A DNA stretch of 31,017 nucleotides from a virus: IMG/VR virus record IMGVR_UViG_3300036845_000682, positions 1 through 31,017 of that record; one strand, written 5' to 3'. The notes beneath the pieces are model-generated. The model was not told where the DNA came from and searched no databases. It saw only the letters and a program-made list of their open reading frames with translations. The translations under genes were made by a program, and so were the position numbers. Below are positions 1 to 31,017 of this stretch, one piece after another (the first letter of the stretch is position 1; every line of letters begins with the position of its first letter).

Positions 1-95
1 ATGTGCACGATGCCGCTCCGGTCAGCCAAGACGCGCAGGGCGCCTGCGCACAGGATCATGTCGAGGATCGGGGGATGCCGTATCTGCCCGGCCAT
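1..95 (-). CDS. Partial small protein, N-terminal 31 residues
   Basis: Only the N-terminus lies in the window; the gene runs off the left edge. It starts at an ATG whose A is the last base of the upstream stop codon (TGATG), so it is probably translated by coupling. The visible peptide begins MAGQIRHPPILDMILCAGAL and continues into an Arg/Asp-containing segment. It is the last visible member of the minus-strand chain that begins at 1658. Too little is visible to assign a function. Confidence 0.5.
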   Translation of the reverse strand, partial: MAGQIRHPPILDMILCAGALRVLADRSGIVH

Positions 96-265
96 CAGAC
101 CTCCTCCAGGCGGCGGCACAGCGGGCACCAGCCGAGCCCGTTCCGGCCGCCCCGGCGGATCGCGGCGATCACCCCGGCCGGGGTGAGCTTGCGCTCGGCG
201 GCTATCTGGCAGGCCGACAGGCCGGACCGGTACAGGGCCGCGGCGTCAGCCGGGGACAGGGCCAT
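95..265 (-). CDS. Small helix-turn-helix-like protein, 56 aa
   Basis: A 56-codon ORF starting at ATG 265, inside the last 20 bases of the upstream gene, and ending in TGATG with the next gene. Residues 8-38 (ALYRSGLSACQIAAERKLTP and onward to VIAAIRR) have the spacing of a homeodomain-like or resolvase-type helix-turn-helix. A CxxC pair (C47, C50) near the C-terminus could bind metal with other ligands. The first 14 bases (ATGGCCCTGTCCCC) are the same as those of the gene starting at 515. It is probably a small DNA-binding protein, but the target is unknown and the fold is my inference from the helix pattern. Confidence 0.55.
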   Translation of the reverse strand: MALSPADAAALYRSGLSACQIAAERKLTPAGVIAAIRRGGRNGLGWCPLCRRLEEV

Positions 266-515
266 CGACTCGGGTCCTTGACTTGATCAGAGCGGGCGTG
301 ATGCGCATTTCAGAGTCGTTCTGCCGGAGACGGATCTCGAACACCGTGCCATCCTCGGGTTCCAGGGAGAGAACGATCGTGCCATTGCCCATGAGCCCTG
401 CGTCTGTGATCAGGTGCCGGAGCTTCACCATCTCGGGAGCGAGCAGGTGCTCCTGGGCTTCCCGGTCACAGACGAACTGGGACAGGCCGTAACCGTCAGA
501 TGGGGACAGGGCCAT
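246..515 (-). CDS. Unknown small protein, 89 aa
   Basis: ATG 515 is preceded by a strong GAGGAGG ribosome binding site, and the gene overlaps the 3' end of the upstream gene by 20 bases. The protein begins MALSPSDGYGLSQFV and has a central segment predicted to be beta-rich (GNGTIVLSLEPEDGTVFEIR). It contains no recognisable catalytic or metal-binding motif. It lies within the operon headed by the winged-helix gene at 1098-1658. I do not recognise the family. Confidence 0.6.
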   Translation of the reverse strand: MALSPSDGYGLSQFVCDREAQEHLLAPEMVKLRHLITDAGLMGNGTIVLSLEPEDGTVFEIRLRQNDSEMRITPALIKSRTRVDGPVPG

Positions 516-651
516 CAGGCGCCTCCTCGACGACGTACTGCAGCGATACCTCGGGCTGGCCGAAGCTGATGCACGAGAGCAGCTCGGCCCTCGCTGCCTC
601 CGGGGTCATCCCGGGCGGCAGGATGAGGCGGACCATGTAGCCGGCCTTCAC
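496..651 (-). CDS. Unknown small protein, 51 aa
   Basis: I chose GTG 651 because it overlaps the upstream stop as GTGA and has GGAGG six bases before it. A longer reading of this frame would overlap the neighbour heavily. The protein reads VKAGYMVRLILPPGMTPEAA and ends DGPVPI. The segment after the start looks like a small alpha/beta fold with a TPEAARAELL helix. Its last residues and the first residues of the next gene resemble the junction 250 bases downstream (see findings). Function unknown. Confidence 0.55.
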   Translation of the reverse strand: MKAGYMVRLILPPGMTPEAARAELLSCISFGQPEVSLQYVVEEAPDGPVPI

Positions 652-854
652 AGGATGCCTCCGATGATGAACCCGGCCCGGAGGCGCTGGTGCCACCGGT
701 CATGGGCGTCTTTGTCGGCGGGGAGGATCAGGGCTCTGCACTCGTCGTGCTTCCACAGGTCCCCCTTCAGCGGGTGATTGCCGCCGTCGAAACCGGTCGT
801 CACCCGGGCAGCGAAGCTGTACCCGGGCGGGATGACCGGCGCGTCATCGTCCAT
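648..854 (-). CDS. Unknown small protein, 68 aa
   Basis: The start is ATG 854, with GAGGAGAAT immediately upstream. The in-frame extension to 899 would overlap the HTH gene much more. The protein is acidic at the N-terminus (MDDDAPVIPPGYSFAARV) and has a central W-K-H-D-E-C segment and a C-terminal hydrophobic stretch (FIIGGIL). It is coupled to the next gene by a GTGA overlap. No family is recognised. Confidence 0.6.
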   Translation of the reverse strand: MDDDAPVIPPGYSFAARVTTGFDGGNHPLKGDLWKHDECRALILPADKDAHDRWHQRLRAGFIIGGIL

Positions 855-1101
855 CGGTATTCTCCTCGGGTGCATCGGGGTGCAGGTGCCGGATGACATA
901 CCGGGTGACCCCGTAGTCGCCGATGCTGCTGAGCATGCAGACGGCGCCGCGATGGTTCAGGGCGGTCATGGACGTCCGGGTGGTGACCCGCGGCAGCCCG
1001 GTGCCGGCGGCGATCTCGGCCAGGGTAACCGGTCCCGTGCCTAGGCCCAGCAGGTAGCCGTGCACCGCGGCGTCAGCGTGAGCGGAGTCGATGGCGATCA
1101 T
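844..1101 (-). CDS. Winged-helix-like DNA-binding protein, 85 aa
   Basis: The start codon overlaps the stop of the upstream regulator as ATGA and has GGAGG at a suitable distance. Residues 24-60 (VTLAEIAAGTGLPRVTTRTS then MTALNHRGAVCML) match the helix-turn-helix and wing pattern of MarR/IclR-like domains. An acidic tail (DAPEENTDG) follows. It sits second in an operon behind another HTH protein, so the two may act together in transcription control. The DNA target is not visible from the protein; the promoter family described below is a candidate, by inference only. Confidence 0.65.
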   Translation of the reverse strand: MIAIDSAHADAAVHGYLLGLGTGPVTLAEIAAGTGLPRVTTRTSMTALNHRGAVCMLSSIGDYGVTRYVIRHLHPDAPEENTDGR

Positions 1102-1658
1102 GCTCCCTCCAGTTCCCTCAGCCGGCCGTCGAGGCGGCGGACCTCTGCGACCAGCGCGATCACGCGCAGGTCACCGTCGGGCGGGTTGTACATGACCGAC
1201 GCCTGATAGTGGTCGAGTGCCTCTTTCCAGGTGGCGCCCGCCGGTTCGTGCTTATAGCGGTACGGGCTGGCCGCATTGCTGGCGCAGGACATCTTCATGT
1301 CCTTGGTGTCGGCGACCTGCAGCGGCGCCCCGCAGACGCGGCAGGCACGCGGGACGGCATAGCGGAACTCCAGCTCAGCCAGCAGCTCATCGGTGACGAC
1401 GACCGGCTCGGTATCGGTCACGGGCTCATCTCCGTCGGCAGGTTCCTGGTCCCGGCGCAGCCTGTACCCGAACGTCGTCGAGGCACCCGGCATGTCACGG
1501 GTCTTCTCCAGGCGCCCTACGGCCTCCAGCTCGGCCAGCACCTTGCGAACCGAGTTGGTGGAGACTTGTGCGCCCTTGGCGATCCCGCCGATGTGCACGA
1601 AGTGGCTGCGGCTCTCCAGGAACTCCATGACGCGCGGTCGGACGCTCTCGTTGGCCAT
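1098..1658 (-). CDS. Winged-helix regulator with zinc-like motif, 186 aa
   Basis: Residues 1-66 form a winged helix (MEFLESRSHFVHIGGIAKGA, then VSTNSVRKVLAELEAVGRLE and a TTFGYRLR wing). An acidic linker spans about 70-90. A CRVCG knuckle (C106, C109) with C125 may bind zinc, and residues 164-186 form a charged helix suited to dimerisation. ATG 1658 lies exactly six bases after the -10 hexamer TATTAT, so the mRNA should be leaderless. An upstream in-frame extension to 1868 runs through the promoter and into the divergent gene, and I rejected it. This is the first gene of an operon of at least six genes. Acting as a regulator is inference from fold and position; it may control its own promoter. 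Confidence 0.75.
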   Translation of the reverse strand: MANESVRPRVMEFLESRSHFVHIGGIAKGAQVSTNSVRKVLAELEAVGRLEKTRDMPGASTTFGYRLRRDQEPADGDEPVTDTEPVVVTDELLAELEFRYAVPRACRVCGAPLQVADTKDMKMSCASNAASPYRYKHEPAGATWKEALDHYQASVMYNPPDGDLRVIALVAEVRRLDGRLRELEGA

Positions 1659-1664
1659 GACACC

Positions 1665-1693
1665 ATAATAGCAAGAAAACCTGTAATGCGCTA
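1665..1693 (-). promoter_or_regulatory. Spacer-conserved promoter, copy 1
   Basis: On the minus strand the order is TAGCGC (-35, poor match), the 17-base spacer ATTACAGGTTTTCTTGC, then TATTAT (-10, extended by TGC). The start codon of the winged-helix gene follows six bases later. It is one of six elements in the window that share the spacer sequence. Confidence 0.7.
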
Positions 1694-1697
1694 AAAT
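1692..1697 (+). promoter_or_regulatory. Divergent -10 element for the gene at 1705
   Basis: TAAAAT lies seven bases before ATG 1705 on the plus strand, which again predicts a leaderless start. No good -35 hexamer is visible at 16-18 bases. The element overlaps the -35 region of the minus-strand promoter copy 1, so the two promoters probably compete. Confidence 0.45.
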
Positions 1698-1704
1698 TAT
1701 GGTC

Positions 1705-2070
1705 ATGGGTCTATCGAGGGCGCAAGCCGAGTGGGAGCTGCAGAACCTGTACGAGGATCTGGTCCTGGCCAGGGGGCACGTGGTGATAGTGGTGCGCCAG
1801 ATCCGCTCCGTGGTGAAGGACCCGCGTAACCGGAGCGCTCGCCGCGGGCGGGGCGGTGGCGATCGCATCCCCTACTACACCAGCCCGGAAGATGCCATTG
1901 CCGCCCTGCGCAGCTTCCGGCACCTGGCATATCTGCACCTGCCAGGACGGCAGAACCGGATCAAGCCGGACGTCCTCCTGGCCAGGTACGAGGCCGCGGT
2001 CGCCGCGGTAGACGACCTAACGGAGCGGATCGAGGGGCGGGTGCAGCAGCTCGCCGAGGACATGCTGTAA
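1705..2070 (+). CDS. Unknown basic helical protein, 121 aa
   Basis: ATG 1705 was chosen over ATG 1699 because it lies seven bases after a TAAAAT -10 element, as expected for a leaderless message, and neither has a ribosome binding site. The protein has an N-terminal helix (SRAQAEWELQNLYEDLVLAR), a basic Arg/Gly loop around residues 43-52, and C-terminal helices with heptad-like spacing (YEAAVAAVDDLTERIEGRVQ). Its last 54 bases overlap, tail to tail, the end of the HNH gene. An 11-base direct repeat (CTGTAATGCGC) occurs on both sides of the gene. Function unknown; nucleic-acid binding is possible from the charge. Confidence 0.6.
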   Translation: MGLSRAQAEWELQNLYEDLVLARGHVVIVVRQIRSVVKDPRNRSARRGRGGGDRIPYYTSPEDAIAALRSFRHLAYLHLPGRQNRIKPDVLLARYEAAVAAVDDLTERIEGRVQQLAEDML

Positions 2071-2439
2071 TGCGCACGGCATGACCGGCTGGTCGCCGAT
2101 GACCAGGCCGCCCGGCACCTGGCGGGAGGCCGGCCAGCCGTCCCTGTTCCGCTTGCGGTGCACCTTGCCGCGCTCCCGCCTCTTCTCCGGGCCGTGCGGG
2201 TCCTCGCCGACCCACTTCGAACCGCGGTCCGAGTTGCACTTGCGGTGCGCCAGTTTCAGGTTGGACATGCGGCTGCTGCCCCCCGCCGACCTCGGTATGA
2301 CGTGATCGAGCGACTTGGCCATCCGGTCGCCGGGGGCCAGGGCGAAGTCGATCGGCCCCAGGCACAGCCAGCAGTCGTCGCCGTCGCGCTCACGCAGGAG
2401 ACTGATGCGGCTGGCCATGGCGGCCGGGCTCAGGGACAT
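2017..2439 (-). CDS. HNH endonuclease
   Basis: A 140-residue protein with a clear HNH core. A CWLC knuckle (C23, C26) is followed by DHVIPRSAGG (H46), then N60 and LAHRKCN (H65, C68), matching H-N-H with a structural zinc. The basic segment at 86-100 could bind DNA. The family nicks or cuts DNA with a metal ion, and in many tailed phages a small HNH protein works with the terminase in packaging. Here it lies beside the capsid gene but has its own promoter, and no terminase is seen. ATG 2439 is six bases downstream of TAAAAT, so it should be leaderless. Its C-terminal 54 bases overlap the convergent gene. A free-standing homing-type nuclease is the alternative. Confidence 0.85.
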   Translation of the reverse strand: MSLSPAAMASRISLLRERDGDDCWLCLGPIDFALAPGDRMAKSLDHVIPRSAGGSSRMSNLKLAHRKCNSDRGSKWVGEDPHGPEKRRERGKVHRKRNRDGWPASRQVPGGLVIGDQPVMPCALQHVLGELLHPPLDPLR

Positions 2440-2445
2440 AACACT

Positions 2446-2474
2446 ATTTTAGCAAGAAAGGCTGTATCGGTGAA
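2446..2474 (-). promoter_or_regulatory. Spacer-conserved promoter, copy 2
   Basis: Minus-strand TTCACC (-35), spacer GATACAGCCTTTCTTGC (17 bases) and TAAAAT (-10), with the HNH start codon six bases later. This gives a leaderless arrangement identical to copies 1 and 4. Confidence 0.75.
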
Positions 2475-2520
2475 CTCCCGCGCTTACGGCGGGGTCACCC
2501 CGAGCCTGTACCCGCAAAGC

Positions 2521-2565
2521 AGAGAGCCCCGGCCGGGACCGGGGCTCTCATGCCGCTGAGCGGCA
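2521..2565 (-). terminator. Double hairpin terminator after the capsid gene
   Basis: Directly after the capsid stop (2569) come two hairpins. The first is TGCCGC-tca-GCGGCA (2551-2565). The second is a perfect 11-base-pair stem, GAGAGCCCCGG with CCGGGGCTCTC, around a six-base loop (2522-2549). Only a short T-containing tail (TCTGCTTTG) follows. It probably ends the head operon transcript before the HNH promoter. Confidence 0.75.
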
Positions 2566-2568
2566 GGT

Positions 2569-3597
2569 CTAGCTCTTGGTGATGCTGGCGAGGCCGCGCG
2601 GGTTCAGGATGGACATGGCGACCATCTCGTCGAACACCCAGCCCTTCCAGAACGCCTCGACGTTGTGGTTCTCCTCAACATCCAAGGAGTAAAGGATGGG
2701 GAAAACGCCCAGGAAGTTCGGCTCCGGCGCGAGGAAGATCTTCGCCTGCGGGACGATGATGCTTCTCTGAATCTGGAATTCACCGAAGCTGGTGATGGTC
2801 TCGCCGGCCACCACCCGGTCCTTGAAGGCCCAGCCGGTCTGGTTGATGTCCCACCTGAACATGTCTCTGTAGTCGAACGGATTGATCAAAATCCGCGCTG
2901 ACGGCAGCTCATGCAGGTCGGTCATCGCGACCGCGGAGTACATCGAGCCGGGCGTCAGGTAGCCCGACGCCTCGGTGATGTTGTGGTTGGGGGTGACCAC
3001 GTGGTCCGGGCGGGTCGCGTAGTCCGTGATCGCGGCCTGCAGGAGCACCAGCAGCCGGGCGTCCTCCTGCTTCAGGATCGCCTGCTTGGTCTCGTCCTGG
3101 GCCTGCTCGACGGCGTTGATCCGCAGGTAGAAGAGGTCTTCCTTGCGGATCGCCGGGCGCGACGCGATCCGGAAGAACCGGACCGGGATGCGCTTGCCCT
3201 CGAACGGGGTCACGCGGACTTCGCCCTCAGTGCCGGACAGGATGTAGGCCTGCCCCAGGTCGTCCCAGACGTCGTACTCGACGGGGGTGCCCGGCGTCAC
3301 CGGGTCCTCGACGAGCACGTTCCGGACGATGCCCTGGTAGCGGAGCTTCAGCTGGATCGGGCCGACCATGCCGACGCCGAGACGGCGGAAGCCGTGCATC
3401 TCGTCGGACAGGATCAGCGCCATCTTGCGGACCTTGGCCTCGCGCGTCAGCGACTGGCCGCCCTGCCGGGCACGCCGTGCCTCGATCTGGGCGATGTAGT
3501 CGTCGCTCCTGCGCGCTGCCACACGCGGACGCAGGCCGCCGCCCTGCGGCGCCAGCGCCAGCTGTCCGCCAGCCGAAACGGTGGCCAGCTCGTTCAT
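2569..3597 (-). CDS. Major capsid protein, HK97-like fold
   Basis: A 342-residue protein with the layout of a tailed-phage major capsid protein. A helical N-arm spans about 30-66 (SDDYIAQIEARRARQGGQSL). A central domain follows (NVLVEDPVTPGTPVEYDVWD, FEGKRIPVRFFRIA). The C-terminal part carries ILINPFDYRDMFRW, GETITSFGEFQIQRSIIVP, FLGVFPILYSLDVEENHN and a terminal MSILNPRGLASI. The alternating GE..FG, P...F, LG and NPRG pattern is typical of the family. ATG 3597 has GGAAGGA upstream. It is the last gene of the head operon, after the protease, and is followed by a terminator. No long N-terminal scaffold is present, so scaffolding may come from the protease polyprotein. Confidence 0.8.
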   Translation of the reverse strand: MNELATVSAGGQLALAPQGGGLRPRVAARRSDDYIAQIEARRARQGGQSLTREAKVRKMALILSDEMHGFRRLGVGMVGPIQLKLRYQGIVRNVLVEDPVTPGTPVEYDVWDDLGQAYILSGTEGEVRVTPFEGKRIPVRFFRIASRPAIRKEDLFYLRINAVEQAQDETKQAILKQEDARLLVLLQAAITDYATRPDHVVTPNHNITEASGYLTPGSMYSAVAMTDLHELPSARILINPFDYRDMFRWDINQTGWAFKDRVVAGETITSFGEFQIQRSIIVPQAKIFLAPEPNFLGVFPILYSLDVEENHNVEAFWKGWVFDEMVAMSILNPRGLASITKS

Positions 3598-3650
3598 CTG
3601 GGTTCCTTCCCTGCGTTCCCGCGTATGTGCTGTTGTTTTCCTTGGACCGG

Positions 3651-4286
3651 TCAGGCCTTGAGGCTGGCCGGAACGGCGTTCCAGTAAGCCGGGGTCAGGC
3701 CGCCGATGGTGAGCTTGGTGGAGCTGTTCACCTTGAGCAGCCGTGCGACCGGCTGGCTGATGGCGGTGTCCGTGCCGCCCGACTGCGCGTAGGGGACGAG
3801 CATCCCCTGGTTGCTGGTGGCGGTGGACACCGCGATCAGCTGGGAGCCGGACCCGTCGGTCGGGTCGGTCCAGGTCTGGGTTGCGTCGAACGCGGGGGCG
3901 AGGATTTCGAACTCGCTGTCCGGGCCGAGGACCCAGACGGCGAAGGCGTTGATCCCGGCGTACAGCAGCTCGTCGATGCCGTCACCGCCGACGTAGAGGG
4001 CGCCCAGTCCGTAGATCGGCGGCCCCTGGTTGGCGGTGAAGTCCGAGCCGGCGTTCCCGGTGTGAGCCGAGCCGGTCATCGTCTTGCTGCCCATCTGGGT
4101 GGCGTTGGCGCCCGCCAGGGTCACCAGGTCCCCGCCCGTGCGGACGAAGCCCATGCCGGGCCAGATGGGGACGGCGCGGGTCCAGGCCGGGTCCAGGAAG
4201 CACGGCTTGGGAGTCGCCTGCGTCCAGCTGAACAGCGGCCGGATCGTCCTCTTGACATAATCATTGCTCAGGTAGGTCCTGATCAT
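3651..4286 (-). CDS. Probable capsid-associated protein, 211 aa
   Basis: A 211-residue protein, start ATG 4286, coupled as ATGA to a 41-codon ORF that supplies its GGAG site. It is rich in Gly, Thr and Ala and mostly predicted beta. Segments include IRPLFSWTQATPKPCFLDPA, GGDLVTLAGANATQMGSKTM and LLYAGINAFAVWVLGPDSEF. There are no enzymatic motifs. Its place directly before the major capsid gene fits a decoration, head-completion or other head-associated protein. That role is inference from position and composition; I do not recognise a named family. Confidence 0.5.
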   Translation of the reverse strand: MIRTYLSNDYVKRTIRPLFSWTQATPKPCFLDPAWTRAVPIWPGMGFVRTGGDLVTLAGANATQMGSKTMTGSAHTGNAGSDFTANQGPPIYGLGALYVGGDGIDELLYAGINAFAVWVLGPDSEFEILAPAFDATQTWTDPTDGSGSQLIAVSTATSNQGMLVPYAQSGGTDTAISQPVARLLKVNSSTKLTIGGLTPAYWNAVPASLKA

Positions 4287-4408
4287 CGGACGTGCTCCAG
4301 CTTCTTCGTTAGCTCCTGGCCTCGCGGCCTCCCTGCTACTCCTTCTGGGGCCGGGGGGCAGTAAGGCAACATCGGCTCTCGGCTACGGGTTTTACGGGGA
4401 CAAATCAT
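4283..4408 (-). CDS. 41-residue ORF coupled at both ends
   Basis: This ORF exactly fills the gap between two structural genes. Its ATG (4408) shares its A with the upstream stop (TGATG), and its TGA overlaps the next start (ATGA). The peptide begins MICPRKTRSREPMLPYCPPA and ends TKKLEHVR; it is basic, with two cysteines. The double coupling is the main evidence that it is translated. Its translation could simply carry ribosomes to the 211-residue gene. Function unknown. Confidence 0.45.
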   Translation of the reverse strand: MICPRKTRSREPMLPYCPPAPEGVAGRPRGQELTKKLEHVR

Positions 4409-4941
4409 CAAGACCCCAGCAAGTCGGCCCACAAGGTGGCGGCCCCTGCCGTCATCGCTGAAGTCTGGGCAAGCGTGACCGGTTTTCCTCCCGGCACGGG
4501 AATATTGGAATATCCCTGGAGGGTGGTTCCGTGCGGCCCGACGCTCTGAGTGCCGCCCAGGATTATTTCCGTATGCGCGGAGAAATCGGCCGGATCCCAG
4601 AACGTCAGCGATATGTCGCCGCCGGTCGTGTTGCTGGTCACCAGCAGGAAAAGGTCCAGCAGGAAGTGGTGCAGCTGACCGTCGTTAGGCGGAGTCCAGC
4701 TGAAGATCGTCCCGGTGCCGTTGACGAGCGCGTAGCCGGACGGGAAGTTCGTCGCGGTAGTGGCCTGGGGGGCAAGCGTCCCCTGGATCACGTCAGCGGC
4801 CAGGAGAGAAGACTTGAACGAGGCCGACAGCTCCGAGTACTGCTGGTCGGAAAGGAGCACCTGGGCGTTCGGGCCATAGCGCAGCCCGTTGGGCATGACG
4901 ATGTTCTTGGCGCCGGCCGTAAGCGTCACCAGGTGCGACAT
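4408..4941 (-). CDS. Virion-type protein with one LPNGLRY module, 177 aa
   Basis: Residues 1-50 (VTLTAGAKNIVMPNGLRYGP then AQVLLSDQQYSELSASFKSS) are one copy of a roughly 45-residue module that also occurs twice in the preceding gene. Residues 60-177 look like a beta-sandwich (TIFSWTPPNDGQLHHFLLDL, GGDISLTFWDPADFSAHTEI) of the kind found in phage decoration or fibre proteins. Start ATG 4941 overlaps the upstream stop by one base (TGATG). The lack of enzymatic motifs and the position between protease and capsid suggest a head protein. The exact role is unknown. Confidence 0.6.
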   Translation of the reverse strand: MSHLVTLTAGAKNIVMPNGLRYGPNAQVLLSDQQYSELSASFKSSLLAADVIQGTLAPQATTATNFPSGYALVNGTGTIFSWTPPNDGQLHHFLLDLFLLVTSNTTGGDISLTFWDPADFSAHTEIILGGTQSVGPHGTTLQGYSNIPVPGGKPVTLAQTSAMTAGAATLWADLLGS

Positions 4942-5273
4942 CAGTTCACCGCCACAGAGACTGACGAAAACAAGGAGCCCACCGCGTTAGCGCTCAGCAG
5001 TGAGTACTGCTCGTCGGAAAGGACCACCGCGTCGCCTGCCTTGTGGCGGAGGCCGTCCGGCAGCACCACGCCGTGCAGGCCCGCAGCGACGGTGACGGTG
5101 TATGCAGCGACGCCGCCGAGATAGGCGGTGGTCAGCAGCGACGCGATCGCTGCTGCAGACAGCTGCGCGTACCACTCATCAGACAGCACGACCTGGGCGG
5201 AACCCTGATAGCGGAGACCGTTGGGAAGCACTACCTCCCGGTCTCCGCCGCTCAGGGTCACCGTCCAGGTCAT
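4941..5273 (-). CDS. Protein made of two LPNGLRY modules, 110 aa
   Basis: The whole protein is two tandem copies of one module. The first copy has REVVLPNGLRYQGSAQVVLS and a DEWYAQLSAAAIASLL helix. The second has HGVVLPDGLRHKAGDAVVLS and DEQYSLLSANAVGSLF. A third copy starts the next gene. The pattern V-x-LP[ND]GLR-x(4-6)-VVLSD-x-x-Y-x-x-LSA suggests a small beta hairpin followed by a helix. ATG 5273 lies three bases after the protease stop. It is likely a small head or connector protein; I know of no defined function. Confidence 0.6.
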   Translation of the reverse strand: MTWTVTLSGGDREVVLPNGLRYQGSAQVVLSDEWYAQLSAAAIASLLTTAYLGGVAAYTVTVAAGLHGVVLPDGLRHKAGDAVVLSDEQYSLLSANAVGSLFSSVSVAVN

Positions 5274-5276
5274 CGA

Positions 5277-8200
5277 TCAGTAGAAGATGTCCGAGGCGTC
5301 CAGGTCGTCGGCTGCCATTGCGGCGGGCGCGTACTGCATCGCCCCGACCGAGGCCAGCGACGGAGCCTGGCGGGAGCCCTGCCGCTGGATCGGCCGCGCG
5401 GCCATCCGCTGGTCGGTGACTGGCAGCCCGGACAGTACCGCGATCTCGTGCTCGATCATCGGGGTGGACAGCCTGGCGTCCTTCTCGATCCGCTCGGCGA
5501 CCGTGATGTCCTCGCCCTGGGCGAGGCCCGCGGTGATCCGCAGCTTCGCCAGCCGGATCGAGGCGAACGTGCGGACTGCCGCGTCCGTCTCGTTCGGCGG
5601 CGCGAGGGACGCGGCGCGCTGGCCCTGACCCTGCTGCTGGCCACCCGGGCGGGCGTCCAGCATCCACGGGAACGCGGAGCCGTTGTCACCCTGGCCGCCG
5701 ATGCCCGGCCCGTGGGCCTTCAGCGGGTCCGGGTCAATCCGGACGTCGGTCTCGATGCGCCGCTGCTGCAGCGGCACGCCGCCGTCCTGGGACGGGTTGG
5801 TGCCCTGCACCGGGGCGGTGACGTCGATCAGGTTGGTGGCCGGCGGCGTCTGCAGTTCCACGCCCGGCGTGATCGACGTCGAGGTCTGCAGGGCGGGGAC
5901 GTTATCCATCGAACCCGGGGTGGCGCCCGGCCGCGACGGGTCGTCCTCGGTGTGGCCGGTGCCGCGCGGCGGCGCGCCGTTCTGCCCGGACCGGTAGCCG
6001 CTGCCGGACTGCAGCGCCTCCTCGGTGGTCTGCGTCGGGGGCGCCTCGGGCGGGTCCGGCACCGGGCTGGCCGGGTTCATCACGTCCGCGTAGCGGCGCA
6101 GGACGTTAGCCCGGATCGTGTTGAACTGCTGGTCCACTCCCGCCGCGGAGGCGAGGAAGCGCAGCTGCTCCCGGTAGACCGCGTTCTCAGCGGTCAGCTC
6201 GGCAATCCGGTGCGCCTGCGCCTGGGCAAGGGCGGCCCCCGTCTTGCTCGTTCCTGCTGGCATCTCTTCCTCTCCCTCGTCCTCTTCCTCGGGGTCGGAC
6301 GGGTCTTCTGCACCTTCTGGGGGGCCGCCGGGAGCTTCCAGCGGAACCAGGGCGGCCATCTTGCAGGCCGGGCAGGGCACACCCGGCTGGGCTGCCCCGT
6401 CGATCGCGAACTGGGCGCCGCAGGCCGGGCACTCCAGCTCGTCCTCCGGCTCCTGGGGCTCCAGCTCGTCTTCCTCGCCCTGCTGCTCCAGCTCCTGGCC
6501 CTGGGCCTCGTCCTCCTGGCCCTGCTGCTGCTCTTCTTCGCCCTGCTCCTGCAGCTGCTGCCCCTCGGCCTGCTCATGCTGGCCGTTCTCGGGCAGCGCG
6601 CCGTCGTCCTCGGGCTGCTCCTCGCCGGGCGGGGGCTCCTCGCCCTCCTCCGGCGGCTGGCCGTCGGTCTGCGGGCCGGGCACGGGACCGCCGTCGCCCT
6701 GCACGGCCGGGACCCCGTTGGGGGTCACCTGGTCGGGATGCAGGAGCTGGTTCTCGGCGTCGTCGCCGGACCCGATCTGGCCGTCCGGGCCGGTGCCGGG
6801 CGCGGTCTGCTGCGTCCCGTCGCCCGGAGTGACGACCTCGCCCTGCTGGTCGAGCTGGTCGCGGACCTCCTGGGCCTTGGAGGTGTCCGGGTCCCGGAAC
6901 AGGCTGGGCGGCACCACGAACCCGCACACCGGGCAGCGGTCGCCGGACCAGACGTCGTGCTCGCCGCAGACCGGGCACTCCTCCATGCGCAGCGTGTCCA
7001 CCTGGGGCGGCACCCGGGTCTCGCCGTAGGCCGTCTTGCGGACCGACATGGAAGACCGCAGTTCGTCTTCCGGGGCGAACATCCGGTAATCGTTCCGGAG
7101 CCGTTCCCCTACACCGCGGTGGCGATCATGCAGGAGTTCATAACCGCCCGGATCGTTCCTGGCGTCGTGCCCGCATCCCACGCACAGGTGCGGGATCTCC
7201 TTGTGGCGCGGCTCGGCGCCGGGCAGGCCCTCGCCGACCGGCTCGCCGCATCCGCTGCAGTAGTCGGGGCTAGCCGTCCACGCAGCCTGCTTCGCACCGC
7301 GGTGGTGCATGTTCTCCTCCGGGATCGCTCCGGGGTGGTGCTCCTTGTGGTGGTGCTCCCAGCGGGTCCTGGAGTTGTCGTGCATCTGCACGCGCCCCTT
7401 GCCGCCGCCGCCCTTGGCCCCGGACCGGTCCTCGTCCTGGTTCTTGCGGATCTGCCGCAGCCAGGTGGCGGCCTGCACCTGGTGCGGGCTGATCTTCCGG
7501 CCGGTCGCGCTGGACAGGATGTGCGCCGCCTCGCGGTAGGCCTGGGCGACGTGGTGGTAGTGCTGCGGCTGGTCGAGGGGGGCCTTCTGGCCTTCCTCCT
7601 TGGTCAGCCGGTGGCCGACCGCGACAGACAGGGCGTGCCGGTCCACGACGACCTTGTGCGTGCCGTTCTTCTCGTCCTCGGGGGTGTCGCCGCCGTGCTC
7701 GATCAGGTGCGCGAACGCCGACGTCTTCGACGCCTTCAGGACCTTCGAGTGGTGCTCGCCTGCCAGGATCCGCATCGCGGGCTTCTGCTGGCTGCCCATC
7801 GCGCCCGTGCCGGGACCGGGCGGGTCCCCCTGCGCGGCGCGGGAGGCGTTGAACATGTTGACCGGCCACGCGGTCTGCGGCGAGTAGGCGGACAGCAGGC
7901 CCGCGCCCAGCGCTGCATTCCCGCCTGCAATCCCCTTGGCCACGTGATGGGCGTCGGCATACCAGCGGTCGCCCAGGGACTTCTCGTCGTCGGTGGTGTC
8001 GTGGTAGGCGGCCACGATGTTCGCGGCGCTGACCGGGTGCTCCCTGAAGAACGGGTGGTCGCCGCCTTCGCGCCTCCTCGCCGCGGTGAACGGGTCGGGC
8101 GGCATCTGGTCCTCGTCTCCGCGGGGGCGCCGCGGCAGCGGGTGCCCGCTCAGCTGCTCGAACTGGCCGTGCAGGTGGTCGGCCATCTGGCGGCGCGCCT

Positions 8201-9461
8201 GGTCGTAGCGCGCCAGCTGCCCGGGGATCGAGGCGATGACGCCCTCGGGGTCGGCCGGCAGCGCGAGGTGGTCGCGCTTCATGCCGTCGTGGTGATGCCA
8301 GCCTCCCGAGGCGGTGCCGGCCGCGTGCAGGTTGATCCTGACCTGCTCACCGCAGGCCAGGCAGTGCGTACCGCCGTAGGTGCAGTTCCGGCGGCAGTCG
8401 CCGCCCTGCATCCGCCCGGCGTGCGGCTGGTCCAGTGCTGCGGTCTTCGACGACATGGATCGCCGGACGTTATCCCCGGAGTCCCAGTGGCGCATCTCGC
8501 CCGGCATTCCGGCGTCTGTCGCGTAGCCGGCCTCCGAGGGACGCCCTTGGTAGCCGCCCCTGTCTCCGGGGTAAATCGAATGCGGTTTGCCCGGGGTGCC
8601 CGTGAGGACGCCGGACTCGTCGAGCGGACCGATCGCGCAGTTCATGCACAGGCCGGGGTAGCCGTGGTGCACCCAGTCGCCCGGATGATGAGGCGCTTCC
8701 TCGGGCTTCTGCAGAAGGACGCCGCAGTTCATGCAGTGCGTCGGCTGGCTGCTGAACTGGGCAGGCTCCCTCGAAGCCGCCTTGCCGAGGCCGCGGGCAT
8801 CCGGCTTGCCGAGGAAATACGCCGTCGGGTCGGCCGGCTCCTCGACGAGCAGCGAGTTCTCGAAGAACGACAGCCCGGCGCAGATCTCGTGGATCAGCCG
8901 CTCCTCGACCTTCCCCGTCTTGGGGTTGGTCTTGCGGATCTTCTTGCCCTTCATGGCGGGCAGGTGACGGCAGTACTCGGCCGGGGAGGTGGCCTTGTTG
9001 CCGCACGCCGAGCAGCGCGACCACTCGACGTCCACGCCCATCGAGGTGCGGTTGACCTTGCCTGCGAGGATCGCCCTGGCCAGCTTCGGGAACCGGACGG
9101 CATCGACCTCCATCAGGCCCTCGACCCAGAGGTCCGGGGTCCCGTCCGCGTTCCGGTCGCGGTGCAGCGCGACCGCCACGATCACGCCTCTCGCTCTCCT
9201 GTGATTGGCGTTGTGGTGGTTCACGAAGACCGGCTTGCCGAGGAACGTCTTGTAGCCGGCCTCGATCTCCCGGGCCGGGAACGTGTCGTGGTTGTCGTTG
9301 GTCCGGGAGGAGATCATCCTCGACCGGACGTACAGGTAACCGGCCCGCGGGGAGTAGTCGAACTCGACCCGGTGCGCGGACTTGCGGATCGCCGCTTGGC
9401 CTGCCTGGGCGGGAACGCGCCACGCCTCAAGGACTTGCAGGCTGGCGTACTTGCGCAGCAA
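5277..9461 (-). CDS. Capsid maturation protease polyprotein, 1394 aa
   Basis: Residues 30-216 look like a prohead protease of the T4 gp21-like serine type: RTNDNHDTFPAREIEAGYKT, then GKPVFVNHHNANHRRARG (candidate catalytic His), then KVNRTSMGVDVEW with the conserved Ser140, then a C-x2-C...C-x-H metal knuckle (150-166). Residues 481-615 form an embedded conserved domain (NIVAAYHD, then WYADAHHVAKGIAGGNAALG, LLSAYSPQTAWPVNMF and VVVDRHA). CxxC zinc ribbons occur near 243-275, 356-370, 735-763, 829-846 and 1011-1033. An acidic Gln/Glu segment (about 937-1012), a coiled coil (about 1075-1105) and a helical C-terminus could serve as scaffold. The start is TTG 9461, behind GGGAGGTGGGCA. It is far longer than ordinary proteases of this type. 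Protease assignment is from motifs; roles of the other modules are unknown. Confidence 0.7.
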   Translation of the reverse strand: MLRKYASLQVLEAWRVPAQAGQAAIRKSAHRVEFDYSPRAGYLYVRSRMISSRTNDNHDTFPAREIEAGYKTFLGKPVFVNHHNANHRRARGVIVAVALHRDRNADGTPDLWVEGLMEVDAVRFPKLARAILAGKVNRTSMGVDVEWSRCSACGNKATSPAEYCRHLPAMKGKKIRKTNPKTGKVEERLIHEICAGLSFFENSLLVEEPADPTAYFLGKPDARGLGKAASREPAQFSSQPTHCMNCGVLLQKPEEAPHHPGDWVHHGYPGLCMNCAIGPLDESGVLTGTPGKPHSIYPGDRGGYQGRPSEAGYATDAGMPGEMRHWDSGDNVRRSMSSKTAALDQPHAGRMQGGDCRRNCTYGGTHCLACGEQVRINLHAAGTASGGWHHHDGMKRDHLALPADPEGVIASIPGQLARYDQARRQMADHLHGQFEQLSGHPLPRRPRGDEDQMPPDPFTAARRREGGDHPFFREHPVSAANIVAAYHDTTDDEKSLGDRWYADAHHVAKGIAGGNAALGAGLLSAYSPQTAWPVNMFNASRAAQGDPPGPGTGAMGSQQKPAMRILAGEHHSKVLKASKTSAFAHLIEHGGDTPEDEKNGTHKVVVDRHALSVAVGHRLTKEEGQKAPLDQPQHYHHVAQAYREAAHILSSATGRKISPHQVQAATWLRQIRKNQDEDRSGAKGGGGKGRVQMHDNSRTRWEHHHKEHHPGAIPEENMHHRGAKQAAWTASPDYCSGCGEPVGEGLPGAEPRHKEIPHLCVGCGHDARNDPGGYELLHDRHRGVGERLRNDYRMFAPEDELRSSMSVRKTAYGETRVPPQVDTLRMEECPVCGEHDVWSGDRCPVCGFVVPPSLFRDPDTSKAQEVRDQLDQQGEVVTPGDGTQQTAPGTGPDGQIGSGDDAENQLLHPDQVTPNGVPAVQGDGGPVPGPQTDGQPPEEGEEPPPGEEQPEDDGALPENGQHEQAEGQQLQEQGEEEQQQGQEDEAQGQELEQQGEEDELEPQEPEDELECPACGAQFAIDGAAQPGVPCPACKMAALVPLEAPGGPPEGAEDPSDPEEEDEGEEEMPAGTSKTGAALAQAQAHRIAELTAENAVYREQLRFLASAAGVDQQFNTIRANVLRRYADVMNPASPVPDPPEAPPTQTTEEALQSGSGYRSGQNGAPPRGTGHTEDDPSRPGATPGSMDNVPALQTSTSITPGVELQTPPATNLIDVTAPVQGTNPSQDGGVPLQQRRIETDVRIDPDPLKAHGPGIGGQGDNGSAFPWMLDARPGGQQQGQGQRAASLAPPNETDAAVRTFASIRLAKLRITAGLAQGEDITVAERIEKDARLSTPMIEHEIAVLSGLPVTDQRMAARPIQRQGSRQAPSLASVGAMQYAPAAMAADDLDASDIFY

Positions 9462-9484
9462 TGCCCACCTCCCGGTCTCTTCCT

Positions 9485-9495
9485 CCCTTCCGGGG
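9485..9495 (-). promoter_or_regulatory. CCCGGAAGG leader element
   Basis: Minus-strand CCCCGGAAGGG, about 24 bases before the TTG start of the protease gene. It can form a three-pair stem closed by GGAA. A separate Shine-Dalgarno (GGGAGG) lies nearer the start, so this element is additional. It is one of about seven similar leaders in the window. Confidence 0.5.
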
Positions 9496-9517
9496 TGACC
9501 GGGTGACGGGCGCTACG

Positions 9518-9790
9518 TCAGGCTGCCTCGGCCTGTCTCCACAGCGATGTCCGCGTGCAGTTCTGGCAGGTGACGTCCGGCCGGAGCGGCGTGACAAGGT
9601 GCGGCTTGTCGAGAGCGGACAGGCCCCCGCAGGCGGCCACGTCGGTGCCGGGCTCCTGCCAGTGAACCGGCCGGGTGGCCAGCTCCCGGCACTGCACCGA
9701 GCAGTACCAGGGCTTCAGCCGCGGCCGGGAGTCGATGCTGCGCGAGACGGTGTACACCCTGCAGCCGTCCCGGCCGCAGAAGTCGAGCAC
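9518..9790 (-). CDS. Small cysteine-rich protein, 90 aa
   Basis: It starts at GTG 9790, two bases after the upstream stop, with GAGGA upstream. Three cysteine pairs are visible: CGRDGC near the N-terminus, WYCSVQC about residues 29-35, and CQNC near residue 75. This fits a zinc-binding fold; the YCSVQCRE segment resembles short treble-clef or MYM-like fingers. It lies in the head operon between a membrane protein and the protease. Function unknown. Confidence 0.65.
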   Translation of the reverse strand: MLDFCGRDGCRVYTVSRSIDSRPRLKPWYCSVQCRELATRPVHWQEPGTDVAACGGLSALDKPHLVTPLRPDVTCQNCTRTSLWRQAEAA

Positions 9791-9792
9791 GG

Positions 9793-10329
9793 TCAGTCCT
9801 CGTAGCGCGGCAGGCTGTCTACGTAACGGCGCACGCCGTCCGGGTCGTCATCCATGATCGCCCGCATGCCGCGGACGAGGGTCGGCGGGTCGCCGGGGTC
9901 GCCGAACTGCCAGGCGTGCGGGCCGGTGATGGCCACGGGACGCGGCAGGGGAGGCGGAAGCAACGGCAGCCGTGACGGCGCGGGCGCATCGGCCCAGGGC
10001 GGCTGCTGTTCGGTGACCAGGCTCGTGCGGGGCACCGGCTGGAGGTAGGGCAGGCCGACGGTGACGACCGGGGGATAATCCGCGGGCTCCGGTTCGCCCT
10101 TCAGGTACTGGATGAAGGTCTGCCCCTCAGGGTCCTCGTCGTTGCCGGACCAGATCCCGGGGTCGCGGCGCCACATGGCGCGGATGCTGCCGACCCTGCG
10201 CAGCAGCGTGGTCCATGGCATCTGCCTGGGCTCGGGCATGATGAACTCCGGTTCCCGCGAGAAGATGACGTACAGGGCCAGGGCCAGGAATGCCGCAGCC
10301 AGCCACGAGTTGAGGCCAGGGACGGTCAT
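9793..10329 (-). CDS. Single-pass membrane protein, 178 aa
   Basis: ATG 10329 is preceded by GAGAGGA. Residues 5-24 (GLNSWLAAAFLALALYVIFS) form a transmembrane segment or uncleaved signal. The rest is proline-rich and presumably soluble (LPLLPPPLPRP near 120-131), ending in an acidic helix (MDDDPDGVRRYVDSLPRYED). It is in the head operon, 26 bases after the DUF6011 gene. No enzymatic motif is seen. A role at the membrane or in the virion cannot be told apart from sequence. Confidence 0.6.
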   Translation of the reverse strand: MTVPGLNSWLAAAFLALALYVIFSREPEFIMPEPRQMPWTTLLRRVGSIRAMWRRDPGIWSGNDEDPEGQTFIQYLKGEPEPADYPPVVTVGLPYLQPVPRTSLVTEQQPPWADAPAPSRLPLLPPPLPRPVAITGPHAWQFGDPGDPPTLVRGMRAIMDDDPDGVRRYVDSLPRYED

Positions 10330-10355
10330 GAGGTCCTCTCAGGATGGTAGGACGG

Positions 10356-10937
10356 TCAGCTCTTCTTGTTACGGCAGACCTTGCCTTTGCCGACGCGCCG
10401 GGACTCTTCATCGGTCAGCGCGAGACCGCAGTCACTGCAGCGCTTCAGCTCGGCAGCGAACAGCATCGCCGCCTCTTCCAGGCCGTATTCTACGATCGCC
10501 TGCAGGGCGAGCCGCTTCTGCATGTTGCCCAGGTCAACGGTGCGCATGCTGTCGCCATCGCCGCCGCCGAGGACGCGGACCGGGAAGGCGAACCCTTCCC
10601 ACTTGCCCTTGCCCGGGTCAACGCGCCAGAAGTCGTAGTCGTTGTGCCCGGTCCGGGACGGGGTGGCGTAGTAGCCCTTGGGGACGAGGCCCTTGAAGTC
10701 ACCCAGCCGCGGCGGGACGGATGAGGCAGCCTCAGCCGGAGCCTGTGCCGGGGTGATCTTCCCGCACTTATCCAGGTGGTTGAGGACCATCAGGGCAGCG
10801 GGGACGGTGAGCCTGCGGCTGCCGTCAACCATGTCCTTCGTCAGGTGGTGCGCCCGGTACGGCGCGATCCGGGCGATGTCCGCCATGAGGCGGTCTACGG
10901 CCTGGTCCTCTGTCCGGTCCTCCGTCATCACGGTCAT
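10356..10937 (-). CDS. DUF6011-type zinc protein, 193 aa
   Basis: The C-terminus reads CSDCGLALTDEESRRVGKGK followed by VCRNK, which fits the C-x2-CG-x-x-LTD-x-x-S...G-x-G...C signature of DUF6011, a small zinc domain frequent in actinobacterial and phage proteins. The middle contains a conserved-looking segment (NDYDFWRVDPGKGKWEGFAF) and the N-terminus is helical. The start is taken as ATG 10937; ATG 10928 is an in-frame alternative, and the ribosome binding site is only fair for either. It is the first gene after promoter copy 3, with a leader of about 30 bases, and so heads the transcript that continues into protease and capsid. The molecular role of this family is not known. Confidence 0.75.
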   Translation of the reverse strand: MTVMTEDRTEDQAVDRLMADIARIAPYRAHHLTKDMVDGSRRLTVPAALMVLNHLDKCGKITPAQAPAEAASSVPPRLGDFKGLVPKGYYATPSRTGHNDYDFWRVDPGKGKWEGFAFPVRVLGGGDGDSMRTVDLGNMQKRLALQAIVEYGLEEAAMLFAAELKRCSDCGLALTDEESRRVGKGKVCRNKKS

Positions 10938-10973
10938 CCCTGCTCTTCCCCTGGCTCGTCTGTTCCTGAGGCA

Positions 10974-11002
10974 ACTTTAGCAAGAAAACCTGTATTGCGC
11001 AA
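10974..11002 (-). promoter_or_regulatory. Spacer-conserved promoter, copy 3
   Basis: Minus-strand TTGCGC (-35), spacer AATACAGGTTTTCTTGC and TAAAGT (-10, extended TGC). It drives the DUF6011 gene and, because no terminator is seen until 2565, probably the whole head operon. Here the start codon is about 36 bases downstream of the -10, so this copy is not leaderless. Confidence 0.75.
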
Positions 11003-11015
11003 TCCGGGAGGGAGC

Positions 11016-11026
11016 ACCCGGAAGGT
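11016..11026 (+). promoter_or_regulatory. CCCGGAAGG leader element, plus strand
   Basis: ACCCGGAAGGT lies 14 bases before ATG 11041. It can fold as ACC-CGGAA-GGT; relative to the CCC/GGG copies the outer pair is changed on both sides. The Shine-Dalgarno GGAGGT follows separately. Confidence 0.45.
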
Positions 11027-11040
11027 ACAGGAGGTACCCC

Positions 11041-11589
11041 ATGCCCAGCCTGCTCCCCGGCGACCTCGTGGTCGTCCGCACCCCCGGGTTCTTCGCCTGG
11101 ATCATCCGGCTCGGCCAGATGCTCCAGGGCAAGCCCGACCTGCGCAACCACGTCGCGATGCTGCACCACACCGTCAACGGGGTGAACTGGTACCTGGAGG
11201 GCCGTCCCGGCGGCCTCGGGTGGAAGGCGTTCAAGGTCACCGACGATGCCTACCTGAACTCGCCGTGGACCGTCACCAACGCCGCGCAGCCGAAGACCGA
11301 CGGCCAGCGCGAGGCCGTGTGCGCCGCGATGCGCAGGCTGTTCGGGGCGCCCTACGACTGGGGCGCGATCGACGCTGACGCGGCCAGCGCGCTGCGCCTG
11401 CCGGACTGGTGGGCGAAGTGGGGCAGCAGCAGCGTTATGCCCGGCCACGTGGTGTGCAGCTCCTCGGCCGCCTGGGCCTACCCCCAGGGCGGCCTGGCCG
11501 CCCCCGAGGTGGACGGCGGCCGGATGACGGAGCCGGCCGACTGGGACGAGTTCATCATGGAGCGGGCGTGGTCGAAGGCGGCTGCTTGA
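11041..11589 (+). CDS. Permuted NlpC/P60-like papain-fold enzyme
   Basis: A 182-residue protein with the element order of the circularly permuted NlpC/P60 (YiiX/YaeF-like) group. GDLVVVRTPG is followed by RNHVAMLHH (candidate catalytic His37), then WYLEGRPGGLGWKAF (acidic residue and glycine turn), YDWGAID (about 105-111), and lastly HVVCSSSAAWAY with candidate nucleophile Cys139. These enzymes cleave peptide or amide bonds, often in cell wall peptides, or act on lipids. There is no signal peptide. It has a strong GGAGGT site. It stands alone on the plus strand beside minus-strand membrane protein genes, which suggests a lysis or cell-wall role. A virion-associated enzyme or host-envelope modifier is possible. 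Confidence 0.7.
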   Translation: MPSLLPGDLVVVRTPGFFAWIIRLGQMLQGKPDLRNHVAMLHHTVNGVNWYLEGRPGGLGWKAFKVTDDAYLNSPWTVTNAAQPKTDGQREAVCAAMRRLFGAPYDWGAIDADAASALRLPDWWAKWGSSSVMPGHVVCSSSAAWAYPQGGLAAPEVDGGRMTEPADWDEFIMERAWSKAAA

Positions 11590-11974
11590 AGTCGCTTTCC
11601 TCGGAATGAGACCTCGGCTCGTCGTCGGCCAGACCGAGCCTTTTCATCACGCCATGGACGACCGGCTCGTAAAGCAGCCAGGTGATGTGCACGAGCGCCA
11701 GCGGCACCAGGATGAACACGATGATGGTGAACCACTGGTAGAAGACGCTCGTATAGCTGATACCGAACATAAGGTGCAGCGTGAACGGCAGCAGGATAAA
11801 CCCGATGGCGACCCGCAGGACGAACAGGTTCCATCCCATCTGGTAACGCCACCAGCGGCGCATCACCGTGTAAGAGATGCCGAAAAACAGCGAGACCAAG
11901 CAGGTTGCCGTGGTCAGGAAGTTCTTTAGCCCGAGCGGGACCACTTGTGTCACCGCGGCGGCCACTGTGTGCAT
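11555..11974 (-). CDS. Three-pass membrane protein, possible holin
   Basis: I chose ATG 11974 because GGGGGAG lies just upstream; the longer reading from 11989 has no ribosome binding site and overlaps the preceding gene. The 139-residue protein has hydrophobic segments at about 8-36, 51-74 and 79-104, including VLRVAIGFILLPFTLHLMFG and WFTIIVFILVPLALVHITWL. A charged, proline-containing cytoplasmic-type tail follows. Its position with two other small genes behind the giant gene and next to the papain-fold enzyme would suit a holin or other lysis membrane protein. The last 35 bases overlap the end of the plus-strand enzyme gene. Holin activity is inference only. Confidence 0.55.
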   Translation of the reverse strand: MHTVAAAVTQVVPLGLKNFLTTATCLVSLFFGISYTVMRRWWRYQMGWNLFVLRVAIGFILLPFTLHLMFGISYTSVFYQWFTIIVFILVPLALVHITWLLYEPVVHGVMKRLGLADDEPRSHSEESDFKQPPSTTPAP

Positions 11975-11976
11975 TG

Positions 11977-12204
11977 CTATCTCCCCCATAGCGCGTTCTG
12001 GGCCAGGACGGACAGGTGATTGACCTTCACCCGCTCGTCGCGAAGCGGGCCGGTCACCGTCCGGCTCTCGTGCGCGAGCAGTTCACGCTGCAGGCGCAGG
12101 TCTTCCTGGGCCTGGCGACCACTCGCCTCCGTAACTTCCCGGGCGCGGGACAGCTCGGCCGGATGTGAGAAGCCTGTTCTCCGAAGCTTCTTCCACCACC
12201 GCAT
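11977..12204 (-). CDS. Small charged helical protein, 75 aa
   Basis: ATG 12204 lies six bases after the upstream stop; GGAG is rather far away, so coupling is likely. The protein has a basic aromatic N-terminus (MRWWKKLRRTGF) followed by a long charged helix (ELSRAREVTEASGRQAQEDL), which may form a coiled coil. The next gene starts two bases after its stop. It could be a membrane-surface partner of the neighbouring membrane proteins. No family is recognised. Confidence 0.5.
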   Translation of the reverse strand: MRWWKKLRRTGFSHPAELSRAREVTEASGRQAQEDLRLQRELLAHESRTVTGPLRDERVKVNHLSVLAQNALWGR

Positions 12205-12210
12205 TTCAGA

Positions 12211-12612
12211 TCACGCTCCAATAGCACCAGGCCTATCGGCAGACCGCAGCCCGTCGATAAGGGCCTTGGTCACCTTGGCCGCCTCTACTCCGGCATCAGC
12301 ACGCTGGCCGGCAAGTTCCAGGGCCGTCCTGGTAGCTGCGTGTGCATCACGCTCGTGCTCGTATAGCCGCTTCCATTCAAGGCCGTCGGCGACGGCCTTG
12401 TCGTACACCCTCCTGGTAACGATCCAGTCGAACAGGAAGGCGACCACCCACAGGCCGGCCACCCCGGCGATCGTGAGCAGGTTGTACCAGAAGCTAAGGT
12501 CGCTGACGGCCACAGTTCCCGCGGCAACGACATGAACCGATGCAGGGTCCGGGGGAATGCGCGCAGCCAGGATGGTAAGGTCTGCGGCCTTCCCGGAAAG
12601 CTCATCGATCAC
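12211..12612 (-). CDS. Single-pass membrane protein with coiled coil, 133 aa
   Basis: It starts at GTG 12612, overlapping the upstream stop as GTGA. An extracytoplasmic-type N-terminus precedes one transmembrane helix (about 41-66, SFWYNLLTIAGVAGLWVVAF) that ends in basic residues (TRRV). A long charged helix follows (EWKRLYEHERDAHAATRTAL). This one-helix-plus-coiled-coil layout is seen in small phage membrane proteins encoded beside lysis genes. A holin-like or anti-holin-like role is plausible but unproven. Confidence 0.55.
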   Translation of the reverse strand: MIDELSGKAADLTILAARIPPDPASVHVVAAGTVAVSDLSFWYNLLTIAGVAGLWVVAFLFDWIVTRRVYDKAVADGLEWKRLYEHERDAHAATRTALELAGQRADAGVEAAKVTKALIDGLRSADRPGAIGA

Positions 12613-12842
12613 CTGTTCCCCCAGCGCGCAAACAGGAGAGCTGCGTGCTCGGCCGTGCCATCAGACTGCACCCAGGCGCCCCGCCCCGGCCACACAACCG
12701 CCGGTACCGTCTCGCCGAACACGCGCTCCAGAGAGTCGAGGATTTCCTGGCCATCGAGAGCGCACGGAAGGAACACCCCACGGCTGCCAAACGGATCGCT
12801 GGCCGCGATCTGCTCAGTAGTCATCTCCTCCATGCAATACAC
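12609..12842 (-). CDS. Unknown small protein, 77 aa
   Basis: GTG 12842 was preferred because AAAGGGAG sits six bases before it; the in-frame ATGs at 12833 and 12824 are worse placed. The gene begins 13 bases after the giant gene's stop. The protein (GSRGVFLPCALDGQEILDSL, then ETVPAVVWPGRGAWVQSDG) looks like a small alpha/beta fold with a short terminal helix. I do not recognise it. Confidence 0.5.
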   Translation of the reverse strand: MYCMEEMTTEQIAASDPFGSRGVFLPCALDGQEILDSLERVFGETVPAVVWPGRGAWVQSDGTAEHAALLFARWGNR

Positions 12843-12855
12843 CGTTGGCTCCCTT

Positions 12856-15800
12856 TCAGACAGTGATGACGTCATCTTCGTAGTCGTCGAGGGAGACCCC
12901 GCGCCGGGCGAGGTCATCGTCCTCTTCTTCGTAGTGCGTGCCTTCGAGCCGCAGCATCGCCAGGTTGCGGGCGCGCTGGCCGCGTCCCTCGGCAATCAGC
13001 TCGGCGGCCTCCTTGTCCGGCAGCACGTCGGCAGTCTTGGACAGGAACTGGCGGGCAGCGGAGGCGATATCCCCGTCGGAGGCCTGGCCGCCAGCTCCCG
13101 GACCGCCTCCGTTGTACAGCTGTGCGCCCGCGGTGCGCTGGAAGGCGGCCACGATGTCGTCCATCGAGCCCTGCGCGTCGCCCGGCTCAGCCGTGATCTC
13201 ATCGGAGTCTGAGCCGCCGCCGGACCACTGCTGCTGGCCGATGGTCTGGATGGAGGGGTCACTTGGCGACAGCGGGTCGTCCATCGAGCCCATGCCGGGC
13301 TGCTGGCTCATCACCGACGGGTCCTGCGCCTGGTCTGTCAGGCCCTCGGCCGCGGACTGATCGCCCATCGCGGTGGCGGTCGCCTCGATATCGTCCTCGC
13401 CGGTCGTCGAGGGCAGCGCCGCCTCGGGCTCGTCACGCAGCTCGGATCGTGCGCCGAACACCGGGTCAATCGGTCCCTCGTGCGCATGGTAGTGCCCGGC
13501 ATCGGGGATGCTCTCGTCGTCCGGCTCAGGCGGACGCGGCTCTCCGCCCTGGTCCCGCCACGGATTGATGCCCTGGGTGGCTTCCCAGTGGTGGGCGTCG
13601 CGGTGCAGCGGCACGTTGACGCCGGGTGTCGCCGCGATGTCTTCCGGCCTGTACCCGTGGTCGATCCGCAGGTGCTCGGCCAGGCGGTCCGGGTCGCCCT
13701 CGTAATAAGCGTTGTGCTCTTCCTCGGACGGGTGGTCGCGCTGCTGCTCGGCATAGAACCTGGGCGCCCGCTCTCCTGTCCGGATGGCGCCGAACACCGG
13801 GTCGATCGGGCCGTTGTGGGGAGTCCACCGGGCAGGGTCCCTGTATGCCATCCCTTCAGCTCCGCGCTCAGGACGGTGGTCAAGAGACCGCGCGTGCGCC
13901 CAGCATTCAGCGTGGTAGTCCGCGCCGTTGGTCTCCCGCCGGACGTCGCCGAGTACATCGTTTTCGGGATGACCGCAGAGAACGCAGGTGGAAGAGGTAC
14001 CGAGCGCCTCCTCCATCCGGATGCCGTTCGGGTCCCGCGGGCTGATCGAGGTGGACGGTCCCCCGGTCGCCGACCGGTCGCTGTAGGGGAAGCTCTCCTG
14101 GTTCTCCTGGGCGGGCTCCCAGCCGTTCATCTCCGGCCAGTGCACGTCACCCGGCACCGGCCGTACCGAGGCCTCGTTGGTCAGCGGCGCCTGGAAGATG
14201 CTGTCCTCCTGGATGCCGCCCCAGTTCTCCGGGTCCGGCCCGGACAGCGGACCGTATGAGGCGGGGCTCTTGTCCGGGTCGCGCGGCTGGGTGGCGCCGT
14301 ACGGCTTGCCCGGCGGGCGCTGCGCCACGTTGCTCGATCCCCATGGCGCGTTTGCCTGGTCGGCAGTGACCTGCAGCCCGGCCAGCTGCGCGAGCGCGAT
14401 GATCTCGCCCGGGTCCTCCCCGGCGGCGGTCAGGGCCGCGGTCGCCCGCTGGGCCGGGGTCAGACCCAGGGCGTGCGTCCAGCGGTCCCGGCGGTCGTTG
14501 AGCGGGAACTCGTCCGGGTCGTAGGCGGGCGGCTGGGTGTGCGCCCCGCGCCCGCCGGACTGCGCGTGGTTGTACTCGGCCTGGCCGGCGACGTCCGGCA
14601 CCGACCAGTACTTCATCCACCCGGCGTACGGGTGCGCGTGGTGCGTGTTGATCTCCGGGAACGGCTCCCGGTAGTTCGACCACCAGCTGTTCCCCTCGGC
14701 GGTGCGCACTCCGTGGTTGATCCAGGCCCGGTTAGTGAGCGCGTGCTTGTAGAGGTCGTCCATCATCGCCGAGCCGACACCCTGCCCTTCGGCAGCATGG
14801 GTGTGCATGTTCTCGACGCTGAGCGCCTTGCCGTCGTCGCTCTGGCTGAAGTGGATCTGCCCGGCGAGCTTCGGTCCGAGGTAGCCGTTGAGCACGTGCG
14901 TGGCCCTGGCGTTCGAGTTGTGCTGCTCGCCCGGGTCGAAGTGCGGGTTCTCCTCGACCTCGGAGTAGAACGTCCTCGGCCGCGAGTAGTGCAGCGACTC
15001 GGCGATCCGGTCCGGGCCGCGCATCTCGCACGGTCCGCCGTGCTTGTAGTGGCAGCGCAGCCCGATTGGATCGTTATGCCGGCTGTTCTCGCGGAACGGG
15101 AGCCGGTCGCGGAACTCGCGGGTGCGGCCTTCGTCGCCCAGCTCGTAACGCTGCTCGACGGGCGTGCCGCCGCGCTGGTCAACGGTGAACGTGCGCTCCG
15201 GCTCGAACATGGCCGGCCAGTGCCGCTCGGCGGGTAGCCCTTCCTCGGTGTCGTGCTGGTGCTCGACCCGGCCGGCTACTCCGCTCTCGTCGCCGTGCTC
15301 GTCGTCGTGGACCTGCTCCATCCGGTCGGCCGCGTACGGGCCGCCGATCGTGTTCGTGTCGAAGCCGTGATGGTGCTCCAGGTGGCTGCGCAGCCAGTCG
15401 ATGTCCGGCGAGACCTCCATGAAGGTCGCGGTGCGCAGGCTCGCCGACGGGGCCAGCCACGTCTGCGACCAGCCCTGCGGGGTCCACGGCGGCATCGACT
15501 TGACGACGACCTCGTGGTTGGCGATGCCCGGGTCGGCGCTCATCTCGCGGCCGAACATGGTGCGGGCCTGCGCCTCGAACTGCAGCGCCATCACGTGGCT
15601 GCACGGCCGTCCGGCGTACCGGGTGCCGAGGCTCTTGTCCTGGTGGAAGGATGCCCAGGGGCAGCCGCACGCCCAGTGCTGGATGGTCTGCGGCTTGTGC
15701 GGCGGTCGCTGGATGCCGGTCTCGTACACGTCGTGGTCGCCGCTGACGGCGCCGATCACCATGCCCGCGCTGGCGTGGGTGATCCGGACCCGGCCCTCCT

Positions 15801-18618
15801 TGCGAATCCGCCGGGCCTTCGCGATCACGTCGGTCCACGCCGCGGTGAACTCGAACCGGAACCGCGGGTCGCGCGACGCTGCTACGAAGGCGCCCAGGTG
15901 GGCCTTGATCTCCAGCTGGATCTTCTTGCCCGAACCATCCGGGTCATCAGGGTCGTTGGTACCACCGGAACCAGGGGCACCATTCTCACCGTCCACCCCG
16001 GCCGGAGCAGGAGGCGGAGGCGGCGGCGGGAACTTACGGCCGCCGTTCCCGTCCTCGCGTCCCTGGGTGTAGGCAGGGCCGCCCTCGTTGACCGGGGCGC
16101 CCGCCATCGGCCACGCCTGCGGCGGGACGGGCGCGTCGGCGTCGTCGAGATCGTCGTGCGCCTCGGGGAACTCCTCGTCGCCCTCGGCCGGGCCTGCGTC
16201 GAGGGAGCTGGTGTCGTCGTCGTGCGGGTGCGGCGGGTCGAGCGCGCTCATCATGCGCCGGAACCGGGCCGGGTCGCGTTCCTGGATCACGTCAGGGTGG
16301 ACGGGCGGCCTGGCCGGGGCTGACCGGATGATCCCGATCATCGGGTCTTCCCCGGACGCGCCGCCGTTCGACGGCCACGCCAGGCTCTCCCCGGGGAACC
16401 CGTGCTTCCCCTTCTGCGTGGTGACGTCCCGGCCGAACATGCCGTTCAGGGCGTCTTCGTGCCGCTGGTCCCGGAGGTCCTGGTCCTCCGGCCGCCCGGC
16501 GTGCGAATGGGCGGCCATCCCCGCGTCGTGCAGGGCCTGGTGCATGTCGGAGAAGCGGTCGCCGCGCGCCCGGGTGTGCTCGAAGTTCTGCTGGTCCCAG
16601 CCGTGGACCTCGTGCAGGTGCCGCGCCCAGTCGTCCTCGCTGGCTGCCTCGCGGCTGAAGCTGAGAGTGTGCTCGAACCGGCCGCGCCCCCCGCTGGCAT
16701 GCTGTCCCGGGTCAGCTTCCCCTGCCCACCGGGAGTACGCCTCGTCGAACGGCGCCAGCTCCATCGGCCGCCCGGCGTGCTCGGGCCGGCCGCCAGGAGA
16801 TCCTTCCCAGTGCCTCTCGTCGAAAGGCTGCTGGCTGACGCCCTCGTCTTCTTCGAGTTCATCGCTGCCCGGGGAGTCCCAGGCAGCGACCGCGGCCTCG
16901 GCCTGCATCTCCTCGACCGCGCCGGGGAGAGACTCGTCGGGCGGGGTCTTGTTGGTGAAGTGGGTCCGGTTCACGAAGTCGCCCCAGCCGGCCGTCGGGG
17001 CGCCGTCCCAGCTGTGCAGCTCGGTGCGCTCCTGGCCGGTCCACGGCACGTGCCGGGAGCCGAACACCGGGTCGTGGTAGCCCGGCGGGATATCGTGCTG
17101 ATGCTCGGTGCCGCGCAGGTCAGCAGTCTCTCCGCTGTGCAGCCGGTCGTGCACCCCGATCATGAACCGGGCGGCCGGGTTCTTGTCTCCGCTGTAGGTG
17201 ACGCCGTGGTGCTCCGCCATGTGGCTCATCAGCTCGCCGAGCGACCGGGGCCGCTCCACGTAGGGGACGTGGTGCACGGTGGCCGCGGTGTCGTCGTCCA
17301 CGCCGCGCTCGTTCGGAGCCTCGGCATCGTCCTCGTCGTAATCCCTGGCACGGCCGTGGTGCTCGCCGTCCTGGAAGGCGTACCGGGCGTGCTCGTTGTT
17401 GTGCTCGCTGGCCATCTCCCCTGGCGCAGTGCCAGGGTGCAGGTGCATGCCGTGCTCGTGTGCCAGGTGGCCCTGCAGCTCGCTGGCGTCCATCAGCCGT
17501 CCGTGTGCCAGCCGCGTGTCACCGTGCCAGTCGTCGAGGGACCTGCCCTGGCTCACCCTAGTGTGCGCCAGCGTGAGTTCCGGGGCGTAGGTGTGCCAGG
17601 CGCGCAGCCGCATGTCCGACAGCTGGGCGGGGGTGACGCCGTGCTCGGCCATCAGGTGCTGCTCGGTGGCGTGCGTGCCCTCTGCCTGGTCGTACATGTG
17701 CGCGGTGAACGCGCCGATCTCCAGCCCGGGACCGCCGCCGGCCGATATCCCCTCCGGGTACATGCCGACCGCGGCGCCGTTCTTCTCCTTCGCCTGCGGG
17801 TCGTCCTGGCCCGACCAGCGGGGGTCGCCGTCGCCCTCGGTGGAGCGGTCGTCATAGCCGTCCGGGTTACTGGCGCGCGGGACGGTGCCGTGTCCCGGCG
17901 CGTCGCCGTGCTCATCGACCTGCGTGCCGTTGATCGTGGTGGCGTGCCGGTGCGCTGGCACGCCCTCCTGGCGCACCGTGCCAAAGAAGTGGCGCGCCTC
18001 CTCCATCTGTGCCAGCCGTGCCAGCACGGGCGAGTCCATCGCGGCGGCCCAGGGCGGCGGGGGCGCCGGCTCCTGGGGCTCGTTCTCGTTCGTCCACGCC
18101 TGCTGGCCGGGCTCGGCCCAGTACATGCCGGTGTCGCCCGCGCCGCCGTTGTAGTCCTCTTCCCGCGGGTCTTCCTGCCCGCGGTAGCTGTGCGAGGCCG
18201 CGGTCTTGCTCAGGCCGCCGATGACCCGGTGCAGCTGGCCGGGGTCGGGCCGGTCGGTCAGCACCGTGCCCATCTCCGGGTAGTCGTCGGAGGCCAGGTG
18301 GATCTCGGATGCCTCCGCCTCGATCGCCGCGGTGATCCCGGCGGGGAGAAGCCCTGCCGGGACCGGGGAAGTGGAGCCCCGGAAGTCAGCCGGGATCGGC
18401 CGCAGCTGGGAGGCCATGTAGGTGCCCTGTCCCATGCCGCCGTCGAGCACGATCTCGTACTCGGTGACGCCCGGGGCATGAGAGGCGACCACGAACAGCA
18501 CCCTGCCGGGGAGCCCGTCGATGGTCTGTACCCGGTCGCCGGTCCTGAACGGGGTGTCGAGCGCCCCTTCGTGGACCTGGGACAGCCTGGTCGAGTGCTT
18601 CGTGATACGCCGCGCCAT
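12856..18618 (-). CDS. 1920-aa mosaic protein: His repeats, SWIM, GNAT
   Basis: Residues 22-76 resemble a small SH3-like barrel (FRTGDRVQTIDGLPGRVLFV). A four-histidine motif, H-x4-H-G then H-x3-H after 16-20 residues, occurs at 384-410, 466-494, 667-697, 1079-1108 and 1649-1676, with a degenerate copy at 321. A SWIM zinc finger lies at 983-1008 (C983, C985, C1006, H1008). Residues 1235-1310 resemble a GNAT acetyltransferase, with AAEGQGVGSAMMDDLYKHA as the acetyl-CoA loop. A CVLC...H...C finger is near 1545-1575. DPVFG[AS] recurs at 516, 1606 and 1718. Linkers are acidic and proline-rich. ATG 18618 has GGGAGGAGG upstream. It opens an operon that ends with putative lysis genes. It may be a virion or injected internal protein, but the function is not known. 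Confidence 0.65.
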   Translation of the reverse strand: MARRITKHSTRLSQVHEGALDTPFRTGDRVQTIDGLPGRVLFVVASHAPGVTEYEIVLDGGMGQGTYMASQLRPIPADFRGSTSPVPAGLLPAGITAAIEAEASEIHLASDDYPEMGTVLTDRPDPGQLHRVIGGLSKTAASHSYRGQEDPREEDYNGGAGDTGMYWAEPGQQAWTNENEPQEPAPPPPWAAAMDSPVLARLAQMEEARHFFGTVRQEGVPAHRHATTINGTQVDEHGDAPGHGTVPRASNPDGYDDRSTEGDGDPRWSGQDDPQAKEKNGAAVGMYPEGISAGGGPGLEIGAFTAHMYDQAEGTHATEQHLMAEHGVTPAQLSDMRLRAWHTYAPELTLAHTRVSQGRSLDDWHGDTRLAHGRLMDASELQGHLAHEHGMHLHPGTAPGEMASEHNNEHARYAFQDGEHHGRARDYDEDDAEAPNERGVDDDTAATVHHVPYVERPRSLGELMSHMAEHHGVTYSGDKNPAARFMIGVHDRLHSGETADLRGTEHQHDIPPGYHDPVFGSRHVPWTGQERTELHSWDGAPTAGWGDFVNRTHFTNKTPPDESLPGAVEEMQAEAAVAAWDSPGSDELEEDEGVSQQPFDERHWEGSPGGRPEHAGRPMELAPFDEAYSRWAGEADPGQHASGGRGRFEHTLSFSREAASEDDWARHLHEVHGWDQQNFEHTRARGDRFSDMHQALHDAGMAAHSHAGRPEDQDLRDQRHEDALNGMFGRDVTTQKGKHGFPGESLAWPSNGGASGEDPMIGIIRSAPARPPVHPDVIQERDPARFRRMMSALDPPHPHDDDTSSLDAGPAEGDEEFPEAHDDLDDADAPVPPQAWPMAGAPVNEGGPAYTQGREDGNGGRKFPPPPPPPAPAGVDGENGAPGSGGTNDPDDPDGSGKKIQLEIKAHLGAFVAASRDPRFRFEFTAAWTDVIAKARRIRKEGRVRITHASAGMVIGAVSGDHDVYETGIQRPPHKPQTIQHWACGCPWASFHQDKSLGTRYAGRPCSHVMALQFEAQARTMFGREMSADPGIANHEVVVKSMPPWTPQGWSQTWLAPSASLRTATFMEVSPDIDWLRSHLEHHHGFDTNTIGGPYAADRMEQVHDDEHGDESGVAGRVEHQHDTEEGLPAERHWPAMFEPERTFTVDQRGGTPVEQRYELGDEGRTREFRDRLPFRENSRHNDPIGLRCHYKHGGPCEMRGPDRIAESLHYSRPRTFYSEVEENPHFDPGEQHNSNARATHVLNGYLGPKLAGQIHFSQSDDGKALSVENMHTHAAEGQGVGSAMMDDLYKHALTNRAWINHGVRTAEGNSWWSNYREPFPEINTHHAHPYAGWMKYWSVPDVAGQAEYNHAQSGGRGAHTQPPAYDPDEFPLNDRRDRWTHALGLTPAQRATAALTAAGEDPGEIIALAQLAGLQVTADQANAPWGSSNVAQRPPGKPYGATQPRDPDKSPASYGPLSGPDPENWGGIQEDSIFQAPLTNEASVRPVPGDVHWPEMNGWEPAQENQESFPYSDRSATGGPSTSISPRDPNGIRMEEALGTSSTCVLCGHPENDVLGDVRRETNGADYHAECWAHARSLDHRPERGAEGMAYRDPARWTPHNGPIDPVFGAIRTGERAPRFYAEQQRDHPSEEEHNAYYEGDPDRLAEHLRIDHGYRPEDIAATPGVNVPLHRDAHHWEATQGINPWRDQGGEPRPPEPDDESIPDAGHYHAHEGPIDPVFGARSELRDEPEAALPSTTGEDDIEATATAMGDQSAAEGLTDQAQDPSVMSQQPGMGSMDDPLSPSDPSIQTIGQQQWSGGGSDSDEITAEPGDAQGSMDDIVAAFQRTAGAQLYNGGGPGAGGQASDGDIASAARQFLSKTADVLPDKEAAELIAEGRGQRARNLAMLRLEGTHYEEEDDDLARRGVSLDDYEDDVITV

Positions 18619-18632
18619 GCCAGCCTCCTCCC

Positions 18633-18643
18633 TCCTTCCGGGC
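18633..18643 (-). promoter_or_regulatory. CCCGGAAGG leader element
   Basis: Minus-strand GCCCGGAAGGA, about 15 bases before the start of the 1920-residue gene and just ahead of its GGGAGGAGG site. The stem is weaker here, with two strong pairs. Confidence 0.4.
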
Positions 18644-18681
18644 GCGGGGGCGAGAGGGCCGCGACGCTGCTGGCAGCTGAC

Positions 18682-18710
18682 TTGCTCAATACAGGTTTTC
18701 TTGCTAACTT
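18682..18710 (+). promoter_or_regulatory. Spacer-conserved promoter, copy 4
   Basis: TTGCTC (-35), spacer AATACAGGTTTTCTTGC apart from its first base context, and TAACTT (-10). ATG 18717 is six bases after the -10, so the transcript should be leaderless. The spacer is identical to that of copy 3 on the other strand. Confidence 0.75.
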
Positions 18711-18716
18711 AGGGGC

Positions 18717-19154
18717 ATGACTCTTCTGGCGGTTGACGACCGGATCCGCGCGATCGACCTGACCGGCGAGGCCGAGCCGGTCAGCGGCACCGTCATCCAG
18801 GTCAGCAGGTACTTCGCGTTCGTCTGGTACGACCCGGCGGACCGGGAGCGCATCGGCTACCCGGCCCGCGCCGACATGTACTACCTCGACTCCCGGCTGT
18901 GCGCCCGCGACGGCGATGCACACTGGCAGCTGCAGACGGTCCGGACGTGCGCCTGGTGCGGTCACGACATCAGCGGCCCCGGCGAGGCCCACCCGCTCAT
19001 GTACGCCAGGATCGCCCAGGCCAGCGACAACTGGAACTGCGCTGACCGGGATGCCTGCGCCAGGCGCCAGGACGCCCTCGACGTGCAGGCCGGGATGCGC
19101 CCGCTGGCCGAGATCTGGCGGTCCCCCGTCGCGATGCTGGAGGCAGCTTCATGA
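18717..19154 (+). CDS. Zinc-finger-like protein, 145 aa
   Basis: Residues 1-62 look like a small beta barrel (VDDRIRAIDLTGEAEPVSGT, VSRYFAFVWYDP). C78 and C81 (CAWCGHDI) with C108 and C114 then suggest a zinc site, and a helical tail follows. ATG 18717 follows promoter copy 4 with no ribosome binding site, as expected for a leaderless message. It is the first of three overlapping plus-strand genes lodged between two minus-strand structural blocks, which is the position of a moron-type accessory cassette. Function unknown. Confidence 0.65.
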   Translation: MTLLAVDDRIRAIDLTGEAEPVSGTVIQVSRYFAFVWYDPADRERIGYPARADMYYLDSRLCARDGDAHWQLQTVRTCAWCGHDISGPGEAHPLMYARIAQASDNWNCADRDACARRQDALDVQAGMRPLAEIWRSPVAMLEAAS

Positions 19155-19498
19155 GGCTCAGGTCGTTTCATATTGTCGAGGTCACCGCGTTCTACGCGGC
19201 CGAGGACGAGTCACCCGTGATCCCCGAGCGCCACGAGGGGATCGACAGCGGCTTCCAGCTGGCGGTGGATGTGGTCGAGGCCCACTTCATCTTCGGCGCC
19301 GAGGACACGCCGGTAATCATCGACGGCCGGGCGCGCGGCCTCCGCCTCGCCGCGCACGGCGAAGAACGCTACGCCGACAGCCACGTGCGCTGGATGGACC
19401 TGGACGTCGGGATGATCCCGCCGCAGCTCAGCGAGCTGACCGGCCAGATGAGAGCCGAGGCCGGCAAGAAGTGGAAGGCGATCAGGAGGGCGGAGTAG
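19151..19498 (+). CDS. Unknown protein, 115 aa
   Basis: The start overlaps the upstream stop as ATGA. The protein has predicted beta strands (RSFHIVEVTAFYAAEDESPV, AHFIFGAEDTPVIIDG) and a C-terminal helix with many lysines (QMRAEAGKKWKAIRRAE). No catalytic motif or membrane segment is seen. It is the second gene of the accessory cassette. Confidence 0.6.
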   Translation: MRLRSFHIVEVTAFYAAEDESPVIPERHEGIDSGFQLAVDVVEAHFIFGAEDTPVIIDGRARGLRLAAHGEERYADSHVRWMDLDVGMIPPQLSELTGQMRAEAGKKWKAIRRAE

Positions 19499-19989
19499 TG
19501 CAGTTCTTCATCGGGGCCGCCATCGTCTGCGGCATCCTGCTGTACCTGGCCGTCAGGGCGATCGCGCATCTCGTCATGACGCACCTGCTGATCATCGCCC
19601 TGGCGGGCGGCGTCGGCATCCCGGTGCTGGTGGGTGCCGGAATCCTGCTGATCAAGGGCATGCTGCACCACACCGCGATCTCGTGGAACTCGCTGCCCCC
19701 CGCGCAGCCGAGGGGATCCCGCCTGCCGATGCCGGTGCGGACGCTCGCCCTGGACCGGCCGCAGGAGCACGTCAGCCCGTTCAGCACCGAGTTCGCCGAG
19801 CAGGCCGAGGCCCGCCCGTGCGAGGGTCCCGAGTGCCTGGAGATTCTCGGCGAACAGGTCTGGACCGTTGACGCATTGACCCAGGCGGAAGGCGAGGAGC
19901 CCGTCGAGGAGACGCACTCGTTCTGCTCCCGCGAATGCGCCGAGCGGTTCACGGAAGCCGCCTCGACGCCCCAGGTCGCTGAGGCTTAG
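19498..19989 (+). CDS. Two-pass membrane protein with C-terminal zinc finger
   Basis: It starts at GTG 19498, sharing a base with the upstream stop (TAGTG), and AGGAGG is in place. The 163-residue protein has two hydrophobic helices (about 2-24 and 29-50, for example LLIIALAGGVGIPVLVGAGI). A soluble domain with CEGPEC and FCSRECAERF follows, a four-cysteine pattern like MYM or TRASH-type fingers. The C-terminal finger is presumably cytoplasmic. It ends the plus cassette, and its stop overlaps the stop of the convergent minus gene. A host-interaction or exclusion role is possible for a membrane protein in such a cassette, but this is speculation. Confidence 0.6.
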   Translation: MQFFIGAAIVCGILLYLAVRAIAHLVMTHLLIIALAGGVGIPVLVGAGILLIKGMLHHTAISWNSLPPAQPRGSRLPMPVRTLALDRPQEHVSPFSTEFAEQAEARPCEGPECLEILGEQVWTVDALTQAEGEEPVEETHSFCSRECAERFTEAASTPQVAEA

Positions 19990-20267
19990 CCGCGGGCGCC
20001 GGGCACGGCCTCGGCCTGAGCGGCCAGCCACGCTGAATAGGCGATGCCCGCGGCGAACTGAGCCTGGTAAGCCTCGCTGTACAGCCGTCCGGACCAGCTT
20101 GACGTCCCGCCGGCCAGGTGGATCTCGCGCAGGGCCTGCCACGCCTTCTCAGCCACGGCCGAGGCCGTCGTGTAGACGTCCCACAGCGCGGCCGGGTCCG
20201 GTCCCGCGGTTCCCGTCACCGCGAGCACGGGCGCCGCTGACAGGGACGACGATCCGGAGACGGTCAC
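19986..20267 (-). CDS. Stand-alone W-VY fibre-tail module, 93 aa
   Basis: GTG 20267 overlaps the upstream stop as GTGA; longer readings run into the upstream gene. Residues 25-93 (ALWDVYTTASAVAEKAWQAL ... RLYSEAYQAQFAAGIAYSAW ... VPGARG) align by eye with the last 69 residues of the 791-residue fibre protein (DLWAVYAAAATIASNAWQTW ... SLYTRAYTAQQAADAAYQAF ... VPGIRG). The module is helical and may be an assembly or attachment tail. It directly follows a Gp80-like gene, as the 791-residue gene does. Structural role inferred. Confidence 0.6.
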   Translation of the reverse strand: MTVSGSSSLSAAPVLAVTGTAGPDPAALWDVYTTASAVAEKAWQALREIHLAGGTSSWSGRLYSEAYQAQFAAGIAYSAWLAAQAEAVPGARG

Positions 20268-20674
20268 CAGGCGGCGGCGTTGAGGACGATGGCTGCTATG
20301 GCGAACGTGATCGTGTCGGTGCTGACGACGCCCGTGATACTCGACGTCAGCGCGCCCTCGAACCATCGCAGGGGGGTGCCCGCGGTGTCCCAGATCTCGA
20401 AGCCGGTAATGGCGGCCCAGGTGCCGGTCGCGGTCCACGAGGGCGCGTTCGTGTTCGAGGAAGATCCGCCGGAGCTGGCGCCGAAGGTGATGGCGACGCC
20501 GCCTGCGGTGTAGCCGGGGCAGGCGCCGGCGGTCGCCTCGGTGCCGTTGGCGGTGTTCGACCCGTTGGCGGTCATCAGCCGCAGCCGCAGCGTTGTCGGG
20601 TAGACCGGCGCGGTGCCGCCCTGCAGGATCGCGTTCATGATGCTCGCGGTCCTGTTCTGGTCCAGCATCGTCAT
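20264..20674 (-). CDS. Gp80-like small virion structural protein, 136 aa
   Basis: The pattern is that of a widespread small phage structural protein: an N-terminal helix (SIMNAILQGG), then TTLRLRLMTANGSNTANGTE, GYTAGGVAITFGASSGGSSS, ATGTWAAITGFEIWDTAGTP and a final beta segment with DTITFAIAAIVLN. Such proteins are beta-sandwich virion components, often annotated as minor tail, ring or fibre proteins. ATG 20674 has GGGAG six bases upstream. It is a paralogue-like partner of the gene at 23132-23644. The exact virion location is unknown. Confidence 0.65.
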   Translation of the reverse strand: MTMLDQNRTASIMNAILQGGTAPVYPTTLRLRLMTANGSNTANGTEATAGACPGYTAGGVAITFGASSGGSSSNTNAPSWTATGTWAAITGFEIWDTAGTPLRWFEGALTSSITGVVSTDTITFAIAAIVLNAAAW

Positions 20675-20703
20675 GTCAGGCTCCCGGTCGGGTCATCCTT
20701 CAG

Positions 20704-20714
20704 CCCTTCCGGGG
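20704..20714 (-). promoter_or_regulatory. CCCGGAAGG leader hairpin
   Basis: Minus-strand CCCCGGAAGGG, within a five-pair hairpin AGCCC-CCGGAA-GGGCT directly after the fibre gene stop and 30 bases before the next start. It could also act as a weak attenuator or processing site. Confidence 0.5.
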
Positions 20715-20716
20715 GC

Positions 20717-23092
20717 TCAGCCGCGGATGCCGGGGACCGTCAGCTTCCGGTCGTCGAGGAACGCCTGATAGGCAGCGTCGGCGGCCTGCTGGGCGGTGTA
20801 GGCCCTGGTGTACAGAGACCCGGCGGTGCCGTCGGTCGCGGCGAGGACCCGCATCGTCTTCCATGTCTGCCAGGCGTTCGACGCGATCGTGGCGGCAGCC
20901 GCGTAGACGGCCCACAGGTCAGGCTTCACCGTCGCGCTGGCAAGGAGTGCCGTCGCGGCGCGCATGGCCACCATCGCGCTGACCAGGGGCGGACCGCCGC
21001 TGCCGCCTCCGGCGGTAACGGAGCCCAGCCCGGCGATGGCGAGGACCGCCGCGAGGACCGTGCCGGCGTGGACGGTGCCCGTGCCCGCGATGGAGACGGC
21101 AGCGGCCACTTCCCCGGGGGAAGTCACCATGCCAGCCGCGGTGAGGGATGCCGGCGCCAGCGTCCCGCCCGGGGCGCTGAGCGTGCCACTGCCTGCCGGG
21201 TGAACCGCGGCTCCCTGGATGGCTGCAACGGTGACGGCCCCGGCCCCGGCCATGTTCGTTCCGGTCAGCGGCGCCCCCGCTGCCGTCACGGTGCCCGCGC
21301 CCGCTGCCGAGAGGGACGCGCCCTGGACGTCTGAAGCGGTAACCGAGCCGGACCCCAGGAGCGCGGCGGCTGACCGCTGCACGCCGGGCGCGCTGACTGA
21401 TCCCGCCCCGGCAGGCGAGACCGCGGAACCCTGGACGGCGGTGAGCCCGGCAGAGCCAGCCCCCGCCATGGAGGCGCCCGCCGAGGTGGTGCCCTGCGCG
21501 ACGAAGCCCGTCCCGGCGATGCTGGCCCCGGCCTCCTGGATCCCGGGCGACGTCACGCTGCCCGCGCCTGCCAGCGGCGCGACGGCGCCCTGCACGGCGG
21601 AGACCGTGACGGACCCCGCGCCTGACGGCGAGATGCTGCTGTCCTGGGTGCCCGGAGATGTCACCGAGCCCGCCCCCTGGGCAGACGCCGCAGCCTTCAG
21701 GGTTGCGGCGGGGGTGACGCTGCCCTGCCCGGTGAACGCCGCGACCGGGCTCTGGACGTCGGCGGCAGTGACCGACCCGGCCCCGGTGGCGGAGAGGACA
21801 GCCCCCTGCATGGCGGCAGCGGATACCGTCCCGGCCCCGGCAGCGGCTACGGCCGCCCCCTGGGCAGCCGGAGCGGTAACCGAGCCCGTACCTGCCAGTG
21901 CGGTTCCGGCTCCCTGGACGCCAGGCACGGTCACGGCCCCGGCACCGGCGAATGAGGTGCCCGCCCCCTGGACGGCGCCGATGCCCACCGAGCCAGCCCC
22001 GGTCATGGAAGCGCCGGCATTGACCGCGGTAGTTCCCGCCGCCGTCACCGACCCGGCCCCCGCGGCCGTTACCACGGCCCTCTGGATGCCCGGCGCCCCT
22101 ACCGTGCCCGCTCCCGTCGCCGCGATCGCGGAGCCCTGCACCGCCGCCGCCGCTACCGACCCGGCCCCGGCCGCGGAGACTGCGGCCCCCTGGATCGCTG
22201 CAGGAGTCACTGACCCGGCGCCGGCCGCTGAGACCGCAGCTCCCTGGGTCGCGGCGGCGGCTACTGACCCGGCTCCGGCCAGGCCGGCGACCGCTCCCTG
22301 CACGGCCGGGGAGGACACGGTTCCGGCCCCGGCCGCGGAGACGGCTGACCCGATCGCGGCGGGCGCGCTGACTGACCCGGCCCCGGCGAGAGCCGCTGTT
22401 CCCTGAACGGTGCCCGGGACGATCTCCACCCCGGACCACGCCCAGGTACCAGGCCCTCCCGTGAGTGTCCATCCGATCGCACCAGGAGATCCAGCTCCCG
22501 GCGTACCCGTGTTACTCGTCGCACGCCCGATGAGCAGGGTGCCGCCATCAGTCGTGTCGGACGTGTTGGCAATGGCAGTCGTCGCCCCGTTGACCGCCGC
22601 TGCCGAAAAACTGGTGTTCATGACTGCAGCGGAGTAGACGAGGCTTCCGGTCACTGTGGTAGTCAGCGCGTGAGACGCCGGGGTCGTCGTCCCGGTGGTC
22701 GTTCCCGTCGCACCCTTCGGCGTCGTCGTATTCGCGCCGTCGAGGACACGGACTGCGCATTTAAGCATCGCAGCCCCGGTGTCGGTCCCCCTGTGCATAG
22801 TCACGGTGATGCTTCCAGGGGCGGACACGCAAGGGCGAGTGAAATACGCCAGGATGGAGAACGAGGCAGAGTCGTTCAGTTGCGTGCCGGCCGCCGTCCA
22901 CGTGCCGGAGGCGGAGTCAGTGACGGTCAGGGTGGGCGGGGAGCCAGGAAAAGTGCTGTAGTTGATCTCGCAAATAGCGAGCAAGACTGAACTGGCGGGC
23001 GGCGGGAAACTGGCGGAAGCCAGCGTGGTCCCCGTGAATCCGCCGGCAGACGTGGCTACGGCCGGGGTAGTGGCGTCCTCAGTAACAGCCAT
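20717..23092 (-). CDS. Repetitive fibre protein, 791 aa
   Basis: Residues 1-228 form a beta-rich head domain (SSVLLAICEINYSTFPGSPP, TLTVTDSASGTWTAAGTQLN, ending WAWSGVEIVPGT). Residues 229-697 are about 26 tandem repeats of roughly 18 residues with consensus [VI]QGAAVSAAGAGSVTAPA. Residues 723-791 are the W-VY tail module shared with the 93-residue protein. Short Ala/Gly/Ser/Val repeats of this kind are common in actinophage minor tail and fibre proteins and probably form an extended beta fibre. ATG 23092 follows the Gp80-like gene. Host-recognition function is inferred from composition and context. Confidence 0.7.
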   Translation of the reverse strand: MAVTEDATTPAVATSAGGFTGTTLASASFPPPASSVLLAICEINYSTFPGSPPTLTVTDSASGTWTAAGTQLNDSASFSILAYFTRPCVSAPGSITVTMHRGTDTGAAMLKCAVRVLDGANTTTPKGATGTTTGTTTPASHALTTTVTGSLVYSAAVMNTSFSAAAVNGATTAIANTSDTTDGGTLLIGRATSNTGTPGAGSPGAIGWTLTGGPGTWAWSGVEIVPGTVQGTAALAGAGSVSAPAAIGSAVSAAGAGTVSSPAVQGAVAGLAGAGSVAAAATQGAAVSAAGAGSVTPAAIQGAAVSAAGAGSVAAAAVQGSAIAATGAGTVGAPGIQRAVVTAAGAGSVTAAGTTAVNAGASMTGAGSVGIGAVQGAGTSFAGAGAVTVPGVQGAGTALAGTGSVTAPAAQGAAVAAAGAGTVSAAAMQGAVLSATGAGSVTAADVQSPVAAFTGQGSVTPAATLKAAASAQGAGSVTSPGTQDSSISPSGAGSVTVSAVQGAVAPLAGAGSVTSPGIQEAGASIAGTGFVAQGTTSAGASMAGAGSAGLTAVQGSAVSPAGAGSVSAPGVQRSAAALLGSGSVTASDVQGASLSAAGAGTVTAAGAPLTGTNMAGAGAVTVAAIQGAAVHPAGSGTLSAPGGTLAPASLTAAGMVTSPGEVAAAVSIAGTGTVHAGTVLAAVLAIAGLGSVTAGGGSGGPPLVSAMVAMRAATALLASATVKPDLWAVYAAAATIASNAWQTWKTMRVLAATDGTAGSLYTRAYTAQQAADAAYQAFLDDRKLTVPGIRG
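21002..22408 (-). repeat. Array of about 26 coding repeats of ~54 bp
   Basis: Within the fibre gene, units of about 54 bases encode the 18-residue motif QGAAVSAAGAGSVTAPA. Units diverge from one another, with occasional shorter or longer copies (for example near residues 338 and 540). The array is old rather than freshly duplicated, but it could still change length by recombination. Confidence 0.8.
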
Positions 23093-23105
23093 CTAATCCA
23101 GCACC

Positions 23106-23115
23106 CCCTTCCCGG
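23106..23115 (-). promoter_or_regulatory. Variant CCGGGAAGGG leader element
   Basis: Minus-strand CCGGGAAGGG, 13 bases before ATG 23092 of the fibre gene. It has one more G than the other copies and a poorer hairpin, and it may double as the ribosome binding region. Confidence 0.35.
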
Positions 23116-23131
23116 ATGAGGGAAAGGGAGA

Positions 23132-23644
23132 TTAGGTCAGGGCGACGGATACCGCGTTCTGCGCGACCGCGAAGGTGTTGCCGTTCGCCACCGTGACCGG
23201 AGACCCGGTGAACAGCCCGAACCAGGCGCGGGCGTTGGCGTTGTCCTGGATCTCGCAGCTGTGAATGGTCCAGGAGCTGCCGGACCCGTTCACCCACGAG
23301 GTGCCGCCCGAAACCGCGGGCAGCGTCACCGAGGACCCCGCGGACGACGCGGTGGACGAGGTAGTCATCACGTAGTCGGCGTAGCCGGTGCCGGTCAGCG
23401 TGGTGCCCGCGGCCGATTCAGTCGAGTCGGTAGAGGTGAGCCGCAGCTTCATGCCGCCCGCCGTGGACAGGCCGCCGGCCGTCCAGAAGGTGATGACCGG
23501 CTTGCCCGTCGTGCCGCACGGCAGCGTCGCGTTGAGGATGTTGCTGACGAGGGCGCCGTCGATGGCGCTGCCGAGGAAAGCGTTCCTCAGCAGCCACAGC
23601 AGCATTACCGAGAGGTAGGCGCCGCGGAGGGCTCGCTTCAGCAT
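23132..23644 (-). CDS. Gp80-like virion structural protein, 170 aa
   Basis: ATG 23644 has GGAGG six bases upstream and lies two bases after the previous stop. The N-terminus is hydrophobic (SVMLLWLLRNAFLGSAIDGA). It leads into LVSNILNATLPCGTTGKPVI, then MKLRLTSTDSTESAAGTTLT, GYADYVM, WTIHSCEIQDNANARAWFGL and a final VANGNTFAVAQNAVSVAL. This follows the same plan as the 136-residue protein at 20264, with an extra N-terminal segment. It immediately precedes the long fibre gene, forming one copy of a two-gene cassette found twice in this operon. Tail-fibre association is inferred. Confidence 0.6.
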   Translation of the reverse strand: MLKRALRGAYLSVMLLWLLRNAFLGSAIDGALVSNILNATLPCGTTGKPVITFWTAGGLSTAGGMKLRLTSTDSTESAAGTTLTGTGYADYVMTTSSTASSAGSSVTLPAVSGGTSWVNGSGSSWTIHSCEIQDNANARAWFGLFTGSPVTVANGNTFAVAQNAVSVALT

Positions 23645-23646
23645 GG

Positions 23647-24003
23647 TCAGCCTCCGATCGCGTGCTGCAGGCGCACTGAGCCGGGAATCGCGGTGATGGT
23701 GATCGGGCGGCACACGGTGCACCCGGCTACGCCCAGGCCGCAGTGGCCGCCGGGGCACGGCCCGGCGCTGGTGTCGCGCCGGGCGCTGTTCTCCAGGTGC
23801 GGCTGCATGCCGAGCCACACCGGGCAGCTGTCCGGGGTCGGGCAGGCGCCGTGGCCGCCGGGACACGCCGTTGCGGCCTGGCCGTGGTGATGGTCCTGCT
23901 GGCAGCACGCCGCGCCGGGCGGGCAGACGAGGGCCGCGTCCGGATCGGCGACGTCCTCGGTGTAAGCCGAGGTGTGACAGCTATTGCACTCGATGTGGAA
24001 CAT
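23647..24003 (-). CDS. Cysteine- and histidine-rich protein, 118 aa
   Basis: ATG 24003 has GGGAAGGG upstream. The protein carries an N-terminal CNSCH pair, then ALVCPPGAACCQQDHHHGQA, CPGGHGACPTPDSCP, CPGGHCG and CTVCRP. With about 13 cysteines and many histidines it probably binds several metal ions. CPGGHG-type motifs repeat twice. It lies directly after the portal gene and is coupled to the next structural gene. Function unknown; a virion head-tail or assembly role is possible from position. Confidence 0.6.
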   Translation of the reverse strand: MFHIECNSCHTSAYTEDVADPDAALVCPPGAACCQQDHHHGQAATACPGGHGACPTPDSCPVWLGMQPHLENSARRDTSAGPCPGGHCGLGVAGCTVCRPITITAIPGSVRLQHAIGG

Positions 24004-24034
24004 GTGGCCCTTCCCGCGGACGGCAGCCTCTCTG

Positions 24035-24045
24035 CCCTTCCGGGG
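24035..24045 (-). promoter_or_regulatory. CCCGGAAGG leader hairpin
   Basis: Minus-strand CCCCGGAAGGG inside GCCC-CGGAA-GGGC, immediately after the portal stop and about 31 bases before the next start codon. Confidence 0.5.
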
Positions 24046-24047
24046 CG

Positions 24048-26345
24048 CTACCGGCCAGCGGGAACGTACTTGCCGTAGTCGAGCAGCTCTTCATCGTCCT
24101 CGGTGACGCCGAGACGCGACCGGATGCCCACATGGGCCGGGGTCTGGTAGGCGGGGAGCGCCGGGCCGGACACCCAGCCGCCGCCGTGCTGTGCCTCGGC
24201 CTCCGACTCGGCCAGGTGCGCTTCCATCCGGAAGCCGGGGATCTCGACGGTGCCCCCGTCGGCCGCCTCGACCGTGATCTTCGGGAGCTGCTCGGCGGTC
24301 GCCTCGTTGATCTCCCGGGCCAGCGCGGCCATCCGGCGGACCCGCTCGGCCCGCCTGAACAGCGCGCCCTGCTTCGGCATGGCCGGCTTCCTGCGCGCGG
24401 CCTTCGGCATGGAGTCACGCTGCTCGTCGGATTCCGGCGGGCGCTGCTCCATCTCTTCCTCCTCCAGGCCGGGCTGCGGCCCGTCGCCCTCGGGCGGCGC
24501 GTTCGGGTCGGCGTCCGGGTCCTGCGCCATGGCCATGTCGTCGGGGGTGGGCGCCAGGTCCGGCAGGGTGGGCGGCACGATGCCCATCCGGTCGATCATC
24601 AGCTGATCGGCGGCGATCGCCGGGGGCACGCCCTCCTGCTGGGCCATCGGCGCGAAGTCGGCCATCAGGTCGGACGGGACCGGCAGGCCCTCGTTGCGCA
24701 GCTCGATGAACGCCTGGCGGCGGGTCCGGGCCTGGGCGATGATGTCGGCGACGGCCTCGTCCTGGGAGCGCTCGCGCTCCTCGTCCAGGTCGATGCCGAG
24801 CCCGCGGGTGCGGGTGCGCGCCGAGATGGGAACGCCGCTGGCCCGCACCGCCTCGGTGAACTGCCGGGTGGTGTCCTCGTCGCGGAAGTTGAGCACGGCC
24901 ATCTCCAGGTCGGGGACCAGGAGGGCGGGCTGCTCGGTGATGCGCCGCTCGCCGGTCTCCTCGTCGATCTCCAGGACCTCTTCCATCTTCACGAAGCGGC
25001 GGCCGTTGCGCTCCTCGTAGTCGTAGTGCTCCTGCGCCTCGGCGACGATCAGGGCGCGCTGCCGGAAGTGCCGCTTGAGGTACTTCTGGTACTGGGTCAT
25101 CAGCTGCTCAACGAGCTGCTTGTTCAGCGCGTCCGCGGCGTAGGTCTCGCCCGAGTCGGCGCCCATCAGGAAGGTGCGCGACAGCCCGAACACCTGCAGA
25201 ACTCTATCCTCAATTCTTTCGAAATCAGGTGTCAGGTCAGGCATGTTCTCGCGCCCGAAGACCGGCTGGATATCGACCGCGAAGTTGTGGATCAGGGCGC
25301 GGAAGTCGCCGGCCAGGGCAGCATCAAGTGCCAGTTCGAAGTTCTCAAGGTCGTCGTCTGTGGGGATCCAGGGGACCTCGGTTCCGAGGTCAGTCGCGCT
25401 TGCCCCGAGCTTGCAGAGAATGAGAGGCGTATAGAGCCGGTCTGCAATGGAATCCAGTGCGGTGTTGAGCATCTCCTGCTGGAGCATGGACCGCATGGCC
25501 CGGGTGAGCAGCGGCAGTCCCCTGAGGTTGAATGTGTCACCCTTGAAGCGCAGCTGCTTGAGCAGGACGTTGGACACCGGCATGAAGGCGTTCTCGGCCG
25601 TGTAGGCGGCCAGCTCGGGATACTCCTGGATGAGCTTGTTGTACTCCCAGGCCGGCTGGCGGGTGGTCAGGATCTGCCGGATCGTCCAGGGCAGCCGGAT
25701 GAAGTACCTGGGCTCCTTCAGGAACGGGGATCGCTCCACCTTGATGTCGTCGGGGTTGAGCAGCTCCTCGTCATCCCAGATGCCGAGGTCCTCGTTGAAG
25801 GTGGCGAACGGCCACGCCTCGCCGGAGGTGTAGTACTCCCGGCCGATGTCCACCAGGAACTCGCCGTAGTCCAGGCCGTCCTCGTCGAAGAACAGCCCCT
25901 CGTAGAACTCGGTCAGCCGCTCGTCCTTGCACTGCAGGTGAGCGCCGATCACCGGGAACTTGGAGAAGATGTCCACGCAGGACCCGACGATCGGGTCGGT
26001 CTGGTACAGCAGGCGGCAGAACGCCCGGACCTTCGCCAGCTCCTCGTTCTGCGAGAAGTCGTAGGGCAGGTTGTTCTGCCGCCAGTAGAACAGCGGGTCG
26101 CGCGGCCGACCGGTAGCGAACTGGATGTCGGAGAAGCCGGATCCCCCGGCGCCGCCCGTGCCGAAGCTGCCCTGGCGGCGGCCGAGCATCGCGGTGCGCC
26201 CGTTGATCCGCCGGTTCTTGCGGGCCTCTTTCACCTCGTCGGTCATCTGGTCATCGCGCAGGCCGCGGGCGCCGAACGCGAACCCGCGCGACATCGCCGC
26301 CGTGTGCGGGATCGCGCCCTGCCCGGACTTGTAGACGACCCTCAC
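24048..26345 (-). CDS. Portal protein
   Basis: A 765-residue protein. The core (about 85-440) has portal features: DPLFYWRQNNLPYDF, RAFCRLLYQTDPIVGSCVDI, LVDIGREYYTSGEAWPFATF, and ERIEDRVLQVFGLSRTFLMG leading into ADSGETYAADALNKQLVEQL, like the conserved stem and wing region before the clip. The C-terminal part is acidic and proline-rich (about 590-650), with a helical segment after it. Portals form a dodecameric ring at the capsid vertex that DNA passes through. It starts at GTG 26345, overlapping the small zinc gene's stop as GTGA. A stretch at about 25190-25550 uses much less GC-biased codons than the rest, suggesting an exchanged segment. Confidence 0.85.
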   Translation of the reverse strand: MRVVYKSGQGAIPHTAAMSRGFAFGARGLRDDQMTDEVKEARKNRRINGRTAMLGRRQGSFGTGGAGGSGFSDIQFATGRPRDPLFYWRQNNLPYDFSQNEELAKVRAFCRLLYQTDPIVGSCVDIFSKFPVIGAHLQCKDERLTEFYEGLFFDEDGLDYGEFLVDIGREYYTSGEAWPFATFNEDLGIWDDEELLNPDDIKVERSPFLKEPRYFIRLPWTIRQILTTRQPAWEYNKLIQEYPELAAYTAENAFMPVSNVLLKQLRFKGDTFNLRGLPLLTRAMRSMLQQEMLNTALDSIADRLYTPLILCKLGASATDLGTEVPWIPTDDDLENFELALDAALAGDFRALIHNFAVDIQPVFGRENMPDLTPDFERIEDRVLQVFGLSRTFLMGADSGETYAADALNKQLVEQLMTQYQKYLKRHFRQRALIVAEAQEHYDYEERNGRRFVKMEEVLEIDEETGERRITEQPALLVPDLEMAVLNFRDEDTTRQFTEAVRASGVPISARTRTRGLGIDLDEERERSQDEAVADIIAQARTRRQAFIELRNEGLPVPSDLMADFAPMAQQEGVPPAIAADQLMIDRMGIVPPTLPDLAPTPDDMAMAQDPDADPNAPPEGDGPQPGLEEEEMEQRPPESDEQRDSMPKAARRKPAMPKQGALFRRAERVRRMAALAREINEATAEQLPKITVEAADGGTVEIPGFRMEAHLAESEAEAQHGGGWVSGPALPAYQTPAHVGIRSRLGVTEDDEELLDYGKYVPAGR

Positions 26346-26518
26346 GTGTTCCCCTGGTTCCTCTTCAGGCGGCGGGTGTCACTGACCAGCTGGCACGCCT
26401 TGCACTTCACCCAGGTGCACCGCGGGTTGACGCAGTGCCCGGTCGTGTCAGTGCTGTGGCAGTGGCCGCACGGCGGGCGCGCCTGGTCCCCGTTGTCCTT
26501 GGGGTCCGGCACGTTCAT
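26342..26518 (-). CDS. Small zinc-ribbon protein, 58 aa
   Basis: The gene is bounded by an ATGA overlap at its start (26518) and a GTGA overlap at its end. The 58-residue protein has CGHCHS, HCVNPRC and KCKACQ: C17, C20, C29, C34, C39 and C42, with nearby histidines. This suggests one or two zinc sites. A basic C-terminal tail (RRLKRNQGN) follows. It is placed between a zinc-ribbon protein and the portal. Function unknown. Confidence 0.6.
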   Translation of the reverse strand: MNVPDPKDNGDQARPPCGHCHSTDTTGHCVNPRCTWVKCKACQLVSDTRRLKRNQGNT

Positions 26519-27123
26519 GACGAGGCCCTGGCGGTGGCGCGCAGCCGGGCCATCACGTCCGGATGGTAGCCGGACAGGGCGGCGGCAAGGTGGCGGACGA
26601 GCTGGTCCTCGGTCAGCCGCTCGCCGCCGAGGCCCGCGTAGCGGCGGACGGACTTCTTCTTGCTCTTCCCCTTCGGGGGAGGACCGGAGCCGCTATCGTC
26701 TTTCTTGCTATCGCCTGCGGGCGGAGGCTGGTCGCCGTCGCCTCCGCCCGCAGCTCCAGGAGGCCCGGCGTCCGCCTCGCCAGGCGGGGGACCTCCTTCT
26801 CCATCATCATCCGGCGGGAAGCCGCCGTCCATGGGCATCCCGTCCGGGCCGAGCGCGTCAGGGCCGACCACGCCGCCGTCGGGGCCGATGTCGCTGGGGG
26901 CGCCGGGGCCGTTCGGCATCTGCGGCATCCCCGGGAAGGCGGGCTGGACGCGCACGATGTAGGCCTGGCCGCAGAAGTCACAGCTGATGGTGCCATCGGA
27001 GCGGCCGACGACCTGGCCCGATCCGCAGAAGGGGCAGTGGCTGGTGATCAGCGGGTCGCCGGGGTCGTGCGCGATCCTGCGTCCGACACCCCGCTGGGCT
27101 GCCGGGTAAATGGTCCTGGACAT
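26515..27123 (-). CDS. Zinc-ribbon and low-complexity protein, 202 aa
   Basis: ATG 27123 has GGGAGG upstream. A zinc ribbon at about 30-53 (CPFCGSGQVV ... CDFCGQAYIV) is followed by a Pro/Gly/Asp-rich flexible region (about 62-150), a lysine-rich stretch (KGKSKKKSVRRY) and a C-terminal helix (RLTEDQLVRHLAAALSGYHP). It is the first gene of the portal operon, coupled by ATGA to the small zinc gene. The layout suggests a nucleic-acid or portal-associated adaptor, but I recognise no family. It is not a terminase: there is no Walker motif. Confidence 0.6.
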   Translation of the reverse strand: MSRTIYPAAQRGVGRRIAHDPGDPLITSHCPFCGSGQVVGRSDGTISCDFCGQAYIVRVQPAFPGMPQMPNGPGAPSDIGPDGGVVGPDALGPDGMPMDGGFPPDDDGEGGPPPGEADAGPPGAAGGGDGDQPPPAGDSKKDDSGSGPPPKGKSKKKSVRRYAGLGGERLTEDQLVRHLAAALSGYHPDVMARLRATARASS

Positions 27124-27137
27124 GTCGCCTCCCTAAC

Positions 27138-27148
27138 CCTTCCAGGGC
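27138..27148 (-). promoter_or_regulatory. CCCTGGAAGGG leader hairpin
   Basis: Minus-strand CCC-TGGAA-GGG, 14 bases before ATG 27123, the first gene of the portal operon. The loop is TGGAA instead of CGGAA. A separate GGGAGG ribosome binding site follows. Confidence 0.45.
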
Positions 27149-27160
27149 GAGCATCGAGGC

Positions 27161-27189
27161 GAGACGCATACAGCTTTTATTGCTAAGAT
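27161..27189 (+). promoter_or_regulatory. Spacer-conserved promoter, copy 5
   Basis: The spacer CATACAGCTTTTATTGC is followed by TAAGAT (-10, extended TGC). The -35 position holds GAGACG, which does not match the consensus, so recognition probably relies on the extended -10 and the conserved spacer. It drives the methyltransferase gene with a leader of about 20 bases. Confidence 0.65.
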
Positions 27190-27216
27190 GTAAGTAGCCG
27201 ACGAAAGGACCGACGG

Positions 27217-28023
27217 GTGAAACTCCGGATGCTGGCAGGCTGCGAGATGAGTGGCCGCGTACGCGACGCCTTCGCCGCCCGCGGGTGGGAGGCATGGTCC
27301 GCGGACATACTGCCGAGCGAGACGCCAGTAGCCAGGCGGGTGAGCCAGAAGATCGGCAACTGGGGCGGAGACTCCCCGCTGGACGACAATGCCCTCGGCT
27401 GCCACTACCAGGGCGACGTCCGGGACCTGTTCGACTGGAATCACCCGGTCAACCGCGAGCGCCAGCGGAAGGCCTACAACGACTTCCACGGCACCGAGTA
27501 CGACGATTACCCGGTGCTCTGGGACCTGGCCATCCTGTTCCCGCCGTGCGATCACCTGTCGCTGGCCGGTGCCGTGTGGTGGAAGCAGAAGCGGGCCGAC
27601 GGGCGCCAGGACGCTGCCGCTGCGTTCTTCATGGAGATGGTAAACGCCCCGGCGCCGCTCGTGGCCGTCGAGAACCCGCGCGGTGACATGACGAGGCGGT
27701 ACCGGGCGCCCGACCAGATCGTCGAGCCGTTCTGGTTCGGAGATCCCCTCAGGAAGAAGACCTGCCTGTGGCTGAAGAACCTGCCGAAGCTGGTCCCCAG
27801 CAACCTCGTCGAGCCGGGCGGGCGGGTGGCGACCGGCGGCGGCTCGTGGCGCACCGACCAGGCTGCCGGTCGCGGGGCGAACAACGGCCACGAGGATGGC
27901 GAGGGCCGGGTGAACCGCAGGATCGTGCGGTCGCGGACGATGCCGGGCCTGGCAAGAGCCATGGCATCGCAGTGGGGCAGCTACGCCGAGACGCTGGCGC
28001 GGACGGAAGCGCTCGACGTTTGA
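27217..28023 (+). CDS. Cytosine-5 DNA methyltransferase, phage type
   Basis: A 268-residue protein with methyltransferase motifs in C5-cytosine order. Residues 5-34 (MLAGCEMSGRVRDAFAARGW then EAWSADILPSE) form the AdoMet-binding motif I region. ILFPPCDHLSLAG contains the catalytic PPC with C111. LVAVENPRG (151-154, VENP) corresponds to the ENV motif. A C-terminal part with PFWFGDPLRKKTCLWLKNLP is typical of short phage versions. It transfers a methyl group to cytosine in DNA, possibly protecting phage DNA from restriction. There is no partner endonuclease nearby. GTG 27217 has GAAAGGA upstream and follows promoter copy 5. The recognition site cannot be read from the sequence. Confidence 0.8.
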   Translation: MKLRMLAGCEMSGRVRDAFAARGWEAWSADILPSETPVARRVSQKIGNWGGDSPLDDNALGCHYQGDVRDLFDWNHPVNRERQRKAYNDFHGTEYDDYPVLWDLAILFPPCDHLSLAGAVWWKQKRADGRQDAAAAFFMEMVNAPAPLVAVENPRGDMTRRYRAPDQIVEPFWFGDPLRKKTCLWLKNLPKLVPSNLVEPGGRVATGGGSWRTDQAAGRGANNGHEDGEGRVNRRIVRSRTMPGLARAMASQWGSYAETLARTEALDV

Positions 28024-28049
28024 CCTAATACAGCTTTTCTTGCTAAGCT
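28020..28049 (+). promoter_or_regulatory. Spacer-conserved promoter, copy 6
   Basis: TTGACC (-35, the best match of the set, 18-base spacing) overlaps the methyltransferase stop codon. The spacer AATACAGCTTTTCTTGC and TAAGCT (-10) follow. The downstream gene starts 39 bases after the -10, with an AGAGGAG site. Confidence 0.75.
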
Positions 28050-28088
28050 GGAGATCTGCAAGGTAACCGGCGGCAAAGAGGAGCCGAG

Positions 28089-28400
28089 ATGGCTGACAGT
28101 CTGGAAGAGGCGCGCGACATCGCCGCCATGAACGCCCGCGTCTACGCGATGAGCCCCGAGGACCGCGAGGCCTGGTACGCGACGCACCCGCTGTCGATGT
28201 TCGAGGCCGAGCAGGAGACCGTCATGCTGCTCCTGGACGGCACGGACCGGTCTGACGCCGCGATCCTGCGGGCAGCCAGGGAGATCATGCAGCGCCGGTT
28301 CGGGCTGTTCACCACCGACATCCAGAGCGGCCTGGCCGCCGCCGCCCGGCACATCGACGAGCAGATCAGCTCGAAACTGGCCAGCAAATCCCCAGTCTGA
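28089..28400 (+). CDS. Unknown helical protein, 103 aa
   Basis: ATG 28089 has AGAGGAG at a good distance and is the only gene between promoter copy 6 and a strong hairpin. The protein is mostly helical (ADSLEEARDIAAMNARVYAM, DAAILRAAREIMQRRFGLF, AAAARHIDEQISSKLASK) with few hydrophobic stretches and no cysteine. A monocistronic unit with its own promoter and terminator suggests it is expressed at a high or distinct level. No family is recognised. Confidence 0.65.
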   Translation: MADSLEEARDIAAMNARVYAMSPEDREAWYATHPLSMFEAEQETVMLLLDGTDRSDAAILRAAREIMQRRFGLFTTDIQSGLAAAARHIDEQISSKLASKSPV

Positions 28401-28418
28401 CCGCAGGGTCGCGGGCAG

Positions 28419-28455
28419 GAGCGCCGGGCCGGTCTTCCCCGCCGGCCTGGCGCTC
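28419..28455 (+). terminator. Long GC-rich hairpin
   Basis: GAGCGCCGGGCCGG pairs with CCGGCCTGGCGCTC over 14 positions, one of them a G-U pair, around the loop TCTTCCCCG. No T run follows, so it may be a factor-assisted terminator or a processing or stability element between the gene at 28089 and the next operon. Confidence 0.65.
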
Positions 28456-28476
28456 ATCATCAAGAGGAGGAGCGAC

Positions 28477-29172
28477 GTGAGCACACCAGACCACGGCCTG
28501 ACCGAATCGCAGCAGCGACTGATCGAGGGCCTGCGCGAGGATGCCGTCAACCGCTATCACGACGGTGACCTCGGTGCCCTCGATCACTCGGTGGCCTTCA
28601 AGCCGCATGACCCGGCTTTCGCGCTGCTGCTCGACGGCAAGACCAGCACGCCCGTGGTGCACCGGCCGGGCTGCTACATCTGCGAGGATCCCGAGTACGC
28701 CGCGATGGGCCTGCCGCTGTGCTACAAGTGCCTGCGGTGCGGGGGCCACATCGCGGCCGACGACGAGACCTGCGATGACTGCGGCTGGTGCATCAACCCC
28801 TACGGACAGACCGGCGCCGACGGGCTCGCCCCCGACGGCTTCGAGGGCCTGGACCCCGCGGTCCCGGACTCCCCCTACGGCGACTTCGAGACCCGCGAGC
28901 CGTTCCGCGTCCAGACCGGGGTGCGCTACGACGGCAGCCCGGAATGGTTCGGCGACTGGCGCGAGCCTTACGTCCCCCGGATCGGCGATTACGTCGAGGC
29001 TGGCGGCGGGGGCGGCCCGCAGGGCACCATCACCATGATCGAGGGAACGGTCATCACCGTCCGCGTCGAGAAGATGTTCGGGCCGCCCGACCCCGACCCG
29101 GAGATCGTCTGCTGCCGGGCAGGCGACGTGCGCTTCCTCTGCAGAACCACGACCATCGGAGGACCGGAATGA
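28477..29172 (+). CDS. Double zinc-ribbon protein, 231 aa
   Basis: GTG 28477 follows GAGGAG. After a helical N-terminus, eight cysteines form two knuckle sets: CYIC (66-69), CYKCLRCGGH (82-88) and CDDCGWC (99-105). A Tyr/Pro/Asp-rich middle follows. A C-terminal segment (RIGDYVEAGGGGGPQGTITM, EGTVITVRVEKMFG) looks like a small SH3-like barrel. It is the first of a run of overlapping plus-strand genes. No promoter of the conserved family precedes it, so it may be read through from copy 6. Function unknown. Confidence 0.65.
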   Translation: MSTPDHGLTESQQRLIEGLREDAVNRYHDGDLGALDHSVAFKPHDPAFALLLDGKTSTPVVHRPGCYICEDPEYAAMGLPLCYKCLRCGGHIAADDETCDDCGWCINPYGQTGADGLAPDGFEGLDPAVPDSPYGDFETREPFRVQTGVRYDGSPEWFGDWREPYVPRIGDYVEAGGGGGPQGTITMIEGTVITVRVEKMFGPPDPDPEIVCCRAGDVRFLCRTTTIGGPE

Positions 29173-29480
29173 CCAGCCGCCCCTGGGTTTTCCCGCCCGG
29201 CGAGTACCTGACTGAGCCTGCGCCCAGGCGTGCACGGCTGCCCCAGCTCTCGCTGCGGCTGCCGTTCAACCTCCACACAGAGCCGGAGGCTGGCCAGGTG
29301 TGGTCGCACCGGTTCACGGGCCTGGACGAGGGGCGCGTCATCCGGCTGACGGAAGTGACCATCAGCCGTGTTTCCTACGAGGTGATCACGCCAGGCGCGC
29401 ACAGGAGGAACCACCGCCCTACTGGCCGGATGGCCCGGCACGTCCTGCAGGCCAGCTACACCCTGGACGGGGCATCATGA
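29169..29480 (+). CDS. Unknown small protein, 103 aa
   Basis: Start ATG 29169 overlaps the preceding stop as ATGA and AGGA precedes it. The central part resembles a small beta barrel (EAGQVWSHRFTGLDEGRVIR, LTEVTISRVSYEVITPG) followed by a basic segment (AHRRNHRPTGRMARHVLQ). This could be a small nucleic-acid-binding barrel, but the similarity is only in overall pattern. The next gene overlaps its stop as ATGA. Confidence 0.6.
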   Translation: MTSRPWVFPPGEYLTEPAPRRARLPQLSLRLPFNLHTEPEAGQVWSHRFTGLDEGRVIRLTEVTISRVSYEVITPGAHRRNHRPTGRMARHVLQASYTLDGAS

Positions 29481-30196
29481 ACCACCGATGGGATTACGGG
29501 GCCTCGGACGCGAGGCACGCCCTGTCGCGGCGCTGCACGGCGTGCTGGATGACCGGGAGCCGGCCCACGCTGAAGTCGCACTGGGAGACCTACGGGCGCA
29601 GCGGCGTCATCCTCGGCGGCGTGAAGATCCCGCCGTGCCACGGGACGCCCTGGCGGAAGCGCACGTACGGGGACAGGTCGGTCTCCTGGGTGCTGCCCCG
29701 GGCCGAGGACGAGGACGTGCGGCTCATCCCGCTGAAGATCATCACCACGCAGGCGATCGCCCAGCACGGCCGGGCGTATATCGAGGCGAGCCTGGCCGGG
29801 CAGGGACTGCCGCCGCTGCCGCCCGAGGCGTGGGGGATCGTGCCCGGCAGGAAGCGGCGGCACCGCTGGCAGTACGAGAACTCGGTGAAGCCGCCGTTGC
29901 ACCGACACTGCGTCGAGTGCCTGGCGACCGGCCGGAGACAGTGGGGCGGTGCCTGGTTTACAACGCTGCCCGGCGAGGAGGAATGCGGCGGGATGACGTC
30001 CTGCCCCGGCACGCCCTGGGTACGGCGCGACGACGGGGGACGGCCCCGGTTCATGCTGTACGACGGCAGCCGCTTCACCATCACGGTCACCAGGCGCCTC
30101 GTGAACGAGTTCGGCCGCGAGCACACCGAGGAGATCGTTGCCCGCTACGGCGTGCCGCCGCTGCCCGAGGAGGCCTGGGAGGTGCTGGCAGCATGA
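29477..30196 (+). CDS. Internally duplicated cysteine-containing protein, 239 aa
   Basis: The protein consists of two related halves. The first has RRCTACWMTGSRPTL, then PPCHGTPWRKRTYGDRSVSW and GLPPLPPEAWGIV. The second has RHCVECLATGRRQW, then TSCPGTPWVRRDDGGRPRFM and GVPPLPEEAWEVL. Each half therefore carries CxxC, C-x-GTPW and a terminal PPLP.EAW motif, and probably one metal site. The halves align from roughly residues 14-127 and 140-237. ATG 29477 overlaps the upstream stop as ATGA. I do not recognise the family; the module looks like an ancient gene-internal duplication. Confidence 0.65.
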   Translation: MNHRWDYGASDARHALSRRCTACWMTGSRPTLKSHWETYGRSGVILGGVKIPPCHGTPWRKRTYGDRSVSWVLPRAEDEDVRLIPLKIITTQAIAQHGRAYIEASLAGQGLPPLPPEAWGIVPGRKRRHRWQYENSVKPPLHRHCVECLATGRRQWGGAWFTTLPGEEECGGMTSCPGTPWVRRDDGGRPRFMLYDGSRFTITVTRRLVNEFGREHTEEIVARYGVPPLPEEAWEVLAA

Positions 30197-30426
30197 GGTA
30201 CTGGTGGGCTCGGCACCCGCGGCTGGCATGGGCGGCAGTCATCGCCTGCTCGATCGCAGGCAGTGCTGCCGGAGTCGTGATAGCCGACGCACTGTACGGA
30301 AAGACGTTCTTCACCTGGACCGTCTCGTTCGTCCAGTGGGGGTTTTCCCTCGGCGGGTCGCTGCTCGGCGCCGCGGCCGGGATCACGATCGTCCTGGCGA
30401 CGGGAGGACGTCATGGACGACGGTGA
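30193..30426 (+). CDS. Two-pass membrane protein, 77 aa
   Basis: It starts as an ATGA overlap. There are two hydrophobic helices: RLAWAAVIACSIAGSAAGVV (about 10-29) and FSLGGSLLGAAAGITIVLAT (about 51-70), joined by a short polar loop, with a basic C-terminus. The size and topology would suit a small holin-like or other phage membrane protein, but it lies in an accessory operon rather than next to the papain-fold enzyme. Function unknown. Confidence 0.55.
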   Translation: MRYWWARHPRLAWAAVIACSIAGSAAGVVIADALYGKTFFTWTVSFVQWGFSLGGSLLGAAAGITIVLATGGRHGRR

Positions 30427-30973
30427 CAGGCCGCTGATCCTGCTCGACGTGGACGGCGTGATCAACGCGCAGGCCAGCTCGGCCGAGCGCGGCCACCGCT
30501 GCTTTCATGACGGCTGGGAGCAGGTCAAGGTCTACCCGTCCTTCAACAACTGGCTCCGGATCTTCTACAACCCGGCGATCGGGCCGATGATCCGGGAGCT
30601 GGCCCGGGAGACAGGCGCCGAGCTGGCGTGGGCCTCGATGTGGGAGGACTGGGCGAACAAGTGCATCGGCCCGCTGCTCGGCCTGCCGGTGCTGCCGTAC
30701 GCCCCGGCTGTTGACGGGCGCTACACCACGGGCTTCAAGGCCGACACTGTGGTGCCGTGGACGCAGGGCCGCCCGTTCGTCTGGTTCGAGGACGAGCCGG
30801 GGGAGATCGCGCAGATGACCCTCCGCGCGCAAGGTCAGCTGCATTTGCCGGTGCACGTGCAGGAGTACCACGGCCTGACCGAGGCCGACATCGGCCTTGC
30901 CCGCCGCTGGCTGCTGGACAGGCAGGCCAGGAAGACACAACGAGAGGAGAACGCAGATGCCGCAGGAGACTGA
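30413..30973 (+). CDS. HAD-superfamily hydrolase-like protein
   Basis: A 186-residue protein with HAD motif I, LILLDVDGVINA (D12, D14), motif II around WASMWEDW (S75), a candidate motif III Lys (K109) and motif IV VWFEDEPGE (D127, E128). The family transfers phosphate through an aspartyl intermediate, with Mg2+; small members are common in actinobacteria and their phages and often act on nucleotides or nucleic-acid ends. The start overlaps the upstream gene by 14 bases. The substrate cannot be inferred here. Cys, Trp-rich insertions at 70-83 are typical of the actinophage versions I recall. Confidence 0.75.
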   Translation: MDDGDRPLILLDVDGVINAQASSAERGHRCFHDGWEQVKVYPSFNNWLRIFYNPAIGPMIRELARETGAELAWASMWEDWANKCIGPLLGLPVLPYAPAVDGRYTTGFKADTVVPWTQGRPFVWFEDEPGEIAQMTLRAQGQLHLPVHVQEYHGLTEADIGLARRWLLDRQARKTQREENADAAGD

Positions 30974-31017
30974 GCTGCAGCCCGTCGAGGGATTCGCGAT
31001 CAGCGAGACAGTCGAGC
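30957..31017 (+). CDS. Partial protein, N-terminal 20 residues
   Basis: ATG 30957 has GAGAGGAG upstream and overlaps the end of the HAD gene by 17 bases. The visible peptide is acidic and begins MPQETELQPVEGFAISETVE; the gene continues beyond the window. Function cannot be assigned. Confidence 0.5.
   Translation, partial: MPQETELQPVEGFAISETVE

Follow-up and report, generated by a model that had tools for sequence, protein, structure and literature searches.

The window, that is, the whole stretch of 31,017 nucleotides analysed here, covers 31 kb of the genome of a large myophage-like virus whose relatives include cluster C mycobacteriophages as well as phages of Gordonia and Rhodococcus. The head genes of the window follow the order portal, carrier (a 1920-aa protein), head maturation protease and major capsid protein, which matches the annotation of Rhodococcus E3, Stormageddon and Pupper. 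The features of the locus are as follows.

2569..3597, minus strand: major capsid protein (phrog_2522, E 2e-98), with 95-98% identity to its counterparts in the closest relatives
5277..9461, minus strand: head maturation protease with a long tail that includes zinc-ribbon and DUF7178 segments (phrog_18299, E 5.7e-21; DUF7178, E 2e-35)
12856..18618, minus strand: carrier gene (1920-aa protein, ATG start), between the portal and head maturation protease genes; homologue of Myrna gp96, Blubba gp85 and the Rhodococcus E3 'LysM-like' gp76
13480..13710, minus strand: module copy 5 (residues 1637-1713; HLRIDHG..HRDAH, with HYHAH 32 residues on); weak profile match
14731..14961, minus strand: GNAT-like acetyltransferase insert (residues 1220-1296), weak in the window and above the cut-off in relatives L011, L014 and L019
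15241..15420, minus strand: module copy 4 (residues 1067-1126; HLEHHHG..HDDEH..HQHD)
15547..15900, minus strand: conserved region with CxC...CxH (SWIM-like; residues 907-1024), also present in cultured actinophages; phrog_2940
16489..16656, minus strand: module copy 3 (residues 655-710; HLHEVHG..HQALH..HSHA), the top match to the family profile (E 3e-21)
17089..17262, minus strand: module copy 2 (residues 453-510; HMAEHHG..HDRLH..HQHD)
17347..17505, minus strand: module copy 1 (residues 372-424; HLAHEHG..HNNEH..EHH), with a degenerate tail
17563..17694, minus strand: degenerate copy (residues 309-352; HLMAEHG without HxxxH)
24048..26345, minus strand: portal protein (phrog_2833, E 5e-137)

The 'tape measure' label given to Myrna gp97, the neighbour of the carrier, was rejected, because the homologue in the window has a maturation-protease N-terminus instead. 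Relatives of the capsid protein with 77-82% identity are found in Streptomyces assemblies (L183 and L184, contigs of 152 and 157 kb), which hints at Streptomyces-like hosts, and in a contig of a gammaproteobacterial MAG (L182), which is probably misbinned.

The sequence-only reading had singled out a repeated histidine pattern in the carrier, and a pattern search of the ORF recovered exactly five copies of H[LM]-x3-HG-x(15-19)-H-x3-H, at residues 384, 466, 667, 1079 and 1649, along with the degenerate HLMAEHG at residue 321, which has no HxxxH behind it. With 111 His among 1920 residues (5.8%), shuffling of the overall composition gives 0.001 expected copies per protein, and local shuffling in blocks of 40-100 residues, which keeps the local His density, gives 0.004-0.007; more than one copy was never reached in 2000 shuffles of either type.

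The module contains six conserved His, not four. An H-x-H element, overlooked in that reading, lies 6-11 residues past HxxxH in copies 2, 3 and 4 (HQHD, HSHA and HQHD, respectively); in copy 1 this third element is HH only and in copy 5 it is the distant HYHAH. Using a profile restricted to the first four His, which left H-x-H outside the search pattern, we gathered 54 units, 39 of which have H-x-H within 25 residues, versus a background of 10% per 25 aa. In an alignment of 45 units, the two H-x-H positions are occupied by His in 38 of 45 and 38 of 44 units, with the element absent or replaced in about one quarter of all units, as well as in window copies 1 and 5. The commonest spacing is H-x4-H-(20)-H-x3-H-(6)-H-x-H. 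Thus defined, the six His are invariant or near-invariant amid approximately 25% identity between units, and in units at 35-90% identity His is the best-conserved residue (84%), followed by W (62%) and G (59%). Besides His, the aligned units have no conserved Asp, Glu, Lys or Arg, and the module is strongly acidic (mean net charge -6.4). The proposal that the kept spacing reflects a metal-binding or folding constraint stands insofar as the spacing constraint is real and homologues conserve the His; metal would be the most economical reason for it.

Scans of IMG/VR yielded 14 distinct carrier homologues, 12 of which hold one to four units in varying combinations, one to three being present in most and none in some. 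The His are conserved in these homologues; a lack of such conservation was an outcome that the sequence-only reading had named as refuting its proposal. Close relatives are 95-98% identical to the window in the major capsid protein and 72-82% in the portal, versus 41-58% in the carrier. The slot between VGMYPEG and RVPWT spans 23-28 aa without a unit (six proteins) and 95-120 aa with one unit (seven proteins); its length is 188 aa in L008, and in the window, where it holds two units, it reaches 239 aa. These spacings indicate that the unit behaves as a cassette of approximately 75 aa that is gained and lost. The module is, accordingly, an interchangeable cassette, cleanly inserted in or absent from the slot while the capsid protein stays nearly constant. 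None was found in the carriers of eight cultured relatives (Myrna, Blubba, E3, Finch, Stormageddon, Pupper, Skog and Phabba); since these phages make the carrier without the module, the latter is not essential to head assembly.

Residues 907-1024 of the carrier match phrog_2940 (E 1.3e-23), the Cluster C/E3-like 'LysM-like' family, and other linkers of the protein hold enzyme inserts. Besides GNAT in the window, L011, L014 and L019, a GDSL lipase/acylhydrolase domain is inserted in the carriers of L008 and L016 (E 1e-16 and 5e-18, respectively), and an Arr-type rifampin ADP-ribosyltransferase occupies residues 132-245 of the L019 carrier (8944-13545; Pfam E 1.4e-10). The Arr insert is flanked by two RRTA motifs, and the otherwise near-identical L014 has one RRTA and no insert. 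The arrangement resembles an enzyme carried as cargo between two copies of a processing site. By eye, ParB-like (GDGHHR..) segments were also noticed in the carriers of L003 (8001-12665), L014 and L019, and an ADP-ribosyltransferase-like segment in that of L003. The window carrier further contains a Cys-rich segment, CVLCGH...YHAECW (13909-13986, minus strand; residues about 1545-1570). In the linker comparable to that of this segment, L003 and L019 have other Cys-rich motifs, suggesting that zinc-type modules of unrelated kinds are tolerated at this place. Cys-type ribbons fill a comparable linker, from GIRMEE to ALPSTTG, in carrier homologues.

When whole virus records were scanned with the profile, the units proved not to be confined to the carrier: in the same phages, they are present in other giant ORFs, in a zinc-ribbon protein next to the portal and in a protein of about 100 aa. 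In the window, the zinc-ribbon-like protein adjoining the portal (26515-27123, minus strand) is without the module; its relatives in L024, L026 and L030 are longer and have a six-His module at the end. Several of the unit-bearing giant proteins contain 6-11% His, and in a related phage a 1557-aa protein with 11.1% His (L167, 1751-6421) carries several weak modules.

We also searched 2.9 million viral contigs with a DNA pattern that fixes the exact six-His spacing, using as a control the same pattern put out of frame by two bases. The search produced 11 stretches, versus one for the out-of-frame control. Most of them lie in known carriers; one belongs to a new carrier homologue (L196) and another forms a free-standing ORF of 58 aa on the contig of an unrelated phage (L193, 1115-1291). 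Three of the 11 (L194, L198 and L199) represent one related frame and were set aside as unconvincing. A looser pattern matched 87 stretches, 41 of them in frame, and placed modules at the C-terminus of proteins of about 300 aa (the L240 family), at the N-terminus of proteins of about 140 aa (L215 and L246), in 200-aa proteins (L231 and L269) and inside a Peptidase_S78 prohead protease (L229; Pfam E 3.7e-13). In the L240 family, a ParB-like segment, recognised by eye, is joined to the C-terminal six-His module. Among the unrelated proteins, the position three residues before the first His, which is outside the pattern, is hydrophobic in 15 of 19 cases (p 1.5e-7), versus 2 of 19 for a neighbouring control position. 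Because a hydrophobic core position is thus conserved beyond the pattern, these units most probably represent the same domain rather than chance matches.

Searches with the module against Pfam, NCBIfam, PHROGs, PDB sequences, Foldseek PDB, VIA-align and BFVD returned nothing convincing; matches to phrog_6646 were weak and led to one known unit at E 0.009. Searches of cultured phages by tblastn with five module sequences and eight whole relatives were negative or at chance level. The module was not found in three phage-bearing assemblies, nor in 396 genomes of the Streptomyces phylum, where 16 candidates per genome were scored, which makes the latter a weak negative. Thus, although small metal-binding domains are known, an all-His, all-helical cassette domain of approximately 50 residues among head proteins is new and unlisted in Pfam, NCBIfam and PHROGs.

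Copy 3 was modelled with AlphaFold2, with the alignment of 45 units as input. The model (mean pLDDT 85.4, pTM 0.71, core above 90) is all-alpha, with three helices (9-20, 24-33 and 37-46) and no beta-hairpin, rather than beta-beta-alpha, the arrangement that the earlier comparison with a zinc finger had implied for a single unit. H15 and H20 are located on helix 1 and H41 and H45 on helix 3; confidence is lower for the H-x-H tail. Instead of a hairpin, the first His pair occupies a helix whose end is the conserved Gly. The AlphaFold2 model of copy 4, of moderate confidence (pLDDT 71), likewise consists of helices only. On a helical wheel, H41 and H45 share one flank, and H15 and H20 fall on opposite flanks of the hydrophobic face, approximately 140 degrees apart. 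This placement does not guarantee a single four-His site, and H-x4-H within one helix makes a non-ideal chelating pair. The six His could form one site or two.

The gene neighbourhood and a short motif bear on the fate of the carrier. In 15 carriers the motif [KR][ST]A occurs 72 times, where 23 are expected and permuted motifs give 17-36; 12 protease proteins contain it 51 times (14-31 for permuted motifs), and six capsid proteins only once between them. This motif (often KTAA or RTAA), enriched two- to threefold in the carrier and protease proteins, is a candidate cleavage motif. Relaxed [KR][ST]A-like sites precede 17 of 43 units, versus a background of 17%, a suggestive excess, although many of these units are orthologous and hence not independent. 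Judging from the motif statistics, the carrier is probably cleaved at [KR][ST]A sites, with the head maturation protease (5277..9461) as the probable processing enzyme; gene order and the same statistics suggest that the carrier is packaged as well. The scarcity of such sites in the capsid proteins counts against this reading of the motif.

Taken together, we regard it as reasonably likely that the repeat is a metal-binding, six-His folding module, carried as a cassette in a prohead-internal, protease-processed and packaged carrier, whose beads are ejected with the DNA. Each repeat would be an autonomously folding module of approximately 45-60 residues, with helix 1 ending in H-L/M-x3-H-G, a variable short stretch of helix or loop, helix 3 with H-x3-H and a C-terminal H-x-H, and the six His would coordinate one or two transition-metal ions, most likely Zn2+, clipping the helices together. 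Actinobacterial phages would insert the cassette, once or several times, into linker-like segments of the prohead-internal carrier and its neighbours. The carrier would enter the head together with the adjacent head maturation protease, which would probably cut it at [KR][ST]A sites. The modules would survive as small, metal-stabilised beads that may follow the DNA through the portal and tail in unfolded form and afterwards refold or dock, either in the head or in the host. The module might, perhaps, serve as a docking element or a protease-resistant spacer. Metal binding is probable given six conserved His at chelating spacings, the lack of another explanation for their invariance at approximately 25% identity, and the Cys-type motifs in the comparable linker of homologues.

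The strongest competitor, which we nevertheless deem improbable, is that the His are not ligands but part of a hydrogen-bonded or pH-sensitive interface of a helical docking domain that contacts a common head partner, such as the scaffold, portal or capsid. This would account for the presence of modules in several head proteins of one phage and is in keeping with the acidic charge, which argues against nucleic acid binding and for protein contacts. However, near-invariant His at metal-like spacings (HxxxH and HxH) in units this divergent are hard to explain without metal, as are the Cys-type ribbons between GIRMEE and ALPSTTG. Alternatively, the module might be a metal reservoir or chelator that loads the head with Zn, Ni or Cu, to neutralise DNA or to bring metal to the host. 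Although there are up to five copies per protein and the His content of several giant carriers of units is high, we find this unlikely, because most homologues have one to three copies and some have none, and the fixed spacing and hydrophobic core exceed what a metal sponge needs.

More doubtful still is the proposal of the sequence-only reading, a true C2H2-type finger with both Cys replaced by His, in which four His would form one tetrahedral site in a beta-beta-alpha fold. H-x4-H followed by G, and L-x2-H, do look like the helix end of C2H2 fingers, and there are weak PDB-sequence matches to ZBTB7A and CTCF (E 2.7-9). However, the fold is rejected on prediction, both models being helical and devoid of a beta-hairpin; furthermore, six His are conserved, no Cys-containing intermediate exists at those positions among the aligned units, and zf-C2H2_15 is touched by just one of 45 members (E 0.077), which does not amount to a convincing zf-C2H2 match. 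A small metalloenzyme domain (nuclease or hydrolase), transported as cargo in the manner of the GNAT, Arr and GDSL inserts, would fit the real enzymes found in the same carrier, but is highly improbable for a tandemly repeated unit of about 50 residues that has no conserved Asp, Glu, Lys or Arg and no match to an enzyme family. Finally, a chance product of His-rich low complexity, the only pointer to which is the His content of the carrier, has a negligible probability, being ruled out by both the global and the local shuffles and the out-of-frame DNA control scan and contradicted by conservation in homologues.

If the metal-binding six-His module is real, a domain of about 50 residues, occurring as an insert, a terminal part or stand-alone in many uncultured phages, would constitute a new metal-binding family and a handle to recognise head-internal phage proteins. 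All-His structural metal sites are rare; in a PDB survey of Zn-CysxHisy sites, the His4 class was too rare for statistics (PMC5053137). More tentatively, one can envisage a phage-wide all-His metal domain that moves as a cassette among capsid-internal polyproteins, in which beads, enzymes (Arr-type ADP-ribosyltransferase, GNAT, GDSL and ParB-like) and Cys zinc ribbons are strung between protease sites, and the processed pieces are injected into actinobacterial hosts. The module thus raises a concrete question: do large actinophages package modular, protease-processed effector carriers?

Several known systems offer partial parallels. Like C2H2 fingers, the module is a small repeated unit with L-x2-H and an HxxxH/HxxxxH-G helix end, keeps its spacing while the linkers vary, and has both His pairs mapped to predicted helices, as for H-x3-5-H in the fingers. 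Unlike them, it is without Cys, has six His, is predicted to be all-helical and has no convincing profile match; as for the C-x2-4-C of the finger, no Cys is present at the first-pair positions in 45 units and no strand in the two models. With the HHCC N-terminal domain of retroviral and retrotransposon integrases, the module shares a layout of three short helices in which helix 1 bears His and the second ligand pair follows after approximately 20 residues. However, the module has HxxxH on a helix where the HHCC domain has CxxC, plus H-x-H; the second-pair C-x2-C is replaced by HxxxH in all units, and no sequence or Foldseek match connects the two. The 'LysM-like' carriers of cluster C mycobacteriophages and of Gordonia and Rhodococcus phages (Myrna gp96, Blubba gp85 and E3 gp76) have the same gene position and CxC...CxH region, but the cultured versions are without the module, whereas the window protein is far longer, with GNAT and module inserts. 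A further parallel might be with T4 Alt and internal proteins and the ejection proteins of SPN3US and phiKZ: in T4 and SPN3US, internal head proteins are processed and ejected, and such head-internal proteins are cut by the prohead protease, sometimes at several sites, and leave with the DNA (PMC5694885). Compared to these, the carrier, if it is processed and ejected, would be a polyprotein-like counterpart with swappable modules.
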